From Pseudothioclava arenosa (GTDB taxonomy: Bacteria; Pseudomonadota; Alphaproteobacteria; Rhodobacterales; Rhodobacteraceae), in the NCBI RefSeq assembly GCF_002358085.1, contig NZ_NTJD01000010.1, positions 1 through 64,000 on the forward strand: a stretch of DNA of 64,000 nucleotides, written 5' to 3'. Positions 1-64,000 of this stretch are shown one piece after another. The translations under genes were made by a program, and so were the position numbers. Positions within the stretch are counted from its first letter, which is position 1. Every line of letters begins with the position of its first letter. The notes under the pieces were generated by a model. It did not search any database, had not been told where the DNA came from, and was given only the letters and a program-made list of their open reading frames with translations.

Positions 1-1
1 A

Positions 2-73
2 ATCCACATCCGCGTCGCACTCATCAACCGCTTCAATGCCCTCGGCACCGCCGAGATCGTACGCGTGCCCTGA
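2..73 (+). CDS. 3' end of an unidentified gene (partial)
   Basis: An open frame runs in from the left edge and stops at TGA 71-73, giving 23 codons ending in NALGTAEIVRVP. The rest of the gene lies outside the window. I do not recognise the family, and too little is present to assign a role. It converges on the minus-strand HdeD-type genes; the 114 bases between them show nothing I can name. Confidence 0.3.
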   Translation: MHIRVALINRFNALGTAEIVRVP

Positions 74-187
74 ACATGAAGGGGAAAGGGGAAGTCACGC
101 CTCAAGCCGCCTTTCTGCAACAATGCCTCGTCAAAGGCTGCGAAAGCACCCCGCCCGCCACAAGCCAAGTTCCCCTGACATGACCGT

Positions 188-700
188 TCAGCCTGCCTTC
201 TGTGTTATTCCCTGTCTGAACCCCAATACGAACAGTGCGGCTCCATCAGCCAGCAGTTCTAGCGACAGAACGAAGCCCAAAGTGACCTGGGTTCCCGCCA
301 GAACGAGACCTCCAAGCACGACGGACACTCCGGCCGCCGCGAGGATCACCGGAAAGAACGGGTCGCCTCGCAAAGCGCGGCCCATCCAGAACTTCGCCGC
401 GCCGGATACCAGAAAAAGAACGCCCAGAATGTTTCTCAGCAGGCTTCCGTCACCGAATGGGCCGAACACGAGCGACAGCCCTAGAAAAAGTGCCGCAGCG
501 GAAAAGAGGATCGCGCCAGCCCTTTCGCGTGCTTCCGATGCATGCCAGGCAGCGCGTATCTGCAGCAGACCAACGATGAGCAATGCCCAGCCTGCAATGG
601 TTGTCGAAGCGAACTGAGCGGCGGTCGGATTGAAGAGTCCCCAAAACCCACCAACCAGCGCGACAGCACCAGCCACTAGGCGAACGTTTCTGCCAGTCAT
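188..700 (-). CDS. HdeD-family (DUF308) membrane protein 1
   Basis: A 170-residue, almost entirely hydrophobic protein with about six predicted membrane segments in pairs and short charged loops, the pattern of HdeD/DUF308 inner-membrane proteins. HdeD in enteric bacteria is linked to acid resistance at high cell density; its molecular role is unclear. The ATG at 700 has an AGGGAA ribosome site upstream. It is the last gene of a minus-strand run, 10 bases after a second HdeD-type gene. The two are paralogous in layout but clearly diverged, so this is not a recent duplication. The fold-family call is good; function is inference. Confidence 0.75.
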   Translation of the reverse strand: MTGRNVRLVAGAVALVGGFWGLFNPTAAQFASTTIAGWALLIVGLLQIRAAWHASEARERAGAILFSAAALFLGLSLVFGPFGDGSLLRNILGVLFLVSGAAKFWMGRALRGDPFFPVILAAAGVSVVLGGLVLAGTQVTLGFVLSLELLADGAALFVLGFRQGITQKAG

Positions 701-710
701 GGAAGTTTCC

Positions 711-1229
711 CTATTTTTTTTCCGATCTTCCCAGAAGTGAAATTGCGATCAGCAAAACTCCATTGGAGATCAGTTCGATAGCCAGGAGTATTCCAAGAAC
801 GACGGCCGCAGACCATGGAAAGTTCAAAAGGATCATGGCCCCCAGCAGCAAGGAAACCGCTCCGGCGAGGATCAGGAAGACGCGAACACGGGAATCTGAT
901 GCGCTGAATGCCAGAATGAGGCGAAAGCCACCGACGATCAGCATGATCACCGCAACAAGAAGGGTCAGCGACAGAACGCCCTTGAGAGGATTCGCGACCA
1001 GACTGAAGCCAAGCACAACCAGGCCAAATCCGAGAAGAAGCGACAGGATGCGCGATCCCCACTCCGTGTCCCAGAATATCGAAACGAGCATCATAGCTCC
1101 GACCGCAACGAAAAGATATCCGGTCAGCAACTCTGCAGTCAGGGTCGCGGCCAGTGGGTTCGCAAGCGCGAAGACGCCCCCGAGCAGAGATAATAGCCCG
1201 GCAATGAGCCACCAAATCCAACCTTTCAT
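711..1229 (-). CDS. HdeD-family (DUF308) membrane protein 2
   Basis: A 172-residue hydrophobic protein beginning MKGWIWWLIAGLLSLLGGVF, with about six membrane segments typical of HdeD/DUF308. Two starts are possible: ATG 1235 or ATG 1229. I prefer 1229 because it overlaps the upstream stop as ATGA and has AAGGA at a normal distance, whereas 1235 sits right against that site. The overlap suggests translational coupling to the exported protein upstream, placing both HdeD-type proteins in the operon with the DUF3299 protein and ABC exporter. A role in envelope stress is plausible but not shown. Confidence 0.75.
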   Translation of the reverse strand: MKGWIWWLIAGLLSLLGGVFALANPLAATLTAELLTGYLFVAVGAMMLVSIFWDTEWGSRILSLLLGFGLVVLGFSLVANPLKGVLSLTLLVAVIMLIVGGFRLILAFSASDSRVRVFLILAGAVSLLLGAMILLNFPWSAAVVLGILLAIELISNGVLLIAISLLGRSEKK

Positions 1230-1771
1230 CACCATATCCTTTTTTCGCTTCGGTGTTCAGTGGAACTTTCAACACTAACAATAGTAAGATCGCCCGACTG
1301 GATGATAGGCAAATCGATAGGCCCAACCGGCAATTCGTAGAAGACTTCGGCCTCGGCTGCGATAGCGCTCACCGTCCAGCGTCCGTCGCCGAAATTCACG
1401 CTGCCGCCTAGGCCAGAGGCGGTGCTACCGTTGTCTGTATGCATGTATCCGAGACCAACACCCGCAGTCTTCGAGCCTGGCAGGTTGAAAAGATACTCCG
1501 TGCCGAGCGTCAGGCCGTTGCCCAGTTCCGCGCTTGAGAACGGGATCGGCGCCACCACCAGGGTGCAAAAGCTCAGGCCGACATCGGTCTGGACAACTTC
1601 CGCAGGCGAGACACAGCAGGGTTGTATCACCCTGTCAACCGCAAAGGCCGAGCACGGCGCAAGCGCGAACATTCCGGCGGCCATGCCAATTCCGACAAGC
1701 GAAAGGCGAACCGTTGCCGTCCGGTCTGGTTCAGCCGAAATTGATCTGACAAAACCAGCGCTGGCGTTCAT
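1229..1771 (-). CDS. exported protein of unknown family
   Basis: A 180-residue protein with a long polar N-region, then a hydrophobic stretch (about residues 23-38, LVGIGMAAGMFALAPCSAFA) ending in an SAFA-type signal peptidase site. The mature part has a CC pair soon after cleavage and one further Cys, then alternating hydrophobic/polar stretches (LGTEYLFNLP, GVGLGYMHTD, AEVFYELPVG) that look like beta strands of a small outer-membrane barrel. I do not recognise a family. The start at 1771 overlaps the stop of the DUF3299 gene as ATGA, and its own stop overlaps the next start, so it is embedded in the operon. Barrel topology is inference. Confidence 0.6.
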   Translation of the reverse strand: MNASAGFVRSISAEPDRTATVRLSLVGIGMAAGMFALAPCSAFAVDRVIQPCCVSPAEVVQTDVGLSFCTLVVAPIPFSSAELGNGLTLGTEYLFNLPGSKTAGVGLGYMHTDNGSTASGLGGSVNFGDGRWTVSAIAAEAEVFYELPVGPIDLPIIQSGDLTIVSVESSTEHRSEKRIW

Positions 1772-2424
1772 CCGCCATACTCCTCGACTAGCAGAGGTTG
1801 CATCGAATAGCTGACAGAAACCGGAGCCTGTCCGTCGACATAGCCAACCTTCTGAACCGAACTCTGGGCGACCATGGTCCCGGTGATCCACACGGGAGTG
1901 AACAGTCCGTTGACCTCGATGCCCTCCGGATACACGACATGGACGATCTGGTTGGCAGGCGGCGGCGGGGTGTGGACGCAGGCGCCGACGGTCGGCACAA
2001 GCAGGAACTCAACCGCCTTTCGATCCTTGAATTCGAGCGGCAACACATATCCAGGCAGGCGTACGCTCGTGCCAACGAGTTCCTCGTTCACCCCGGAGGC
2101 CGCCGCTTCGCGTTTCTCCATGATCGCGAGGCGCGCGGCGAACAACCCATCGACATCGAGGCCGTCCCCGGCCAGTTGCTTGCGCAAAGCTTGCGCTTCG
2201 GTGCTGGCTTCGGCGTCATCGCTCCGCTCGGCCAGGGCCTCGAACCGCAGGATCTGGCGCAGCGTGTCCATCTGATCGTCGGTGAGGGTCTCAAACGGGT
2301 TCTCGATCACAACGGCCGGAGGTGCGAGCGTATCCCATGAGATTTCCAGAGGGTCAGCCGCTTGTCCGAGACCCGGAAGAACGGAAAGCGAGAGCATAAA
2401 GACGAGACGAGCTAACATGGTCAT
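1768..2424 (-). CDS. DUF3299 family periplasmic protein (copy 1)
   Basis: A 218-residue exported protein; residues 1-22 (MTMLARLVFMLSLSVLPGLGQA) form a signal peptide. The conserved DUF3299 core is visible: GYVLPLEF, then VGACVHTPPPPANQIVHV, then a C-terminal GTMVAQSS stretch. The Cys-x-His-x-Pro-Pro-Pro-Pro motif could bind metal, but the family's chemistry is unknown to me. ATG 2424 has GGGGAA at good spacing; longer in-frame extensions run antisense into the permease gene and are rejected. It follows the ABC permease by 20 bases. DUF3299 proteins commonly sit beside MacB-like transporters, as here. A second, diverged copy lies at 9025-9690. Confidence 0.8.
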   Translation of the reverse strand: MTMLARLVFMLSLSVLPGLGQAADPLEISWDTLAPPAVVIENPFETLTDDQMDTLRQILRFEALAERSDDAEASTEAQALRKQLAGDGLDVDGLFAARLAIMEKREAAASGVNEELVGTSVRLPGYVLPLEFKDRKAVEFLLVPTVGACVHTPPPPANQIVHVVYPEGIEVNGLFTPVWITGTMVAQSSVQKVGYVDGQAPVSVSYSMQPLLVEEYGG

Positions 2425-2444
2425 GGAGAATTCCCCTGAGTTTA

Positions 2445-3821
2445 TCATAGCCGGACCGACAGCCCGTCGGCCAACGTCATGCGATAGACCCGAACTGCCG
2501 GGATAAGCGAGGCGAGAAGCCCTGCGCAAAAGATGATGGAAAGGGTGGCCAGTTCGCGCGCCCCGAAGGCATTCAATCCCAATCGCAGGCCGAAGCGGGC
2601 AGAGAGGATCGGATCGGTCACGAACGTGGCCAACGTGAGCAGAACAAGGCCAAGGAACAGCCCTACCGCTGACAGGATGGCGGCTTCGGTGACGATCAGC
2701 GCGAAGATACGGGTGGGCGTGGCGCCGACAGACCGAAGGATCGCGAATTCGCGGCGGCGGGTTTCGAGGCTCGCAGAGAGCATGACCACCATGCCGATCA
2801 TTCCTGCGAAGGTCACAGCCCACGCCATCAGTCGCATCGCGCGCTCCGCTGTCCCAGTGATCCCCCAGAGTTCGGCGAGCGCGACCGCCGGTAGGACCGC
2901 GCTGAGCGCGTCGGAGGGGCGTTCGTTGACCGCCCGCTGCAGGCCGAGGACACTCGTCCGATCGATCAGCCCGACATAGACGGCATTGATCCGGTCCGGT
3001 TCGTGACCATGTCCGGCCTCCGTGCCTTCGGGGTCGCCATGATCTTCGTGGTCCTCATGCTCTTCATGGTCGTCATGCGCGTCATGGTCATCGTGCGCGA
3101 TATGGTCGTCGTGTGCGTCATCCTCACCATGACCGTCTGCGGGCATCGCCGCAGGGTCGAGGGGGTCGGCCAGCGGCGCATCTTCTTGCGCATGAAGGGA
3201 GTCGAAGCCCTCGAGCGTGACGAAGACCATACGGTCGACGGCGGTGCCGGTCGGCGCGAGCACGCCCGAAATGGTGAACGGCGCATCGTCGTGGAGGTCG
3301 AACGAGACCTCGCCGGAGCCATGGGCGTTGACGATCACCGTACCGGGCGCATAGCCGAACCGCGCCGCGACTTCGGCCCCGATCACGGCGGCGTCTGCCC
3401 CATCGCCGGTATAGAACGTGCCAGCCGCCAGGGAGAGCGACTGACCGCCAGAGTGCCGGAAATGCTCGAAATACGATGCATCCGTCCCGATCACCGGATA
3501 GCCGCGATGATTGTCGCCCATCTGGATCGGCACCGCCCAGGCCACCTCGGGCCGACCCGCCAGCCACTCGAAGCTCTCCCATGTCATGCCGGTCCCGGTC
3601 CCGCCGACACCAAACACGGTGGCCATCAGGATCTGCACCGAATTACCGCGCGGCGCCACAATCAGGTCGATCCCCGAGGCAGAGTTGGCGAAACTGTCGC
3701 GCGCGCCGTCCCTCAGCCGCTCGACACCGAGGATCAGCGCAACGCTGAGGCTGATAGCCAGCACAGTGAGGCCGGCGACGAACCGGCGGTTCCACAGGCT
3801 GCGCAGGCTGAACCCCAGCAT
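2445..3821 (-). CDS. MacB/FtsX-type ABC transporter permease with histidine-rich loop
   Basis: A 458-residue permease of the FtsX/MacB type: one N-terminal membrane helix (about 14-33), a large periplasmic domain, then three C-terminal helices (about 332-352, 378-402, 428-448) in the FtsX domain, which carries the usual RRREFAILRSVGA element. Inserted in the periplasmic part at about residues 231-274 is a run of 12 histidines spaced mostly every third residue among Asp/Glu (DAHDDHIAHDDHDAHDDH), a likely divalent-metal-binding loop. Its start overlaps the stop of the ATPase gene. Such systems usually work as mechanotransmitters or exporters rather than importers. From memory, similar ABC plus DUF3299 gene sets occur in zinc-regulated operons of Vibrio; zinc handling is therefore a reasonable guess. 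Confidence 0.82.
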   Translation of the reverse strand: MLGFSLRSLWNRRFVAGLTVLAISLSVALILGVERLRDGARDSFANSASGIDLIVAPRGNSVQILMATVFGVGGTGTGMTWESFEWLAGRPEVAWAVPIQMGDNHRGYPVIGTDASYFEHFRHSGGQSLSLAAGTFYTGDGADAAVIGAEVAARFGYAPGTVIVNAHGSGEVSFDLHDDAPFTISGVLAPTGTAVDRMVFVTLEGFDSLHAQEDAPLADPLDPAAMPADGHGEDDAHDDHIAHDDHDAHDDHEEHEDHEDHGDPEGTEAGHGHEPDRINAVYVGLIDRTSVLGLQRAVNERPSDALSAVLPAVALAELWGITGTAERAMRLMAWAVTFAGMIGMVVMLSASLETRRREFAILRSVGATPTRIFALIVTEAAILSAVGLFLGLVLLTLATFVTDPILSARFGLRLGLNAFGARELATLSIIFCAGLLASLIPAVRVYRMTLADGLSVRL

Positions 3822-4507
3822 CAGGCCGCGCCCCCGTTGAGGGCGAGGAAATCAACATTGCGGTCGAAATGTTGCTCCAGGCTGCGGTCGTGACTGACGA
3901 AGAGCAGTGCGGTGCCCGCTTCGGCGCATTCGCGCGCCAGCAAGTCGACGAAGGCGGCCTTGGCCGCCTCATCGAGCGCGGAGGTCGGCTCGTCCGCCAG
4001 GATCAGGTCCGGCTTGCCGATCAGTGCCCGGGCGGCAGCGACGCGTTGTTGTTGGCCGACACTGAGCTCGTTGGCCGGCTTCGAGGCCAGAGACGGATCG
4101 GCAAGGCCCAACTCACTCAACAACCGTCGCGCCGTGCCCTCCGGATTGTCGCCAGCACGGACGCGGCGGTGCCGGGAATAGGTGCAGGGGAGTAGGACAT
4201 TCTCGATCGCGCTCAGCCACGGAATGAGGTTGAATACCTGGAAGATCATGCCGATGTGGTCCACCCGAAACCGGTCCCGCGCACCGCCATGCACTGCGCC
4301 AACATCCTGATCCGCAACGCGTATGGCACCCTTCGGCACTTCGACCACCCCCGCAATCGCAGACAGCAGCGTCGATTTTCCGCAGCCGCTCGGTCCAAAC
4401 AGGAACAGGCTCTCGCCGGACGCCAGAGACAGCGCGCCGATCTCCAGCGTGTTGCGCTCCGCGCCCGGCCAACGGTAGACAAGCCGTTCAATCCGCAATG
4501 GGTGCAT
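3821..4507 (-). CDS. ABC transporter ATP-binding protein (LolD/MacB-like)
   Basis: A 228-residue ATPase with Walker [11 protein letters not shown]-loop around [13 protein letters not shown], signature LSVGQQQR, Walker [12 protein letters not shown] and H-loop LFVSHD. This is the LolD/MacB/FtsE class that pairs with FtsX-type permeases. I take ATG 4507 ([11 protein letters not shown]), which has GGGAAG upstream, over an in-frame TTG at 4525. Its stop overlaps the permease start at 3821, so the two are translationally coupled and form one transporter. It heads the downstream operon; a 57-base gap separates it from the amidohydrolase gene upstream. Confidence 0.88.
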
Positions 4508-4564
4508 ATACCGACTTCCCGGCAATGAAGCCGCCCGCCGCGCTTTCGCAACCGGCGGCCGTTT

Positions 4565-5902
4565 TCACTGAAGCGTGTTCTTGTAGATCACGCCGTCTTT
4601 CATGATGACGACGAAATTCTTCTCCGGATCGCCAATGAGATCGATATTCTCGAGTGGGTTACCATCGACCAGAAGCAGGTCGGCGTAGGCGCCTTCCTCA
4701 ATGACACCGAGCTTGCCCGGATAGGGGTTGCGCGGGCCGGACAACGCGATGAGCTCAGCCGGGCGGGATGTTCCCTGAACCAGTATCTCATAGGGGGTGA
4801 ACCACTTCTTGCGCATCACGAGCTCTTTCGTTTGCAGCATGGGATCCGCGCCGAGGACAAGGTCGGTACCGAAGGTCAGTTTCGCGTTGTACTTCTTCGC
4901 CAGCTCGAAGAAACGCTCGGTGTCTTGCAGAACCACTCTCTGGCTTTCCCTGGCCTTCTCGGTGAAGGAAGGAATGTCGATGGTAAAGACAAGGTACTGC
5001 GACGTGAACCAGATTCCCTTTTCGACGGCATATCTCATCGTCTCATCGTCGATCTGCTGGCCGTGCTCAATCACCTTGACGCCGGCGTCGATTGCGCGAC
5101 GGATTGACTCGACGTTGTACGCATGCGCCCCGACATAGGTGTTCCAATCCGCCGCCGCGGCTACCGCCGCGCGCATTTCCGCGGGCGTATACTGCTTGGT
5201 GTCGATCGGGTCCAAATCGGTGCTGACGCCACCGCCCGCCATGATCTTGATGAAGCTTGCGCCTTGGCGAAGGATTTCACGCGTTGCAGCCAGGACTTCC
5301 GCCTCGCCATCCGCCATGTAGGCAAAGTTCAACCGGCGGTCGGGAGTCATCCCCACCTTATCGAAGCGGGGATGGCCCGTGTAAGGGAATCTGGTGTCGC
5401 CGTGCCCATTCGTCGGACCTACAACGGGCCCGGCTGATACGATCCGCGGTCCCGGCACGAGCCCTTCGTCGATCGCCCTCTTGAGCCCCATGCTGTCACC
5501 GCCCGGATCCCGCACGGAGGTCACGCCTCGCATCAGGGTCCCCTCGGCATACTTGCTCTGCGCGATCCCTATGTAATAGAGGTTGGCGAACTGGTCGGCT
5601 AATGACAGCCCGCCCTGGTTGAGATGCTGGTGTGTGTCAATCAGCCCTGGCATCAGCGTGCGCCCGCCGCCATCGATCACCGTGCCACCCGCGACAGCAA
5701 GCGCCTCGGTTGACACTGCCGTGATCAGGTTGTCCGTGACCACGACATTGGCATTTTCGATCAGGGCTTCGTTCACGCCATCAAAGACATGCACGTTGGT
5801 GAACAGGATCGGCCCGGAGGCATCCTGAGCAGTTGCCGGGAGTGCGAAACTGACGGCGACGGCAAGCGCCGCAGTCAGGTTCCTTGGGTTTAATCTTTTC
5901 AT
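4565..5902 (-). CDS. exported amidohydrolase (imidazolonepropionase/prolidase-like)
   Basis: A 445-residue metal-dependent hydrolase of the amidohydrolase superfamily. Residues 1-25 are a Sec signal peptide ending PATAQ. Metal-site elements follow in order: HxH in DTHQHL, the lysine-bearing strand in FIKIMAGGG, His in GAHAY, His in IEHGQQ, and Asp in FGTDLVLG. This layout matches the imidazolonepropionase-related/cytosolic prolidase-like group, which cleaves Xaa-Pro or Xaa-Lys/Arg dipeptides or cyclic amides. ATG 5902 has AAAGGAGG. It is one of four exported amidohydrolases in this block, so a periplasmic peptide- or amide-degrading role is likely, but the substrate cannot be read from sequence. 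Confidence 0.82.
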   Translation of the reverse strand: MKRLNPRNLTAALAVAVSFALPATAQDASGPILFTNVHVFDGVNEALIENANVVVTDNLITAVSTEALAVAGGTVIDGGGRTLMPGLIDTHQHLNQGGLSLADQFANLYYIGIAQSKYAEGTLMRGVTSVRDPGGDSMGLKRAIDEGLVPGPRIVSAGPVVGPTNGHGDTRFPYTGHPRFDKVGMTPDRRLNFAYMADGEAEVLAATREILRQGASFIKIMAGGGVSTDLDPIDTKQYTPAEMRAAVAAAADWNTYVGAHAYNVESIRRAIDAGVKVIEHGQQIDDETMRYAVEKGIWFTSQYLVFTIDIPSFTEKARESQRVVLQDTERFFELAKKYNAKLTFGTDLVLGADPMLQTKELVMRKKWFTPYEILVQGTSRPAELIALSGPRNPYPGKLGVIEEGAYADLLLVDGNPLENIDLIGDPEKNFVVIMKDGVIYKNTLQ

Positions 5903-6034
5903 TTGACCGCCTCCTTTACCTCAGCGTTGCAGTGGTTAACTCTTGAAAAAATCCATTCGCCTTCGTGCAGCATTGCCACTGGACCGTGCGCTTCCGTTTC
6001 GTGTATCGACGATCAGTCCCTTGGTCGGCGTTTT

Positions 6035-6060
6035 GGGGCGCACCGGCAAAGGTGCGCCCC
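6035..6060 (-). terminator. strong hairpin after the beta-lactamase gene
   Basis: A perfect 10-base-pair inverted repeat (GGGGCGCACC, six-base loop, GGTGCGCCCC) lies 17 bases past the beta-lactamase stop on the minus strand. No T-run follows on the minus strand; four Ts flank it on the plus strand. It may be a weak terminator, an attenuator or an mRNA-stabilising stem before the next gene. Confidence 0.4.
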
Positions 6061-6076
6061 GGCGAGATTTCCCCGC

Positions 6077-7075
6077 TTACTGCTTCGCCATCTGCCCGAC
6101 GTTGAAGTAGTCGAACAGCGACCGGGCGACCTCGGCAATTGCCCGATCCCTGTCCGCCTCGGATGTCTCGCTGCTCTTGGTGAACACGGCGATTGCAAAC
6201 CGACGACCGTCGGGGAGCGTGATATAGCCGACGTCGTTGGCCACTCCCCCGATGGTTCCGGTCTTGTTCGCCACGGGCGTTCCCCGGGGTAGCAGTCCCT
6301 TGAGCCGACCAGCGCCGGTGCGCGTGCGCGACATGACATCAATCAGGAAGTCGCGGCTCTCGGCGCTCGTCGCCGCGCCACTGTCGATGGCAAGCAGGAG
6401 TTGCAGCATCGCAAGCGGCGTTGCTTGGTCACGTGGATCCGCCTCGAAGTCCAGATTGCGGTCAGCCTGGATCTTCAAGAGTTCCGGCCGGGCCTTGAAG
6501 ACCTCTGTGGCGAGTTTATGCGTGGCCGGTCCCGGCAAACCATAGAACTCCCCGATGATCTCGCCGGTGGGCCGATCGACTCTGATATCGCTGATCCCGA
6601 TCCTGCGCAGATATTGGGTCACCGCCGCGGGTCCTCCAGCCAGTCCCATCGAGATGTCGGTCGCCGTGTTATCGCTCTCCGTGATCATCACCTCGATCAC
6701 GTTCGCGATCGACAACTGGAGCCCAGGGTGAACGAATGTGCCGTTCAGCGCAGCGTCCCCGATCATCATCATGTCGAGTGTGACCTCGACCATCTGGTCG
6801 AGGCTGAGTTCGCCTTTGTCCACGCGATCCAATACGGCAGCGGCGATCGCAACCTTGTAGGTGCTGGCCATGACGAATGCCTCATCGCCATTGAACGCGA
6901 TGACGTCGTCGCCACCGATTTCCTGCGCCGCGAAGCCGATGCGCCCGGCAAGCTTAGTCGCGACCCGCTCGATCGCGGCTCCAACGGACTGTCCGTCCGC
7001 TGTCTGGGCGTATGCCGGGCCGAAGGTCGCCGCGGCGGAAACCGCAAGGGCCATGATGGTATTGCGAAGTTTCAT
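6077..7075 (-). CDS. exported class A-type serine beta-lactamase
   Basis: A 332-residue protein with a signal peptide (about residues 1-23, ending AYA). Active-site motifs are all present: STYK (Ser71, Lys74), SDN (134-136) and KTG (271-273), plus DPRDQATP corresponding to the omega-loop end. It hydrolyses beta-lactam rings by an acyl-serine intermediate in the periplasm. Odd point: between DRPTG and DPRD there are about 40 residues rather than the usual 12 or so, and no ExxLN motif, so the deacylating glutamate is not in its normal context. It is longer than typical (about 290). ATG 7075 has AAAGGAG and overlaps the stop of a small upstream ORF as TAATG. It could act on a non-antibiotic lactam. 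Confidence 0.8.
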   Translation of the reverse strand: MKLRNTIMALAVSAAATFGPAYAQTADGQSVGAAIERVATKLAGRIGFAAQEIGGDDVIAFNGDEAFVMASTYKVAIAAAVLDRVDKGELSLDQMVEVTLDMMMIGDAALNGTFVHPGLQLSIANVIEVMITESDNTATDISMGLAGGPAAVTQYLRRIGISDIRVDRPTGEIIGEFYGLPGPATHKLATEVFKARPELLKIQADRNLDFEADPRDQATPLAMLQLLLAIDSGAATSAESRDFLIDVMSRTRTGAGRLKGLLPRGTPVANKTGTIGGVANDVGYITLPDGRRFAIAVFTKSSETSEADRDRAIAEVARSLFDYFNVGQMAKQ

Positions 7076-7203
7076 TACAGATATCTCCTTTCTGAGAGAC
7101 AGGCATCGGGATTGTCCCGTTCGGCGTTGATACCCAGGAACGCCCAGCCTGCGCACAAAACCTTGGCGAAGGGCAGCCAGGAGACGGAGATCAAAAACAG
7201 CAT
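7075..7203 (-). CDS. possible 42-residue hydrophobic leader peptide
   Basis: A small ORF starts at ATG 7203 with AAGGAG eight bases upstream and ends TAA, overlapping the beta-lactamase ATG as TAATG. The product begins MLFLISVSWLPFAKVLCAGW, a plausible single membrane helix, followed by a polar tail. The strong ribosome site and exact overlap argue for translation and coupling to the beta-lactamase; it could be a leader peptide or small membrane protein. No family is recognised, and short ORFs arise by chance in GC-rich DNA. Confidence 0.4.
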   Translation of the reverse strand: MLFLISVSWLPFAKVLCAGWAFLGINAERDNPDACLSERRYL

Positions 7204-7234
7204 GATCCCGTCTCCTTGCTTGGATGCGGCGCGA

Positions 7235-8860
7235 TCAGTTGCCACCGTCCGCAGGGAAGGCACCGAAGTCACTGGGCATCCCGGTCGAGAATTCGGCATT
7301 CCACGCTTCCACCGAGACTGGCACGAAGCGCGGCTTGTCTTCGGGCTCAAACCGGATCGGCTGACCGGCGAAAACAGGAAGCACCTTGTCGTCACGCAAC
7401 GTGACCTGACCGTTGACGATCACGGCTTTCATGCCCGTTGAAGGGACGGCACCCTTGTCGTAGGTCGAATTGTCCGTGAAGCGTTCGGGGTCAAAGACCA
7501 CGATATCGGCAACCATCCCGGTCTGGATGCGGCCGCGTTCCTGCATCGCCTTCAGGCCCGTATCGCCCAGATGCTTGGCCGCGTTGTAGCTGAGGATCGA
7601 GATCAGCTGCATCATCGGAATGTTGTTTTCCCGACCGAGGCGGATCGTAATACCCCGGGTGCCAGCCGCGCGGGGATGGGTGTTGCCGAGCTGGTCCAGC
7701 GGGATATCCCACGGGCCGAAAAGAGGTTCGGGAGGAAGCGCATCGCTGGCCACGGTGACGCCCTTCAGGGTCAGCCATTTCGGCGCATCTTCTTCGGGCA
7801 TCTTGAACACGACGATCGGCTTGGTCGGATTGGCGGCCATGTCGGTCTTGAATGTCTCCAGGGTGTAGAAGTCGCCCGTGACCGGATCCTGCACGGTATC
7901 CTCATAGCGGTTGCCCAATTGCTCGACCCAGCTCTCCGGCTGCAGGAACGACGCATTCAACGTGGTGGACCCGGCAGCGTAGGGATAGATTTCACCCCAG
8001 ATGTTGTGGCCCTGTTCCTGAAGCCCAACAATCATTTGCTGGGCAAGCCGCCAGCCGGGGTTGTTGAAGTGAAGAACAATCGCCGGGGCACCCAGCGCCA
8101 GGGCATTAGCGATGAGTTCCTGCGCACCATTGTTCTCGGTCGTGTCGGTGCCAAGCGTATAGCGTGTATGTGCGCCAGTCGGGCGGCCATAGCGTGCGCC
8201 AACCTTCTGCACCTCGAACATCTCGCGGGAAGAGACGCCCTCCCTCATATAACCCACGGTGCTGCCAATGCCGGGTGCGCCCGCCTGCAGACCCTTGTCA
8301 ATCTCTTCAAGAATCGCGTTGCCCTGTTCCAGGGTCGGGCGCGTCACGCTCCAGCCCGATTTCTTGCGGGTTTCCAAAGCGGCAATGGGACCGTTTTCCA
8401 AGAAATCGCCCTCTGCCCCATCGAGCACCACCGCGCGGGCCAATTCGTGGCTGACCGCGCAGCCATAGTTGGCCTGGGTCACACCGGCACGCGCCTCGTA
8501 CCAGGCGGCGACATAGGATCCCGCACAGCCTGCCTCGAAATCCATGCCGCTGGTCAACCCGTCACGCAAGCCGACCCGGTAGCCGATTGGCGTCTGCCAA
8601 TGAAAATGGGTGTCGATGAAGCCCGGCGCCACAATATGGCCCGTGGCATCCACCGTCTCGGCACCGGTAAGCGCGTCCTTGGTGATCGCGACAATCCGGC
8701 CATCCTTGATACCGACATTGGCGATGTCGTCATACAGGGTTTCAGGGTCCATGACCCTGCCGTTGTTGATCACCAGATCATAGTCTTGCGCCAAAGCCGG
8801 AACGGCACACATGACACTCATCAAGAGGGTCCCGGCCAGGAGATGACTTTGCTTCTTCAT
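7235..8860 (-). CDS. exported N-acyl-D-amino-acid deacylase-like amidohydrolase A
   Basis: A 541-residue amidohydrolase of the D-aminoacylase/amidohydrolase-3 group. Residues 1-24 form a signal peptide ending PALAQ. The first metal motif reads DTHFHW; later His residues in GAHTRY and VLHFNN and the Asp in VASDAL complete the expected metal and catalytic set. The C-terminal composite domain carries GMVADIVVFDP and VIVNGQV, typical of the family. The reaction would be release of a carboxylate from an N-acylated D-amino acid or similar amide in the periplasm. ATG 8860 has GGAGA upstream. Its 3' part shares a 248-base apparently identical tract with the paralogue at 9723-11354. Confidence 0.82.
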   Translation of the reverse strand: MKKQSHLLAGTLLMSVMCAVPALAQDYDLVINNGRVMDPETLYDDIANVGIKDGRIVAITKDALTGAETVDATGHIVAPGFIDTHFHWQTPIGYRVGLRDGLTSGMDFEAGCAGSYVAAWYEARAGVTQANYGCAVSHELARAVVLDGAEGDFLENGPIAALETRKKSGWSVTRPTLEQGNAILEEIDKGLQAGAPGIGSTVGYMREGVSSREMFEVQKVGARYGRPTGAHTRYTLGTDTTENNGAQELIANALALGAPAIVLHFNNPGWRLAQQMIVGLQEQGHNIWGEIYPYAAGSTTLNASFLQPESWVEQLGNRYEDTVQDPVTGDFYTLETFKTDMAANPTKPIVVFKMPEEDAPKWLTLKGVTVASDALPPEPLFGPWDIPLDQLGNTHPRAAGTRGITIRLGRENNIPMMQLISILSYNAAKHLGDTGLKAMQERGRIQTGMVADIVVFDPERFTDNSTYDKGAVPSTGMKAVIVNGQVTLRDDKVLPVFAGQPIRFEPEDKPRFVPVSVEAWNAEFSTGMPSDFGAFPADGGN

Positions 8861-9024
8861 TGGTGTCTCCGCTTAGTTTTTACTTCTATTCATTGCATTG
8901 GCACGAGGCTGGCGACCATCTTGAATGCACCATCAGATATTGGCCTTCCGGCACAGAGGCGGCGCCGCCCGGCTTCGCCGACAGCTCCCGCATTCCGGAG
9001 TAAAAGGGCCGGGCCATTCCCGCT

Positions 9025-9690
9025 TCAACCCTCCGGCAACTCGACGGTTTCGGCGTTGAGGGTCCAGCCACTCAGCATGCGCGACTCCCCGTCGAGGATG
9101 AATATGGTCTCATCGCTCGGCTCGACGCGCAGCAGCCCCGACACCCGAACCGGTAGATACAGGGACTCGACCTGTTGATCCGCGCGAAGTCTGACCCTGA
9201 CGAGTTGGTTCGGCGGTGGCGGCGGAAGGTGGCTGCACATTCCGACCTGCGGCACCAGATAGCCGAACCCGCTGCCATCCGCGTCTGGTGGTGCAGGGAT
9301 GATATAGCCCGAGATCGAGACCTCGACGCCGTCGAAAATGGGGTTCGTGGCCATGCGGGCGATCTGCCGCTTCCTGGCGACGTCCCAGCGCTGCTCGAGC
9401 AGCGCTTCCACATCGTGACCGTTTGTTTCAAGCACTTCCCGCGCGGCAGTGCGGCGGGCTTCCAGACGCGTGCGGGTCTCCGCATCAAGATCAGTGCCGG
9501 CGAGCTTCTCGTCTGACTGAACCAACAGTTTCAATTCGTTCATCATGTCGACCCCCATGGCTGCGTAGGGGTCGTCAAAGGCCACCGCCAACGGATCCGC
9601 CAAGTCGGAGAACTCGATCGCCTCCGGTTCTGCAGTTGCTTGAGTGGCGGCCAACAAGGCCGCCACAAAGACAGAGATCAAGAATCGCAC
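9025..9690 (-). CDS. DUF3299 family periplasmic protein (copy 2)
   Basis: A 221-residue exported protein with signal peptide VRFLISVFVAALLAATQATA. The DUF3299 core is clear: GYIIPAPP, then VGMCSHLPPPPPNQLVRV, then GLLRVEPS. It is a diverged paralogue of the protein at 1768-2424, sharing the Cys-x-His-x-Pro-rich motif. I choose GTG 9690 because the signal peptide then begins normally and GAGAAG lies upstream; an in-frame GTG at 9720, just past the deacylase B stop, is the alternative. Unlike copy 1 it has no transporter beside it and sits between two deacylases. About 160 bases downstream to the next gene hold only a weak 43-codon frame. Confidence 0.78.
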   Translation of the reverse strand: MRFLISVFVAALLAATQATAEPEAIEFSDLADPLAVAFDDPYAAMGVDMMNELKLLVQSDEKLAGTDLDAETRTRLEARRTAAREVLETNGHDVEALLEQRWDVARKRQIARMATNPIFDGVEVSISGYIIPAPPDADGSGFGYLVPQVGMCSHLPPPPPNQLVRVRLRADQQVESLYLPVRVSGLLRVEPSDETIFILDGESRMLSGWTLNAETVELPEG

Positions 9691-9722
9691 GCTGACTTCT
9701 CGTTGCCTGAACGCGATCACGA

Positions 9723-11354
9723 TCAGTTTCCACCGTCCACGGGGAAAGCACCCGTGAAGTCACTGGGCATCCCGGTCGAGAATTCGGCATTCCATGCTTC
9801 CAGCGAGACCGGCACGAAGCGCGGCTTGTCTTCGGGCTCAAACCGGATCGGCTGACCGGCGAAGACAGGAAGCAGCACATCGTCACGCACGGTGACCTGA
9901 CCGTTGACGATCACGGCTTTCATGCCCGTTGAAGGGACGGCACCCTTGTCGTAGGTCGAATTGTCCGTGAAGCGTTCGGGGTCAAAGACCACGATATCGG
10001 CAACCATCCCGGTCTGGATGCGGCCGCGTTCCTGCATCGCCTTCAGGCCCGTATCGCCCAGATGCTTGGCCGCGTTGTAGCTGAGGATCGAGATCAGCTG
10101 CATCATCGGAATGTTGTTTTCCCGACCGAGGCGGATCGTGGCTCCTCGGGATCCGGCGGTCCGGGGGTGTGTGCCGCCCAACTGGTCCATCGGGAAATCC
10201 CACGGGGCGTCGTACGGCTGGGCACCAACCCCATCGCTGGCCATGGTCACGCCCTTCAGCGTCAGCCACTTCGCCTGATCTTCTTCGGGCATCTTGAACA
10301 CGACGACCGGCCTGGTCGGTTCGGATGCGATGGTCGCCTTGTAGGTCTCGAGGGTATAGTACTCATTCGTGACCGGATCCAGAATGGTTTCCTCATAGCG
10401 GTTGCCCAGATCATCGACCCAGCTTTGGGGCTCCAGAAACTCCGCATTGATCGTGGTGGAGCCTGCAGCGTAGGGATAGATTTCACCCCAGATGTTGAAG
10501 CCCCTTTCCTGCAACCCTGAAATCAATTCGTGTGTCACGCGCCAACCGGGGTTATTGAAGTGCAGGACGATCGCAGGCGCGCCGAGCGCGATTGCGTTTG
10601 CGATGAGTTCCTGCGCGCCGTTGACCTCGGTCGTGTCGTTGCCAAGCGTATAGCGTGTATGCGAGCCCGTCGGACGGCCATAGCGTGCGCCAACCTTCTG
10701 CACCTCGAACAACTCCCGGGAAGAGATGCCCGCTCTCATATAGCCCGTGGTGCTGCCAATGCCGGGTGCGCCAGCCATCAGGCCCTTGTCAATCTCTTCA
10801 AGGATCGCGTTTCCCTGTTCCAGGGTTGGGCGCGTCACGCTCCAGCCTGTTTTCGCCCGAGTTGTGTAAGCGGCTACGGGGCCGTTTATCAGGTACTCAG
10901 CGCCGTCCGACCCGTCTAGGATCATCGCGCGAGCGAACTCGTGGCTGACCGCGCAGCCATAGTTGGCTTGGGTCACACCCGCACGCGCCTCGTACCAGGC
11001 GGCGACATAGGATCCCGCACAGCCCATCTCGAAATCCATGCTGCTGGTCAACCCGTCGCGCAACCCGAGGGAATAACCGATCGGCATCTGAAAGTGGAAA
11101 TGCGTGTCGATGAAGCCCGGCGCCACGATCTGGCCGCTGGCATCAATGGTCTCGGCACCCGTCAGCGGGTCCTCGCTGATCGCGACGATACGCCCGTCCT
11201 TGATGCCGACATTGGCAACGTCGTCGAACAGCGTTTCCGGGTCGATGACCCGGCCGTTGTTGATCACCAGATCATAGTCTTGCGCGAAGGCCGCTGAAAC
11301 GGTCAGCAGCCCGGCAATAAATGTTGTTGTCAAAAGGGATGTTTTGGCTTTCAT
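9723..11354 (-). CDS. exported N-acyl-D-amino-acid deacylase-like amidohydrolase B
   Basis: A 543-residue paralogue of the protein at 7235-8860, alignable end to end with few gaps. Signal peptide is residues 1-25 (ending AAFAQ). Metal and catalytic elements: DTHFHF, GSHTRY, VLHFNN and MASDGV. Divergence is spread over the N-terminal and middle parts, while DNA 9892-10139 looks identical to 7401-7648, which suggests recent gene conversion. ATG 11354 has GAGGAG upstream. It is followed at once by the DUF3299 copy 2 gene, so the two are probably cotranscribed. Substrate unknown; likely similar but not identical to paralogue A. Confidence 0.82.
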   Translation of the reverse strand: MKAKTSLLTTTFIAGLLTVSAAFAQDYDLVINNGRVIDPETLFDDVANVGIKDGRIVAISEDPLTGAETIDASGQIVAPGFIDTHFHFQMPIGYSLGLRDGLTSSMDFEMGCAGSYVAAWYEARAGVTQANYGCAVSHEFARAMILDGSDGAEYLINGPVAAYTTRAKTGWSVTRPTLEQGNAILEEIDKGLMAGAPGIGSTTGYMRAGISSRELFEVQKVGARYGRPTGSHTRYTLGNDTTEVNGAQELIANAIALGAPAIVLHFNNPGWRVTHELISGLQERGFNIWGEIYPYAAGSTTINAEFLEPQSWVDDLGNRYEETILDPVTNEYYTLETYKATIASEPTRPVVVFKMPEEDQAKWLTLKGVTMASDGVGAQPYDAPWDFPMDQLGGTHPRTAGSRGATIRLGRENNIPMMQLISILSYNAAKHLGDTGLKAMQERGRIQTGMVADIVVFDPERFTDNSTYDKGAVPSTGMKAVIVNGQVTVRDDVLLPVFAGQPIRFEPEDKPRFVPVSLEAWNAEFSTGMPSDFTGAFPVDGGN

Positions 11355-11401
11355 GGAGTGCTCCTCATCTCATGATTTTCTTCTGTGTTTTTGGGACAGG
11401 G

Positions 11402-12958
11402 TCAGTTCACGACTGCATTGCGGATCGCCCTGCCATTGGGAGCGTCCAGCACCAGCTCGCCATCGCGCACCGAGAAGCCGCCGTTCACGATCACGGTTTG
11501 CACGCCCACGGTCGGTCGATTGGCGTTCTCGAAGGTGGCCAGGTCAGCGACCGTGGCGGGATCGAAGACGACGATATCAGCGTCCATGCCCACTTGAAGC
11601 CGACCCTTGGTGCGCATTTGCGGCACGCTGTCTTCCAGTATCTGCGCGGGCAGCAGCGACATCTTGCGGATCGCTTCGGAAAGCGACAATACCCCGCGTT
11701 CGCGCACATAGGACCGCAGGATCTTGGCATACGCGCCTGTTGACCGCGGATGGCTGAACACATTGTCGGGCAACGGCCATTCATCGCCTTCGTAATGCAG
11801 AATGTTGCCGTTTTCATCGAAATAGGACCAGAGCACGGAATCCGAGGCGATCGCTGTCGCGGGATTGGTCACCGAAATGTCCAGCAGTGAAAGAGCAGCA
11901 GGATCAGCCTCGTCCAGGAAATGCCAGACGATCATGGTACCGGGCTTGTTCGCCTGATAATCGGCCAGTTCATCCTCGGTCATCCGATCAGCGCCAAGCT
12001 GGAAGTTGTTTGCGGTCGAATCCATCCTGCTGCGCCAGTCCGGGCCGCTGAACATGGCCGCGCCGACCACGGTGCTGGCTGCGCCGTAAGGATAGGCTTC
12101 GGTCGTGACGTTGATGCCCTGGGCCTGCGCCTCTTCCACCAGCGCCATCGTGGCCTTGATGTCCGACAGCGAGGTCGAATTGATGTGGCACAGGTGCATG
12201 TGCGCGCCGGTGATGGCGGCGAGGCTGATCAACTCCTGGACAGCCTCGAAGGAGCTTTGCGGCTCGGTGTTGCTGGCATAACGCACATGAGTATAGGTCG
12301 GGACGTTGTATTTCTTGGCCAGTTCGGCGAGCGCGTAATACTCTTTGTGTCCAAAACCCGGCGCGTAACCGGCATTGACGCCGATGCCGAGCGCACCGTC
12401 CTTCAGGCCCTGTTCGACCAGCGCCATGATGCGTTCGGATTGTTCCGGGCTGGCGATGTCCAGCTTCCAGTCGGTGCGGCCCTGTACATCCAGGAAATAG
12501 CCTGCCGTCGCCAATGGATCGGTTTCGGTAAAGGTTGCGATCCTGCCAAAAACCCAAGCTGCTGAAGCGCCATAGTTCATCGGTAGGTTCTTGGTGGCCT
12601 GCGCATCATACCAGTCGCCGATGGGCAGAAGCCCGGATTCAAGCTCCAGCGCCGTTGTGACGCCCTGGATAACCTGCATCCGGTAGTCGCCGATGTTCTG
12701 GCCATGGGAATGCAGGTCGATGAAGCCCGGCGACACGACGTGGCCGGTGGCGTCGATAACCACATCGCCCTCTAACGGAAATTCACTGATCGCCACGATC
12801 TTGTCGCCCTCGATGGCGACGTTGCGAATGGCATCAAGACCGGTTTCGGGGTCGATCACCCTCCCGCCGGCTATGACGATGTCATTCGCCAGCACGGCAG
12901 TAGTCGACAACAGCAAAGCCACCATCGTGGCGGCTCCCAAGGTCCTTTTTCGCAGCAT
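11402..12958 (-). CDS. exported N-acyl-D-amino-acid deacylase-like amidohydrolase C
   Basis: A 518-residue exported member of the same family, more diverged from A and B. Signal peptide is about residues 1-24 (LLLSTTAVLA). Metal and catalytic elements are DLHSHG, THVRYA, LCHINS and IASDSV, with C-terminal GMDADIVVFDP and VIVNGG. ATG 12958 is chosen because the signal peptide follows directly; the upstream in-frame extension is unlike a gene. It is the first gene of the minus-strand block, facing the AraC-type regulator across a 177-base gap, so its promoter and a regulator site probably lie there. Periplasmic hydrolysis of an N-acyl amino acid or related amide is the likely role. Confidence 0.82.
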   Translation of the reverse strand: MLRKRTLGAATMVALLLSTTAVLANDIVIAGGRVIDPETGLDAIRNVAIEGDKIVAISEFPLEGDVVIDATGHVVSPGFIDLHSHGQNIGDYRMQVIQGVTTALELESGLLPIGDWYDAQATKNLPMNYGASAAWVFGRIATFTETDPLATAGYFLDVQGRTDWKLDIASPEQSERIMALVEQGLKDGALGIGVNAGYAPGFGHKEYYALAELAKKYNVPTYTHVRYASNTEPQSSFEAVQELISLAAITGAHMHLCHINSTSLSDIKATMALVEEAQAQGINVTTEAYPYGAASTVVGAAMFSGPDWRSRMDSTANNFQLGADRMTEDELADYQANKPGTMIVWHFLDEADPAALSLLDISVTNPATAIASDSVLWSYFDENGNILHYEGDEWPLPDNVFSHPRSTGAYAKILRSYVRERGVLSLSEAIRKMSLLPAQILEDSVPQMRTKGRLQVGMDADIVVFDPATVADLATFENANRPTVGVQTVIVNGGFSVRDGELVLDAPNGRAIRNAVVN

Positions 12959-13135
12959 ATTCAAGCCCCCCGCGCTTGCTAGGATCATGAGCGCCGCGCG
13001 CACATCGCCCGATCCCGTTCATCCCTAGCCTGAAAACTACCATCCCCGTGAGATCAGGTGTTTGCATCTCATGCCAGCGGTGGCACAATCCGGTCGCCTT
13101 GGTGGTATCCATTGAAAGATGAGAAAAGAGTCCAG
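12959..13135. promoter_or_regulatory. divergent intergenic region with two dyads
   Basis: This gap separates the amidohydrolase block from the AraC-type gene. It has two inverted repeats: GAGAT/ATCTC (13050-13054 and 13066-13070) and TGCCA-GCGG-TGGCA (13072-13085). Divergent placement beside a regulator makes these candidate operators. I could not fix -10/-35 boxes with confidence. Confidence 0.4.
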
Positions 13136-14227
13136 ATGAGCAAACCATCTACACCGAAATTCACCCGGGCAATGTTGGTTCTGGTCCCGCTCGCCAAGGC
13201 ATTCACCTTGCGCGGCGGCGACATCGAAGCTTTGCTTGCCCGCAACAGGATTCCGCTCGGCGCGCTGACCGATCCTGAAATGCTGGTTGAGGCGAGCGCC
13301 TGTTATGCTGCCATGGAGGACATGGCCGAAACTCTCGGCGACCCGTATTTCGGCGCAACGGTGGCGATCGAAACCGCCAGGAAGGGGACGCCCGGGCTCC
13401 GGGACGCGGCGAGCCGCGCGCTCACCTTGGGAGATTTTCTCTCCCGGGTGGTTGTGGAGGTTTCGAAGCAAGTTGATAATGTCAGGTATTCCTTAATCGT
13501 TTCACCCGACGTTGCAAGCTTGGAGATTAAGCGCACGATCAGGGTGTCGAAGCCATCAAGGCAGTTGGATGCAGTCGGCGTCGCCTTCTACGTGACCGTG
13601 ATCAGACAGGGTCTCGCTGGCACTTTCGACCCCAAAGACATCCTCGTCACTGTGCCGACCACCGCAGGTCTTCCGCCGAAGTTTCTGCCGAAACAGGCGC
13701 TTATCACATCCGGGATCAACGGGTTGCGGATTTCGTTTCCGCCGCAATGGCTTTGGACGCCATTCTCGCTGGACTGGGACATGAAGAAAGCCTCACGAGG
13801 GGAATTCGCGCCCGACGGCGCCAGCGAAGCAACCCTTGCCTATCTTCGTAGCTTGCTTGCGGACAACATCGCTCACCACGATCTTACTCTTGATGGATTT
13901 GCCGCAATCTGTGGCCTGCATCCACGTCGTATACAGCGCATCTTACAGGCAAACGGCACCTCCTTCAGCCAGATGAAAGAAGACGTGCGCCAGAGCGTCA
14001 GCGAAGACCTCCTGTCAAACACAACGTTACCCATCTCGCAAATCGCCCTTCAGGTAGGCCTCTCCGGCCCGGCCGCCCTCGACAGGGCATTCAGGCGATG
14101 GACCGGCAAGACGCCGACAGGATTTCGGGCCGAGTCTGCTGCAGAACGGCGCCTTACGCCTCAGGCCACTGATGAGGAGGAAGCCGATCATCGCTGCCCC
14201 CGGCGCCAGTCATCGAGCCGGGCGTAG
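13136..14227 (+). CDS. AraC-family transcriptional regulator
   Basis: A 363-residue regulator. The N-terminal two thirds resemble the AraC-type ligand-sensing domain of the OruR/ArgR-like group; the C-terminal part (about 245-335) is an AraC double helix-turn-helix, with LTLDGFAAICGLHPRRIQR and the second helix pair ending in the usual RRWTGKTPTGFR. ATG 13136 is favoured, with GAGAAAAGAG upstream. It is divergent from the amidohydrolase block and probably controls it, sensing a related compound. Odd: after TGFR the protein runs about 30 more residues (ending RRQSSSRA) and overlaps, antisense, the end of a phage-derived ORF, suggesting the native C-terminus was replaced at the prophage junction. 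Confidence 0.85.
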   Translation: MSKPSTPKFTRAMLVLVPLAKAFTLRGGDIEALLARNRIPLGALTDPEMLVEASACYAAMEDMAETLGDPYFGATVAIETARKGTPGLRDAASRALTLGDFLSRVVVEVSKQVDNVRYSLIVSPDVASLEIKRTIRVSKPSRQLDAVGVAFYVTVIRQGLAGTFDPKDILVTVPTTAGLPPKFLPKQALITSGINGLRISFPPQWLWTPFSLDWDMKKASRGEFAPDGASEATLAYLRSLLADNIAHHDLTLDGFAAICGLHPRRIQRILQANGTSFSQMKEDVRQSVSEDLLSNTTLPISQIALQVGLSGPAALDRAFRRWTGKTPTGFRAESAAERRLTPQATDEEEADHRCPRRQSSSRA

Positions 14228-14697
14228 ATCGTGACGGCGATCCCGCCGAGCGCCACGGCGATGAACACCCAGCGCAGGGTGTCGAGATACGGCACAAGCG
14301 GCAGGATGGTGGTCTGGGTCTCGTCCAAGACGCTCTGCGCGACCTCGACCCCGGCTACGCCCAGCGTCGCCACACCAGCCGCGCCACCGCCCTTCATGGT
14401 GTGGCTCTCGGCCAGCACTTCGCGTGCGGGCCGCGTCCCGGCTGCAAATGCCGTCGCCCGGACCGGGAACCGCTCGCCCCACGGTCGCGCGGGGCCAAGG
14501 TCGACACGGATGAACCCCGAAGGCGTGTAGAACCCGAAGCCAAGGAAACCGACCTCGCGCGCCGCGGCCTCGAACGCCTCCGGGTCGTGGTTCGCTATTG
14601 CGATGTCGAATATGGCGCCGTCCATGCGCTTCGACCGGGTAGCACCCCCGACGGCACGGTTGTTCTCGGGGCTGCGATAGGAGGCGCGGATGATCAA
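14188..14697 (-). pseudogene. truncated phage endolysin, M15-type peptidase, probably inactive
   Basis: A 169-residue remnant of a phage peptidase M15-type endolysin (D-Ala-D-Ala carboxypeptidase fold) with a C-terminal membrane helix (about 145-160). The family's YRSPxxNRAVGGA stretch is present, but the protein starts inside the domain; in frame, the DNA continues upstream as KPL into the end of the DUF6127 gene, so the N-terminal part has been deleted. Both histidines expected as zinc ligands are Arg: SKRMDG where SKHMDG is usual, and FIRVDLG where FIHVDLG is usual, each one base change. With truncation this argues for a dead gene. The motif comparison is from memory of the family. Confidence 0.65.
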
Positions 14698-14705
14698 CGG
14701 CTTGG

Positions 14706-14993
14706 CTACGGGCCGCCACCGAAGATCTTCAGCTTGATGGCGATCCCCGTGAGCAGCGCCAGCATGACGGCGGTGGTGATGATGCGGACGGCGGTCTGCA
14801 TGGCGGTACGGCGGACCAGGCGGATGCAGTCCACGAGGGAGCGCAGATCGTGGATGTCGAGCGCGGCCTCATCGCCATCGAGGCCGACATCGGCCAGCGC
14901 ACGCTTCGCGCCTTCCTCGGCCGCCCGGGTCAGGATCGCCTCGAACTCGGCGTCGGGCATGCGCACGAAGCCATCGGATCGGGGTGGTGTCAT
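14706..14993 (-). CDS. phage DUF6127-like small membrane protein
   Basis: A 95-residue protein: polar N-terminal half (FVRMPDAEFEAILTRAAEEGA), then one C-terminal membrane helix (about 70-87). I associate it with DUF6127, found beside lysis and tail genes in Rhodobacteraceae prophages, though its role is unknown. ATG 14993 has AAGGAGG. It sits between the DUF2793 gene and the endolysin remnant. A 24-codon fragment of a homologue lies at 33685-33759 in the right-hand remnant. Confidence 0.65.
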   Translation of the reverse strand: MTPPRSDGFVRMPDAEFEAILTRAAEEGAKRALADVGLDGDEAALDIHDLRSLVDCIRLVRRTAMQTAVRIITTAVMLALLTGIAIKLKIFGGGP

Positions 14994-15013
14994 TGGGATC
15001 CTCCTTCCGCCGC

Positions 15014-16090
15014 TCAGCCGATCTTGCAGCCCCAGAAGGACGTGTGATCGGCGGCGAAATACCCGTCCTGCGCCCGGAAGCTGCCCTGCAGCTCGACCGT
15101 GTCGCCGGCCGTCAGCACCACCATCGTCTGGAGCCAAAGCGCGGTCGCCTCGGAGACATGCGAACTGGTGACTTCGCCGCGTGAGCCGCGGATCTCCGCC
15201 GTGCCATTGAGAAGGAGCCGCCCGCTCATGCGGGCCGAGGTGCTGACGTTGACCTTGAAGAGCAGCGTCGCGCCGAAGAGATAGGTGCCGTCCACGGGCG
15301 CCACGAAGCGGTTGTTCGCGGCGTCGAAGGCGCCCTGATCGTTGTAGTCGGTATTGTTCAGTCCGATCTTCGTCCAGGTCCCGACGCCGACGTAGTTGTC
15401 GTAGTTCGTGTATGCCTTGAAGCGCGGCAGCCGGGGCTGATCGACGATGCCGGTGGCGTTGTCGACGCTGAGCCCGTCGAAGAAGGTGCTGCCGTCGGCC
15501 GAGACCGCGAGGCGGAAGCGGTCGGAGCCGAAGAGCCCCACAAGCGCCTTGGTCACGAAGCCGGTCTGCAGCGTGAGGCCGAGGTCATCGCCAGCTGCCT
15601 CCTTGTTCATGGTGTAGAACAGATCGCCGGTGCCGCCCTCGGCGACGGTTTTTGCTGTCCACAGCGCGGCGTTGAGCTTCGCCGAGAACGGGTTCGACCC
15701 ATCCGCCGTCGTTCCGAGTCCTAGCAGCGCGAGATTCTGCAGCTCCGCCGGCGTGGTCCCGACCCAGCCGGCCCCGTCGTAGACCAGAAGAAGGTTCTCG
15801 TCTTCGACCCACGCCCGCCAGCCAGTTCCAGGTGGCAGGCGCAACCAGGCCCCGTCCGTCCAGAGCGCGACGTTCAGGTCCCAGCCCGCCCAGTCGCCCG
15901 TCGCGCCCGAGGCCACGATGTAGCGGTCGCCATCGGCGGGGCTCGCTGGGGGTGCTGCCAGATTCCGGTCGAGAACCGAGAGCTGGACGAGCCCGTCGAG
16001 GATCCGCAGCCCCTCGTTGTGGGTGACATGCTTCTGGGCCTGTGCTGCGAGGATGTAGGGCAGCAAGAGATGGGTCGTGGCGTCGGACAT
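15014..16090 (-). CDS. phage DUF2793 tail-associated protein (left copy)
   Basis: A 358-residue protein with the N-terminal DUF2793 signature (LLLPYILAAQAQKHVTHNE, then DGDRYIVASGATG). The C-terminal part (about 235-358) looks like a beta-rich jellyroll of the C1q/tail-spike type (VDGTYLFGATLLFK). In Rhodobacteraceae prophages this gene follows the megatron tail gene and probably encodes a tail fibre or receptor-binding part. A same-length, ungapped copy exists at 33772-34848; about 100 central residues are identical between them. It appears intact although its neighbours are damaged. Confidence 0.82.
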   Translation of the reverse strand: MSDATTHLLLPYILAAQAQKHVTHNEGLRILDGLVQLSVLDRNLAAPPASPADGDRYIVASGATGDWAGWDLNVALWTDGAWLRLPPGTGWRAWVEDENLLLVYDGAGWVGTTPAELQNLALLGLGTTADGSNPFSAKLNAALWTAKTVAEGGTGDLFYTMNKEAAGDDLGLTLQTGFVTKALVGLFGSDRFRLAVSADGSTFFDGLSVDNATGIVDQPRLPRFKAYTNYDNYVGVGTWTKIGLNNTDYNDQGAFDAANNRFVAPVDGTYLFGATLLFKVNVSTSARMSGRLLLNGTAEIRGSRGEVTSSHVSEATALWLQTMVVLTAGDTVELQGSFRAQDGYFAADHTSFWGCKIG

Positions 16091-16165
16091 AGGTGGTCTC
16101 CAAAACGAAAAGCGCCGCCTGCATGGCAGGCGGCGGATGAAGGCGCGGCGCTCGGAACGGTGGCT

Positions 16166-16546
16166 TTAATTGCGCTCGGGCGTCACTGATGGAATTGCCG
16201 ACAGGATCGGGTCGGGCTTCGGTGCGTCCCACTTCGCGGTCATCGCGGCCCAGCGGTCGATTTCCGCGCGGAAGCCGGGATCGTCGATGCGTAGATGGAA
16301 GGTATAGAGCCGATCCACGATCTCGCGCATCAGCGCGCGCATCTCGTCGTCATTGATCCGTGAGACCTCGGACCAGGGGATGCGTCTGCCCGCGGCGTCC
16401 TCGACGATGACGTCGCTGCCATCACCGGTGTGCGAGACCGGTGTCAGACCTGCATGCAGGGTCTCGAGCTGCGTGTTGCGCACGCAGGCGACTGCCATCA
16501 CTTTGGCTAGCTGGGTGGCGATCCGGTCTTCATCTTCAGGGCGCAT
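16166..16546 (-). CDS. small conserved prophage protein, unknown
   Basis: A 126-residue hydrophilic protein rich in acidic residues, with no signal peptide or membrane helix. It lies between the megatron tail fragment and the DUF2793 gene, where small proteins of this kind often occur in Rhodobacteraceae prophages. The right-hand copy of this tail block lacks it: only 10 bases separate the two flanking genes there. Function not recognised. Confidence 0.6.
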   Translation of the reverse strand: MRPEDEDRIATQLAKVMAVACVRNTQLETLHAGLTPVSHTGDGSDVIVEDAAGRRIPWSEVSRINDDEMRALMREIVDRLYTFHLRIDDPGFRAEIDRWAAMTAKWDAPKPDPILSAIPSVTPERN

Positions 16547-16598
16547 GACCTAGCCTACGCCGGAGAACGCGAGGCCGGCCAGAACTCATTGCGCCACA

Positions 16599-18581
16599 TC
16601 AGAAGCTCAGGGTGACGGTCTCGGGCGCGCCCCGCCCGATGAGGGCGGAGAGCTGGTAGATGCGGATGTCGAGCGAGTCGCCGGGGCCGAGCAGCGCGCC
16701 CCAGTCGGCGGTCTGGTCGGCGGCGCTATAAACCGCTCGGGTCATGCTCACGCTCAGCACCCGCTTCACGGTGGCGCCATCGACGATCTCGACCTCGTAG
16801 GCCTCGAATTCCTCGAGCATCGGCACCTCGAGCCCACCCCAACTGTCGGCGGCGAGCGCGCGGGATCGCCGCGTCCAGCGGATGGTCAGATCGCCGGGTG
16901 TGCGCGGCCTGCGCCATGGCTGCTCGACATGGGCAACGGAGAACGGCCGCAATCCGACTCCCGCTGGGGTGAAGGCCTGCCCCACATAGGTCTCGTCGCT
17001 GGCCGGTCGGCTGGCCGGTCCGATGCGCCAGTTCCAAGGGATGCCGAGATCGGTCTCGGCAATCGGCAGAGGCGCGAGGCTGTCGTCCAATACTACAACC
17101 ATTGCGCCGGCCGGCGTTGGGTTCCCCATCGCCCCCTCGGTCCCGCGAAGTCCGCGCAAAAGCCGGGTTAGCCGATACCGTCCCGGCGCGATCAAGTCGG
17201 CCGTCCCCGCCTGCACGATCTCCCAGGTGCCCGGCGCGCTCTCGACGGCCAGCGCATTCGCTCCACCGAACAGCGTGAGATCCGTGACGCTCTCCAGTGT
17301 GCCGGAGAAAAGGTCGACCACCAGCGCGTTGCCCAGATCGAAGCGCGAAGTCGGCCCTGCGTGGAAATCCTCGACCAGCGTTCCGATCCGTGCGGCGCTG
17401 CCGAAGGTTGTGATCAGCTCGAACCCATCCGTCGACGGGCTGCGGAACACCGCCATGTCGCCGGGCCAGGGAATGGCGTGCGCCGCGACCAGCGGCCGAT
17501 GCGCAGCCAGATCCTCGCTGAGTTGCGGCAGATCCAGGAGAACGATCTCCGGCGCGCCGAACGTGACGGCCTCGGTCACCGCTGCTCCGCGGGCGGTCCC
17601 CGGCGGGATCTCGAAACTGTCGAGGTCCTGGCGCAGCGCCTCGATGCCGCGGGCGTCGCTGTCCGCGATCGAGGTCAGGCGGAAGGCATTGTCCCGACCG
17701 TCATGCGCGAGGATCACCACATCGGCCGGGTCCAGTGCCAGTCGTGACGGTGGCAGGCGGAAAGCGGCGGTTTCGCGGGCTGTCCAGGCTTCCATGAGGG
17801 TACGCTGGCAGCGGCGCTCGGCCTCCTCGGGTGGGACGGCGATGGGGAAGGCCTCGGAGGTGATGCGCGTCGAGTCCACGGTGATGCGGCGCGCCTCGAC
17901 CTGCGCGGTGTCATAGTCGCCATCGGCCCGCGTGACCTGCCACTTCAACGCCTGAGGCAGTTCGGTCTCCTGCGCCCGGGTCAGCTCGAAGAGATCGCCC
18001 TCGCGCGGCGCGACCAGATCGTCATGGGTGAGCGCGACCACCGGCGCGCGGCCCCGCATCACGAAGCGGATCAGGCCTTCGCTCTCGACGGCATCGAAGC
18101 CGAAATGCCGCGCCAGCGTGGAGATCGACGCACGCGGGGATTCCAGCGCGGTGATGATGTAGCCTTCGACCGAGCCTGTGAGGCCGGATGTGTCGATCCG
18201 GCTGGCGGGCAGGCCCGCGCGCAGGCAGAGGTCGCGGACGAGGGCCGAGAGCGAACCGGCGCCGAGCCGCCCGGTCAGCCAGTGGCCACGCGCCCAGTTC
18301 GGCCCGTCGGCCCAGACATGGGTCAGCTCGGGGAAATGCGGATAGGGTCGCGCATCCCAGGTCCAGGCGGCGCACTCACCAAGGTCGATCATCGGGGCGT
18401 CGTAGGTGGTCGAGATCGGATTGTTCGATGCCTCTCCCCAGTAGAGCAGCGTCGCCTCGAAATAGGCCCGCTGGATCGCGTCATCGCGCCAGCCCCGCGA
18501 GAAGTAGGGCACGGCGCTTTCAGAGGACTTCGGATCGAAAAAGACATTGGGCTGATTGGTGCCACGGTCGATGGCTGGGCA
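16599..18581 (-). pseudogene. C-terminal half of megatron (GTA gp15-like) tail protein
   Basis: About 660 codons match, with the same order, the C-terminal half of the full-length 1322-residue protein at 34859-38827 (for example SRGWRDDAIQRAY, ESPRASISTLARHFGFDAVE, LTLFGGANALAVESAPG). In frame the homology extends upstream of GTG 18512 through PNVFFDPKSSES to CPAIDRGTN at about 18581 and then ends abruptly at a junction with another phage gene. The N-terminal region and the TIM-barrel domain, including its catalytic-type glutamates, are missing. A protein could start at GTG 18512, but it would lack the normal assembly domain, so I treat it as a remnant. Confidence 0.75.
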
Positions 18582-18807
18582 CGGTGCCGCTGGTCTTGCC
18601 CTGTGCAGCCCGCTCGGCCGTGGCGGCGGCCTCGTAACGCTGCGCGATCCCGGCCTCGAGCCTGTCCCGCAGCCGCTTCACGCGGGCGGTCTCGGCGAGC
18701 GCCGTCGTCTGCAGATCCAGCAGCATCTCGGGCGGCAACGCCGCGATGTCGCCGAGGGCGAGACCTTCGAGATCAATGAGGCGGGGGGCATTGTCGGGGT
18801 GCGGCAT
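18520..18807 (-). pseudogene. truncated phage protein fused at deletion junction
   Basis: The ORF starts at ATG 18807 (MPHPDNAPRLIDLEGL). About 75 native-looking residues, mostly helical and charged, run to KTSGTV; then at about 18582 it enters the megatron gene in a different frame and stops after about 20 meaningless residues. I recall this N-terminus from Rhodobacteraceae prophage early regions, where the protein is about twice as long; I know no function. It marks the left side of the deletion that removed head and early tail genes. Confidence 0.55.
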
Positions 18808-18842
18808 GGCGGGGTCTCCGTTGGAAGGGAATGGCAAAGCCA

Positions 18843-19202
18843 TCAAGCGGCGCGCTCTTCGAGGAGCAGCGCCGAGAGCGAAGCGTTGGCGGCTCTGGGT
18901 CTGGGTCTGGGTCGCGCGACGGCGATGTAGGCGAAGCGGTCGGGGCCCACGCGCTCCTGCACGAGGTGGACGAGGCCTTTCTCGAATGCGCCCAGCGCGG
19001 CCTGACCGAGGTCGGCGAGCTGGCAGCGCTCGGGCTCCGGCAGGGTCGAAATCACCGGCGTGACATCGATCCCCAGAAAGCCGCGGTGATACTCGATCCG
19101 GGCGCCAGCATCGGCCTGAGCGATCCAGGCGTAGAGTTCGATATCGGTGAGCTTCGGCGTCGCCACGCGGGCGCCGATCGGGGTCGCGGCGACCATCAGC
19201 AT
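18843..19202 (-). CDS. small prophage protein, unknown
   Basis: A 119-residue soluble protein beginning MLMVAATPIGARVATPKLTD and ending in a basic, proline-containing tail. ATG 19202 overlaps the stop of the HTH gene upstream; ATG 19196 (TGATG) is equally possible. The coupling suggests coexpression with the HTH protein in the prophage early region. No family recognised. A possible role in replication or DNA processing is only a guess from position. Confidence 0.5.
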   Translation of the reverse strand: MLMVAATPIGARVATPKLTDIELYAWIAQADAGARIEYHRGFLGIDVTPVISTLPEPERCQLADLGQAALGAFEKGLVHLVQERVGPDRFAYIAVARPRPRPRAANASLSALLLEERAA

Positions 19203-19462
19203 ACCCGTGCGGCCCGCGCGGGGTCCGCGGTCAGCCGACGGGGCCAATGACCGGCGCGCGCGACCGCCTCGCTGATCTTCAGGGCGCGCTGAAGCTGGCT
19301 CTGCTCGAAGGCTTCGATGTCGGCGAGCCGGTAGAGCACGCGACCGCCGAGCTTTAGGAAGGCCGGCCCCTGGCCGCTGTAGCGCCAGCGCTCCAGCGTC
19401 CGGTGGGAGATCCCCCAGCGCCGGGCCAGCTCCTTCTGGTTCAGGCAATGCCTCTGCAGCAT
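19196..19462 (-). CDS. phage helix-turn-helix (AlpA/excisionase-like) protein
   Basis: An 88-residue DNA-binding protein with a MerR-like winged HTH of the HTH_17/AlpA type: LNQKELARRWGISHRTLERW, then GRVLYRLADIEAFEQS. Proteins of this kind act as excisionase or as regulators of phage early genes. ATG 19462 has GAGAGGAGA. It is followed with overlap by the 119-residue gene. No integrase remains nearby for an excisionase role, so regulation is at least as likely. Confidence 0.75.
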   Translation of the reverse strand: MLQRHCLNQKELARRWGISHRTLERWRYSGQGPAFLKLGGRVLYRLADIEAFEQSQLQRALKISEAVARAGHWPRRLTADPARAARVC

Positions 19463-19665
19463 CGGTGTCTCCTCTCGTGTCGTCGTTGAGGAGACAGTGC
19501 GCAATTACGGTGTGGGATGTCGTGGGGACTGGCGGGGGATACGGAGGGGGATCAGTCGGTCCTTGCAGGACTGGCGTTTAGCGGCCGGCGGGGCGCCGTC
19601 ATCCCCCACCATCCCTCACTCGTCCCCCTCCCGATCCCACAGGGGACCGGGCGGAGGGGGATCCG

Positions 19666-20349
19666 TCAGTCGAGATTCAGACGGTAACCGCCGCGCCGGT
19701 CTGAGCGGATCAGATGCCGCCAGTCCCTCTGCGACTTGAAGACGTCGGCCATGCGCAGGCTCTTCGAGCCGGCGTGAGACAGGATCGCCTTGCCGTTCTG
19801 CCAGGGCTCTCCAGCCTGCGCTGCCTCGTGCAGCGCGCGCACGACCTCCGCCTGGATCGGGCCCAGCTTGAACCGGCAGCCGTTGCAGCGAACCTCGAGA
19901 TAGTCGGCCGAGTGGATGAAGGTGGCCTCCTCCATCGGCTGTCCGCCGGGCGAGAACCCGGTCTCGACCTCGAAACGGTCGCGTTCATCGCGCCTTAGCA
20001 GCAGGTCGCCGATCATGACGAGGACGGGCTGCGCATCGCCCCAGGTCTCCGCGTAGTCGGCCCTCGGCGTCCGAAAACTCGCGAGATGAACCTCACCGCA
20101 CCGGAAAAGCTGGAACACATCACGGGCATGGAGATCGAGCAGGCCGCTGTAGTAGTTCTGCTCCCACGGCACCCGGCAGGGTTCGCCGTCCGCACCTTCC
20201 TCGTAGTCGCCGAACTCCATGGGCACGCCGAACACGCGAACCGACAGCCGGAGCTTGTCGTTTTCCGCGAGGTAGATCAGGTCGGCCTCGGTGATCTGCC
20301 ACCGCTTGAGGATCTCGGGGAGCGTGAAGTACGATTTATCGATATGCAT
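19666..20349 (-). CDS. prophage early protein, unknown, divergent from CI-like repressor
   Basis: A 227-residue soluble protein beginning MHIDKSYFTLPEILKRW, an HTH-like start (LPEILKRWQITEADLIYLAE). The C-terminal 65 residues (LGPIQAEVVRALHEAAQAGE to RGGYRLNLD) resemble a small winged-helix domain. It is transcribed away from the CI-like repressor, the position of a lambdoid early gene. I recognise similar proteins only as uncharacterised Rhodobacteraceae prophage products. The 160 bases to the next gene downstream hold nothing evident. Confidence 0.6.
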   Translation of the reverse strand: MHIDKSYFTLPEILKRWQITEADLIYLAENDKLRLSVRVFGVPMEFGDYEEGADGEPCRVPWEQNYYSGLLDLHARDVFQLFRCGEVHLASFRTPRADYAETWGDAQPVLVMIGDLLLRRDERDRFEVETGFSPGGQPMEEATFIHSADYLEVRCNGCRFKLGPIQAEVVRALHEAAQAGEPWQNGKAILSHAGSKSLRMADVFKSQRDWRHLIRSDRRGGYRLNLD

Positions 20350-20465
20350 TCGCTGCCCTCCGCCCCGATTCCCGTGTAAGATGTTTACTTTTTGTTCTTA
20401 TTCGCTTGACGGGCTCCGATCAATCCGATTTTATCCTATTTCATCCACAGTTGGGTGGGGATGAC
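20350..20465. promoter_or_regulatory. divergent phage operator/promoter region
   Basis: A 116-base AT-richer gap between the early gene and the repressor. Toward the repressor, TTGACG (20406-20411) with a 17-base gap to TTTTAT (20429-20434) is a plausible weak promoter. GTAA/TTAC arms at 20376-20388 make an imperfect dyad that could be a repressor site. Assignment rests mainly on the divergent layout. Confidence 0.4.
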
Positions 20466-21143
20466 ATGACCGAGCACCACACGCTTTCCGACCGCCTCAG
20501 AGCCCGGGCCAACCAGCTCGGCATCAGTCCCGCCCACGTCGCCGAGATGGCCGGGGTGAACCGTTCGTTCGTCTACGACATCCTCCGTGGCCGTTCAGCC
20601 CGCCCTGGCATAGACCGGCTGGCCGAGGTCGCCCGCGTGCTGAAGGTGGATCGCGACTGGCTGATCCATGGCATCGGTGAGGTGGAGGGGAAGCCCCCCT
20701 TCCTGGACAATCCTGACGACGCCTTCGTTGCCATCGCCCACGCCACCCCGCGCCCCGCGATGGGCGGCGGCGCCGTCGTGACCGAGGACGGCGACACGCC
20801 CGGCCGGGTCTATCATTTCCGCCGCTCCTGGATCCGAAACAGCCTCAAGGCCACTCCGTCGCAGCTGCGCATCATGCATGTCGAAGGCGACAGCATGGCG
20901 CCGACGCTGCTGAGCGGCGACGCGGTGCTGGTCGACATGACCCGTCGCGCCCCCAACCCGCCCGGCATCTTCGTTCTGGACGACGGGATGGGACTGGTGG
21001 CCAAGCGGCTGGAGCACATCCCCAACAGCGACCCGCCCGCGGTGCGCGTCATCTCCGACAACAAGCACTACCCCGAATACGAAAGAACGGCCGACGAGAT
21101 CCACATCGTCGGCCGCATCCGTTGGTTCGCGCGGGAGTTATAG
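20466..21143 (+). CDS. CI/LexA-like phage repressor (XRE HTH plus S24 peptidase)
   Basis: A 225-residue repressor. An XRE helix-turn-helix covers about residues 8-62 (ISPAHVAEMAGVNRSFVYDI). The S24 peptidase-like domain has the catalytic Ser143 in VEGDSMAPTL and Lys180 in LVAKRLEH. It would hold early phage genes off and self-cleave after DNA damage via RecA, although I see no clear Ala-Gly cleavage site in the linker. ATG 20466 has GGTGGGG upstream. It is intact, while most of its prophage is gone. The defence operon begins 586 bases downstream on the same strand. Confidence 0.85.
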   Translation: MTEHHTLSDRLRARANQLGISPAHVAEMAGVNRSFVYDILRGRSARPGIDRLAEVARVLKVDRDWLIHGIGEVEGKPPFLDNPDDAFVAIAHATPRPAMGGGAVVTEDGDTPGRVYHFRRSWIRNSLKATPSQLRIMHVEGDSMAPTLLSGDAVLVDMTRRAPNPPGIFVLDDGMGLVAKRLEHIPNSDPPAVRVISDNKHYPEYERTADEIHIVGRIRWFAREL

Positions 21144-21248
21144 CTGTGGCAGGTGACGGAGATTTGGATGATCTGTTCGAGCTGGCGGGCTGCTGCTTTC
21201 GCGGAACTTGACTTCGCAGGATGACTGCGTTTGCCGCCTGGCTGCCCG

Positions 21249-21285
21249 CCTCCCCCGGCTCGGAGACCCCACAACCCGGGGGAGG
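21249..21285. terminator. 10-bp perfect inverted repeat downstream of repressor
   Basis: CCTCCCCCGG (21249-21258) and CCGGGGGAGG (21276-21285) are perfect complements around a 17-base loop, about 100 bases after the repressor stop. There is no T-run, so it may be a weak terminator or another structural element separating the phage gene from the defence operon. Confidence 0.4.
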
Positions 21286-21308
21286 TCAATTCGAGCACGC
21301 TGATATAG

Positions 21309-21530
21309 TCATTCTCGATTTCGGGCGATCACATCAGAAACGGTCAACGGCTTGTATTCCTCCTCGGGCGCAGAAAACGCACTACCCAGTTCTGATTTCA
21401 GGCGATGGAAGGAATCCCAATTGGCGATTCCCCACTCATTCCGGCCGGGCTCGTCCTTACCTGATCCGGTCTGACCGAGGCCGCCTGCCCTGATGCTTTC
21501 CCTGTTCTGCTTGCTCGACAAGAAATCCAT
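21309..21530 (-). CDS. doubtful small ORF in the gap before the defence operon
   Basis: A 73-codon frame from ATG 21530 (MDFLSSKQNRESIRAGG) to a tail reading EEEYKPLTVSDVIARNRE. The acidic/basic tail looks protein-like and recalls antitoxin C-termini, but no toxin gene is adjacent and the only Shine-Dalgarno-like bases abut the ATG. The rest of the 585-base gap (21144-21728) holds the inverted repeat above and the candidate promoter below, with no other gene. Confidence 0.25.
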   Translation of the reverse strand: MDFLSSKQNRESIRAGGLGQTGSGKDEPGRNEWGIANWDSFHRLKSELGSAFSAPEEEYKPLTVSDVIARNRE

Positions 21531-21634
21531 CCTTCTGTGACTAACACGCAGAGAAGCCAAAAAACGGCTTGATGGCATAGGTTTATGTAAACGGACAGGC
21601 TGCCGTCAATTTCATCCCAACACGCGATTTGCGA

Positions 21635-21705
21635 TTGCCTGCGCTCAACCACTTCGCTAGCATCGCCTCAAGCACAGAAAATGTGCGCGCATAGTTACCA
21701 TGCGC
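21635..21705 (+). promoter_or_regulatory. candidate promoter and operator of the defence operon
   Basis: TTGCCT (21635-21640) and TAGCAT (21658-21663) are spaced 17 bases apart, a weak sigma-70-like promoter. Just downstream is a perfect dyad GCGCAT-N7-ATGCGC (21687-21705), 23 bases before the GTG of the WYL regulator. WYL regulators of defence loci bind inverted repeats in their own promoter, so this is a good candidate operator. Confidence 0.45.
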
Positions 21706-21728
21706 ATCGGCCAAGCCGGGAGAGTGAT

Positions 21729-22646
21729 GTGGAAGACAGCAAGGCGGAGCTTCGCTGGGGCGTCGAGCAACGGCTCGAGTTCATCGAGTTCCGCCTGTTT
21801 TGGGAGGGGCGGGTGAACCGCAGCGACCTTATGGGTCAGTTCGGAGTTTCCGTGAACCAGGCGTCCGCCGACCTGAATCGCTACATCGGCCTGGCGCCCG
21901 ACAACATGGTCTATGACAAGAGCGCACGGACCTACGTGCGCACGCCAGACTTCAAGGCCCATTTCAGCGAACCCGACGCAAGCAAGTATCTGGCACAGCT
22001 GCGTTCTGTCGCCGATGGCATCCTTGACCGGGAAGATGCATGGATCACGGAGTTTCCGCCTTTTGCATCCGCACCGACGCCGGTTCGTGGCGTCAATCCC
22101 GCAACGCTCCGATCGGTCGTCCGCGCCATTCGACGGTCGGAAGCGATCGAGGTGAAATACCAAAGCCTGTCCCGCCCGGAGCCGAGCTGGCGCTGGGTCG
22201 CGCCCCACGCCATAGCGTTCGACGGCTTCCGCTGGCACGTCCGGGCGTTCTGTTTCACCGATGACTGCTTCAAGGACTTCCTGCTTTCACGAATTCTCGA
22301 CATCCGCGGATCAAGGGAGAGCGATACATCGGCCGACGAAGATTGCGACTGGCATTGTGAGGTTACTCTGGAAGTTGGGCCCCACCCCGAGCTCTCAGAA
22401 ACACAGGCGAAGGTCATCGCTCTCGACTACGGCATGCGTGGCGGAAAGGCCAAGATAAAGGTCCGACGCGCATTGCTCTACTACGCTTTGAAGCGCCTCG
22501 GTCTCGACACTGATCCGAGCGCACGTACACCTCAAAACCAACAAATCATCCTGATAAATCGCGGCGATGTAATGGCAGCTATACCCAGCAGTCAGAAAAG
22601 CGGCAGCCGACTAAGCACGGAACGGCGGATTGGCGCCAAGAAATGA
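21729..22646 (+). CDS. WYL-domain transcriptional regulator (BrxR/CapW-like)
   Basis: A 305-residue regulator: N-terminal winged HTH (about 8-60, EFRLFWEGRVNRSDLMGQFG then VNQASADLNRY), a WYL domain (about 120-200; the namesake motif is the variant GFRWHVRAF, with arginines in LLSRILDIRGSR), and a C-terminal extension. This layout is that of BrxR/CapW regulators, dimeric repressors of BREX, CBASS and similar phage-defence operons. I choose GTG 21729, preceded by GGGAGAG; an in-frame ATG at 21681 would translate through the dyad at 21687-21705. It leads the operon, 28 bases before the DUF499 gene, and probably autoregulates it. Confidence 0.85.
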   Translation: MEDSKAELRWGVEQRLEFIEFRLFWEGRVNRSDLMGQFGVSVNQASADLNRYIGLAPDNMVYDKSARTYVRTPDFKAHFSEPDASKYLAQLRSVADGILDREDAWITEFPPFASAPTPVRGVNPATLRSVVRAIRRSEAIEVKYQSLSRPEPSWRWVAPHAIAFDGFRWHVRAFCFTDDCFKDFLLSRILDIRGSRESDTSADEDCDWHCEVTLEVGPHPELSETQAKVIALDYGMRGGKAKIKVRRALLYYALKRLGLDTDPSARTPQNQQIILINRGDVMAAIPSSQKSGSRLSTERRIGAKK

Positions 22647-22674
22647 GAACAGTGAGGATAGGGGGCTTTGGCGG

Positions 22675-25600
22675 ATGACGAACTCGGAAAACCATACCAA
22701 TGGACTGTTGTCCCTCTATGACAGTTGCACCCCGCGTGCGGACATTATCAAGGGGACTTTCAACCCAGAGCTTTTCACTGCGAGCCTGAACCAGGTGATG
22801 GATAGCTATGCAGGTCAAAGTGTTGCGGAGACCCCCTACACTGATGCCTCTGTCTTCTTCGGAGAGGCGACATACCCCACGAGCGGGATGCGCGACCTAT
22901 TGTCCACCGTCCTCCTAAGGGTCGCTGGAGACACCACGGCGAGCGCGATCACCCGTCTTGAGACTGGGTTTGGTGGTGGGAAGACCCACTCCCTGATCGG
23001 GCTGGTCCACTGCGCCAAACGTGGAACGGAGATTCGCGAGCTCGTTGCCCCCCTCTTTCCAGGCCTGCCGCTGCCTGCGCCGGGCACCGTGGACGTCGTA
23101 GCGATCGCGGGGGACGTTCTCTCTGTGAATAAGCCGTCCGGTGCCGCGCTCATCCCCCATACCCTCTGGGGCGAGCTTGCAATGCAGGTGGGAGGTGAGA
23201 CGCTCTACAGGGAATTAGAAGGGGACGCCACCTCGGTTGCAGCGCCCGGCAAGGACTTTTTCAAACGGGTACTCGACGGGCGTAAGGTGATCATCCTTAT
23301 CGACGAGCTTGCACAGTATGTCGCGCGGTTCGAGGCAGCGCATCCGGGAAAGGGCGCAACACAAGTGGCTGCCTTCCTCATGTCCTTGTCGACCTTCGCC
23401 CGGTCCGCATCCGGCATCGCGGTCGTGATCTCCCTTGCCAGCTCATCGGACGCTTTCGCCCGCCAAAGCGAGAGCCTTGGAACCGAACTTACTCGGATCA
23501 CAGGGTCCGAGGTCGCCCCGGAGGAGGCTGCGCAACGGGCCGCGCGCGCCGTCGGCGAGACCGAGAGCGTCGTTGCGCGTGATGCGCTGCCAATTAAGCC
23601 AGTCCCACAGAGCGAGCTCGCCCGGGTTCTCGCCCGCCGACTGTTCTCGCACATCGATCCCGAAGCAGCAGAAAGGGCCGCGGAGGCTTATGCCGCCCTT
23701 TACGCCAGCTCACCGGCCGACCTGCCTTCAGAGGCGAAACAGACCGACTATGCGGACCGGATCCGGGCTAGCTACCCCTTCCACCCGACTTTCCTGCGGT
23801 TCCTGAACGAAAAGCTCGCTTCGATCGAAACATTTCAGGGAACTCGCGGGGTTCTGCGGGTTATGACGCTGGCGATCAGGCTCCTCTGGCAGAAGCGACC
23901 GTACGCCCCAATGATCCATGTGGGGCATCTCGACTTCTCGGACCGGCTGATGGCGGACGAGATCGTGGGAAGCCGTCTCAAGGCGGGCGATATGCAGATC
24001 GTCCTCAACACCGACGTCGGGGGGCCTCAGTCAGATGCGCTCGCCTCGAACCGGAGCCGAGCTCAGATGCGCGACGCCGCCAACCCGCTCCCGTCTGGGG
24101 TTCCATACCACGAGATGACTTGGCGCGTCGTTCTGGTGAACAGCCTGGTTGGCCGCGCCGGTGGGGTGTCCAACAACCTGTTTGGGATCAACGAGGCAGA
24201 CGCCCTCCTCTCCGTACTGATGCCGGGGCTGCCCGCAACCGCTGTGAAGACCGCCCTCGAGGCAATTCAGAAGCACGCCTATTATCTGCGAGAGGATGGG
24301 GGAAAGTTCTTTGCGAACACCGACCCGACCATCAACCGGGCCCTCAGCGACATCCGTGAGGGGGTGAAACGGGATGACGCTTTGCGGCTTATCCTCGAGG
24401 CGTCTCGGAAGGTGATCACGAACCAGAACGGGATCTTCGAGGTTCGAGAAGACGTGACCGCCCCACAAGACATGGCTGAGTCCCCCCGTCGCCCCTCGAT
24501 TGGGATCGTTCGGGTCGACGCCCCGCGCATAGTGGTCGACGATTTCATTCAGACGGTGGGGAACGGACAGCCGAGGATATCTCAGAACCATGTAGCGCTT
24601 CTGATCCCCAACACTGTTCCGACAGACCGGGACAGTGATGGGATGTTCGGCGACCAGCGGGCGCAACAGAGCCTAGACAGGCTCCTTGAGCTGGCGCGAG
24701 ATGTCCGGGCTATGGAGAAGCTCGCCGCAGACCCCGGCGCCTATGGACTCACTCTCCGGCAACTTGATGACGATTTCCAGGGCCGCCGAGCGCGGGCCCG
24801 GAACGACCTAAACGTTGCGGTAAGCAAGAGCTACACCCGGCTTGTATATCCGGGGTCCGACGGCATCGCGATCCGAGAGATCCGGGTTGCTGGCGGTGAA
24901 GGGGGTGCCCCGGTTGCCGAGCAGGTCAAGGAGATCTTACGCAAGGACGGAGAGGTAATCGAGACGGATCGGGCAGCCACCATGGAGATCGTTCGTGGCC
25001 TCTCCCAGCTCTTCTTCGGCCTTGGCGGGGATACACCAACCGTCAACGGGATCCGGGACGCGTTCGCGCAGCAACGGCGCTGGCCAATTCTAGAAAACCC
25101 AAGCGTCTTGAACCGCGTAATCTCCGCAGGTGTAGAGCGAGGTGTCTGGTGCTTGTTCCGCTTCACCGACGCCAAGAGCGATCGGCCTGACGAGATTTAC
25201 GATGCGCAAAACCAGGTCCCGCTGAACGTCGATCTCTCTGCCGATGGGTGGTCTATCATTCAGGTGGCGAAGGCCCGAGCCCGCGGCTGGATCAAGGGGG
25301 AGAAGCCGTCCGAAGACAAGATCAGGGAATGGGCAGCAGAGGTGGCACGGCTTGCCACTGAAACCCGCGTCTCCGACATCGTAGAGAAGGTCAAAGAGAA
25401 ATCTGAGGCCGTGACAGACGCGGACGTCCTGAACGTTATCCCCAAGGTGATCGCGCAGGACCGATACCTCATTCACGACGGCGAGCCGGCGCAGCAAGAA
25501 AAGCCAAACGGCTTTCGTGAAGGTGTCGAAGCGACCATCCGTCCCCCGCGCCCCGATGATGTGCTGATTGTCCGGGCTGAAGCTGCGAGGCGCGGCTGGC

Positions 25601-25935
25601 TCGCGAGCGCGCCCCAGACCCTTCTGATCGAAGAAGAAGGAGACGCACCGAGGGTCCTTCTGCCTTTGGTCAAGCGTCTCGGTCGTGTGGGCGCCAATGG
25701 CACTAAATCGACAGTGGATGACCTTAGAGTCCAGGCCCTCAAGGTACCCGGAGGAGCATCGATCGACCTCAAGATTTCAGGCGCAACACCAGAAAGCCTG
25801 AAAGCACTGGATGAGTTGTTCGAAACCCTTATGACCGTTGGCCGGGTCGATGCCGACACATTTGCGTCGATCGAAATTGAACATCCGGATGATGAGTGCG
25901 CCTTGGTGGCAGAGCTCAAGAAAGGCGCTGAATGA
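22675..25935 (+). CDS. DUF499 family ATPase of the defence operon
   Basis: A 1086-residue DUF499 protein, a large P-loop ATPase. Walker A is ETGFGGGKTHSLIG (about residue 97-110) and Walker B VIILIDELAQYV (about 203-214), followed by a sensor-like region with VVISLASSSDAF. A long helical C-terminal region ends overlapping the next start (ATGA). DUF499 ATPases occur with DUF1156 methylases and large helicases in predicted anti-phage operons (Hma-like), by analogy with the BrxC/PglY ATPase of BREX. ATG 22675 is chosen because the HTNGLLSLYD start is family-like; the upstream TTG extension overlaps the regulator. The exact mechanism is unknown. Confidence 0.88.
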   Translation: MTNSENHTNGLLSLYDSCTPRADIIKGTFNPELFTASLNQVMDSYAGQSVAETPYTDASVFFGEATYPTSGMRDLLSTVLLRVAGDTTASAITRLETGFGGGKTHSLIGLVHCAKRGTEIRELVAPLFPGLPLPAPGTVDVVAIAGDVLSVNKPSGAALIPHTLWGELAMQVGGETLYRELEGDATSVAAPGKDFFKRVLDGRKVIILIDELAQYVARFEAAHPGKGATQVAAFLMSLSTFARSASGIAVVISLASSSDAFARQSESLGTELTRITGSEVAPEEAAQRAARAVGETESVVARDALPIKPVPQSELARVLARRLFSHIDPEAAERAAEAYAALYASSPADLPSEAKQTDYADRIRASYPFHPTFLRFLNEKLASIETFQGTRGVLRVMTLAIRLLWQKRPYAPMIHVGHLDFSDRLMADEIVGSRLKAGDMQIVLNTDVGGPQSDALASNRSRAQMRDAANPLPSGVPYHEMTWRVVLVNSLVGRAGGVSNNLFGINEADALLSVLMPGLPATAVKTALEAIQKHAYYLREDGGKFFANTDPTINRALSDIREGVKRDDALRLILEASRKVITNQNGIFEVREDVTAPQDMAESPRRPSIGIVRVDAPRIVVDDFIQTVGNGQPRISQNHVALLIPNTVPTDRDSDGMFGDQRAQQSLDRLLELARDVRAMEKLAADPGAYGLTLRQLDDDFQGRRARARNDLNVAVSKSYTRLVYPGSDGIAIREIRVAGGEGGAPVAEQVKEILRKDGEVIETDRAATMEIVRGLSQLFFGLGGDTPTVNGIRDAFAQQRRWPILENPSVLNRVISAGVERGVWCLFRFTDAKSDRPDEIYDAQNQVPLNVDLSADGWSIIQVAKARARGWIKGEKPSEDKIREWAAEVARLATETRVSDIVEKVKEKSEAVTDADVLNVIPKVIAQDRYLIHDGEPAQQEKPNGFREGVEATIRPPRPDDVLIVRAEAARRGWLASAPQTLLIEEEGDAPRVLLPLVKRLGRVGANGTKSTVDDLRVQALKVPGGASIDLKISGATPESLKALDELFETLMTVGRVDADTFASIEIEHPDDECALVAELKKGAE

Positions 25936-26540
25936 CGGCTAAGAAAGGGCGTCCGCACAGACATGCGGAACTCTACAAGGCGCTGCATGAGGGGCACCTC
26001 TCCGCGGCGCCCTTCGCGTTGCGGATCACGCGTCACAGCGACGTTCCTCCGCCTGTACTCGTGATCAAGGAACGGCGGGCCCGTGACGGGGATGAGGGGG
26101 ATGCGCGGACCGGACATCTTCAGGACCGCGGCCGACTGCATGGGGACAGCCTCCGCCGCCTCCTGCCGGTCGTCCGAGCGATCGCGTCTCGGGCCCGCAA
26201 CGAAAATGACGTTCCGCTGGAGGTCGACGCCTTCCTTTCCGAGGAAGGAATGCGCACACAGCGGACCCTGGTTCTCGATGAGGAGGCCGGCGCGAAGCTC
26301 GGGATCATCTTCAAGCTCCAGGAGCGCATGAGCGACCTCGATCGGTCGGAACTGCTGTCACGGCGGGTCGCGACCTTTTCGCGGGAGGAGGCCGTCTACT
26401 GGTTCTCTCGGATCACGCATTATGGGCCGGTCGCCAACCGGTGGGCCGTATCCGGACTTCGAGTGATGCTGTGTGGGCAGGGAAAGGGACCGGACGCTGA
26501 GGTCGACTCCATGCTCATCAAGCTGCGCGCGCGCCAATAA
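25932..26540 (+). CDS. 202-residue defence-operon protein of unknown function
   Basis: A 202-residue soluble, strongly charged protein (MTAKKGRPHRHAELYKALHE). The N-terminal half looks like a small beta domain (FALRITRHSDVPPPVLVIKE), the C-terminal half helical with EEAVYWFSRITHYGPVANRWAVSGLRVMLCG. No enzyme motif, membrane segment or zinc knuckle is seen. It is coupled to the DUF499 gene by an ATGA overlap and lies 18 bases before the methylase gene, so it is very likely part of the system, perhaps an adaptor or specificity factor. I do not recognise the family. Confidence 0.7.
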   Translation: MTAKKGRPHRHAELYKALHEGHLSAAPFALRITRHSDVPPPVLVIKERRARDGDEGDARTGHLQDRGRLHGDSLRRLLPVVRAIASRARNENDVPLEVDAFLSEEGMRTQRTLVLDEEAGAKLGIIFKLQERMSDLDRSELLSRRVATFSREEAVYWFSRITHYGPVANRWAVSGLRVMLCGQGKGPDAEVDSMLIKLRARQ

Positions 26541-26558
26541 CGGAACAAAGGGAATAGT

Positions 26559-29500
26559 ATGAAGGATTTGTCGAACGCCCTGCGGCTCATGGAGAGCGGC
26601 TTCCCGTGTCACCAGGTGGGCGCGGAAACGCGACGAGAGCGCGGGTCCAGCTCGGCCCTGCCACCCCTCTACTTCCTCCATGTCTGGTGGGCGCGCCGCC
26701 CCCTGATCCCGTCTCGAGCGGCTATCCAGGCGTCCCTCCTCGGGTCCGATGCCGATCCGGACGCCTTCGTCCGGGACCTCGGAATCATGAAGAAGGTCGC
26801 GATCGTCGGCGACCAGGAATGGACCCTTGTCGGGAAGCCGCTGGCGCATGTGCGCCGGACCGCTTCAGGCGAGTCCCTTCTTCTCGACGAGAAGGGAATG
26901 AAGTTCCTCGAGGCGGAGGTCGAACGGCGCGAGCGGAACCGGGAGATCATCGACCGGCTGACCTCCTATGATCCGGCCTTCTCTCGTGATCCCGTCGTGA
27001 CACGCTGGGCGCAGGACTCTGTCGCGTTTCGGTTGCCGCTCCCGGCGGAAGGCACCCGGCTCCGCGTTGAAGATCGCGCGGCCGACCCGGCGCATGTGAA
27101 CGACCGCGTCACCTTCGCCAAGCTCGACCGGGTGAAGCAAGCGCTCGGAGAGACCATCCGATGGGACCCGGAGGATCTTTACGCGTACGGTCGAGCCTAT
27201 GCGAACTCGCCAGAGTATCGGCCGACCGGTCTGACCGTTCTGGATGCGACCGCCGGCGGGGGCAGCATCCCGTTCGAGGCCCTGCGCCTTGGACACACCG
27301 TGATCGCCAACGAACTGAACCCAGTGGCGACGGCGATCCTGCATGCGACTCTGGACTTCCCGGCCCGGTTCGGACCGGACCTGCTGAATGACATCCAGGG
27401 GTGGGGCGACCGGCTCGTTTCTGAGGTCGAGGCGGAGATGCTCGACGTCACCCCCCGCTCCCCACTGCCGCAGGCGGAGCGTCAGAAGCTGGAGCGGGTC
27501 GTGCGCGGTGATAAGGAGTTGATGCGCCTCTATGGTCAGACCGAGCATGACCAGAACGGGATCCTTTACTGCCGGATGGTCAAGTGTCCGTCCTGCGGGG
27601 GCGATGCGCCTCTCCTGAACAGCTTCTGGCTTCTCAAGGTGCAAGGGGATCAGTGGGGCGTTCGGATTGTTCCGAACAAGGACAAGACCGTCGATTTCGG
27701 TGTGTATGAGATTTCGGGTGGGAGAGGTCCGAACGGAGAAAACCCAGAAGACTCGACCGTGACTCGCGGCGTAGGCCAATGTGTGCATTGTCGTCAGGCG
27801 ATCTCTGGGGACGAGATCAAGGCGCAGGCACGCGGAGAAAGTCGAAATGGGACCTGGTGGGATCGCGTTTACGCGGTTCACGCCGCTCGCCTAGAGCCCA
27901 AGATGGATGCCCGCGGGCGTCCACAGCGTTACGCCACCGGAGAGCGAGCGGGGGAGATCAAGACTGGCAAGGTGAAGTTCTTCCGCGCTCCAACCGATCA
28001 GGATGAAACTGCCCTAGCTGAAGCGAAGCGGCGGCTCGATGAGAACTGGGCCCGCTGGGAGCGTGACGACCTGATCCCGACGGAAGCTTTTCCGGAAGGA
28101 AATGACATGCGCCCCGTGAACTACGGCATGCCGAGGTGGTGTGACATGTTCGCTCCTCGCCAACTACTCGGGCACCTGACGCTGGTAGAGCGGCTCCGCG
28201 CCTTGCAGCCAGAGATACGGGCGGCCCTCGGTGAGGTGCGCGGCAATGCTGTCATCACCTACCTCCAGTTCATGGTGGACAAGTTCGTCGACTACAACAG
28301 CCGCCAGACCCGTTGGGAGTTCACCCGTGGCGTTGTTAAAGGGACATTTGGACGGCACGACTACTCATTGAAATGGACCTATGGAGAAATGCCTTACGCC
28401 GGTCCCTCTAGCGGACTTCGATGGGCTCTCTCTCAGGTTTTGGACGCCTACCAAGGGATATCAGAACTCGCTCTTTCCGTTCACCAGGCCCAAGGCAGGA
28501 ACCTGCCGCTGAAGATCATCAACGGACCGGCAGGGAACATGTCCGAGGTCGCAACAGGATCCGTCGACCTGGTCTGCTTCGACCCTCCCTACTACGACAA
28601 CGTCCAGTACGGGGAGCTGTCCGACTTCTACTACGTCTGGCAGAAGCGCGGGCTGCGCGACGTCTTCCCGGGCCTGTTCTCCCGGCGCCACGTGAACAAG
28701 AAGGACGAGGCGGTCGCCAACCCGGCCCGTGACGGGTCGGCAGCGAACGCCAAGGCGGCCTACGAGCGGATGATGGGCGAGATCTTTGCCGAGTGCCGCC
28801 GGGTCCTCAGTGATGACGGCGTCATGACCCTGATGTTCACCCACAAGAAGCAGGAGGCGTGGGAGACCCTGACCCGATCGCTGATCGAGTCCGGCTGGGT
28901 CATCACCGCCTGCATGCCGGTGGAATCCGAGTCCGGATACTCGACCCACCAGATGAACATGGCCTCCGCCGCGTCGACCATCTTCATCACCTGCCGCAAG
29001 CGGATCGACGAGGACGCGGAACCGGCCGCCTGGCAGGGGATCGGCGGGACTGGGGTCGCGGCGCGGATCCGCGCGGCGGTCCGGGACGGGCTGGTCGAGT
29101 TCGACCGCTTGAACCTCAGCCCGGTCGACGAGATGATCGCGAGCTTCGGGCGGGCGCTTCAGGTCCTGTCCGAGCGCTGGCCGGTGTATGACGGGGATGA
29201 TGTGGTCTCGCCGGTTCAGGCGATGACCGCAGCAAGCGCCGTCGTGGCAGCGCACCAGATCACCCGGATCACGCAGGGTCGCCTCTCGGTCGATGAGCTG
29301 GACACGGAGACCGGCGTCGCACTCACCATCCTCGGCGCATTCGGCACGGCCGAGTTTGCCTTCGACGACGCGCGGAACCTCGCAAACGCCCTGAACGTCG
29401 CGATCGAAGGGAAGAGCGGGAATTATACCGTCGCTGATCGAAGGGTGGGCCTCGCTACCCAGCAGCCCGGTGCGACCTATGCCGCGCCCCTCGTTAAGTC

Positions 29501-29777
29501 GGGTTCGAAGGTGCGCCTTGCGGCACCGGAAGAGCGGGCCCCTGCGCGCCTTGAGAAACCCCAAACTGCGTGGGACAGGCTCCACGGCCTGATCGCCGCC
29601 TATCGGCAAGGGGAAGACGTTCTCGTCCGGGCCTATTTCGAGAAGCATTGTCTGCCGCAGGCGCAACTGCTGCGAGACCTGCTGGAGGTTTACCGGGCCG
29701 AGATCGGGGATGAGCGGCTTCAGAAGGAGGTCGACTGGGTGCGCTTTGCCCTTGAGAGCTTCGGGGACGCGCAGTGA
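26559..29777 (+). CDS. DUF1156-type DNA methyltransferase of the defence operon
   Basis: A 1072-residue DNA modification enzyme. The N-terminal DUF1156 signature is clear (PPLYFLHVWWARRPLIPSRA). Motif I, the S-adenosylmethionine site, is LDATAGGGSIPFEAL (about 227-241) and the catalytic motif IV is DPPYYDNV (about 675-682), the DPPY form of N6-adenine/N4-cytosine methylases. CPSCGG near 343 and CVHCRQ near 408 look like a split zinc ribbon. It probably marks host DNA so the helicase/nuclease partner attacks unmarked phage DNA. ATG 26559 has AAAGGGAA. No second specificity subunit is nearby. Enzyme class is firm; base and target site are unknown. Confidence 0.88.
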   Translation: MKDLSNALRLMESGFPCHQVGAETRRERGSSSALPPLYFLHVWWARRPLIPSRAAIQASLLGSDADPDAFVRDLGIMKKVAIVGDQEWTLVGKPLAHVRRTASGESLLLDEKGMKFLEAEVERRERNREIIDRLTSYDPAFSRDPVVTRWAQDSVAFRLPLPAEGTRLRVEDRAADPAHVNDRVTFAKLDRVKQALGETIRWDPEDLYAYGRAYANSPEYRPTGLTVLDATAGGGSIPFEALRLGHTVIANELNPVATAILHATLDFPARFGPDLLNDIQGWGDRLVSEVEAEMLDVTPRSPLPQAERQKLERVVRGDKELMRLYGQTEHDQNGILYCRMVKCPSCGGDAPLLNSFWLLKVQGDQWGVRIVPNKDKTVDFGVYEISGGRGPNGENPEDSTVTRGVGQCVHCRQAISGDEIKAQARGESRNGTWWDRVYAVHAARLEPKMDARGRPQRYATGERAGEIKTGKVKFFRAPTDQDETALAEAKRRLDENWARWERDDLIPTEAFPEGNDMRPVNYGMPRWCDMFAPRQLLGHLTLVERLRALQPEIRAALGEVRGNAVITYLQFMVDKFVDYNSRQTRWEFTRGVVKGTFGRHDYSLKWTYGEMPYAGPSSGLRWALSQVLDAYQGISELALSVHQAQGRNLPLKIINGPAGNMSEVATGSVDLVCFDPPYYDNVQYGELSDFYYVWQKRGLRDVFPGLFSRRHVNKKDEAVANPARDGSAANAKAAYERMMGEIFAECRRVLSDDGVMTLMFTHKKQEAWETLTRSLIESGWVITACMPVESESGYSTHQMNMASAASTIFITCRKRIDEDAEPAAWQGIGGTGVAARIRAAVRDGLVEFDRLNLSPVDEMIASFGRALQVLSERWPVYDGDDVVSPVQAMTAASAVVAAHQITRITQGRLSVDELDTETGVALTILGAFGTAEFAFDDARNLANALNVAIEGKSGNYTVADRRVGLATQQPGATYAAPLVKSGSKVRLAAPEERAPARLEKPQTAWDRLHGLIAAYRQGEDVLVRAYFEKHCLPQAQLLRDLLEVYRAEIGDERLQKEVDWVRFALESFGDAQ

Positions 29778-32700
29778 CAGAAGCAGCCGGCGCGAAAGAG
29801 ACGCCGGCGTCCTTCCGGGACGTCGAGTGGCGGGACGAGTACCGGACGTCGGAGATCCGGCCCGGCGAGCCTGCGACCGATATCCTGAAGGAGTTCTATA
29901 TCCCGGCCTTGGAGCGGTCGGTCCGCTATGACCGGGTCGCCGGGTACTTCCGGTCCTCCTCCCTCGCGGCCGCCTCTCAGGGGTTCACCGCCTTCGCTCG
30001 CAACGGGGCGAAGGCTCGTTTCCTGGTCGGTTGCGATCTGGACGCGGCGGACGTGAAGGCGGCGCTGAGGGGTGCTGATGAGGCGCTTGTCGCACATCTG
30101 ACGGCCGCACTTGAGAATGACGGGTCCTGGAGCGCGGAGACGGTACGGGGCGTCGATCTTTTCGCCTATTTGGTCTCCAAGGGGCTCCTCGAGGTGAAGG
30201 TGGCCTTTCGGGTTCACAAGGGAACCGGCGATCCGCTTTCCGTCGAGTCCACGGCCGACGGTTACGTTCACGAAAAATGGGCCGTGTTCGTGGACGGAGA
30301 GGAAAACGTGATCCGGATCGACGGTTCCCTGAACGAGTCAAAGACGGCCCTGTCGATCAACGCCGAGAACGTCCTGCTGCATTGTTCGTGGTGGGATGAA
30401 CGGAGCCGTCGCCAGACTGGGAAAGCTCTGAAAGATTTCGATCACCTCTGGCGTCATGGGAGCGAGGGGATCCGCGTCATGGCTTTGCCAGAGGCGGTCC
30501 AGGCGCGTTTGGTCCGAATGGGACGGGACGTGATCGAGCCGAAGGAGATCGACGGGACGGAGGCACCCACTCCGCCGAAGGATCCAGAAAGCCCGTTCGC
30601 CGCGCTCGCCCCGATCGATTATCTTCGGTGGCGCCTGATCAAGGACGGGCCGCGCCTGCCTGGTGGGCGGTTCGTCGGGATCGAGACCGCCCCGGTCGTT
30701 CCTTGGCCGCATCAGGCCTTCGTTGCCCGTCGTCTCGTGACCTCCTGGCCTCACAGTTTCCTGATGTGTGACGAGGTGGGGCTTGGGAAGACGATTGAGG
30801 CCGGCCTTGCGATCCGGTCCCTTACCCTGTCCGGCATCGCCTCGAGGGTGCTGATTGCCTCCCCTGCCTCCCTGACGCGACAATGGCAGCGCGAGATGAA
30901 GTCGAAGTTTCTGCTCGATTTCGCCCGGACGGCCCCGCGCGGGCGGATAAGTCATGAGCGTCTGGACGGGGACTCGACCCCGGTCGAGGTTTCCGAAGGG
31001 GGCCTTCTCGCCCCGGACCTGGTGATCGCCTCGACCGGCTTGCTGACGCACAGGACTAGGCGCAGCGAGGTCCGGGGCGCCAAGGGGTGGGATATCGCCC
31101 TCGTGGACGAAGCCCACTATGCGCGTGCGGTCCACCGGCAGAACCAACTCTACTCACTCATAGATGAAGTGATCCGCCCGAAAGCTCGCGCCCTTCTACT
31201 CGCTACCGCGACCCCAATGCAGCTCGCGATGCAGGAGGCATTCGATCTGATGCGGCTCACCGGACGGGTCGGCAGCTTCGGGCTAGATGACGACATCTCG
31301 CGACAGTATTACGAGGCGGTCCAGGAGTTTGTCCGCGGCCGGGGCCGGATCTCCGACGCGACGCTGGAGTTCCTGCGCCGCGCCATTCTCGAGATCAAGC
31401 TGCTCGATCCGGAGTACTGGACATTCATTATGAGCGCCTACCGTTCGCCAGCAGATCAGCGGACCGTGGCCCGTTGGGTGGAGGAAGCGCGCCCGTTCCC
31501 GGCCGGGGACTGGCGACTTATCGCCCGGGTTCTGCGCGCGGCCGCCCCGCTCTCGCGCGTCATGTTGCGTCACACTAGGGACCTTCTGCGGCTCTACCGG
31601 GACAGCGGAAAGCTGAACGCAAACTTGGCCGAAAGGCATGTGCGTCCACTCGACCCGATCAACTTCTCGCCGACCGAGCGGCGCGTCTACGACGCGCTCG
31701 AGGCATACTGTCGGGATCTCGACACCCGCGTTCGGGCCTCCGCCCGCCAGGAGGACCAGCGACGCGTCGCCTCCGTCGGCTTCTATCTAAGCTTCCTTCG
31801 GCTCCGTTTCGCTTCCAGCCTCCATGCGATCCGCAAGACGCTGGAGCGGCGGACAGAGAAGGTGAAAGCCACCCTTCGGGCCCACCAGCACGCCGGGTTC
31901 AATCCTACCAACGAGGAGCTGGAAGAAGCCGTATTCGAAGGGGATGATGAAGGGGACGAGGTCGCTGTCGATGCTCTGCTGGACGGGCGCACCGAATCCG
32001 ACCTCCTTTGGGAGCAGGAGGCGCTTCGGGGTCTATTGGATCGCCTCGACGAGTTAGTCGGTGTGCCGTCAAAGCTCGACCGGCTCCTGTCCGAGTTGAA
32101 CGCGCGGCGCCAAGGCAGCCGGTTTCGACAGACGGTGGTCTTCACCCGTTTCAAGGACACACTTGATCACTTGGTCGACGAGCTCCGCTCCCGGATGCCT
32201 AGCGCGCTGGTTGGCACCTTCTCCGGGGCGGGCGGCAGCCGTTACGACCCTGCCGCTGGGAAGATGATCAGCACCACACGCCTCGAGATCACCCAAAGCT
32301 TCGTCCGCGGGGATATCGACGTCCTGCTGTGTACGGACGCCGCGGCTGAAGGGCTGAATCTCCAGACCGCAGACCTGCTGATAAACTTTGACCTTCCTTG
32401 GAACCCGGCGAAGGTGGAGCAGCGGATCGGGCGCATCGACCGGATCGGCCAGAAGTATGATGAGATCTTCGTCGCGAACTACGCTTACGCCGGGTCGGCG
32501 GAGGAGCGGGTCTACGGGCGGCTCCTCTCCCGTCTCGCGGAGGCGGGCCTGATAGTTGGCCCACAACAAATCGCACTGCTGCCGGTCACCGAGGCAGACT
32601 TCCGAGCCCTCGAGAACCCTAGTGTCTCGGCCGACGAGCTCCGGCGGATAGAGACAGAAGCGGCCGAACGGCTACGTCGATCCAAAGCGGCGGCTGAGGC

Positions 32701-33637
32701 CCTCGAGATTCCGCCAAAGGAGCTGCAGGAGTTCTACCGGGCCTGGGAGCGGTCGGGCGACTTCGCCGCCCCAGTCTCGTTGGCGGACATTGATGTCGCG
32801 CTGACTTCCCTCGCAAAAGTGGCCCCGCATCTTCTCTCCGTGACCGAACATCCCGGTATCTTCGCCCTTCGTTACGAGGACGGACGGGTTTCTCATATCA
32901 CCGCATCACGGGAACTTCTTGATCGGCCTCCGCCTGAGGTTCGGACTACGCTAGAGTTCGCGTCCTACGGCGCTCCCGCCTTCGATCATCTCTTGGAACA
33001 GCTCCCGGATTTGCACGCGGGGTGGATGGCGCGTGTCAGTGTTTCAGGGGCACTCGGAAACAACGGGATCGAGAGAGTCGGCTTCTGTGTTGCCACTACG
33101 ACCGGTCCGGTCAGTGCGCTACGGGTCGCTGACCTTAAGGAGATTGAGATTGATCCGAATGCCACGGTTGGAGAGGCCGACTCGGCGCCGGTCGAAGCCG
33201 AACTGGCAAAGGCGCTAGCGGACGAGATCCGCGCCGTCGAGAAAGGCATTGATGACGTCAACGCGAACAGGCGCGCGTCCGCGGAGCAGCTGGTCCTATC
33301 CCACGAGATCGCTGCCGCATATCTCGAGACCGCAAGCGGCGCAAACGACGCGGATGATCTGCACCGTCGTCTTCGGGACGAACTGATACCGAACAGACCC
33401 CACGGTCTCCTTGTCCGAATGCAGCCGGCTCGCCTCGCTCATCGGACACCGATGCTTTCTGAGACCTCATTTCGAGGAATTCCCGGCGATGAGGCTAACG
33501 TCCACATTTCTCCCCCACAGCTAAAGGCGGCTGAAATCAAGATTGACGGGGTGATCCGAGAGATGCGGCGTCAGGGGGAAGAAATGTTTCGAGAAGAGGC
33601 AGCCGCTCGCCTAAGGCGCAAGGTGGCCAGACTCTGA
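29774..33637 (+). CDS. PLD-nuclease/SNF2-type helicase fusion of the defence operon
   Basis: A 1287-residue protein combining two activities. The N-terminal part (about 15-230) is a phospholipase-D-like domain with one HxK motif (VHEKWAVF, His about 166) followed by D and GSLNES, as in PLD-type nucleases. A superfamily 2 helicase follows: motif I DEVGLGKTIEAG (about 333), motif II DEAHYA (about 444), motif V TDAAAEGLNLQ (about 855) and motif VI QRIGRIDRIGQ (about 884), the RapA/SNF2-like class also found as DrmD in DISARM. It starts at GTG 29774 inside the methylase stop (GTGA overlap). The fusion suggests a DNA translocase carrying its own cleavage domain. The C-terminal 350 residues are not recognised. 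Confidence 0.87.
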   Translation: MTEAAGAKETPASFRDVEWRDEYRTSEIRPGEPATDILKEFYIPALERSVRYDRVAGYFRSSSLAAASQGFTAFARNGAKARFLVGCDLDAADVKAALRGADEALVAHLTAALENDGSWSAETVRGVDLFAYLVSKGLLEVKVAFRVHKGTGDPLSVESTADGYVHEKWAVFVDGEENVIRIDGSLNESKTALSINAENVLLHCSWWDERSRRQTGKALKDFDHLWRHGSEGIRVMALPEAVQARLVRMGRDVIEPKEIDGTEAPTPPKDPESPFAALAPIDYLRWRLIKDGPRLPGGRFVGIETAPVVPWPHQAFVARRLVTSWPHSFLMCDEVGLGKTIEAGLAIRSLTLSGIASRVLIASPASLTRQWQREMKSKFLLDFARTAPRGRISHERLDGDSTPVEVSEGGLLAPDLVIASTGLLTHRTRRSEVRGAKGWDIALVDEAHYARAVHRQNQLYSLIDEVIRPKARALLLATATPMQLAMQEAFDLMRLTGRVGSFGLDDDISRQYYEAVQEFVRGRGRISDATLEFLRRAILEIKLLDPEYWTFIMSAYRSPADQRTVARWVEEARPFPAGDWRLIARVLRAAAPLSRVMLRHTRDLLRLYRDSGKLNANLAERHVRPLDPINFSPTERRVYDALEAYCRDLDTRVRASARQEDQRRVASVGFYLSFLRLRFASSLHAIRKTLERRTEKVKATLRAHQHAGFNPTNEELEEAVFEGDDEGDEVAVDALLDGRTESDLLWEQEALRGLLDRLDELVGVPSKLDRLLSELNARRQGSRFRQTVVFTRFKDTLDHLVDELRSRMPSALVGTFSGAGGSRYDPAAGKMISTTRLEITQSFVRGDIDVLLCTDAAAEGLNLQTADLLINFDLPWNPAKVEQRIGRIDRIGQKYDEIFVANYAYAGSAEERVYGRLLSRLAEAGLIVGPQQIALLPVTEADFRALENPSVSADELRRIETEAAERLRRSKAAAEALEIPPKELQEFYRAWERSGDFAAPVSLADIDVALTSLAKVAPHLLSVTEHPGIFALRYEDGRVSHITASRELLDRPPPEVRTTLEFASYGAPAFDHLLEQLPDLHAGWMARVSVSGALGNNGIERVGFCVATTTGPVSALRVADLKEIEIDPNATVGEADSAPVEAELAKALADEIRAVEKGIDDVNANRRASAEQLVLSHEIAAAYLETASGANDADDLHRRLRDELIPNRPHGLLVRMQPARLAHRTPMLSETSFRGIPGDEANVHISPPQLKAAEIKIDGVIREMRRQGEEMFREEAAARLRRKVARL

Positions 33638-33684
33638 AGCGCGATTGCTTTTATTAACCAATATCGACTGCCTGCAGCACCACC

Positions 33685-33759
33685 TCAGCGATGCGCGATC
33701 GCCTCGAACTCGTGCTCCGGCATACGGACGAAGCCGTCCTCCGGGCGTTGTGGCGCCAT
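33685..33759 (-). pseudogene. 5' fragment of a DUF6127-like phage gene
   Basis: From ATG 33759, with GGGAGG upstream, 24 codons read MAPQRPEDGFVRMPEHEFEA and then stop. This matches the N-terminus of the 95-residue protein at 14706-14993 (DGFVRMPDAEFEA). Homology ends near 33690, so the gene is broken at or near the right boundary of the defence island. The 47 bases between the helicase stop and this fragment are AT-richer and show no repeat I can identify. Confidence 0.6.
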
Positions 33760-33771
33760 CGTGTGCCTCCC

Positions 33772-34848
33772 TCAGCCGATCTTCATGCCCCAGAAGGACG
33801 TCTGGTCGGCCGCGAAGTAGCCGTCCGCGGCGCGGAAGTTGCCTTGCAGTTCGACGGTGTCACCGGCGGTGAGCGACACCATCGTCTGCAGCCAGAGCGC
33901 CGTAGCCTCCGAGACGTGCACCCCGCTGATCTCGCCCCGCGACCCGCGGATTTCGGTCGTGCCGTTCAGGGCGAGCCGTCCGCTCATCCGCGCCAATGTG
34001 CTGGCGTTCACCTTGTAGAGGAGCGTCGCGCCGAAGAGGTAGGTGCCGTCCACCGGGGCCACGAAGCGGTTGTTGGCGGCATCGAAGGCGCCCTGATCGT
34101 TATAGTCTGTGTTGTTGATCGCGATCTTCGTCCAGGTCCCGACGCCCACATAGTTGTCGTAGTTGGTGTACGCCTTGAAGCGGGGCAGCCGGGGCTGGTC
34201 GACGATGCCGGTGGCGTTGTCGACGCTCAGCCCGTCGAAGAAGGTGCTGCCATCGGCCGAGACCGCGAGCCGGAAGCGGTCCGAGCCGAAGAGGCCCACA
34301 AGCGCCTTGGTCACGAAGCCGGTCTGCAGGGTGAGCCCGAGATCGTCGCCCGCAGCCTCCTTGTTCATGGTGTAGAACAGATCGCCCGTGCCGCCCTCGG
34401 CCACCGTCTTCGCGGTCCAGAGCGCGGCGTTCAGCTTGGCCGCGAACGGGTTCGACGCATCCGCCGTTGTGCCGAGCCCGAGCAGTGCCATGTTCTGCAG
34501 CGTCGATGGCGTGGTGCCGATCCAGCCCGCGCCGTCGTAGACCAGAAGCAGTCCCTCGTCCTCGACCCACGCCCGCCAGCCGGTCCGCGGCGGCAGACGC
34601 AGCCAGACGCCGTCGGTCCAGAGCACCACGTTCAGGTCCCAGCCCGCCCAGTCGCCGGTGGCGCCCGAACCGACGATGTAGCGATCGCCATCGGCTGGGC
34701 TTGCGGGCGGCACGGTCAGATCGCGGTCGAGCACGGAGAGCTGGACGAGCCCGTCGAGCAGCCGCAGCGCCTCGTTGTGGGTGACGTGCTTCTGGGCCTG
34801 CGCCGCGAGGATGAAGGGCAGCAGGAGATGGGTCGTGGCGTCGGACAT
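33772..34848 (-). CDS. phage DUF2793 tail-associated protein (right copy)
   Basis: A 358-residue DUF2793 protein, colinear without gaps with the left copy at 15014-16090 and roughly 90% alike; residues around 133-240 are identical (AKLNAALWTAKTVAEGG onward). Differences cluster in the N-terminal third and in the C-terminal jellyroll-like part, as expected for receptor-binding proteins. It lies only 10 bases after the megatron gene, lacking the 126-residue gene present on the left. Probably a tail fibre component; intact. Confidence 0.82.
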   Translation of the reverse strand: MSDATTHLLLPFILAAQAQKHVTHNEALRLLDGLVQLSVLDRDLTVPPASPADGDRYIVGSGATGDWAGWDLNVVLWTDGVWLRLPPRTGWRAWVEDEGLLLVYDGAGWIGTTPSTLQNMALLGLGTTADASNPFAAKLNAALWTAKTVAEGGTGDLFYTMNKEAAGDDLGLTLQTGFVTKALVGLFGSDRFRLAVSADGSTFFDGLSVDNATGIVDQPRLPRFKAYTNYDNYVGVGTWTKIAINNTDYNDQGAFDAANNRFVAPVDGTYLFGATLLYKVNASTLARMSGRLALNGTTEIRGSRGEISGVHVSEATALWLQTMVSLTAGDTVELQGNFRAADGYFAADQTSFWGMKIG

Positions 34849-34858
34849 GGGATGGCCT

Positions 34859-37800
34859 TCAGAGTATCAGCGTGACGGTCTTTGGTGCGCCCCGCCCGAC
34901 GAGGGCGGAGAGCTGGTAGATGCGGATGTCGAGCGTGTCGCCGGGCCCGAGCGGCGCGCCCCAGTCGGCGGTCTGCTGGGCGGCGGTGTAGACCGCGCTG
35001 GTGGTGGCGGTGCTCAGCACCCGCTTCACAGTGGCGCCGTCGAAGATCTCGACCTCGTAGGCTTCGAGCTCCTCGGCCAGCGGCACCTCGAGCCCGCCCC
35101 AGCTGTCCGCCGCGAGGGCTCGGGACCGGCGTGTCCAGCGGATCGTCAGATCGCCGGCCGTGCGCGACTTGCGCCATGGCTGCTGGACATGGGCGACCGA
35201 GAACGGCCGCAGCCCCGCGCCCTGAGGCGTGAAGGATTGCGCGACATAGGTCTCGTCGCTGACCGGGCGGCTCGCCGGGCCGATGCGCCAGTTCCACGGG
35301 ATGCCGAGATTGGCTTCGGCGATCGGCAGCGATGCGAGGCTGTCGTCGAGCACCACCACCCGCGCGCCCGCAGGAGCCGGATTGCCCATGGCGTTTTCCG
35401 TGCCGCGCTGGCCGCGCAGGAGGCGCGTCAGACGATAGCGGCCCGGCGCCAGCAACTCGGCCACACCCGCCTGCACGATCTCCCAGACGCCGGGCGCGCT
35501 CTCGATGGCCAGCGCGTTCGCCCCGCCGAACAGGGTCAGGTCGGTGACGCTCTCCAGCGTGCCGGTCAGCAGATCGACCGCGAGGACATTGCCGAGGTCG
35601 AAACGCGAAGTGGGTCCGGCGTAGAAATCCGAGACCAAGGTGCCGATCCGGGCCCGCGTCCCGAAGCTGGTGAGCAGTTCGAAGCCGTCCGTCGACGGAC
35701 TACGGAATACCGCGATCTCGCCGGGCCACGGCACGGCATGCGCCGCCGCGAACGGCCGATGCGCGGGCTGGTCCTCGGTCAGCTGCGGCAGGTCCATCAG
35801 CACCGTATCCGGCGCGCCGAACACGACGGCCCGCGTCAGCGAGGCCGCGCGGGGATCGCCGGGCGGCAGGTCGTAGGTCGCGCGGTCCTGGCGGACCGCC
35901 TCGATCCCGCGCGCGTCGGCGTCGGCGATGGAGACGAGCCGCAGATCGACCAGCCGCCCGTCATGCTCCAGTTGGATCGCATCGGCCGGATCGAGTGCCA
36001 GGCGCGAGGGCGGCAGACGGAACGCCGCCGTCTCGCGACCCACCCACGCCTCCATCAGCGCGCGGCGGCAGCGCCGCTCGGCCTCTTCGGGGGGCACAGC
36101 CATCGGAAAGGACTCAGAGGCGATCCGCGTCGTGTCGACGGTGATGCGTCGGGCCTCGACGAGGGCCGCGTCGTAATCCTCGTCGGCGCGAGCGACCTGC
36201 CATTTCAGGGCCTGCGGTAGTTCCGTCTCCTGGCCCCGCGTCAGTTCCAGCACGTCGCCCTCGCGGGCGGCCACGAGATCGTCGGGCACGAGCGTGGCGA
36301 CGGAGGCCCGGCCGCGCATGAAGAAGCGGATCACCCCCTCGGTCTCGACGGCATCGAAGCCGAAATGCCGCGACAGCGTGGTGATCGAGGCGCGCGGGCT
36401 TTCGAGCGCCGTGATGGCGTAGCCCTCGACCGCGCCCCAGAGGCCCGTGACGTCGATCCGGGACTCCGGGAGCCCCGCGCGCAGGCAGAGGTGCCGCACG
36501 AGCGCCGCCAGCGACACCGCGCCCAGCCGCCCGGTCAGCCAGTGGCCGAGCCGCCAGTTCGCCCCGTCCGTCCAGACATCGGTCAGCGCCGGAAAGAACG
36601 GATAGGGCCGCGCGTCCCAGGTCCAGGCGGCGCATTCCGGCACATGCACCATGCGGCCGCCGTAGACCGAGGACAGCGGGTTGTTCGCGGCCTCGCCCCA
36701 CCAGAGGTACGTCGCCTCCAGATAGGCGCGCTGGATGGCGTCATCGCGCCAGCCCCGCGAGAAATGCGGCGTGAAGCTCTCGGACGACTTCGGGTCGAAG
36801 AAGACGTTCGGCTGGTTGGTGCCCCGGTCGATGGCCGGACAGCCGAGCTCGGTGAACCAGATCGGCTTGGATTGCGGCGCCCATGCCGTCGGCGTGCCGC
36901 TTTCCACCCCGCCCGGGCGGTCGTAATGCGCGTTCGACCACCAGGCACGCAGATCCTTGTAGCGGAAGACCCACGGCTTGCTGGCGGCACCATCGGTGAT
37001 CGGGGTGCGGACCTGCGCGGTGCGATCCGCCGCGCTGGTGTAGAACCAGTCGAAACCTTCGCCGCCCGCGATGTTCGTCTGCAGGTAGGCCCGGTCATAG
37101 ATCGCAGGCCAGCCCTCCTGCGCATCGGCATGCTCGAAGCCGTCGCGCCAGTCGGACAGCGGCATGTAGTTGTCGATCCCGACGAAATCGACGTTGCCGT
37201 CCGCCCAGAGCGGGTCGAGATGGAAAAATACGTCGCCCGAGCCATCGCCCGGCTGGTGGCCGAAATACTCCGACCAGTCGGCTGCATAGCTGATCGCCGT
37301 GCCCGCGCCGAGGATGCTCCGCACATCGGTCGCCAAGTCCTTGAACGCCTGTACCGCCGGATAGGTGCTGGCGCCCGAGCGGATCGTGGTGAGCCCGCGC
37401 ATCTCGGTCCCGATCAGGAAGGCGTCGACCCCGCCAGCTGCCGCGCAAAGATGGGCGTAGTGCAGCACCATGCGACGCAGGCCCCAGTCGCCGGCCGCGC
37501 CGGTCCAGGCGACGGTCTCGCCCGAGACGGTGAAATCGGACGGGCTGGCGCTCCCAAAGAAGGCCGCGACCTGGCTTGCCGCCGTGGCGGTCTTGTCGAC
37601 GCTGCCGGCATAGCCCGCCGCGGGCGAGCAGGTGATCCGGCCGCGCCAAGGGAACGCTGGCTGGCCCGTCTCGGCGGCGTTATCGCTGTACGGGGTCGGC
37701 AGCGGGTTGCCGGACGGCACGTCCATCAGGATGAACGGATAGAAGGTGACACGCAGGCCGCGCGCCTTCATCTCCTTGATCGCCTCGACGACGGCGAAAT

Positions 37801-38827
37801 CGGCAGGTGTGCCGCCATAGACGGGGCGGTCCTGATCGTCGCGGCTGACGAGATGGGCGGCAGACCGGCTCACGCCGTTGACGGACCATGTCTGCGGGTT
37901 CGTGGTCTTTTCCGAGACCTCGACGCCCGGCCGGATGGTGCAGTCGGCCACGCGCAGGTCGTTCCCGAACCAGGCGACCACGAGGCTGACGCTTTCCACC
38001 TTCGGCGCCATGGCCTGCAAGCGGTCCAGCGCCACCACCATGTCGGCGGTGTCCGAGAGCGCGTTCAGGTTCTCCGGAATCTGCGCCCCGCTGCTGCCTT
38101 TGCGGATGCCGGTCGTCGCGTAGGTGAACTCGCCCGAGGCTGGGATCATTGTGACGGCCCGCGTCAGCCCCTCGGCGGTGTCGGGATCCGCGAGTGGGCG
38201 GAAGACCTCAAAGGAAAGCTGCGGCAGGCGATTGCCGTAGTTGCCGAGTGGCAGGTCCTCGAAGACCACATAGGCCGTGCCGCGATAGGCCGGGGTGTTC
38301 GCCGCACCCATCTTGGCGGCGATGAAAGGGTCCGCGGTCTGGCTCTCGTCGCCCGGATACCAGCGCCAGGTGACCCCGGCGGTGTCTAGCAGCTTGCCGT
38401 CCGCCCAGATGCGGCCGATGCCAGTGATCGGGCCCTCGCAGAGCGCGACCGCGAAGCTCGCGTAGTAGAGATACTCGGTGGTCTTGACCTTGCCGCCACC
38501 CCCACCGCCCTTGCCGCCGCCCTGCGTGGTGGTCTTTGTCTCCTCGCGGAAATCCGTCGCCCAGATCACGTTCCCGCCCATGCGCATCCGGCCGTAGACG
38601 CGCGGGATGACGGCACCCTCGGTCGAGGACGTAATCCGAAGGCTATCGAGCCGCGGTCCCTCGATGCGCTGCGTCGGCGCGAGCGAGGACACGATCCAGC
38701 TGTCGAACACCGAGCCAATGGTGGAACCGACGAACCCGCCGATGGTCGCGGCGCTCACGCCGAGGATGGCGCCGCCGATGCTGGCGCCAATGGCGGCGCC
38801 AGCGGCACCGAGGACGAGCGTTGCCAT
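34859..38827 (-). CDS. full-length megatron baseplate/tail protein (GTA gp15-like)
   Basis: A 1322-residue tail protein. The N-terminus is glycine/alanine-rich and hydrophobic (MATLVLGAAGAAIGASIGGA), followed by a GTA TIM-barrel-like domain with glycosidase-type glutamates (FLIGTEMRGL near 475, PIWFTELGCP near 665), then the phage tail domain covering the C-terminal half. Such proteins form the baseplate or tip and may cut peptidoglycan or surface sugars. ATG 38827 is directly preceded, in frame, by a fragment of another phage gene (VRLTIRPGGFDDPAQGW), so the normal upstream tail genes are missing and expression is doubtful even though the frame is intact. Confidence 0.85.
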   Translation of the reverse strand: MATLVLGAAGAAIGASIGGAILGVSAATIGGFVGSTIGSVFDSWIVSSLAPTQRIEGPRLDSLRITSSTEGAVIPRVYGRMRMGGNVIWATDFREETKTTTQGGGKGGGGGGKVKTTEYLYYASFAVALCEGPITGIGRIWADGKLLDTAGVTWRWYPGDESQTADPFIAAKMGAANTPAYRGTAYVVFEDLPLGNYGNRLPQLSFEVFRPLADPDTAEGLTRAVTMIPASGEFTYATTGIRKGSSGAQIPENLNALSDTADMVVALDRLQAMAPKVESVSLVVAWFGNDLRVADCTIRPGVEVSEKTTNPQTWSVNGVSRSAAHLVSRDDQDRPVYGGTPADFAVVEAIKEMKARGLRVTFYPFILMDVPSGNPLPTPYSDNAAETGQPAFPWRGRITCSPAAGYAGSVDKTATAASQVAAFFGSASPSDFTVSGETVAWTGAAGDWGLRRMVLHYAHLCAAAGGVDAFLIGTEMRGLTTIRSGASTYPAVQAFKDLATDVRSILGAGTAISYAADWSEYFGHQPGDGSGDVFFHLDPLWADGNVDFVGIDNYMPLSDWRDGFEHADAQEGWPAIYDRAYLQTNIAGGEGFDWFYTSAADRTAQVRTPITDGAASKPWVFRYKDLRAWWSNAHYDRPGGVESGTPTAWAPQSKPIWFTELGCPAIDRGTNQPNVFFDPKSSESFTPHFSRGWRDDAIQRAYLEATYLWWGEAANNPLSSVYGGRMVHVPECAAWTWDARPYPFFPALTDVWTDGANWRLGHWLTGRLGAVSLAALVRHLCLRAGLPESRIDVTGLWGAVEGYAITALESPRASITTLSRHFGFDAVETEGVIRFFMRGRASVATLVPDDLVAAREGDVLELTRGQETELPQALKWQVARADEDYDAALVEARRITVDTTRIASESFPMAVPPEEAERRCRRALMEAWVGRETAAFRLPPSRLALDPADAIQLEHDGRLVDLRLVSIADADARGIEAVRQDRATYDLPPGDPRAASLTRAVVFGAPDTVLMDLPQLTEDQPAHRPFAAAHAVPWPGEIAVFRSPSTDGFELLTSFGTRARIGTLVSDFYAGPTSRFDLGNVLAVDLLTGTLESVTDLTLFGGANALAIESAPGVWEIVQAGVAELLAPGRYRLTRLLRGQRGTENAMGNPAPAGARVVVLDDSLASLPIAEANLGIPWNWRIGPASRPVSDETYVAQSFTPQGAGLRPFSVAHVQQPWRKSRTAGDLTIRWTRRSRALAADSWGGLEVPLAEELEAYEVEIFDGATVKRVLSTATTSAVYTAAQQTADWGAPLGPGDTLDIRIYQLSALVGRGAPKTVTLIL

Positions 38828-38899
38828 GGCGTAGCCCCCGGTCCAGCCTTGCGCGGGGTCGTCGAAACCGCCGGGGCGGATGGTCAGGCGCACCTTCCA
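38828..38899 (-). pseudogene. internal fragment of a phage early gene at an inversion breakpoint
   Basis: Minus-strand codons read KVRLTIRPGGFDDPAQGWTG, ending GYA just before the megatron ATG. This is the expected continuation of the N-terminal fragment encoded on the plus strand at 39410-39481 (MTGLWNDFNDAQSNTNLIPK, then GTLA). The two halves of one gene thus lie about 510 bases apart in opposite directions. The join to the plus-strand ATPase fragment is near 38895-38900. Confidence 0.5.
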
Positions 38900-39395
38900 G
38901 TGGTGCAAGGGCCAGCCGGAGGCGCATTCGGACAAGACCGGGAAGCCGGATATCCGCGGGGCTTACGGGCTGCACGGGCGCGAGATGATCGCCTGGCTCA
39001 CCCACCTCCAGCACACGCGGTCGAAGAACGTTATCTTCGTCGGGATCCTCGACGAGAAGCTCGACGACTTCAATCGCAAGGTCTTCGTCCCGCAGATCGA
39101 CGGATCGAAGACCGGGCTCGAGCTGCCCGGCATCGTCGACGAGGTGCTGACGCTCACGTCACTGCCCGACGACAGCGGCGTCCCGCAGCGGGTCTTCGTC
39201 TGCCACACGCAGAACAGCTGGGGCTACCCGGCCAAGGACCGCTCCGGTCGTCTCGACCCGCTCGAGCCGCCGCATCTCGGCCAGCTCATCGAGAAGATCC
39301 GCCAGCCGCTGCCGATCGATGCGCGCCCGCTCGTGACGGACGCGCCGCGCATCCCGGCGCCCGCCGCGACCCCTCAATCCGATCCCACCAACTGA
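38880..39395 (+). pseudogene. C-terminal part of a phage RecA-like ATP-binding protein
   Basis: About 165 codons match the C-terminal half of the AAA_24-type ATP-binding protein common in Rhodobacteraceae phages: TGKPDIRGAYGLHGREMIAW, NVIFVGILDEKLDDFNRK, LPGIVDEVLTL and GYPAKDRSGRLDPLE. The Walker A half is missing; homology starts near TFQWCKG (about 38894) at the inversion junction. Without the P-loop it cannot bind ATP normally. It ends 14 bases before the next, chimeric ORF, a spacing that looks native. Confidence 0.65.
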
Positions 39396-39409
39396 AAGGA
39401 CCCCACGCC

Positions 39410-39985
39410 ATGACCGGTCTCTGGAACGATTTCAACGACGCGCAGAGCAACACGAACCTCATCCCCAAGGGGACGCTCGCCAACCGGAACCAGCGCGCCG
39501 GGCGCACCCGGAGCACCGAGCCGGCGCTGCTGCGCGGTCTGATATTCACCGAGACAGGCGCTGCGATGACCCCGCACCACACGAAGAAGGGCAACAGGCG
39601 CTACTGCTACTACGTCTCGATGGACGTGATCCAAAAGCGCCCGACGGCCGAGCTGCGCGGGCCTCAACGGCTCCCGGCGGCCATGGTGGAGGAAGCGGTC
39701 ATCGGAGAAATCCGACGGCTGCTGCGCACGCCGGAGGTCATTGCGCGCACCGCGAGGGCCCTGAAGAAGGAGCGGCCCGACCTCGACGAGGGCACCGTGA
39801 CGGCGGCGCTCACGCAGTTCGACGATCTCTGGAAGGCACTGATCCCGGCCGAGCAGGCCCGCGTCGTCCAGCTGCTCGTGGCGCGCGTGACGGTGGGCGA
39901 GGACGGGCTCGACATCGACCTGCGCCACGACGGCCTCGGCGCGCTGGCCAGCCTGATGACGCCCGCGCGGGAGGACGCCGCCTGA
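39410..39985 (+). pseudogene. chimera: phage N-terminus fused to serine recombinase C-terminus
   Basis: The 191-codon ORF has two sources. Codons 1-24 (MTGLWNDFNDAQSNTNLIPK, then GTLA) are the start of a phage early gene whose next part lies inverted at 38828-38899. From codon 25 (NRNQRAGRTRSTEPALLRGL) it is the C-terminal region of a large serine recombinase: the zinc-ribbon-like segment GLIFTETGAAMTPHHTKKGN with YCYYVS, then a helical coiled-coil tail. The catalytic N-terminal domain is absent, so it cannot recombine DNA. AAAGGA and ATG 39410 could still drive translation. Confidence 0.65.
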
Positions 39986-40368
39986 TGCCCGCGAACGAGA
40001 CGATCCGTGTCCACATCCCGCTCACGGTCCGCAAACGCGGCGGCCGGCCTCGGATCCTGCCGCCGCGGGACAGCGAGACTTCGGACCCGCCGCCGGGACA
40101 GGATCCCCGCGTGCTCCGCGCCATCGGCCGGGCATGGTCATGGCGGCAGCGGATGGAGCGCGGCGAGGTGACCACCATCGCCGATCTCGCCGCGGAGGAA
40201 GGCCTCTCCGACCGCTACGTCAGCCGCCTCCTGCGCCTCGCTTGGCTGGCACCGGACGTCCTCGAGCGACTGGTCGTGCACCGCGAACCCTGCGCGATCA
40301 GCCTCTACGACCTGTGCTTCGTCGCCTCGCTGCCTTGGGACGAGCAATCGGCGCGGGTGTTTGACTGA
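39985..40368 (+). CDS. recombinase-associated HTH protein
   Basis: A 127-residue protein, N-terminally basic and proline-rich (VRKRGGRPRILPPRD), with a helix-turn-helix around residues 60-90 (TTIADLAAEEGLSDRYVSRL). Proteins like this follow serine recombinase genes in alphaproteobacterial elements and probably help them bind DNA. Its ATG overlaps the recombinase stop (TGATG), so this coupling is inherited from the intact recombinase operon. It is the last mobile-element gene on this side. Confidence 0.65.
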   Translation: MPANETIRVHIPLTVRKRGGRPRILPPRDSETSDPPPGQDPRVLRAIGRAWSWRQRMERGEVTTIADLAAEEGLSDRYVSRLLRLAWLAPDVLERLVVHREPCAISLYDLCFVASLPWDEQSARVFD

Positions 40369-40371
40369 CGG

Positions 40372-40983
40372 TCAGTGAATAGCCAGCACTCGAAACTTCT
40401 CCACAAGCTGGCGCTTGTGCGCGTGAAACCATCGCGCGTCGGCTCGCCAATGGGAAACGGCCGTGTTGAAGTTTTTTCGACCTTCACGCAGATCGGCCAC
40501 GTTCTGCAGGTGCGAGTAGATACGATTGAACCGCGTGATGCTAAGTGGCGCACCCCAATCGCTCCTGTACTCAGCTGGCAGGAACGGGAGGCTTGCATCA
40601 AGATCGGCGACTACCGCGTATTCCAAGATTGCATGTCGCTCCGCCTCGGTTCTGCCCTTCGTTTTGCCGACACGATAACCGAAGCACACGAGCGGCGACA
40701 TTTCCTGCCCGAAGAACCCCTCACCCCCCCGGGCACGAAACTCTCGCTCAAATTCGAGACGCGCTCTCAGAATGAAATCAGGTGCGGCACTACGGATCTT
40801 CTTCAGTAACTCTTCACGCTCGCCCTTGAGCCGTTCAAGCTCGGCAGCGCGTCGCGCGGCCTCTTCGGCAGCGCGCTTTTTCCGTTCCGCTCGCGCTTCC
40901 CGTGCCTTGGGCCCCAGGAAGACGAACCAGAGAATGAGAGCCACGAGAAGCAGTAGGAGGATAAATGCATTGTCGTCGTTCAT
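40372..40983 (-). CDS. membrane-anchored coiled-coil protein, unknown
   Basis: A 203-residue protein with one N-terminal membrane helix (about residues 6-24), a charged coiled coil (about 28-65: KAREARAERKKRAAEEAARR, then ELERLKGEREELLKK), and a globular C-terminal domain of unknown type (CFGYRVGKTKG, FNRIYSHLQNV). GGGAAGAA precedes ATG 40983. It converges on the recombinase-associated gene with a 3-base gap. I do not recognise a family; it could be accessory cargo of the mobile element. Confidence 0.55.
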   Translation of the reverse strand: MNDDNAFILLLLLVALILWFVFLGPKAREARAERKKRAAEEAARRAAELERLKGEREELLKKIRSAAPDFILRARLEFEREFRARGGEGFFGQEMSPLVCFGYRVGKTKGRTEAERHAILEYAVVADLDASLPFLPAEYRSDWGAPLSITRFNRIYSHLQNVADLREGRKNFNTAVSHWRADARWFHAHKRQLVEKFRVLAIH

Positions 40984-41156
40984 GAAATTCTTCCCGCAAA
41001 TGGAACAGCCCTGAAACGGTTATCCGCTATGTCGGCCCGGTGGGTCGGAAGTACATCATTTCCGAGACGCGGCTTTTCCAACACGCGCCACGGCTGGCCT
41101 CGACAGGACATCACGCGATCAAGTTTGTCGTCCATTCGATCTTGGTAAACGACCAT
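40980..41156 (-). CDS. doubtful 58-residue ORF
   Basis: The frame MVVYQDRMDDKLDRVMSCRG runs to a TGA that overlaps the next ATG (ATGA). That overlap favours a real gene, but there is no good ribosome site at ATG 41156 or at the earlier GTG 41189, and no family match. It may be the remnant of a longer gene. Confidence 0.25.
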   Translation of the reverse strand: MVVYQDRMDDKLDRVMSCRGQPWRVLEKPRLGNDVLPTHRADIADNRFRAVPFAGRIS

Positions 41157-41210
41157 GCCACGCAATGAGCACGGGGGCGTTCCCGCCACGCAATTGCTAT
41201 AGGACGTCTT

Positions 41211-42221
41211 CTACCAATCGAGCCCGTGCTTGATCTCGCGCGGACCCTTTGCGCCCGGCCCCAAGCGGACCGGCTCGGGTGTCGCCACATCATGTGAGCC
41301 GGGAAAGGACGTCTCGGTTTTTTCGCTATGCAGCGTACCCACGGATTTCACTCCGGCAAGTCGGTCAGATCCATGCAAAGGCTCCGCGCCACGGCCATAG
41401 TGCTGGAACCACGGTAGACCCGCGCGGGCGTAGTCCTCCGCCGAGGGCGGTTCGGTCGGCACCGGCTCTCCGGTCAACGCGCGCCAACGGCTCGCATGCC
41501 AGAGCGTGACGAAGACCCGCTGTGTCGCGCGCTGGTCCCAGTCCTCGAGCGTATAGGGGTCACTCTCAATGGATTGCCGCATCCGCCCACCTGCGCCGAG
41601 ACCCATCTCGGCGCTGGCGCACGACGACATGGAAAAAGCAACCTCCTCCATAAGGCCAACTGAGTGTGACGTCTTTAACCGCTCCCATGCTTCCCGCCGC
41701 ATCGGCGTAACGGAGATCTGAAGTCCGCCCCATTCCGCATCCTCCGTCAGCTGCTCCTCAACAGAGTAGCCTTCGCCCAGCGGCATGGCGACGAATTGCC
41801 GGATCACGCCAGGTTCGATCGCGAACCCATCGAGCCACGGTTGCTCGGGCCAGACCACGTAATCCTGCGGATTGCGGTTCAGGGGCGCGGTCCAAGTTTC
41901 TCCGGTCACGGCATTGATCTTTCCCGCCGCAACCTTGACCGCGACAGGAAGGTCGCCCCCCCATCCGCCGCCGAAATTCAACCAAAGAGCCTCGGCCTGC
42001 CACAGGGGCAGGATTACCCCGCCGCGGCGTCGCGTGTGGGCGGGCAAGGCGGCATAGTCCTCGACATGGCGCAGTGGGAACCGTCCGAAGCCCGGCGGCA
42101 ATGGATAGTCGCGTTCACTGTCGGGGATGCGCAGCGTCCGCTGGAAGTCGATGGAAAATCGCGCCTCCGGGTCGATCTCGAGAAAGCGGAAGACAAGGGC
42201 GTTGTTCTCGAGTGTGGGCAT
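41211..42221 (-). CDS. conserved hypothetical protein, 336 residues
   Basis: A 336-residue soluble protein without signal peptide or membrane helix. It starts MPTLENNALVFRFLEIDPEA and carries WQAEALWLNFGG, TGETWTAPLNRNPQDYVVWP and EQPWLDGFAI, all tryptophan-rich and looking conserved. I recall similar uncharacterised proteins paired with small XRE regulators in proteobacteria but know no function. It follows the XRE gene by 19 bases, so the two probably form a unit. The C-terminal 60 residues look disordered. Confidence 0.6.
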   Translation of the reverse strand: MPTLENNALVFRFLEIDPEARFSIDFQRTLRIPDSERDYPLPPGFGRFPLRHVEDYAALPAHTRRRGGVILPLWQAEALWLNFGGGWGGDLPVAVKVAAGKINAVTGETWTAPLNRNPQDYVVWPEQPWLDGFAIEPGVIRQFVAMPLGEGYSVEEQLTEDAEWGGLQISVTPMRREAWERLKTSHSVGLMEEVAFSMSSCASAEMGLGAGGRMRQSIESDPYTLEDWDQRATQRVFVTLWHASRWRALTGEPVPTEPPSAEDYARAGLPWFQHYGRGAEPLHGSDRLAGVKSVGTLHSEKTETSFPGSHDVATPEPVRLGPGAKGPREIKHGLDW

Positions 42222-42240
42222 GGATGCTCTCCTATTCTAG

Positions 42241-42606
42241 TTACCAGTCACCGTCCGCAACATCGCGTACAAGGCGCAGTACGGCATGATCGGGCACGTC
42301 CTTCAGACTGCGGATCAGCTCCGCAAACAGCTTTGGCCTTGCGAGGATAGCGGCCCGCAGGTCGGTCGAGATCTTTCCGCCAAGCGCCAGCATCACGTCT
42401 GTGTCCTCACCCAGTTCAGCCGCCAGCAGGCGCAACACCTCTTCACTCGGCGGCGCGACCTCGTCACGTTCGAGGCGCGACAGGTAGGGCGGCGTTACCC
42501 CGCAGCGCTGCGCCAACTGCCGGAGCGAAAAGGCCGGATCGGTCCGCGCCTTCGCCTCGCGCAAGCTGCGCAGATGGGAGCCGAAACTTTGACCTCCTTG
42601 TTTCAT
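42241..42606 (-). CDS. XRE-family transcriptional regulator
   Basis: A 121-residue protein with a Cro/CI-type helix-turn-helix at about residues 8-68 (SLRQLAQRCGVTPPYLSRLE, then EEVLRLLAAELGED). The C-terminal 50 residues (ILARPKLFAELIRSLKDVPD) are probably for dimerisation. It heads a two-gene minus-strand unit with the 336-residue protein and may regulate it. ATG 42606 has AGGAGGT upstream. Confidence 0.75.
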   Translation of the reverse strand: MKQGGQSFGSHLRSLREAKARTDPAFSLRQLAQRCGVTPPYLSRLERDEVAPPSEEVLRLLAAELGEDTDVMLALGGKISTDLRAAILARPKLFAELIRSLKDVPDHAVLRLVRDVADGDW

Positions 42607-42986
42607 GTTGCGTATATATGCAACGCATCATCTGCGTGCAAGTCTGGAGGCTTCGGACCGAAAGGCCGTCGTCGTTACGCGCCACCCGACCAACACCCCC
42701 AAGGGCTACGCCTCCTGCTTGTTCGGTCTCTGTTCCGATCAATAGCGCAGGGAACAGGGTGCGCAGTTTTGGCGGGGCTGCGATTCAGACCATTGGAAAC
42801 GCGAGAAAAATTTCGACCGAACCGAAATCGGTGCGGTTCGCCCGACCAGAGACGAGAGGCCATTCAGAGACGGAAATCACAGTGCCCCCGCGTCTCAGCG
42901 GTTCGCATCCACCCGGCAAACCCTTTTGAAAACAGGAGGAATTATGCCTCCAAAGGGCGACATGAACGTGTTCGATAGGGTGATGG
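42607..42986. other. intergenic, no gene seen
   Basis: About 380 bases between the XRE gene and tRNA-Ser. I see no convincing gene. An AGGAGG with an ATG at 42944 opens a frame that runs antisense through the tRNA gene into the permease gene; I do not accept it as a start. The stretch may be scar DNA at the edge of the accessory region. Confidence 0.4.
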
Positions 42987-43076
42987 TGGCGGACGGGAAG
43001 GGATTCGAACCCTCGAGACGGTTCCCCGCCTACACACTTTCCAGGCGTGCGCCTTCGACCACTCGGCCACCCGTCC
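42987..43076 (-). tRNA. tRNA-Ser (GGA)
   Basis: The minus strand folds as a class II tRNA: acceptor GGACGGG/CCCGTCC, D-arm beginning TGGCCGAGTGG, anticodon loop with GGA, a long variable arm, T-arm GGGTTCGAATCCC and encoded CCA (42987-42989). Ninety bases. It decodes UCC/UCU serine codons. It is the first core-genome feature right of the accessory region. Confidence 0.93.
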
Positions 43077-43240
43077 GGCGCCGGGTTTATGCGAAACCGG
43101 GGGGAGGATGCAAGGGCGAGATGCGGGAAAAGCCGTGGGCGCGAAACTTCTCGGGATCGGAGGGGGTTGCGTGCTTGCCTCGCCCCCGGTGCGCCTCTAG
43201 CATCAATTGGCCCGCGGCATGTGCGGGCGTGGGAAAACGG

Positions 43241-44350
43241 ATGCAGATGAAGGACCATGACAACCAGGATCAGACCGAGCCGCTCTTGGGTGGACGGGCA
43301 CGAGAGCCGCGTCAGCTGACCAATGTGCTGCTCGGGATCATCGCCTTCGCGCTGGTGCTGTTCTTGCTGGTTCAGGCGCGGTTCATCCTGATTTCACTGG
43401 CGATCGCGATCATCCTGTTCTCGCTGACATCAGAAGCGATCAACGCGATCCGGCGGCTGCATCTGGGCCCGGCTCGAATTCCGAACTGGCTGGCGTCGCT
43501 GGTGGCGGTGGGGCTGATTGCCTCGGGTCTGTTCACGCTGTCGGCGATACTAATCGCGCAGGCCAACGAGGTGGTAACGATGCTTGTCACCTATGCCGAG
43601 CCCGCGCAGCGTGCGATTGCCGAGCTGTTTCGCTGGATGGGCGCCGATGTCGAGGCGGCGGTGCTGGAATCGATGCAGAAATTCGAGATCGGCGGCTATC
43701 TGAGCACGCTGGCCGGGCAGGCCTCGAACCTGTTGTCGGCCACCGTGCTGATCACGCTGTTCGTGGGTTTCCTGTTTGCCGAGCGGATCTGGTTTCACGC
43801 GAAACTCGTCAGCCTGATGGGCAACGAGCACTCGGCGCGGCGGGTGGCGAAGACGGGCGCCTCGATCATGCACCGGGTGAACCGCTATCTGCTGGTGAAG
43901 GCGATGGTCTCGGTGATCACCGGGGCGGCGGTTTACGGCATCTTCAAGGTGGCGGGGTTCGGGCTGGCGATGCCGGTCGCGATCCTGACCTTCGCGCTGA
44001 ATTTCATCCCCTCGATCGGCTCGATCATCGCCACGGTGATCGCGGCGCTGGCGGTCTATGTCGTGACGCAGGATGTCTCGAACGCGCTGGTGACCTTTGT
44101 GGTGACCGGGCTTTTGCAATTCGTCATCGGCAATGTGATCGACCCGATGCTGATGGGGCGCGCGCTGCGGCTCTCGAGCTTTGGCATCATCATCTCGCTC
44201 GCGTTCTGGGGCGCTGTCTGGGGGCTGCCGGGGATGTTCCTGGCAGTACCGATCATGGTCGCGCTGATGATCGTGAGCGCGCAATCGGCGACGCTGCGGC
44301 CGCTCGCGGTGATGCTGTCGCGCGAAGGTCTGCCCGATCAGCACGACTGA
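43241..44350 (+). CDS. AI-2E family transporter (permease)
   Basis: A 369-residue membrane protein of the AI-2E/PerM family with about eight membrane segments: an N-terminal pair near 30-70, the LVAVGLIASGLFTLSAILIA helix, and the conserved C-terminal block with NFIPSIGSIIA and FVIGNVIDPMLMGR. Family members move autoinducer-2 or act as Na+/H+ antiporters; the substrate cannot be told here. ATG 43241 or 43247 are both possible; upstream in-frame starts cross tRNA-Ser and are rejected. An AGGGGC/GCCCCT hairpin at 44361-44375 lies just past the stop. Confidence 0.83.
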   Translation: MQMKDHDNQDQTEPLLGGRAREPRQLTNVLLGIIAFALVLFLLVQARFILISLAIAIILFSLTSEAINAIRRLHLGPARIPNWLASLVAVGLIASGLFTLSAILIAQANEVVTMLVTYAEPAQRAIAELFRWMGADVEAAVLESMQKFEIGGYLSTLAGQASNLLSATVLITLFVGFLFAERIWFHAKLVSLMGNEHSARRVAKTGASIMHRVNRYLLVKAMVSVITGAAVYGIFKVAGFGLAMPVAILTFALNFIPSIGSIIATVIAALAVYVVTQDVSNALVTFVVTGLLQFVIGNVIDPMLMGRALRLSSFGIIISLAFWGAVWGLPGMFLAVPIMVALMIVSAQSATLRPLAVMLSREGLPDQHD

Positions 44351-44425
44351 GGCCGGGCGAAGGGGCGTTGCCCCTCTTGGCTCGCGCCAATTCACCCCAG
44401 AGTATTTTCGGCTCGATGAAAGGGA

Positions 44426-44893
44426 TCAGCCGTTCGAGGCGGCGAGGAGCGCGCGCAATTGCGCCTCGTCGGCTTCCTTGCCCCAGCCGAGGATCGAGCG
44501 GAAGGCATGGCCCTTTTCCTCACCGGACACGATGTAATGCCCCGACATTTTGGAGCGCCGCTCTCCGATGTCGATTGCGACGTCGAAGCCGTTCGCGCAG
44601 GTCATCGTGCTGAGGCCTTCCTTGGTATAGGCCCCCTCGCAGGTGCCCCAGTTCGGCCCGGTCAGCGTATAGCGCGCGGTGCCATTGGCATGCCCCAGAA
44701 GCGGCCCTTTCAGCACCTCTTCCTCCAGCCCGTCGACCTGCACGATCATCACGGCGGGGAACTCGATCTCGAACATGCTCTGGCCCTTGCCGCCCCATTT
44801 GCCGTCATTGGCTTCGGCGGCGATGATGACGGGCACCTCGCAACCCGCGAGCAAGAGGCAAAGAGCGGCGGCGGAAATGGATTTTTTGAACAT
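44426..44893 (-). CDS. small lipoprotein, unknown
   Basis: A 155-residue protein with a lipoprotein signal: MFKKSISAAALCLLLAGCEV has a clear LAGC lipobox with Cys18 as the lipidated residue. The mature part is acidic, with a probable beta-rich domain (ARYTLTGPNWGTCEGAYTKE). No family recognised. ATG 44893 has AGGAG upstream. It lies downstream of, and in the same direction as, the alanyl-tRNA editing gene. Confidence 0.7.
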   Translation of the reverse strand: MFKKSISAAALCLLLAGCEVPVIIAAEANDGKWGGKGQSMFEIEFPAVMIVQVDGLEEEVLKGPLLGHANGTARYTLTGPNWGTCEGAYTKEGLSTMTCANGFDVAIDIGERRSKMSGHYIVSGEEKGHAFRSILGWGKEADEAQLRALLAASNG

Positions 44894-44955
44894 CGGAACT
44901 CCTTTGCGCAGAGACTGCGCGGCGGAGGCGGTCCGGTCAAGGAAAAGGCGGGCGC

Positions 44956-45681
44956 CTAGTCCAGATGCAGGTAGACCCGGCGGTTCTGGCGGCCTTTCTT
45001 TTCGATCTTGCCGAGGCGGAGCGCGCCGATCTCGCCGGTCGAGGCGACATGGGTGCCGCCGCAGGGCTGCAGATCGACCTGGGTTGCGCCCTGCCCGATC
45101 CGGATCAGGCGCACGCGGCCCTGCCCCTTGGGCGGCGCCACCGACATGGTTTTGACCAGCCCCGGATTGGCGTCGAGCTCGGCATCGGAAATCCAGTCCT
45201 CGGTCACCGGCAGATCGGCGGCGACCAGTTCCTCGAGCTGCGCCTGCAGGGCGGCGATGTCTTCGGGCGGGGTCTCCATGTCGAAATCGAGCCGCCCCTT
45301 CTCGGCGCCGATCTGGCCGCCGGTGACCGGCAGCGGGATCACCACCGACAGAAGATGGAGCGCGGTGTGGACGCGCATGTGACGGTGGCGGCGTTCCCAG
45401 TCGAGATGCTGGGTCACGGGTGTGCCGGGCGGCGGCAGAGGTGTCGGCTCGGCCGGCACGAGGATCACCGTGCCCGGCGCGCCCTCGGGGGCCTTGATCG
45501 CGGTGGCGATCTCGATCGCGCCCCCGTCCCAGACCAGGCGGCCCGCATCGCCGGGCTGGCCGCCACCGGTCGGATAAAAGATCGTGTCCGCACAGATGAT
45601 GCCGCCCTCGGGCGTGATCGCCCGCACCACCGTGTCGAAGTCGCGCGCATAGGGGGCGGCGCGATAGTGCGGCTCGGTCAT
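44956..45681 (-). CDS. alanyl-tRNA editing protein (AlaX-like)
   Basis: A 241-residue free-standing editing domain related to the AlaRS C-domain. Zinc ligands are visible as HTALH (His105, His109) and CGGTH (Cys207, His211), and the N-terminal beta-barrel part has FYPTGGGQPGD. It clears Ser- or Gly-mischarged tRNA-Ala in the cytoplasm. Length fits the AlaX-M class. Its ATG overlaps the stop of the mechanosensitive channel gene at 45681, so the two are coupled. Confidence 0.88.
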   Translation of the reverse strand: MTEPHYRAAPYARDFDTVVRAITPEGGIICADTIFYPTGGGQPGDAGRLVWDGGAIEIATAIKAPEGAPGTVILVPAEPTPLPPPGTPVTQHLDWERRHRHMRVHTALHLLSVVIPLPVTGGQIGAEKGRLDFDMETPPEDIAALQAQLEELVAADLPVTEDWISDAELDANPGLVKTMSVAPPKGQGRVRLIRIGQGATQVDLQPCGGTHVASTGEIGALRLGKIEKKGRQNRRVYLHLD

Positions 45682-48188
45682 TAATCGTCGCCCTCTTCGC
45701 TGCCGTCATTATCCGAGAGCCGCACCGGGGCGGCAGGCTCGACGGCCTCGGACATCGGCGCCTCGGTGGCGGCCTCAGGTTCGTCGGCGTCAACCGGCTT
45801 GGCAGGGGCGGGCTTGTGGCCCGGCACCAGCGCCTCGGGGTTGCGGATCCAGATGTCGCGCTGCGCGAAGGGAATCTCGATGCCCTCGGCGGCGAAGCGC
45901 TCGGCGATCTGGTGGTTGATCTCGGTCTGAACAGGAACCCGGAAATTCACATCCGACAGGATCACCCGCATCTCGAAATCGAGGCTGTCGGCGCCAAACC
46001 CCACGAACAGCACCTGCGGCGCGGGGTTCATCATCACGGTGGGCTGGTTCTCGGCGATCTCGCGCAGGATCTCGGCGACGCGGCGGGTGTCGGAGCCATA
46101 GGCCACCCCCACCGGCAGCACCAGCCGCCCCATCACATTGCCGCGCGTCAGGTTCGTCACCTGCCCCGCGATCAGGTCGCCGTTAGGCACGATCAGGTCA
46201 TAGCGGTCGAGGGTCTCGATCCGGGTCGAGCGCACCGAGATCGCGCGCACCGTGCCCATCTGGCCGTTGACCTCGATCAGGTCGCCTTCGGAAATCGGGC
46301 GCTCGATCAGCAGGATGATCCCCGAAACGAAGTTCTGCACGATGGTCTGCAGGCCGAAACCGATACCCACTGACAGCGCACCGGCGACGATCGCGAGCGA
46401 GCTGAGGTCGATCCCGGCGGTGGAAATCGCGATCAGCGCCGAGAGGAAGATGCCGATATAACCGACCCCCGACAGGATCGCGTTCTGGCCGCCCTTGTCG
46501 ATCCGCGTCTTGGGCAGCACGCTCGAACGCAGGCCGCCTTGCACCAGCCGCGTCAGCATGAAGCCGAGCACGAAAACAACCGCGAAGGTCATGAAGATGC
46601 CGGGCGAGATCTGAACCCCGCCGATCGCGAAGCCGGACTGGAAATGGGTCCAGAGTTCGCGGAGGTCTTCGACGCGTGCGCCCCAGATCAGCGCCAGCAC
46701 CGGCAGCGCCCCAAGGCTGAGCAGCATCAGCGCCACCACCGGCACCAGCGCGTCGGGCTCAGCCGCATCGCGGCGCAGCACCAGCGCGTAAAGCTCGATG
46801 ATCAGACGGTGGAGAACGGAAATCAGCGCGAAGACGCCAAGCGTCAGGATCGCCGGCCACATCATCGCATTCGCCGCCGAGACATAGCCGATCACCCCGA
46901 GCGTCGGCGAGACGACCGCGATCACGATCGCGGCGGTGCCGATCAGGTGCAAAAGCTTGTCGCGGAAGGCCGCTTCTTCGTCACCCTCACGGTTCGCGGC
47001 GTGATAATGGCGCAGCAATTGGCCAACCCGGAACAGGAGCATCCCGGCGAAGATCAGCAACGGCGCGGCCAGCACCGACAGCGCGGTATCGGCGCGCAGG
47101 GCCACCTCTTGCGCCTTTTCGGCGGCAATCGTGCCCGAGCCGCCGAGGTAATCCTGCGCACGCGGCGCGATCCAGACCGTCAGCAACTGCTGCAAGCCCA
47201 TCGCAAGCCCCAGCATCAGCACGTGGAACCGGGCCTCGGCGCGGCGCTCGTCCGACAGGGTCATCGCGCTGCGATCTTCGGCCTGCGGCGCGAAAATCTT
47301 GCGCCCCAGCCAATTGGCGAACAGAACCGTCAGCAAAACGACCGGCGCATATCTGAAAAGCTGCATCAGGATCGGGCCGAACAGCGCCGTTTTAGCGGCC
47401 GCCTCGGCCAGCATCACCGCGCCCAGAACCGGCAAGATCACCTGCCCCAGAGACACCAGCGCCGAGGCCAGTTCGCGCCCGCGCATCTGCGTCTTGGTCA
47501 GCAGCCAGCGCGAGATCCGGCCCATCCAGTAGCTGCCACGCGCCAGCAACAGCCCCGCCATCAGCACCAGCGTGACGATCAGCGGCGCGTTGTTGCGCAG
47601 CGTTTCCCAGTTGAACGGGCGGCTGAAACGCCAGACCGTTTCGTCGTAAATCCACGCGCCCATCCAGCGGAACATCGACACGGCGGCGGGCCAGTTGACC
47701 GGGTTCGCCGCCGAGGGCGAGAGTCGCAACAGCTTGTCGGCCTGACGGTCGCGCACCTCGCGGTCGATGTTGCGAATGACGCCATCGGCATGGCTCGCGG
47801 CTTCGGTTGCCGCGATGCCGGGCGCCTGCAGCTTGGCCAGCGTGTCATTCAGCTCGGCGCGGCGCTTCGCGATCGCCTCATCCTCGGTCGCGCCTTCGGC
47901 GGGTGCCGGACCAAGCGCGGTGATCTGGTTCTTCACCGTCTCGATCTGATCGGCGTTGAGGCTTTGCGCCTCTTCGAACTGGTTGCGCCATTTCACCACC
48001 TGCGAGCGCAGCTGCGAGAGCGCCTCGTCGGTAATCAGCGTGCTTTCTTCCTGCGCCTGTTCGAGCACCACCGTGCTGTGCTCGGCCAGCTTCTCCCAGG
48101 CCGCATAGTCGGGCGCCGTCGCCTGGGCAAAGGCGATGACCGGCAGGGCCAGGGCCAGGACGAGTGCGAGGAAGACGCGCCGCATCAT
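45681..48188 (-). CDS. mechanosensitive ion channel protein with DUF3772
   Basis: An 835-residue inner-membrane protein: signal peptide (1-22), periplasmic helical DUF3772 domain (about 25-170, with QAQEESTLITDEALSQLRSQ), about ten membrane helices, then the MscS pore and beta domain (LSVGIGFGLQTIVQNFVSGI followed by LLIERPISEGD) and a C-terminal tail of acidic and Pro/Ala residues. It opens on membrane tension during osmotic downshock. ATG 48188 overlaps the cysK stop (ATGA). It is larger than E. coli MscS, similar to MscK/YjeP-type channels. Confidence 0.86.
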   Translation of the reverse strand: MMRRVFLALVLALALPVIAFAQATAPDYAAWEKLAEHSTVVLEQAQEESTLITDEALSQLRSQVVKWRNQFEEAQSLNADQIETVKNQITALGPAPAEGATEDEAIAKRRAELNDTLAKLQAPGIAATEAASHADGVIRNIDREVRDRQADKLLRLSPSAANPVNWPAAVSMFRWMGAWIYDETVWRFSRPFNWETLRNNAPLIVTLVLMAGLLLARGSYWMGRISRWLLTKTQMRGRELASALVSLGQVILPVLGAVMLAEAAAKTALFGPILMQLFRYAPVVLLTVLFANWLGRKIFAPQAEDRSAMTLSDERRAEARFHVLMLGLAMGLQQLLTVWIAPRAQDYLGGSGTIAAEKAQEVALRADTALSVLAAPLLIFAGMLLFRVGQLLRHYHAANREGDEEAAFRDKLLHLIGTAAIVIAVVSPTLGVIGYVSAANAMMWPAILTLGVFALISVLHRLIIELYALVLRRDAAEPDALVPVVALMLLSLGALPVLALIWGARVEDLRELWTHFQSGFAIGGVQISPGIFMTFAVVFVLGFMLTRLVQGGLRSSVLPKTRIDKGGQNAILSGVGYIGIFLSALIAISTAGIDLSSLAIVAGALSVGIGFGLQTIVQNFVSGIILLIERPISEGDLIEVNGQMGTVRAISVRSTRIETLDRYDLIVPNGDLIAGQVTNLTRGNVMGRLVLPVGVAYGSDTRRVAEILREIAENQPTVMMNPAPQVLFVGFGADSLDFEMRVILSDVNFRVPVQTEINHQIAERFAAEGIEIPFAQRDIWIRNPEALVPGHKPAPAKPVDADEPEAATEAPMSEAVEPAAPVRLSDNDGSEEGDD

Positions 48189-49219
48189 GCCTCGAACACC
48201 TCCGGCAGCTTGCGCCCCGCGCCGTCCAGCCAGCCCGGCACCGGCAGCCCCTTGAAGCGCAGGAACTCGGGATTGAACAGTTTGGACTGATAGCGCGTGC
48301 CGTAATCGCAGAGCACCGTGACGATGGTGTGGTCCGGGCCCATCTCGCGCGCCATGCGGATCGCGCCCGCCACGTTCACGCCCGACGAACCGCCAAGGCA
48401 CAGACCTTCCTCGGCCAGCAGGTCGAAGACCACCGGCAGCGCCTCGCTGTCGGGGATGCGATAGGCCATGTCGGGGGTAAAGCCTTCAAGGTTGGCGGTG
48501 ATCCGCCCCTGCCCGATGCCCTCGGTGATCGAGGAGCCCTCGGATTTCAGCTCGCCGCTGGTGTAATAGCTGTAAAGCGCCGCGCCCTCGGGGTCGGCCA
48601 GCGCGATCTTGACGCCCTTGGGCTGCAGCCCCATGCCGACGCCCGCGAGCGTCCCGCCAGAGCCCACCGCACAGACAAACCCGTCGACCTTGCCGCCGGT
48701 CTGCTCCCAGATCTCGGGGGCGGTGGTCTCGATATGGGCCTGACGGTTGGCCACGTTGTCGAACTGGTTCGCCCAGATCGCGCCATTGGGTTCGCTGCGC
48801 GCAAGCTCGGCCGCCAGACGGCCCGAATAGCGCACATAATTGTTGGGGTTCTTGTAGGGTGCGGCCGGAACCTCGACCAGCTCGGCCCCGGCAAGGCGCA
48901 GCATGTCCTTCTTTTCCTGGCTCTGCGTCTCGGGGATGACGATCACGGTGCGGAAGCCCATCGAGGCCCCCACCAGCGCCAGCCCGATACCGGTATTGCC
49001 CGCCGTGCCCTCGACGATCGTGCCGCCCGGCTTCAGATCGCCACGCGCGATCGCATCGCGGATGATGAACAGCGCCGCGCGGTCCTTCACGGACTGGCCC
49101 GGGTTCAGAAACTCCGCTTTGCCGAGGATCGTGCAGCCGGTCTCTTCCGAAGCCTTGCGCAGTTTGATCAGCGGCGTGTTCCCGACGGCCTGCGCCAGAT
49201 CCTGACAGATGCGCATCAT
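48185..49219 (-). CDS. cysK: cysteine synthase A
   Basis: A 344-residue PLP enzyme making cysteine from O-acetylserine and sulfide. The PLP lysine is Lys45 in GQSVKDRAA, and the phosphate/substrate loop reads EGTAGNTG. ATG 49219 has AGGAGG. In Rhodobacter sphaeroides, cysK lies with trgA and trgB in a tellurite-resistance locus, and the same set is found here in the same orientation (trgA, trgB, cysK). Cysteine supply probably supports thiol-based tellurite reduction. It is slightly longer at the C-terminus than enteric CysK. Confidence 0.92.
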   Translation of the reverse strand: MMRICQDLAQAVGNTPLIKLRKASEETGCTILGKAEFLNPGQSVKDRAALFIIRDAIARGDLKPGGTIVEGTAGNTGIGLALVGASMGFRTVIVIPETQSQEKKDMLRLAGAELVEVPAAPYKNPNNYVRYSGRLAAELARSEPNGAIWANQFDNVANRQAHIETTAPEIWEQTGGKVDGFVCAVGSGGTLAGVGMGLQPKGVKIALADPEGAALYSYYTSGELKSEGSSITEGIGQGRITANLEGFTPDMAYRIPDSEALPVVFDLLAEEGLCLGGSSGVNVAGAIRMAREMGPDHTIVTVLCDYGTRYQSKLFNPEFLRFKGLPVPGWLDGAGRKLPEVFEA

Positions 49220-49311
49220 GTCCCTCCTGAAGGCGGTGATTTTTTCCCTTGCTCCCAGACTTAGGGCGGCAGGCGGCGGGCCTCAAGCCAAATCACCGGA
49301 TTTTCGGCGCC

Positions 49312-50442
49312 TTAGGCCCCGGCGGCGGCGCGCAGCTCGGGGCGCAGCCGCGCCAGCCACAGCGTCAACAGCACCGCCGGCCCGTTCAGCAACTCGCCCG
49401 ACGCCAGAAGCCCTTCGAGCTGGGCGAAGGAGACCAGATGCGGGCGGATATCCTCGCCCTCGTCGATCATCCCGCCGGGGCTGCCAACGCCATCAGAAAG
49501 CTCCGTCAAAGCAATGAAATTATAGATGAATTCCGATTTCGCACCGGGCGTCGGGTAATAGTTTGGCGCGACGATCAGGCGCCCGACCGACAGCCCCGCC
49601 TCTTCCACCGCCTCGCGGCGCACGGCCTCTTCGGGGGTCTCGAACGGATCGACCCGCCCCGCGATCGGCTCCAGCATCCAGGGGTTGCGATCGCCCCGCG
49701 CCATCGGGCCAGGCCGGAACTGTTCGATCAACAAGACGCGATCACGCACCGGATCATAGGGCAGCACGCAGGCGGCGTCGCCCGAGACAAAGACCGCGCG
49801 GTCGAGCGGCGCGGTCTCGCCACCGGAAAAGGTGCGGTGGCGTAGGCGGTAATCCTCGACCGCGAAGAAATGCGCATAGCCAACGGTTTCGGCCTCGATC
49901 ACGATGTCTTCGGGCTGGGCCTGACGGCGCAGCTCGGCGGGGGTCGGCATGGCTTCGGCCCGAAGCCGCGAGGCAGCCCGCACCAGCATCTGCGGGTAGC
50001 GCGCCAGCGCGCGATCGGCAGGCACCGATCCGAAACCGCGCATGAATTCCTGCGCCGCCGCCACCGCGATCGCGCCCCAGCGCGCCTGCCAATGCGCGAA
50101 CTCCCACGACGCGCCCTGCTGCCAGCGGCCCGGCGCCGGGCGATAGAGCCAGACATCGGTCGGCTGGCCATTGCTCAGCACCTGCGCCCGGTCACGCTGA
50201 AACCCGGCTTCGTAATAATCGAGGCGCGCACGCTCTTTCGCGGACAGCGCGACCATCACCCCTTCCAGCCCGTCAGGCCCCGGCACCGGGATCGGAAAGG
50301 CCAGCTCCCGCGTGCCGTCACGCGCCTCGACCAGACACGTGCGCGGCAGCACCGCGCGTTGCGGCGCAAGCTTGCGCCCGACCACGGCAGACAGCAGGGC
50401 CTCGTGGCGCAAGGTGCCATAGAAAAAGAAAAATTCGCTCAA
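49312..50442 (-). CDS. trgB: TrgB-like GGCT/NUDIX fusion hydrolase
   Basis: A 376-residue two-domain protein. Residues about 1-150 are a gamma-glutamylcyclotransferase-like (AIG2) fold starting EFFFFYGTLRHEALL; residues about 200-360 are a NUDIX hydrolase with box GRVDPFETPEEAVRREAVEE ending AGL, of the ADP-ribose pyrophosphatase type. This fusion matches TrgB of Rhodobacter, linked to tellurite resistance. The start is TTG 50442, preceded by GAGGAG at good spacing. It lies between trgA and cysK. The biochemical link to tellurite is not known to me. Confidence 0.82.
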   Translation of the reverse strand: MSEFFFFYGTLRHEALLSAVVGRKLAPQRAVLPRTCLVEARDGTRELAFPIPVPGPDGLEGVMVALSAKERARLDYYEAGFQRDRAQVLSNGQPTDVWLYRPAPGRWQQGASWEFAHWQARWGAIAVAAAQEFMRGFGSVPADRALARYPQMLVRAASRLRAEAMPTPAELRRQAQPEDIVIEAETVGYAHFFAVEDYRLRHRTFSGGETAPLDRAVFVSGDAACVLPYDPVRDRVLLIEQFRPGPMARGDRNPWMLEPIAGRVDPFETPEEAVRREAVEEAGLSVGRLIVAPNYYPTPGAKSEFIYNFIALTELSDGVGSPGGMIDEGEDIRPHLVSFAQLEGLLASGELLNGPAVLLTLWLARLRPELRAAAGA

Positions 50443-50477
50443 GGTGCCAGCTCCTCACGCGGGGGCCGGCCCTGTTC

Positions 50478-50957
50478 TCAGCGCAGCTTGCGATGCCCCC
50501 ACAGCGCGACCATACCGGAAAGCGCGCCGCCGACAAGCAGGCTGCCGAGAACCATCGGATGCGCCGCCATGATCGCGAATTGCAGGCCCTGGTTGAGGAT
50601 ATCGACCACCGCCTCGGTGACCGAGTCATAACGGTTGCGCATCGCCTGGCGCAGCATCTGCACCAGCCCGAGATAGATCATCGCCCAGATCAGCACGAAG
50701 CTCGCCGCCTTGAGCCCGGTCAGAACCGCCTCGCGCATCGTCTTGCCCGGGAAGCGCCCGATCACGCGCCAACCGATCAGCAACCCGAAGCTTGCAGCGA
50801 CGACCGGCAGGATCGCCGCCCCCTTCATCGCCTGCGGCAGCAAAGGCACGATCGCCGCGCCAGCCAGATACCCGGTGGCAGCAAGTCCGGCGCCTCCGAA
50901 GAGGCGACCCATGGTCGGCATCCCATGCGATGCCTTGCGCAGAACAACCCGTTGCAT
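50478..50957 (-). CDS. trgA: TrgA-like membrane protein (tellurite resistance locus)
   Basis: A 159-residue inner-membrane protein with four predicted helices (about 25-43, 48-64, 84-103, 127-150). It has the family features WRVIGR and the MLRQAMRNRYDSVTEAVVDI loop of TrgA. First gene of the trgA-trgB-cysK order. ATG 50957 has GGGAA upstream. TrgA contributes to high-level tellurite resistance in Rhodobacter; mechanism unknown. Confidence 0.78.
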   Translation of the reverse strand: MQRVVLRKASHGMPTMGRLFGGAGLAATGYLAGAAIVPLLPQAMKGAAILPVVAASFGLLIGWRVIGRFPGKTMREAVLTGLKAASFVLIWAMIYLGLVQMLRQAMRNRYDSVTEAVVDILNQGLQFAIMAAHPMVLGSLLVGGALSGMVALWGHRKLR

Positions 50958-51042
50958 GACGGTTCCCTAAAATCTTACTAGAACTTTCCCTGAACGAGAA
51001 AAATACAGGGGAAATGTGGCTGAAATATGGTCTTCCCTGAGG

Positions 51043-52464
51043 TCAGCCTCCGGCCCGGCGCAGGGTTTCATAGGCCGCGAGCGCCCGCGTCCGGCCCTCG
51101 GCCAGATCGACAAGGGGGCGCGGCGGAGGCGCCCCGGGCGACAGGCCCCAGGATCGCGGCGCGGCCTCGAAAAAGGCAAGCGCCGTATCTGGCGGATGGC
51201 GTTGCCCCTCGGCGATCCAGGCGCGCAGATAGGCGCCCTCGGGGTCGAATTTTTTCGCCTGCGTCACCGGGTTGAAGATGCGGAAATAAGGTGCGGCATC
51301 CGGGCCGCAGCCCGCCACCCATTGCCACCCCATCGCGTTCGAGGCGCGGTCCCAATCGGTCAGGCACTCGGCGAACCAGGCCTGACCCACGCGCCAGTCT
51401 GTCAGCAGGTGTTTCGTCAGGTAGGAGGCCGCGATCATCCGCGCGCGGTTGTGCATCCGGCCGGTCACGAACATCTCGCGCATCGCGGCATCGACAAAGG
51501 GCTCGCCGGTCTGGCCGCGCCGCCAGCGCTCTACCACGGGGCTGTCACCGCGCCAGGGAAACCCCTCCCAGCCGGGGCGCCAGTTCGCGTGCTCCATCTG
51601 CGGGAAATGATAAAGCAGGTGCCAGGCGAAATCGCGCCAGGCCAGTTCGCGCAGGAAGTCCTCGGCGTCGGGGCGACCTTCGTCGCGCGCGCGCAGCCCC
51701 GCGTGCCAGATCTGGCGCGGGCTGATTTCACCGACCGAGAGCGGCTCCGAAAGGCCCGAAGTGGCCAGGCGCGCCGGGAAATCGCGGCCCGTGGCATAGC
51801 CCTCGATCGGCCCGTCGCAGAATTCGGCAAGCTGCGCGAGCGCGGTTTCCTCGCCGACCCGGGCATGGCGCGCGACCACCGCCGCGCCCCGGTTCATCGC
51901 GGCGCCCATCGCCCAATCCGCAAGATTTTCGCTGTCTGGCCAATGAATTGGTGCGCGCAGCTCTTGCGGGGCGGGCAGAGGCGGTGCGACGCCGATGCCA
52001 CGCAGCGCCTTCCAGAACGGGGTGAAAACGCGGTAAGGACCGCCCTCTTGCGTGGCGATCTGCCAAGGCTCGTGCAGGAGCGATCCCGCAAAGCTTTCCG
52101 CGCCGACCCCGTCTGCGCGCAACGCGGCCTTAAGCGCCGCATCCGCCTCGCGCCCGGCCAGATGATAGCGCCGCGTCCAATAAACCGCCCCCGCCCCGGC
52201 CTCCGCGATCAGCGCGCGCAGCACCGCCTCGGGGGCACCACTGCGCAGGATCAGCCGCGCGCCTTGCGCCGCGAGCCGGGCGGAAAACGCCTCGATCGCC
52301 TGTCCCAGCCGCCATTTCGGCGCGGCCCCAAGCCCCTCCAGATCATCATCGCGGATCAGCAGCGGAATGACCGGCGCGCCCGAACGCGCCGCCTCGAACA
52401 GCGCCGGGTGATCGTGCAGGCGCATCTCGCGCCGGATCAGCAAGATGATCGGTTTTTCAGCCAT
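51043..52464 (-). CDS. phrB: deoxyribodipyrimidine photolyase
   Basis: A 473-residue DNA photolyase that repairs cyclobutane pyrimidine dimers with light. The N-terminal alpha/beta domain starts LIRREMRLHDHPAL; the C-terminal FAD domain has ELAWRDFAWHLLYHFP, GEPFVDAAMREMFVTGRMHN and DAAPYFRIFNPVTQAKKFDP, all class I hallmarks. ATG 52464 has GGAGAG. It is followed on the same strand by the trg locus and faces the binding-protein gene across 177 bases. Length is normal. Confidence 0.92.
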   Translation of the reverse strand: MAEKPIILLIRREMRLHDHPALFEAARSGAPVIPLLIRDDDLEGLGAAPKWRLGQAIEAFSARLAAQGARLILRSGAPEAVLRALIAEAGAGAVYWTRRYHLAGREADAALKAALRADGVGAESFAGSLLHEPWQIATQEGGPYRVFTPFWKALRGIGVAPPLPAPQELRAPIHWPDSENLADWAMGAAMNRGAAVVARHARVGEETALAQLAEFCDGPIEGYATGRDFPARLATSGLSEPLSVGEISPRQIWHAGLRARDEGRPDAEDFLRELAWRDFAWHLLYHFPQMEHANWRPGWEGFPWRGDSPVVERWRRGQTGEPFVDAAMREMFVTGRMHNRARMIAASYLTKHLLTDWRVGQAWFAECLTDWDRASNAMGWQWVAGCGPDAAPYFRIFNPVTQAKKFDPEGAYLRAWIAEGQRHPPDTALAFFEAAPRSWGLSPGAPPPRPLVDLAEGRTRALAAYETLRRAGG

Positions 52465-52641
52465 TCAGCTCTCCTGTTTCGGGATGAAGCTAGGCTTTCG
52501 CGCGGCGCCGTCCAGACCAAATGCCCAAAATGCGGGCACTGGCATCCCAAATACGCTCACGCGCACGTAAATCCCCCTTGTCTGTTGAAATTTGCCGCAA
52601 TAGCGTCTTGGCAATGCAAGTCCACCCACAGGGAAAAAAAC

Positions 52642-53691
52642 ATGAAAAAACTTACCTCGCTCATGGCCGGCACGGCCCTGCTTGCCGCCGCCCTGCCCGC
52701 CTCGGCGGCCGATCCCGAACTGCTGGTCTTCGACTGGGCCGGGTTCGAAGTGCCCGGGCTCTTTGCCGATTACACCGCGAAATACGGTGACGATCCGTCC
52801 TACACCTTCTACGGCGACGACGACGAAGCCTATCAGAAGCTCGCCTCGGGCTTCAAAGCCGACCTCGCGCACCCCTGCTCGCAGATGGTGTCGAAATACC
52901 GCGACGCCGGCCTGATCGAGCCCTGGGACGTCTCGCGCATTCCGGAATTCGCCAATATCGACCCGAAATTCCTGAACTCGCCGATCTTCAAGGATGACGC
53001 GGGCGTCTGGTACATCCCGACCGACTGGGGCGCGACCGCCGTCGCCTACAACCCCGAGGAAGTCCCGGCCGAAGACGTCGCCTCGCTCGACGTGTTCCTG
53101 AACGCAAAATATCAGGGCCGCATCTCGCTGCCCGACAGCTCGGATGACGTCTGGGCGCTGGCCTATCTGGCCACCGGCGTGACCGACTGGACCACCATCA
53201 CCGACGAGCAGTTCGACGCCGCCGCCGCCTGGCTGCGCGAAGCTCACAAGAACGTGCAAAGCTACTGGGCCGACCCCTCGGAACAGGCGCAGACCATGGC
53301 TTCGGGCGAAGTGCTGATCTCGTGGTCGTGGAACGACGGCGTCGCCTATCTGCAGGCCGACGGCTACCCGGTCGCCTTCCAGCGTGAAGCGGCGGAGGGT
53401 TCGTCCTCGTTCTTCTGCGGCTTCGTCAACATGAAGGACGGCCCCGGCAGCGAAGACAAGGCCTATGACTTCATCAACTCCTGGCTGCGCCCCGATGCGG
53501 GCAAGGCGCTTCTGGACGAGATCGGCTATGGCCACACCAACGTGAAGGCGATGGAAGCGATCACCGCGGAAGAAAAGGAAACCGCGGGCATCCAGCCGAT
53601 CGACGCGCCGATCCTCGCACAGACCCCGAACGACCCCGAACTGCGCGAGCGTCAGCTGGCCGAGTTCGAGAAGATCAAGGCCGGGTTCTGA
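52642..53691 (+). CDS. polyamine-type ABC transporter substrate-binding protein
   Basis: A 349-residue periplasmic binding protein. Residues 1-22 are a signal peptide (LLAAALPASAAD). The fold matches the PotD/PotF group (extracellular solute-binding family 1), with ELLVFDWAGFEVPGLFADYT and the hinge VWYIPTDWGATAVAYNPE. It should capture spermidine, putrescine or a similar cation. No permease or ATPase genes are adjacent: a rho-independent terminator follows at once, so this is an orphan receptor or its partners lie elsewhere. ATG 52642 has AGGGAAA. Confidence 0.83.
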   Translation: MKKLTSLMAGTALLAAALPASAADPELLVFDWAGFEVPGLFADYTAKYGDDPSYTFYGDDDEAYQKLASGFKADLAHPCSQMVSKYRDAGLIEPWDVSRIPEFANIDPKFLNSPIFKDDAGVWYIPTDWGATAVAYNPEEVPAEDVASLDVFLNAKYQGRISLPDSSDDVWALAYLATGVTDWTTITDEQFDAAAAWLREAHKNVQSYWADPSEQAQTMASGEVLISWSWNDGVAYLQADGYPVAFQREAAEGSSSFFCGFVNMKDGPGSEDKAYDFINSWLRPDAGKALLDEIGYGHTNVKAMEAITAEEKETAGIQPIDAPILAQTPNDPELRERQLAEFEKIKAGF

Positions 53692-53718
53692 TCGGGCCCG
53701 AACCGACGTAACGACAAG

Positions 53719-53751
53719 AAGGGGCGCGGGTTTCGCGCCCCTTCGCTTTTT
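53719..53751 (+). terminator. rho-independent terminator of the binding-protein gene
   Basis: A perfect 10-base-pair stem AAGGGGCGCG/CGCGCCCCTT with a five-base loop is followed by CGC and five Ts. It lies 27 bases past the stop at 53691 and fits a strong intrinsic terminator. Confidence 0.85.
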
Positions 53752-53775
53752 CCGGGCGATAGGTTAGGCAATCGC

Positions 53776-54960
53776 ATGGTTCTGGATCTGGCAATCCTCG
53801 CTCTCAGCGCCCTTGTCATCGTGGCGATGGCGCATCCGCGCCTGCGCGCGCGGGCCAGTTGGCGCGCGATGATCACGCCGCTCGCCTCGATCATCGGCTC
53901 GGGGTTTCTGGTGCTGGGACCGATCCTCGATCTGCGCTTTGGCTATTGGGCGCCACTGGCGATGGCGCTGCTGTGCCTCGTCGCCTGGTGGTTCGGCGCG
54001 GCGATCCGCAGCTCGATCGCCGTGATCGCCAGCGGTCATGATCCGGCGCCCGGATGGCTTGAGGAAACCGCCGATGCGGCGCTGGCCTTCGCCTATGTGA
54101 TCTCCGTCACCTATTACCTGAACCTGTTCGGCGCCTTCGCCGTCTCGCTCACGCCCTGGGACGGACAGACGAGCGCGCGGCTGGTGACCAGCGCGGCACT
54201 GGTCTTCGTGGCTGCAGCCGGTTGGAGCGGCGGGTTCCGCGCGCTTGAGCGGATCGAATACGGCTCGGTCACGCTGAAGCTTGCGATCATCGCCGGGCTT
54301 TTGCTGGGGCTGGCATGGCAATTCGGGCGCGATGTCTCGGCAGGCGCGCTGCATATCGTGCCACCGGGGTTAGGCCTGTGGGACTCCTTGCGGCTCGGCT
54401 TTGGCCTGATCGTGACGGTGCAAGGCTTCGAGACCGCGCGCTACATGGGCGACGAATATGACGCGCCCACCCGCATTCGCGCGATGAAACAGGCGCAGTG
54501 GCTCTCGAGCGGGATCTACATGGTCTATGTCTGCCTGCTGATCTGGCTGTTCGCGCCCGATCAGGTGCAGCTCAGCGAAACCGCGATCATCGGCATGATG
54601 AAGCTGGTCTCGCCGCTGTTGCCCGCGCTGCTGGTGGTGGCGGCGCTGGCGGCGCAATTCTCGGCGGCAATCGCAGACACGGGCGGCGCGGGCGGGCTGG
54701 TGACAGAGCTCAGCCGCAAGCGGATCAGCCCGCGCCAGGCCTATCTGGTGCTGGTCGCGGCGGGGATCGGGCTGACCTGGACGAGCGATATCTTCTCGAT
54801 CATCTCCTATGCCTCGCGCGCGTTTGCGGGCTATTACGCGCTGCAGGCGGCACTGGCGGCGCTGCGCGTGGGGCCCGGCCCGCGCCGGATCGGCTATTGG
54901 GCGCTGGCCGTTCTGGGCGCCGCGATCACCGTTCTGGGCACCCCCGCCGAGGGCAACTGA
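53776..54960 (+). CDS. APC-like membrane transporter, unknown substrate
   Basis: A 394-residue membrane protein with about eleven helices. The order of segments and charged loops (MGDEYDAPTRIRAMKQAQW, TGGAGGLVTELSRKRISPRQ) suggests the amino acid-polyamine-cation superfamily, as does the unwound-helix-like GSGFLVLGP. I cannot assign a substrate. It starts 24 bases after the terminator of the binding-protein gene, so it is expressed separately, or by readthrough. The ssrA promoter begins 7 bases after its stop. Confidence 0.65.
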   Translation: MVLDLAILALSALVIVAMAHPRLRARASWRAMITPLASIIGSGFLVLGPILDLRFGYWAPLAMALLCLVAWWFGAAIRSSIAVIASGHDPAPGWLEETADAALAFAYVISVTYYLNLFGAFAVSLTPWDGQTSARLVTSAALVFVAAAGWSGGFRALERIEYGSVTLKLAIIAGLLLGLAWQFGRDVSAGALHIVPPGLGLWDSLRLGFGLIVTVQGFETARYMGDEYDAPTRIRAMKQAQWLSSGIYMVYVCLLIWLFAPDQVQLSETAIIGMMKLVSPLLPALLVVAALAAQFSAAIADTGGAGGLVTELSRKRISPRQAYLVLVAAGIGLTWTSDIFSIISYASRAFAGYYALQAALAALRVGPGPRRIGYWALAVLGAAITVLGTPAEGN

Positions 54961-54967
54961 GCCGGCC

Positions 54968-54996
54968 TTGCAGGCGCCGTCCCGCGCCCCTATATT
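54968..54996 (+). promoter_or_regulatory. promoter of ssrA
   Basis: TTGCAG (54968-54973), a 17-base spacer and TATATT (54991-54996) form a good sigma-70 promoter. Transcription would start near 55003, at the foot of a GTTCGGG-TTCG-CCCGGAC hairpin, the first structure of the permuted tmRNA precursor. Confidence 0.65.
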
Positions 54997-55000
54997 GGGC

Positions 55001-55320
55001 CTGTTCGGGTTCGCCCGGACTATGGACATAAACGCGCATGTAATAAACGGATCGGACCCGGGGGCGGTACCCGGCGGCTCCACCAAACATCCCTCGTTGG
55101 GGGCGAATGGGGCCGAAACAGGATCGACGAACGTCTAAAGATGTTAGCTTTGTCCCGGTGAGCGACCACCGTTATCGGTGCAAATTGTACAGTTGCCAAC
55201 GACAACCGTGCTCCGGCAATGGCTCTGGCTGCGTAAGCAGTTCGGGTCGCCGAAACTAAGTCCTTACGCTTAGCCGCCTAAGGCGGGGTTCGCAGGTACC
55301 TGGCAACAGAAACCTGCACC
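55001..55320 (+). ncRNA. ssrA: tmRNA, circularly permuted two-piece alphaproteobacterial form
   Basis: The order is permuted: the acceptor piece comes first, ending in a T-arm and GGCTCCACCA (about 55076-55085); a short spacer follows; then the coding piece starts near GGGGGCGAATGGGG and GGATCGACG. The tag frame at 55195-55236 reads ANDNRAPAMALAA then TAA, a typical alphaproteobacterial degradation tag. Stems after the tag (CCGCC/GGCGG and GCAGGT/ACCTGC) fit the 3' part. tmRNA with SmpB frees stalled ribosomes and tags the product for ClpXP. Ends are estimated to about 10-15 bases. Confidence 0.9.
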
Positions 55321-55414
55321 TTCTCGCAAATCGCGAATCTTTCTATGCGAATTAACCTTCGTGCAAGCATTCGCCGCTAGCCTGTCCCTGTCGTTCGTCG
55401 AAAGGGACTGAGGC

Positions 55415-55840
55415 ATGTCGTATCTGGAAAACATCGAAGCCTGGTTCAAAAAGGTCTGGGTCGATCAGGACCTCGACGGGATCGAAGACAGCTTTACCCA
55501 TCCCGATGCCGCGGGCGGGTTGCAGGGGTTGTCGCTCTCGCCCGAGGATTTCCGCGAACTGGTGCCCGCGATGCGCGCGCTTTTCAACGACCCCAAGGTG
55601 ACGACGCTGCGGGCGGAGGAAACCGGCGACTGGCTGTGGATGCTGGTGCAGGTGACGGGGATCTCGGCGCAGGACGGGCGCGACCTCAGTTTTACCGGGC
55701 AGGTCGCTATGCGGTTCGAAGGCGACAAGATCGCCGAGGCCTATAATCACTTCGACTTCATCAGCTTCTTCGAGCAGATCGGCGCCCTGCCCGAGGAAAC
55801 GATCGCGCTTTGCCTCTCGGGAGAACAACTGCAACCCTGA
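55415..55840 (+). CDS. SnoaL/NTF2-like small protein
   Basis: A 141-residue soluble protein with an NTF2/SnoaL-like cone fold pattern: an N-terminal helix (ENIEAWFKKVWVDQDLDGIE), then strands such as WLWMLVQVTG and LSFTGQVAMRFEGDKIAEAY. Members are polyketide cyclases, isomerases or binding proteins; no catalytic residues can be assigned. ATG 55415 has GGGACTGAGG upstream. It stands alone between ssrA and sspB. Confidence 0.7.
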   Translation: MSYLENIEAWFKKVWVDQDLDGIEDSFTHPDAAGGLQGLSLSPEDFRELVPAMRALFNDPKVTTLRAEETGDWLWMLVQVTGISAQDGRDLSFTGQVAMRFEGDKIAEAYNHFDFISFFEQIGALPEETIALCLSGEQLQP

Positions 55841-55913
55841 AAACACCACCCTCGCCCTCTTCCCTTGGCCCGCGAATCCCCTATGCTGAGGGCGACGAAA
55901 CGGGGGAATGCAA

Positions 55914-56360
55914 ATGTCGCGCGGGATCGATTACGGCAGCCTGATGCATAACGCGATGCGCTCGCTGATCTGCACGGTTTTGCAACAGATTGCGGATGAG
56001 GGGCTTCCGGGCTCGCATCACTTCTTCATCACCTTCGACACGCGCCACCCCGAGACCGAAATCGCCGACTGGCTGCGTGATCGCTACCCCGAAGAGATGA
56101 CGATCGTGATCCAGCACTGGTTCGACGATCTGGAGGTCACCGAGGACGGGTTCTCGATCACCCTGAATTTCGGCGACAACCCCGAGCATCTGGTGATCCC
56201 CTTCGACGCGATCACCACCTTCGTCGACCCTTCGGTCGAATTCGGCCTGCGCTTCGAAACGCAGAGCTACGAAGACGATGAGGAAGACGACGAGGATGAG
56301 GGCGAGGCCGAACCCCGCCCCGAGGCCGAAGTCGTCAGCCTCGACAAGTTCCGCAAGTAG
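55914..56360 (+). CDS. sspB: ClpXP adaptor SspB (alphaproteobacterial type)
   Basis: A 148-residue protein starting [20 protein letters not shown], the alphaproteobacterial SspB form. The beta-rich tag-binding core ([39 protein letters not shown]) is followed by an acidic linker ([14 protein letters not shown]) and the C-terminal ClpX-binding peptide VVSLDKFRK. It hands ssrA-tagged proteins to ClpXP. I use ATG 55914 because GGGGGA is then correctly spaced; ATG 55908 abuts it. It lies only about 600 bases from ssrA, whose ANDN tag start is what SspB recognises. Confidence 0.9.
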
Positions 56361-56463
56361 CCTCACCGAGGTCCCTCGGCATCGCCTGCCCTGCCGCGAC
56401 GGAACCGGACTGGTTTCGGCGCGAAAAAACGACGAAAAACTGCGGTATACCTTCGCATACCAT

Positions 56464-56492
56464 TTGCAAAACGCGCCCGCGCGCTCTATCAC
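56464..56492 (+). promoter_or_regulatory. candidate fumC promoter
   Basis: TTGCAA (56464-56469), 17 bases, then TATCAC (56487-56492), 38 bases before the fumC ATG with a ribosome site (TTGGAGG) in between. Moderate match to sigma-70 consensus. Confidence 0.4.
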
Positions 56493-56530
56493 GCTCGGGA
56501 TCATTCTGCTCGCATGCTTGGAGGCCCAAC

Positions 56531-57925
56531 ATGACCGCGACCCGTACCGAAACCGACAGCTTCGGCCCGCTCGAAGTTCCTGCTGACAAATACTGGGGCG
56601 CGCAGACGCAGCGCTCGATCATGAACTTCCCGATCGGTTGGGAGCGCCAGCCGGTTCCGATCATCCGCGCGCTCGGCGTGATCAAGAAGGCCTGTGCGCT
56701 GGTCAACAAGGCCCAGGGCGACATAGAGGCCGAGATCGCCGATGCGATCGCCGCCGCAGCCACCGAGGTGATCGAGGGCAAGTTCGACGACAACTTCCCG
56801 CTGGTCGTCTGGCAGACCGGCTCGGGCACGCAGTCGAACATGAACGCCAACGAAGTGATCTCGAACCGCGCGATCGAGATGCTGGGCGGTGTGATGGCTT
56901 CGAAAAAGCCGGTGCACCCGAACGATCACTGCAACATGGGGCAGTCCTCGAACGACACTTTCCCGACCGCGATGCACGTCGCTATCGGCATGCAGGCGCG
57001 TGACGTGCTGCTGCCGGGCCTTGAAAAGCTGCACGCGGCGCTGGCCGCGAAGGCCGAGGAATTCAAGGACATCATCAAGATCGGCCGCACCCACACGCAG
57101 GATGCGACGCCGCTGACGCTGGGCCAGGAATTCTCGGGCTACGCGAAACAGGTCGAGCGCGGCATTGAGCGCGTGAAAATGTGCCTGCCCCATATCTATG
57201 AGCTGGCGCAGGGTGGCACTGCCGTCGGCACCGGGCTGAACACCCGCGTGGGCTGGGATACCCGCGTGGCCGCGCAGATCGCCGAGATCACCGGCCTGCC
57301 CTTCGTCACCGCGCCGAACAAGTTCGAAGCTCTCGCCGCCCATGACGCGATGGTGATGTTCTCGGGCGCGCTCAAGACGGTCGCCGCCTCGCTCTTCAAG
57401 ATCGCGAACGACCTGCGCCTCTTGGGCTCGGGCCCGCGCTCGGGTCTGGGCGAGCTGATCCTGCCGGAAAACGAGCCGGGCTCGTCGATCATGCCGGGCA
57501 AGGTCAACCCGACGCAGGCTGAAGCGCTGACCATGGTCTGCGCCCATGTCATGGGCAATGACGCGGCGGTGGGCTTTGCCGGCTCGCAGGGCCATTTCGA
57601 GCTGAACGTCTACAACCCGATGATGAGCTACAACGTGCTGCAGTCGATGCAGCTGCTGGGCGACTCGGCCTCGGCCTTCACCGACAACATGGTGGTGGGC
57701 ACGCAGGCGAACGTGGCGCGCATCGACAAGCTGATGAAAGAGTCGCTGATGCTGGTCACCGCGCTCGCGCCGACCATCGGCTACGACGCCGCGACCAAGG
57801 TCGCCAAGACCGCGCATAAGAACGGCACGACCCTGAAGGAAGAGGCGATCGCGCTGGGCTATGTGGACGCGGAAACCTTCGACCGCATCGTGCGCCCCGA
57901 GGACATGATCGGCCCGAAAGGCTGA
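56531..57925 (+). CDS. fumC: class II fumarate hydratase
   Basis: A 464-residue enzyme of the TCA cycle that converts fumarate to malate without an iron-sulfur cluster. Signature [11 protein letters not shown] lies at about residue 317-327 and the catalytic-region elements [13 protein letters not shown] and [16 protein letters not shown] are present. ATG 56531 has TTGGAGG. Length and motifs are those of a complete FumC; a hairpin terminator follows. Confidence 0.95.
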
Positions 57926-57944
57926 TCTGGCCTGACAGACACTC

Positions 57945-57973
57945 AAAGGGCGGCCCGTCGCGGCCGCCCTTTT
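57945..57973 (+). terminator. bidirectional terminator after fumC
   Basis: An 11-base-pair perfect stem AAAGGGCGGCC/GGCCGCCCTTT with a six-base loop ends in TTTT on the plus strand and has A residues at the left foot. It lies between the convergent fumC and 104-residue genes and can serve both. Confidence 0.75.
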
Positions 57974-57983
57974 CCATTCCGGC

Positions 57984-58298
57984 TCATTCGACGACCCGGA
58001 ACACCTCCCAGTAGTTCGATCCCGAAACGACATGGTCGCTCAGTTGCTTGCCCCAGTCGTTGTGCATTTTGACCTTGGCCAGCTTGTCGAAGAACTGATC
58101 GAGTTCGGTCAGGTTCTGGATGTGAATCTCGCTCTGGATTTCGGATTCACAGGCCCCGACCGAGCCGACGAGGATCTTTTCCTTCGAGACATCGAGCCCG
58201 GCCTGCGGGCCGATTTCGCTCTGCCACTCTTTAAGAAGGTCGATCACGGTCTGCTTGTAACCGTATTTCGCCCTGACATGCCAACGCGCTACCATCAT
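57984..58298 (-). CDS. small conserved protein, unknown
   Basis: A 104-residue soluble protein: MMVARWHVRAKYGYKQTVID, then WQSEIGPQAGLD, ending SGSNYWEVFRVVE. The length and pattern resemble a ferredoxin-like alpha/beta (NIPSNAP- or antibiotic-monooxygenase-like) fold, but I do not recognise the family. ATG 58298 has AAAGGAGA upstream. Converges on fumC across a shared terminator. Confidence 0.65.
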   Translation of the reverse strand: MMVARWHVRAKYGYKQTVIDLLKEWQSEIGPQAGLDVSKEKILVGSVGACESEIQSEIHIQNLTELDQFFDKLAKVKMHNDWGKQLSDHVVSGSNYWEVFRVVE

Positions 58299-58438
58299 GA
58301 GAAGTCTCCTTTCGTTTGACTTGACCTCATGCCCGGCTGGCGTTCTTGTCGTGTTGATGGCTCCCACCCCATGGGCAGCATAGCGCAAAACCGCGCATTT
58401 CGCCAGAAACGGCGCGGCGGGCAGGAAGAAGGCAGGCA

Positions 58439-58627
58439 GTGAGCGCGAAGATCACCAACCTCACGCAGTTCCGCAAACAGAAGGCTCGTGCCGAAAAGCG
58501 CGCGGCGGGCGATGCCAATGCCGCGAAATTCGGACGCAGCAAGGCGCAGCGGGCCACCGAACAGGCCGAGGCCGAAAAGGCGCGGCGTCATCTTGATCAG
58601 CACCGGCGCGAGGGGGACGACGCATGA
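58439..58627 (+). CDS. DUF4169 family protein
   Basis: A 62-residue, highly charged, helical protein beginning with GTG (58439): SAKITNLTQFRKQKARAEKR. The LTQFRKQKAR start and the basic AAKFGRSKAQR segment are those of DUF4169, a small alphaproteobacterial family of unknown role. Its stop overlaps the start of the RHH gene (ATGA), and the two genes are usually adjacent in this group, so they probably form one unit. Confidence 0.8.
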   Translation: MSAKITNLTQFRKQKARAEKRAAGDANAAKFGRSKAQRATEQAEAEKARRHLDQHRREGDDA

Positions 58628-58881
58628 GCCGCCCGCGCAAACATTCGCTGACCTTGGGCGGGCATCGCACCTCGGTCAGCCTTGAGGACGAATTCTGGAC
58701 GGCCTTTCGCGAGATCGCCGCCGCCGAGGGCAAGGGGCTGAACGAACTGGCCGCCGAGATCGACGCGGCGCGCGGCATTGAGGCCGGGCTTGCCACCGCG
58801 ATCCGGCTTTACGTGCTCCGGTTTTACAGGTCTTCGGGCGGGTCCCAGGGCAGCCCCGCGCGCACCGTGTCCTCGCAATAA
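58624..58881 (+). CDS. ribbon-helix-helix DNA-binding protein
   Basis: An 85-residue protein with an RHH_4-type fold: the strand RTSVSLEDEFWTAFREIAAA and helices GKGLNELAAEIDAARG then LATAIRLYVLRFY. It probably binds DNA as a dimer, perhaps regulating itself and the DUF4169 gene. Its last 58 bases overlap, antisense, the 3' end of the acyltransferase gene; the tail (SSGGSQGSPARTVSSQ) is low-complexity and dispensable-looking. Confidence 0.8.
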   Translation: MSRPRKHSLTLGGHRTSVSLEDEFWTAFREIAAAEGKGLNELAAEIDAARGIEAGLATAIRLYVLRFYRSSGGSQGSPARTVSSQ

Positions 58882-59660
58882 CGCGCAAGCTCCTTGCGCG
58901 AGGGGAAATCCGAGACATCGACCGGATCGTGGAACAGCACCTCGACCGAGCCATGGCGCGGCGCGGCCAGGATGTTCAGCAGGTTCTCACCAAAACCCAT
59001 ATCCGCCCACCAGCCGTAAAACCGCGGGTCCTCGCCTTCGGGCGCGCGGTAGATCACGCTCACCGGCTGGATCTGCATCACCTTGTCGAGCCCGTGGCTG
59101 AAGAAGGGCTGGAACAGCGTCGTCTTGAAGGGCAGCACGCGGCGCGAGTCGGTCGAGGTGCCTTCGGGAAAGAACAGCAGGTGATGGCCGGCGCGGATGC
59201 GCTCCTCCAGCAGCGCCTGCTGCGCGCGGGCCTGTTTCGGGTCGCGTACGACAAACAGCGTGCCGGTCGCACGCGCAAGCCAGCCGATGCCCGGCCAGTT
59301 GCTGACCTCGGCCTTGGCAACGAAATAGACGCGCTGGCAGGCGTTGAGGGCGAAGATGTCGATCCAGCTGGAGTGGTTCGCGACGACCGCGCCGATATGC
59401 TCCATCGGGCGGCCGGTCACCTTGTAGCGCAGCCCCAGAAGCGTGATGGCCACGCGGCAAACCGCCTGCGTAAGCCGCCCCGTCCAAGGCCGCAGATGGC
59501 CGTTCAGCGGGCGCTCGAAGAGGCGCATCAGGAGGTAGAGGCCAAGTCCGCCGAACACCACCACCCCCAGCGCGAGCCCGCGCGGGATCACCCGCAGCCA
59601 ACCGCGGAGCGTGATCGGTTTCGGCTCGGGGCACGGCGCCTTGCCGACCCAGGTCACCAT
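58824..59660 (-). CDS. olsA: lysophospholipid/lyso-ornithine-lipid O-acyltransferase
   Basis: A 278-residue PlsC-type acyltransferase. One N-terminal membrane helix (about 29-46) precedes the catalytic HX4D motif in ANHSSWID (His96, Asp101) and the FPEGTSTD glycerophosphate-binding motif near 165. It directly follows the OlsB-like gene (start overlapping its stop at 59660), the olsB-olsA order seen in Rhodobacter, so O-acylation of lyso-ornithine lipid is likely; acylation of lysophosphatidic acid is the alternative. Confidence 0.82.
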   Translation of the reverse strand: MVTWVGKAPCPEPKPITLRGWLRVIPRGLALGVVVFGGLGLYLLMRLFERPLNGHLRPWTGRLTQAVCRVAITLLGLRYKVTGRPMEHIGAVVANHSSWIDIFALNACQRVYFVAKAEVSNWPGIGWLARATGTLFVVRDPKQARAQQALLEERIRAGHHLLFFPEGTSTDSRRVLPFKTTLFQPFFSHGLDKVMQIQPVSVIYRAPEGEDPRFYGWWADMGFGENLLNILAAPRHGSVEVLFHDPVDVSDFPSRKELARYCEDTVRAGLPWDPPEDL

Positions 59661-60460
59661 CAGCCCTGCCCTCCGCCGCCCGCCTCGCGCGGCTCGACGC
59701 GGCGGGTGTAGAAGCTGCGATGCTTCTCGCTCATCGCCTTGGTGTCCATCAGCAAAAGCACATCGGTGGTGTTGAAGGGCGCGTCGATATAGGCGCCCTC
59801 GCCGACAAAGCCGCCAAGGCGCAGATAGGCCTTGATCAGGTTCGGCATGCCCGCCATCGCGGCGCGGCGGTCAAGCTCCGCCTCGGGCACAAGGTCCATC
59901 GGCTGGAAATGCTCGGCCCGGGCGCGCGGGCGCATCTCGGGCGGTGCGAGGTGGTGATGATGCAGCCAGGCCAGCGGCTGACGCAGCGGCTCCGGGTCAA
60001 TGCCGTGGAACGAGGCCACGCCGAAGAGCACCTCGATCTCGCGCGCGAGCACGTAATCGGCCAGCCCGTTCCAGAGCATCAGCATCGCCGCCCCGCCACG
60101 ATGCTCGGGATGCACGCAGGAACGGCCAAGCTCCAACAGCTTGCGCCCCGAGGCGCGCAGCGGCGCAAGGTCATATTCCGCATCGCAATAATAGCGCCCG
60201 AAGGCCTCGGCGCGCTCGGCCGGCAGCAGCCGGTAGGCGCCGACCACGTGATCGCCCTGCGGGCGCGTGCGATCGACCAGAATCAGGTGATCATAGACGG
60301 GGTCGAATTCATCACGCTCAAGCCGCGCGGCATGGTCCACCATCGGACCATCCCCGCCCAACTCCTCGACAAAGACGGAATAGCGCAGGCGCTGCGCCGC
60401 CAAGAGATCCGCCTCGTCGCGCGCAAGGCGGGTTTCATAGATCGCGGTTTCGGCTGTCAT
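59660..60460 (-). CDS. olsB: L-ornithine N-acyltransferase (OlsB-like, GNAT fold)
   Basis: A 266-residue GNAT-type acyltransferase of the OlsB/hemolysin-like group: LAAQRLRYSVFVEELGGDG near the N-terminus, LELGRSCVHPEHRGGAAMLM for acyl-donor binding, and LFGVASFHGIDPEPL. It would transfer a 3-hydroxyacyl group from ACP to ornithine, the first step to ornithine lipids. ATG 60460 is used since the family N-terminus follows directly. Coupled to olsA by overlap. Confidence 0.84.
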   Translation of the reverse strand: MTAETAIYETRLARDEADLLAAQRLRYSVFVEELGGDGPMVDHAARLERDEFDPVYDHLILVDRTRPQGDHVVGAYRLLPAERAEAFGRYYCDAEYDLAPLRASGRKLLELGRSCVHPEHRGGAAMLMLWNGLADYVLAREIEVLFGVASFHGIDPEPLRQPLAWLHHHHLAPPEMRPRARAEHFQPMDLVPEAELDRRAAMAGMPNLIKAYLRLGGFVGEGAYIDAPFNTTDVLLLMDTKAMSEKHRSFYTRRVEPREAGGGGQG

Positions 60461-60591
60461 GCGGCCCCATCCATCACTCCCTATTGGAGAGTTAGGCGGC
60501 GCCTGCGCCAATTGCAACAGAAACGCAGTGAAGCCTTGGACAGCGCGGTGCGGCCATGCGAGGCTGCGCGCGGGCAGAGATTAACCCTTTG

Positions 60592-60771
60592 TCAACTTTG
60601 ATCCGGAATAACCAGCGTAAGCTCGACACGACGCCCATCAATCACCTGCTTGCCCGCATGTTCGAAATTAACCGTCACCCTGTCGCCGATGCGCGACTGC
60701 ACCTGCCCGATGCCCCAGTCGGGGGCCATCGGGTTGCGCACCAACATGCCGGGTTCGAGAATCTCGTGCAT
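60592..60771 (-). CDS. DUF3553 family protein
   Basis: A 59-residue protein (MHEILEPGMLVRNPMAPDWG) with the DUF3553 pattern, a small SH3-like beta barrel: GIGQVQSRIGDRVTVNFEHA, then GKQVIDGRRVELTL. Similar domains occur at the C-terminus of some UvrD-type helicases, suggesting nucleic-acid or protein binding. I prefer ATG 60771 to ATG 60798 because the latter would overlap the divergent chpT start and lacks a ribosome site. Confidence 0.78.
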   Translation of the reverse strand: MHEILEPGMLVRNPMAPDWGIGQVQSRIGDRVTVNFEHAGKQVIDGRRVELTLVIPDQS

Positions 60772-60796
60772 TCCTGCCTCGCTTACGGATAACGCC

Positions 60797-61411
60797 ATGC
60801 CATTTGAGAGCCCCGAAACACCTGACGATCTGATCGCCCTTGTCGGCTCGCGCCTCTGTCATGACCTAATTAGCCCATTGAGCGCGATCAGCAATGGGGT
60901 TGAGCTGATGGCGATGACGGGTGTGGGAAAATCGCCCGAAATGGCGCTGATCGCGGAAAGCGTGGCGGCGGCCAATGCCAAGGTGAAGTTCTTTCGCATC
61001 GCGCTGGGGCGCGCGACGCCGGACCAGCGGCTTTCGGCCCGCGAAATCGGGGCGCTGCTGCGCGATCTGAGCGCGGCGGGGCGGCTGACGTTTCGGATGG
61101 CGGCGGAAGGCGACCAGTCGCGCGCCGAGATTCGCCCGGTCTTCCTCGCGATCATGTGCCTCGAGACGGCCCTGCCCTGGGGCGGAACGGTCACGATTTC
61201 TTCGGAGGGCGGGAGCTGGCGGCTTTTGGCCGAAGCCGAACGGGTCAAGCCCGCCCCCCGGCTTTGGGCGAACCTGTCAGGCGCGCCCGGCGCCGATCAG
61301 GCGCTTGCCCCGGCGCAAGTGCAATTCGCGCTTCTGCCCCGCGCGGTGGCCGAGCTGGGGCGCTCGCTGCACTGGCAGATCGACGAGACGGGCGGCCAGA
61401 TCAGCTTCTGA
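60797..61411 (+). CDS. chpT: ChpT-like histidine phosphotransferase
   Basis: A 204-residue protein with the ChpT layout: a two-helix DHp-like hairpin carrying the phospho-accepting His22 in LCHDLISPLSAISNGVEL, then a degenerate ATPase-like domain. In alphaproteobacteria ChpT relays phosphate from CckA to CtrA (and CpdR), controlling cell cycle, motility and, in Rhodobacter, gene transfer agent output. The start at 60797 lies 25 bases from the divergent DUF3553 gene, so their promoters must overlap the other gene's 5' end. Confidence 0.83.
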   Translation: MPFESPETPDDLIALVGSRLCHDLISPLSAISNGVELMAMTGVGKSPEMALIAESVAAANAKVKFFRIALGRATPDQRLSAREIGALLRDLSAAGRLTFRMAAEGDQSRAEIRPVFLAIMCLETALPWGGTVTISSEGGSWRLLAEAERVKPAPRLWANLSGAPGADQALAPAQVQFALLPRAVAELGRSLHWQIDETGGQISF

Positions 61412-61426
61412 CCGCCCGGCCCTGTC

Positions 61427-62692
61427 TTACGGGCGGCAGGTGCCGTCGCCCACCACCACATATTTGAACGAGGTCAGCTGTTCGGCGCCCACCGGCCCGC
61501 GCGCATGCAGCTTGCCGGTCGCGATGCCAATCTCGGCGCCCATGCCGAATTCGCCACCATCGGCGAACTGGGTCGAGGCGTTGCGCATCAGGATTGCCGA
61601 ATCGAGCCGCTGGAAGAAGCGCGCCGCCGCCGCGTCATCCTCGGTCAGGATCGACTCGGTGTGCTGGCTGCCGTAGCGCCGGATATGCGCGATCGCGCCA
61701 TCCACACCGTCCACGATCTTCGCCGCGCAGATCATGTCGAGGAATTCGCGGCCGAAATCCTCGGGCGCGGCCGGAACCGTGCCCGCGACCTTCAGCAGAT
61801 CCCCCTCAGTGCGCACCTCGACGCCCGCCGCCACGAGGTCTTCGACCAGCACGGGACCGAATTTTTCGTAGAAGGCGCGGTCGATCAGCAGGCATTCCAT
61901 CGCGCCGCAAATCCCGGTGCGCCGGGTTTTCGCGTTCAGCACGACGCGGCGCGCCTTTTCCAGATCGGCGGCGCCATCGGCATAGACATGGCAGATGCCT
62001 TCGAGATGGGCGAAGACCGGCACGCGGGCCTCGGCCTGCACCAGCCCGACCAGCCCCTTGCCGCCGCGCGGCACGATCACGTCGATATGGGCCACGGCGC
62101 GCAGCATCTCGGCCACGGCAGCGCGATCGCGCGTCGGCACCAGCTGGATCGCGGCCTCGGGCAGGCCCGCGGCGCGCAGCCCCTCGACGAGGCAGGCATG
62201 GATCGCGCGCGAGGAATGGAAGCTCTCCGAGCCGCCGCGCAGGATCACCGCATTGCCCGCCTTGAGGCAGAGCGCGCCGGCATCCGCCGTCACGTTCGGG
62301 CGCGATTCATAGATCACCCCGATCACGCCGAGCGGCGTGCGCACGCGCTGGATATGCAGCCCCGAGGGCCGATCCCATTCGGCGATGGTGGCGCCGACCG
62401 GATCGTCTTGCGCGGCAACCGCGCGCAGCCCGTCGCAGATCGCCTTGATCCGGCCCTCGTCCAGCATCAGCCGGTCCATCATCGCCGGGCTCAGGCCCTT
62501 GTTCGCGCCGTAAGCCATGTCTTCGCCATTGGCGGCCATGATCTCGTGGCGACGCTCCCAGACCTGATCGGCCGCGATGGTCAGCGCCTGCGCCTTGGCC
62601 TCGGCTGGCGCGAAAGCCAGCTCGGCGGCAGCCGCGCGGGCCGCGGCCCCCAGCTCGTCGATCATGGCTTTGGCGTCCAGTTGGTCCTTCAT
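61427..62692 (-). CDS. proA: glutamate-5-semialdehyde dehydrogenase
   Basis: A 421-residue proline-biosynthesis enzyme that reduces gamma-glutamyl phosphate with NADPH. Family features: [35 protein letters not shown] and the catalytic Cys in [11 protein letters not shown] (about residue 260). ATG 62692 has AAAGGAG. Length is normal. No proB is in the window; the neighbouring upstream gene encodes a small membrane protein. Confidence 0.94.
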
Positions 62693-62754
62693 CGCAAGGC
62701 TCCTTTGTGAAAATCGTCCCTTCCTATACGCGCCGAAGGGCAGCGCAGGCAAGC

Positions 62755-62991
62755 TCAGCCGGTCTTGGTTGGATGGCCGTTGAGGATGCGCGTGATCTTG
62801 ATCGCCAGGAATATCCAGGGCGCGCCGTGCAGCAGCAGGTCGAACCAGTCGATCGGGCGCACCAGCGTGCCCGAGACCAGCATCTTGAGCTTTTCCCAGA
62901 CATGGGGTTCGGGGAAAAACGGCGCGAGCCCCAGGAACAGGGCCGCGATCAGCGCGGTTTCCAGCCGGATCCGGTCGATAAAGGCGATCAT
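62755..62991 (-). CDS. small membrane protein, unknown
   Basis: A 78-residue protein with two hydrophobic segments ([17 protein letters not shown] and [18 protein letters not shown]). Starts at ATG 62991 with CAGGGGGA upstream and is followed by proA after 62 bases, a neighbourhood I recall in related Rhodobacteraceae. No function known. Confidence 0.65.
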
Positions 62992-63061
62992 GGGTGTTCC
63001 CCCTGCAAGTTCGCGCCGGGATAGGCGTAAAAACGCCGGGACACAAGAGAAGGGGAAGAAG

Positions 63062-63138
63062 TGGCGCGGTTGACGGGGCTCGAACCCGCGACCCCCGGCG
63101 TGACAGGCCGGTACTCTAACCAACTGAGCTACAACCGC
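63062..63138 (-). tRNA. tRNA-Asp (GTC), copy 1
   Basis: Minus-strand cloverleaf: acceptor GCGGTTG/CAACCGC, D-arm GCTCAGTTGGTTAGAGT, anticodon loop CTGTCAC with GTC, T-arm CGGGTTCGAGCCCCG, discriminator G and encoded CCA. 77 bases. An apparently identical gene lies 29 bases upstream. Confidence 0.94.
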
Positions 63139-63167
63139 GCACAGCGCTCGGGCGATCCGGAAAAGGG

Positions 63168-63244
63168 TGGCGCGGTTGACGGGGCTCGAACCCGCGACCC
63201 CCGGCGTGACAGGCCGGTACTCTAACCAACTGAGCTACAACCGC
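63168..63244 (-). tRNA. tRNA-Asp (GTC), copy 2
   Basis: Same sequence as the gene at 63062-63138, in tandem and same strand, also ending in encoded CCA. Flanking bases (GGTGGCGCGGTTGAC side) are similar, pointing to a tandem duplication; both probably come from one transcript. Confidence 0.94.
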
Positions 63245-63437
63245 GCAGTCCCTTTCGCCCGGATCGCCGCCCGAGCGTGGAGAGGGTATTACGCAGGGCG
63301 GTGGGCGGCGTCAAGCGGAAGGATACGAATTTCTCACAGAAATTTTCAGCCCTCCCCCAGCCCGCAATCACACCGCGCAACGGCCACGCGCGAAAGCCCC
63401 GGAGGGCCGGGAAAAATCGTGCTGAAGGCAGGGGAAG

Positions 63438-63513
63438 TGGTGGGCGGTGAGGGACTCGAACCCCCGGCATCTTCGGTGTAAACGAAGCGCTCTACCAACT
63501 GAGCTAACCGCCC
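63438..63513 (-). tRNA. tRNA-Val (TAC)
   Basis: Minus-strand cloverleaf: acceptor GGGCGGT/ACCGCCC, D-arm GCTCAGTTGGTAGAGC, anticodon loop with TAC, T-arm GGGGGTTCGAGTCCC, discriminator A and encoded CCA. 76 bases. Confidence 0.94.
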
Positions 63514-63628
63514 CGACCGCCGGGCGTTCTATCCGCATCCGGGCCTGCCGCGCAAGCCTTGAAATGCGCCACGCGAACAATGCCGAAACGCAAAAGGCGC
63601 CCCGATCGGAGCGCCTTCTGAGGGAAAA

Positions 63629-63703
63629 TGGTGGGCGATAACGGATTTGAACCGCTGACATCTTCGATGTGAACGAAGCGCTCTACCGCTGAGCTAATCG
63701 CCC
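63629..63703 (-). tRNA. tRNA-Val (CAC)
   Basis: Minus-strand cloverleaf: acceptor GGGCGAT/ATCGCCC, D-arm GCTCAGCGGTAGAGC, anticodon loop with CAC, T-arm GCGGTTCAAATCCG, discriminator A and encoded CCA. 75 bases. Its anticodon stem matches that of the TAC gene, so the two Val genes are related. Confidence 0.93.
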
Positions 63704-63788
63704 CCCGTGGCGGGCCTTCTAACCTCTGTCGACAGACGGTGCAAGAGGGGTTTGCAGATTTTTCACACCCCTCTTCGCGGCGCCCGGA

Positions 63789-64000
63789 TCAGGCCTCAGA
63801 AGCCTCGGTTTCGGCCTTGGCGCGGCGGATCTTGACCACCAGCGTATCGCCGCCTTCGCGCTCCTGCGTGCGGGTCACACGCAGCTTGCCAAGGGGCGGC
63901 AGGGCAAGGGTTTCATTGGCCGCAAGCGCCGCGCCCAGCTCTTGCAGCAGCGCCTCGGCGACCTGGCGCACATCGCCCCGTTTCGCACCCGAACGCGCGA
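63789..64000 (-). CDS. HU/IHF-family DNA-binding protein (partial, 5' end outside window)
   Basis: The C-terminal 70 codons of an HU-like protein run in from the right edge: RSGAKRGDVRQVAEALLQEL, then LGAALAANETLALPPLGKLR, with the beta-arm region reduced and a tail ending KAETEASEA. HU proteins bend and compact DNA as dimers. The frame stays open through position 64000, so the start lies beyond the window; a GTG at 63971 is internal. Confidence 0.7.
   Translation of the reverse strand, partial: ARSGAKRGDVRQVAEALLQELGAALAANETLALPPLGKLRVTRTQEREGGDTLVVKIRRAKAETEASEA

Follow-up and report, generated by a model that had tools for sequence, protein, structure and literature searches.

According to the accessible part of PMC12839542, BREX-related (BR) systems are restriction-modification (RM)-like, with antiphage evidence cited for HmaA; the same text reports DUF3780 in 98% of Type-2 taxa and, for Type-3 BR/Type-3 BREX, a homologous core of ATPase, methylase and BrxHII-like helicase. 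DUF499 and DUF1156 are absent from the accessible text of the ARMADA preprint (PMC12458937). Here we describe an operon in a 64-kb window (the whole stretch of DNA analysed) that quite probably encodes an RM-like phage defence of the DUF499-centred BR kind. Judged by its sequence, the cassette is a DUF499-centred BR system and not Hma proper, and we read it as an unnamed, little-described BR branch. A literature search found no mention of DUF7680 and no experiment on a DUF7680 cassette.

All five ORFs of the operon are open and intact on the plus strand. They encode a WYL-domain regulator of the CapW/BrxR type (305 aa, 21729..22646), a DUF499 AAA+ ATPase with a C-terminal DUF7744 domain (22675..25935), a DUF7680 accessory protein (202 aa, 25932..26540), a DUF1156 adenine-type DNA methylase (26559..29777) and a fusion of an HKD (PLD-type) nuclease to an SNF2 helicase (29774..33637). 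The DUF499 and DUF7680 ORFs overlap by 4 bases, as do those of the methylase and helicase, and the methylase starts 18 bases past the end of DUF7680. The longest ORF for DUF499 is 22630-25935, with the ATG at 22675 as an alternative start; the latter is likelier because the homologues in L010 and L018 begin near there and that of L075 is 1086 aa long. The WYL and DUF499 genes thus either overlap by 17 bases or lie 28 bases apart. For the WYL gene, whose longest ORF opens at 21681, we preferred the GTG at 21729 since the near-identical relatives L069 and L072 open their WYL ORFs no more than 6 bases away from the corresponding site. The preliminary description had counted five tightly coupled plus-strand genes with three of four junctions overlapping or shorter than 20 bases, and the ORF coordinates bear out both statements.

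Domain and motif matches identify the three large proteins. The ATPase matched Pfam DUF499 (2.4e-28), DUF7744 (2.5e-32) and PADLOC HmaC (3.2e-80), and carries a Walker A motif (GFGGGKTH, 22966-22989) and a Walker B region (VIILIDE). The methylase matched DUF1156 (5e-11) and PADLOC HmaB (1.3e-63), with motif I (DATAGGGS, 27243-27266), CPSC (27585-27596), CVHC (27780-27791) and DPPY (28581-28592). The locus thus unites a DUF499 ATPase, a DUF1156 N6-type methylase and a Swi2/Snf2 helicase, and the domain assignments and the defence-type operon with a nuclease-helicase fusion that had been proposed from the sequence hold. DUF7680 matched PF24728 (9.5e-36) and has the signature REEAVYW (26382-26402). 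It had been called an unknown protein but does have a Pfam family name. The PADLOC check suggested earlier named HmaC, HmaB and PLD_Helicase and gave no match for DUF7680. The window protein likewise had no match in PHROGs or NCBIfam, nor did nine DUF7680 proteins in PADLOC or six in PHROGs.

The helicase has SNF2 and Helicase_C domains in Pfam and the motifs HEK (30269-30277), GSLNE (30323-30337), DEVGLGKT, DEAH, TATP and QRIGR. Pfam gives a weak match to its PLD part (PLDc_2, E 0.042, under the cut-off), and PADLOC a clear one (PLD_Helicase, 3e-58; PbeA N-terminal part, 1.5e-53, residues 13-460). NCBIfam phospholipD_antiphage also matched (1.8e-89), yet its 301 bits fall short of the cut-off of 1100. 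The HxK...GSxNE motif is conserved in an alignment of related helicases, and among 49 long helicase ORFs from related loci the HKD pattern was present in 48. It was not found in the Rhodococcus helicase (L023). The N-terminal PLD domain of the preliminary description therefore stands. In HKD enzymes the D usually follows HxK at a fixed spacing. In the window protein this spacing differs by one residue, which leaves nuclease activity as a prediction.

The N-terminal position of the HKD nuclease (HEK...GSLNE) is that of Type-2 BR. Type-2 helicases are further characterised by having no N-terminal TUDOR domain; the N-terminus of the window protein aligns with HKD helicases. The C-terminal PD-(D/E)XK nuclease of Hma (Type-1 BR) helicases is missing: the window helicase stops before that region and gave no REase match in Pfam, whereas three aligned Type-1 helicases have a longer C-terminus, PD-ExK-like in appearance, and no N-terminal HKD. 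One rival reading, close to the earlier label Hma-like, is that of an Hma system which gained a nuclease at the N-terminus and one more gene. HmaC and HmaB are the best PADLOC names for the ATPase and methylase, and the window DUF499 scored higher against Type-1 proteins (139-162 bits; H95, H99, H100, H112, H119) than against DUF3780-type proteins (86-108 bits; H103, H107, H116, H117, H122). However, for the helicase HmaA ranked fourth, behind PLD_Helicase as best match, and the gene order differs: all six Type-1/Hma-like loci that we kept run helicase-methylase-ATPase, counting L118, whose helicase is encoded in the opposite orientation, and L122, where a gene annotated DUF3883 was taken as the helicase by position. 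The Type-1 set also formed its own clade in the ATPase, methylase and helicase trees (support 0.996-1.0), apart from the window proteins. Together with the different nuclease, this makes an Hma origin quite unlikely, and the label was not retained.

Gene order links the cassette to Type-2 BR, for which PADLOC PDLC02189-02193 and NCBIfam NF042962-NF042964 served as reference models. Five of six DUF3780 plasmid loci keep the order ATPase-small gene-methylase-helicase with DUF3780 in the slot of DUF7680 (genes are inserted in two, the helicase is split in one and the ATPase in one); the sixth, L112, is broken by transposases. Several proteins of these loci carry NCBI anti-phage names. In AlphaFold models, compared by order of elements and not by superposition, the DUF7680 core (model pLDDT 91.8) and DUF3780 both read E-E-E-H-E-H-H-H-H. 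Four hhalign comparisons between the families were not significant (probability 0.3-1.2%). The PI3K-gamma adaptor p101 (7mez_B) came high for both DUF7680 (Z 5.3, rmsd 2.9, 76 aligned) and DUF3780 (Z 4.2, rmsd 3.3, 66 aligned), although all structural neighbours, p101 included, fall below the tool's meaningful level. The best VIA-align Z was 5.8 for DUF7680 and 4.5 for DUF3780, and the best Foldseek E for the DUF7680 model was 0.62 (PDB) and 0.18 (BFVD). By its slot and predicted element order, we infer that DUF7680 is the counterpart of DUF3780.

These shared features would also fit a Type-2 system whose accessory subunit had diverged past recognition, with no need for a separate branch. We consider this rather doubtful. 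No standalone DUF3780 was found in the locus by Pfam or PADLOC, or anywhere in the whole genome (G000), in contrast to the 98% of Type-2 taxa noted above. In unrooted trees of the sampled sets, built without Type-3 or BrxC, the DUF3780-type ATPases, methylases and helicases each grouped by themselves, apart from the DUF7680 type (support 1.0), and the window proteins scored far under the NCBIfam equivalog cut-offs (157 versus 1200, 177 versus 1000 and 301 versus 1100 bits). Support for joining the two DUF7680 subgroups is itself weak (0.526 for the ATPase, 0.279 for the helicase), and in the methylase tree subgroup B does not form a split. Subgroup A comprises the window and ten of 80 related genome loci, with L010 and L027; most of the 80 were omitted from the trees, as were L109, L111 on account of its split helicase, L112 and L113 because their genes are broken or split, and L121 and L007 (broken frames).

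The DUF499-DUF7680-methylase-helicase cassette occurs in Pseudomonadota, deltaproteobacteria, Firmicutes, cyanobacteria, Rhodococcus and a haloarchaeon. In counts drawn from the 80 genome loci, 73 of the 78 that could be tested have DUF499 upstream of DUF7680 in the same orientation (median gap 9 bases, n = 73), with the methylase downstream in 67/73 and the helicase in 48/54. Plasmids of Aminobacter, Natrinema and Rhodococcus show the same gene order, as do Nostoc and Leptolyngbya with genes inserted. Presence is patchy, at 3 of 385 genomes within the class (one a doubtful partial match) and 4 of 398 within the phylum, the window's own being counted in both; the single other member of the genus was without it. 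Near-identical copies span alphaproteobacterial orders: Paracoccus sphaerophysae (91.3% over 12.3 kb), Gellertiella (88.3% over 11.9 kb) and Aquibium (87.8% over 11.3 kb). Searches of plasmids and viral contigs with the window DUF7680 (tblastn or pattern search) gave no match, nor did searches of plasmids with P0006 and P0011. We set aside a partial DUF7680 match in G066 (44 positions, no partner gene on the 15.5-kb contig).

The surroundings are phage-like. A DUF2793 tail-type gene adjoins the cassette (33772..34848, minus strand; PF10983, 1.1e-35), followed by a long GTA/phage tail gene (34859..38935, minus; GTA_TIM 8e-158, Phage-tail_3, Rcc01698_C). Identity to these two revealed a second copy of both on the left, the large one shortened (15014..18512, minus; 84.9% over 1169 bases and 78.5% over 1985 bases), and a CI/S24-type repressor lies at 20406..21143 (plus; Peptidase_S24 1.6e-13, phrog_4 6e-38). 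The earlier placement between prophage remnants is supported as far as phage/GTA-type tail genes lie on both sides. A DUF2793 gene is also found 3' of the cassette in L069 and L075. The operon might instead be a degenerate or non-defensive passenger, such as a housekeeping DNA-repair module, and in many related loci the cassette is indeed interrupted by additional genes. This is most improbable given the intact catalytic motifs, the patchy distribution with near-identical copies across orders, and the carriage of the cassette on plasmids and viral contigs.

Unexpectedly, four viral contigs with DUF7680 and nine with DUF3780 had no DUF499 on the contig. As a control, none of 33 well-flanked viral DUF499 genes was without partners; 18 of 65 viral DUF499 loci showed no partner, each with less than 2 kb on one side (contig ends). 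Against a simple reading of this control, L121 on a Bradyrhizobium plasmid has a DUF499 without an annotated methylase or helicase within 10 kb. The orphans arise at several points of the DUF7680/DUF3780 trees, and one Thermoactinomyces strain has an orphan together with a full cassette. An anti-restriction-type gene adjoins orphan L015 and a DNA methylase precedes orphan L014; this neighbour evidence is weak, since no anti-defence gene was found among nine nearby genes at the five DUF3780 orphan loci scanned. We excluded L105 and L078 (lone DUF7680 on bacterial MAG contigs) from the viral count. L126, with just 37 DUF7680 residues ahead of a methylase and phage-type genes adjoining, is possibly chimeric, and the terminase family on two orphan contigs was rejected as a viral marker, matching 11 of 14 control genomes as well. 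Searches of the INPHARED phage collection with P0010 and P0011 were empty and thus tied the orphans to no named phage isolate.

In the alignment made, most in-system DUF3780 copies end in a short hydrophobic C-terminal tail resembling a sliding-clamp-binding motif, and the phage orphans are without it; tail loss would make orphans that dock yet cannot recruit. No paper joining the clamp motif with defence was found in a literature search. That the phage orphans are decoys of a defence subunit is plausible but unproven. Tentatively, and with less than even confidence, we propose that DUF7680 and DUF3780 might form one licensing-subunit superfamily of BR systems, repeatedly captured alone by phages as dominant-negative decoys. 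The reverse direction, from phages into defence, may also hold: long-branch orphans (P0011/P0012, L153-L155, L141/L143, L156, L157) fit either, but several other orphans nest within clades of in-system copies, a placement in favour of capture by phages.

The WYL protein resembles solved CapW (9c5g, E 4.6e-69; 7tb6, 6.1e-64) and BrxR (7t8k, 5.6e-45) structures in sequence, the WYL domain included (PF13280, 4e-12), in agreement with the BrxR/CapW-like regulator first proposed. A WYL gene is present in 3 of 80 related loci (some with little upstream DNA), which makes it an add-on to the cassette. An imperfect inverted repeat (21687..21705; 9-base arms, one mismatch), 23 bases before the WYL start, is a weak candidate operator. 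It is not above chance alone (1 found versus 0.68 expected in shuffles), and the outer five bases of each arm are kept in L069 and not in L072.

Taken as a BR defence, the operon would work as follows. The DUF1156 methylase would mark a target sequence in the host genome. On unmarked DNA the DUF499 ATPase would assemble together with DUF7680, which would serve as its small adaptor or licensing subunit. The SNF2 helicase, once loaded, would translocate and its N-terminal HKD nuclease cut, while the WYL protein would keep the operon repressed until a signal of DNA damage or infection lifts the block. The defence activity, the specificity of methylation, the role of DUF7680 as adaptor and the repression are all inferred here. 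As the defining subunit of a widespread, unnamed BR branch, DUF7680 could let annotation tools detect it, and through its tie to DUF3780 by slot and predicted element order, findings on either subunit bear on both. Should the orphans be decoys, they represent an uncommon counter-defence strategy that points at a subunit on which BR systems depend.

Among known systems, Type-2 BR shares with the window cassette the four roles, the gene order, the N-terminal HKD helicase fusion and an accessory subunit with the same predicted strand/helix order, but the window has DUF7680 for DUF3780, its three large proteins lie in separate clades and its scores are far under the equivalog cut-offs. Hma/Type-1 BR shares the DUF499 ATPase and DUF1156 methylase under the best PADLOC names; it differs in gene order, in nuclease type and position, in having no DUF7680 and in its separate clades. 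For Type-3 BR/Type-3 BREX, the homologous ATPase, methylase and BrxHII-like helicase core is taken from the accessible text of the paper rather than from a tree of ours; unlike these systems, the window cassette has its nuclease fused to the helicase and no recognised PglZ, which a Pfam scan found neither among the five operon genes nor in 12 flanking ORFs. PbeA resembles the N-terminal part of the helicase by its PADLOC match, but no phosphorothioation genes were recognised in the cassette. Finally, the regulator is like CapW/BrxR WYL proteins in sequence over most of its length and in its place upstream of a defence-type operon, although few DUF7680 cassettes have one.

The five tightly packed plus-strand genes at 21729-33637 that the preliminary description had pointed out were confirmed. 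By their Pfam and PADLOC names they encode a WYL regulator, a DUF499 ATPase that ends in DUF7744, a protein of the DUF7680 family, a DUF1156 methylase and, last, an SNF2 helicase whose N-terminal part is of PLD type. Matches to CapW at 4.6e-69 and to BrxR at 5.6e-45 assign the regulator to the CapW/BrxR type. Motifs to which we assign a catalytic meaning are intact in the ATPase (GFGGGKTH, VIILIDE), the methylase (DATAGGGS, two CxxC pairs, DPPY) and the helicase (HEK...GSLNE, DEVGLGKT, DEAH, TATP, QRIGR).

To the right of the cassette (33772-38935) lie a DUF2793 gene and a long tail gene of GTA/phage type. The left flank holds a second copy of both tail genes (15014-18512), with identities of 84.9% and 78.5% to the right-hand copies and with the long gene shortened; it also carries a CI/S24 repressor, so the earlier reading of these surroundings as prophage remnants was right in kind. 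Among 90 loci examined, the long tail gene was found in none, and a DUF2793 gene followed the cassette in two, L069 of Paracoccus and L075 of Aquibium, a hint that these cassettes share an insertion site or hot spot. The ORF at 38849-39985 gave a partial integrase match (phrog_95, 3e-9) and is possibly an integrase remnant.

DUF7680 is rare: with the window's own genome counted, it was found in 4 of 398 genomes sampled from the phylum and in 3 of 385 sampled from the class, where one of the matches is partial and doubtful, and not in the only other congener examined. For DUF3780 a phylum sample gave 1 genome of 396 and a class sample 1 of 372. Scanning GTDB species genomes with a DUF7680 alignment gave 109 stretches, of which 81 were confirmed and 80 kept. 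At these loci an upstream, same-strand DUF499 gene is present in 73 of 78 testable cases, a methylase follows downstream in 67 of 73 and a helicase in 48 of 54; all three partners were present in the retrieved flanking DNA at 50 of the 80, and a WYL gene at 3. Of 49 long helicase ORFs, 48 show the HKD pattern, the exception being that of Rhodococcus (L023). Nucleotide identity to the window cassette reaches 91.3% in Paracoccus sphaerophysae, 88.3% in Gellertiella hungarica and 87.8% in an Aquibium sp., and thus this cassette moves among orders of Alphaproteobacteria. Remoter cassettes are carried on plasmids; those of Aminobacter, Natrinema and Rhodococcus keep the plain order, and those of Nostoc and Leptolyngbya are interrupted by inserted genes. 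Insertions into DUF7680 cassettes were noticed in L009/L010, L020, L022 and L007: VapC-type toxin-antitoxin genes are annotated in cyanobacterial ones, and by sequence inspection L009/L010 have ATPase-like and PIN-like genes and L007 has others.

We compared AF2 models of DUF7680 (50 alignment rows, pLDDT 91.8) and DUF3780 (27 rows, the first being the viral stand-alone copy L147; pLDDT 90.5). The DUF7680 core consists of E28-33, E42-49, E62-69, H71-85, E112-115, H117-129, H136-147, H151-162 and H166-181, and further helices span residues 8-20, 98-107 (a short pair) and 189-201; the DUF3780 elements are E15-20, E28-33, E40-46, H48-68, E79-83, H85-98, H103-115, H118-132 and H141-150. The order of strands and helices is the same, and the signatures REEAxYW (DUF7680) and PEERWWL (DUF3780) both start the corresponding helix. 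An hhalign comparison was colinear and not significant. Among weak PDB neighbours, the PI3K-gamma adaptor p101 (7mez_B) was near the top for both subunits (DUF7680: Z 5.3, rmsd 2.9, 76 aligned; DUF3780: Z 4.2, rmsd 3.3, 66 aligned). The two subunits are likely to share a common ancestor.

Beyond its core domain, DUF3780 carries an LF or QLxLx(L/I) motif in 17 of 19 system copies, with looser forms in the other two (L132, L135), and in none of 8 aligned phage orphans, that is, genes on contigs without DUF499; these counts were made by eye, after the motif had been noticed, in an alignment (A11) that contains several near-copies and omits two system copies (L142, L149) and one orphan truncated at a contig end (L158). 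Four of six plasmid DUF3780 proteins in a second alignment (A5), P0013 aside, also have the tail, and no such tail was seen in the DUF7680 alignment rows inspected. The tail resembles what we take to be the bacterial sliding-clamp-binding motif; binding to a system partner instead would explain it equally well.

Stand-alone DUF7680 genes occur on four IMG/VR contigs (L013, L014, L015, L016). DUF3780 was found on 28 viral contigs, with partner genes in 19 and none in nine (L141, L143, L147, L153-L158). DUF499 was not found anywhere on these four or nine whole contigs, which may be fragments. Among genes flanked on each side by 3.5 kb or more of sequence, 6 of 23 DUF3780 and 2 of 6 DUF7680 genes were orphans, compared with 0 of 33 DUF499 genes (Fisher values of 0.003 and 0.02, to be taken as guides since contigs recur between the sets and some members are near-copies); another 18 viral DUF499 loci without a visible partner are each cut within less than 2 kb on one side. 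On a Bradyrhizobium elkanii plasmid (L121), a DUF499 gene with neither a methylase nor a helicase annotated within 10 kb adjoins a Shedu-family nuclease gene. Sequence inspection of contig L126 revealed terminase/portal-like ORFs followed, at the contig end, by a DUF7680 fragment and a BREX-related methylase, a phage-borne cassette or a chimera.

Phage-type genes accompany several orphans. A terminase-family match is present on 2 of the 4 DUF7680 orphan contigs (the same family matches 11 of 14 control genomes), and a terminase large subunit lies downstream of L147. Erf and helicase genes are found in L013 and tail or lysis-type matches in L014; L153 has a Sak4-like gene, and both it and L155 have an exonuclease match. 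An anti-restriction gene (phrog_2059, presumably of the ArdA kind) lies 316 bases upstream of the orphan in L015, and a DNA methylase 481 bases upstream of that in L014; among nine genes near five DUF3780 orphans there was no match of either type. The orphans are scattered over several tree positions: P0010 (L014) groups with deltaproteobacterial systems L065 and L077 (support 0.968), L047 with Thermoactinomycetaceae systems (0.998), P0009 (L013) among Firmicutes (0.703) and L147 with L144/L146 (0.89), others being on long branches. Thermoactinomyces daqus H-18 contains both orphan L047 and a full cassette (L083), whose DUF7680 proteins are close relatives (0.998). Near L047 there is a gene whose match is of phage PAPS-reductase type. 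The reading we favour from these sequences is that phages repeatedly captured the subunit, which would serve as a decoy; a role in superinfection exclusion, or another role, is possible. The pattern of orphans is unexpected to a specialist and is quickly testable.

The main text of Rakesh and Krishnan (PMC12839542) distinguishes three types of DUF499-centred BREX-related systems and places Hma, as earlier named, inside them; Type-2 is defined by a helicase with an N-terminal HKD and by DUF3780, whose gene 98% of taxa carry. DUF7680 is absent from that main text, and the supplements may treat such loci under another heading; the term was not found in the literature searched. Unrooted trees were built, without Type-3 and BrxC, for the ATPase (33 sequences), the methylase (33) and the helicase (32); in these, support was 1.0 for the DUF3780 set as well as for subgroup A of DUF7680, and 0.996-1.0 for the Type-1 set. 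Subgroup B was supported at 0.963 (ATPase) and 0.976 (helicase) and formed no split in the methylase tree, and the union of the two subgroups reached 0.526 (ATPase), 0.945 (methylase) and 0.279 (helicase). The preliminary interpretation as an Hma-like system was partly right. The window cassette agrees with Type-2 in architecture and gene order. It differs in that DUF7680 occupies the DUF3780 slot. Because of this substitution within a Type-2 arrangement, the separate clades and scores far short of the equivalog cut-offs that NCBIfam sets for the DUF3780 system, we call the window operon a putative unnamed branch of the BREX-related systems, presumably Type-2-like in its working and not a member of Type-2 as defined.
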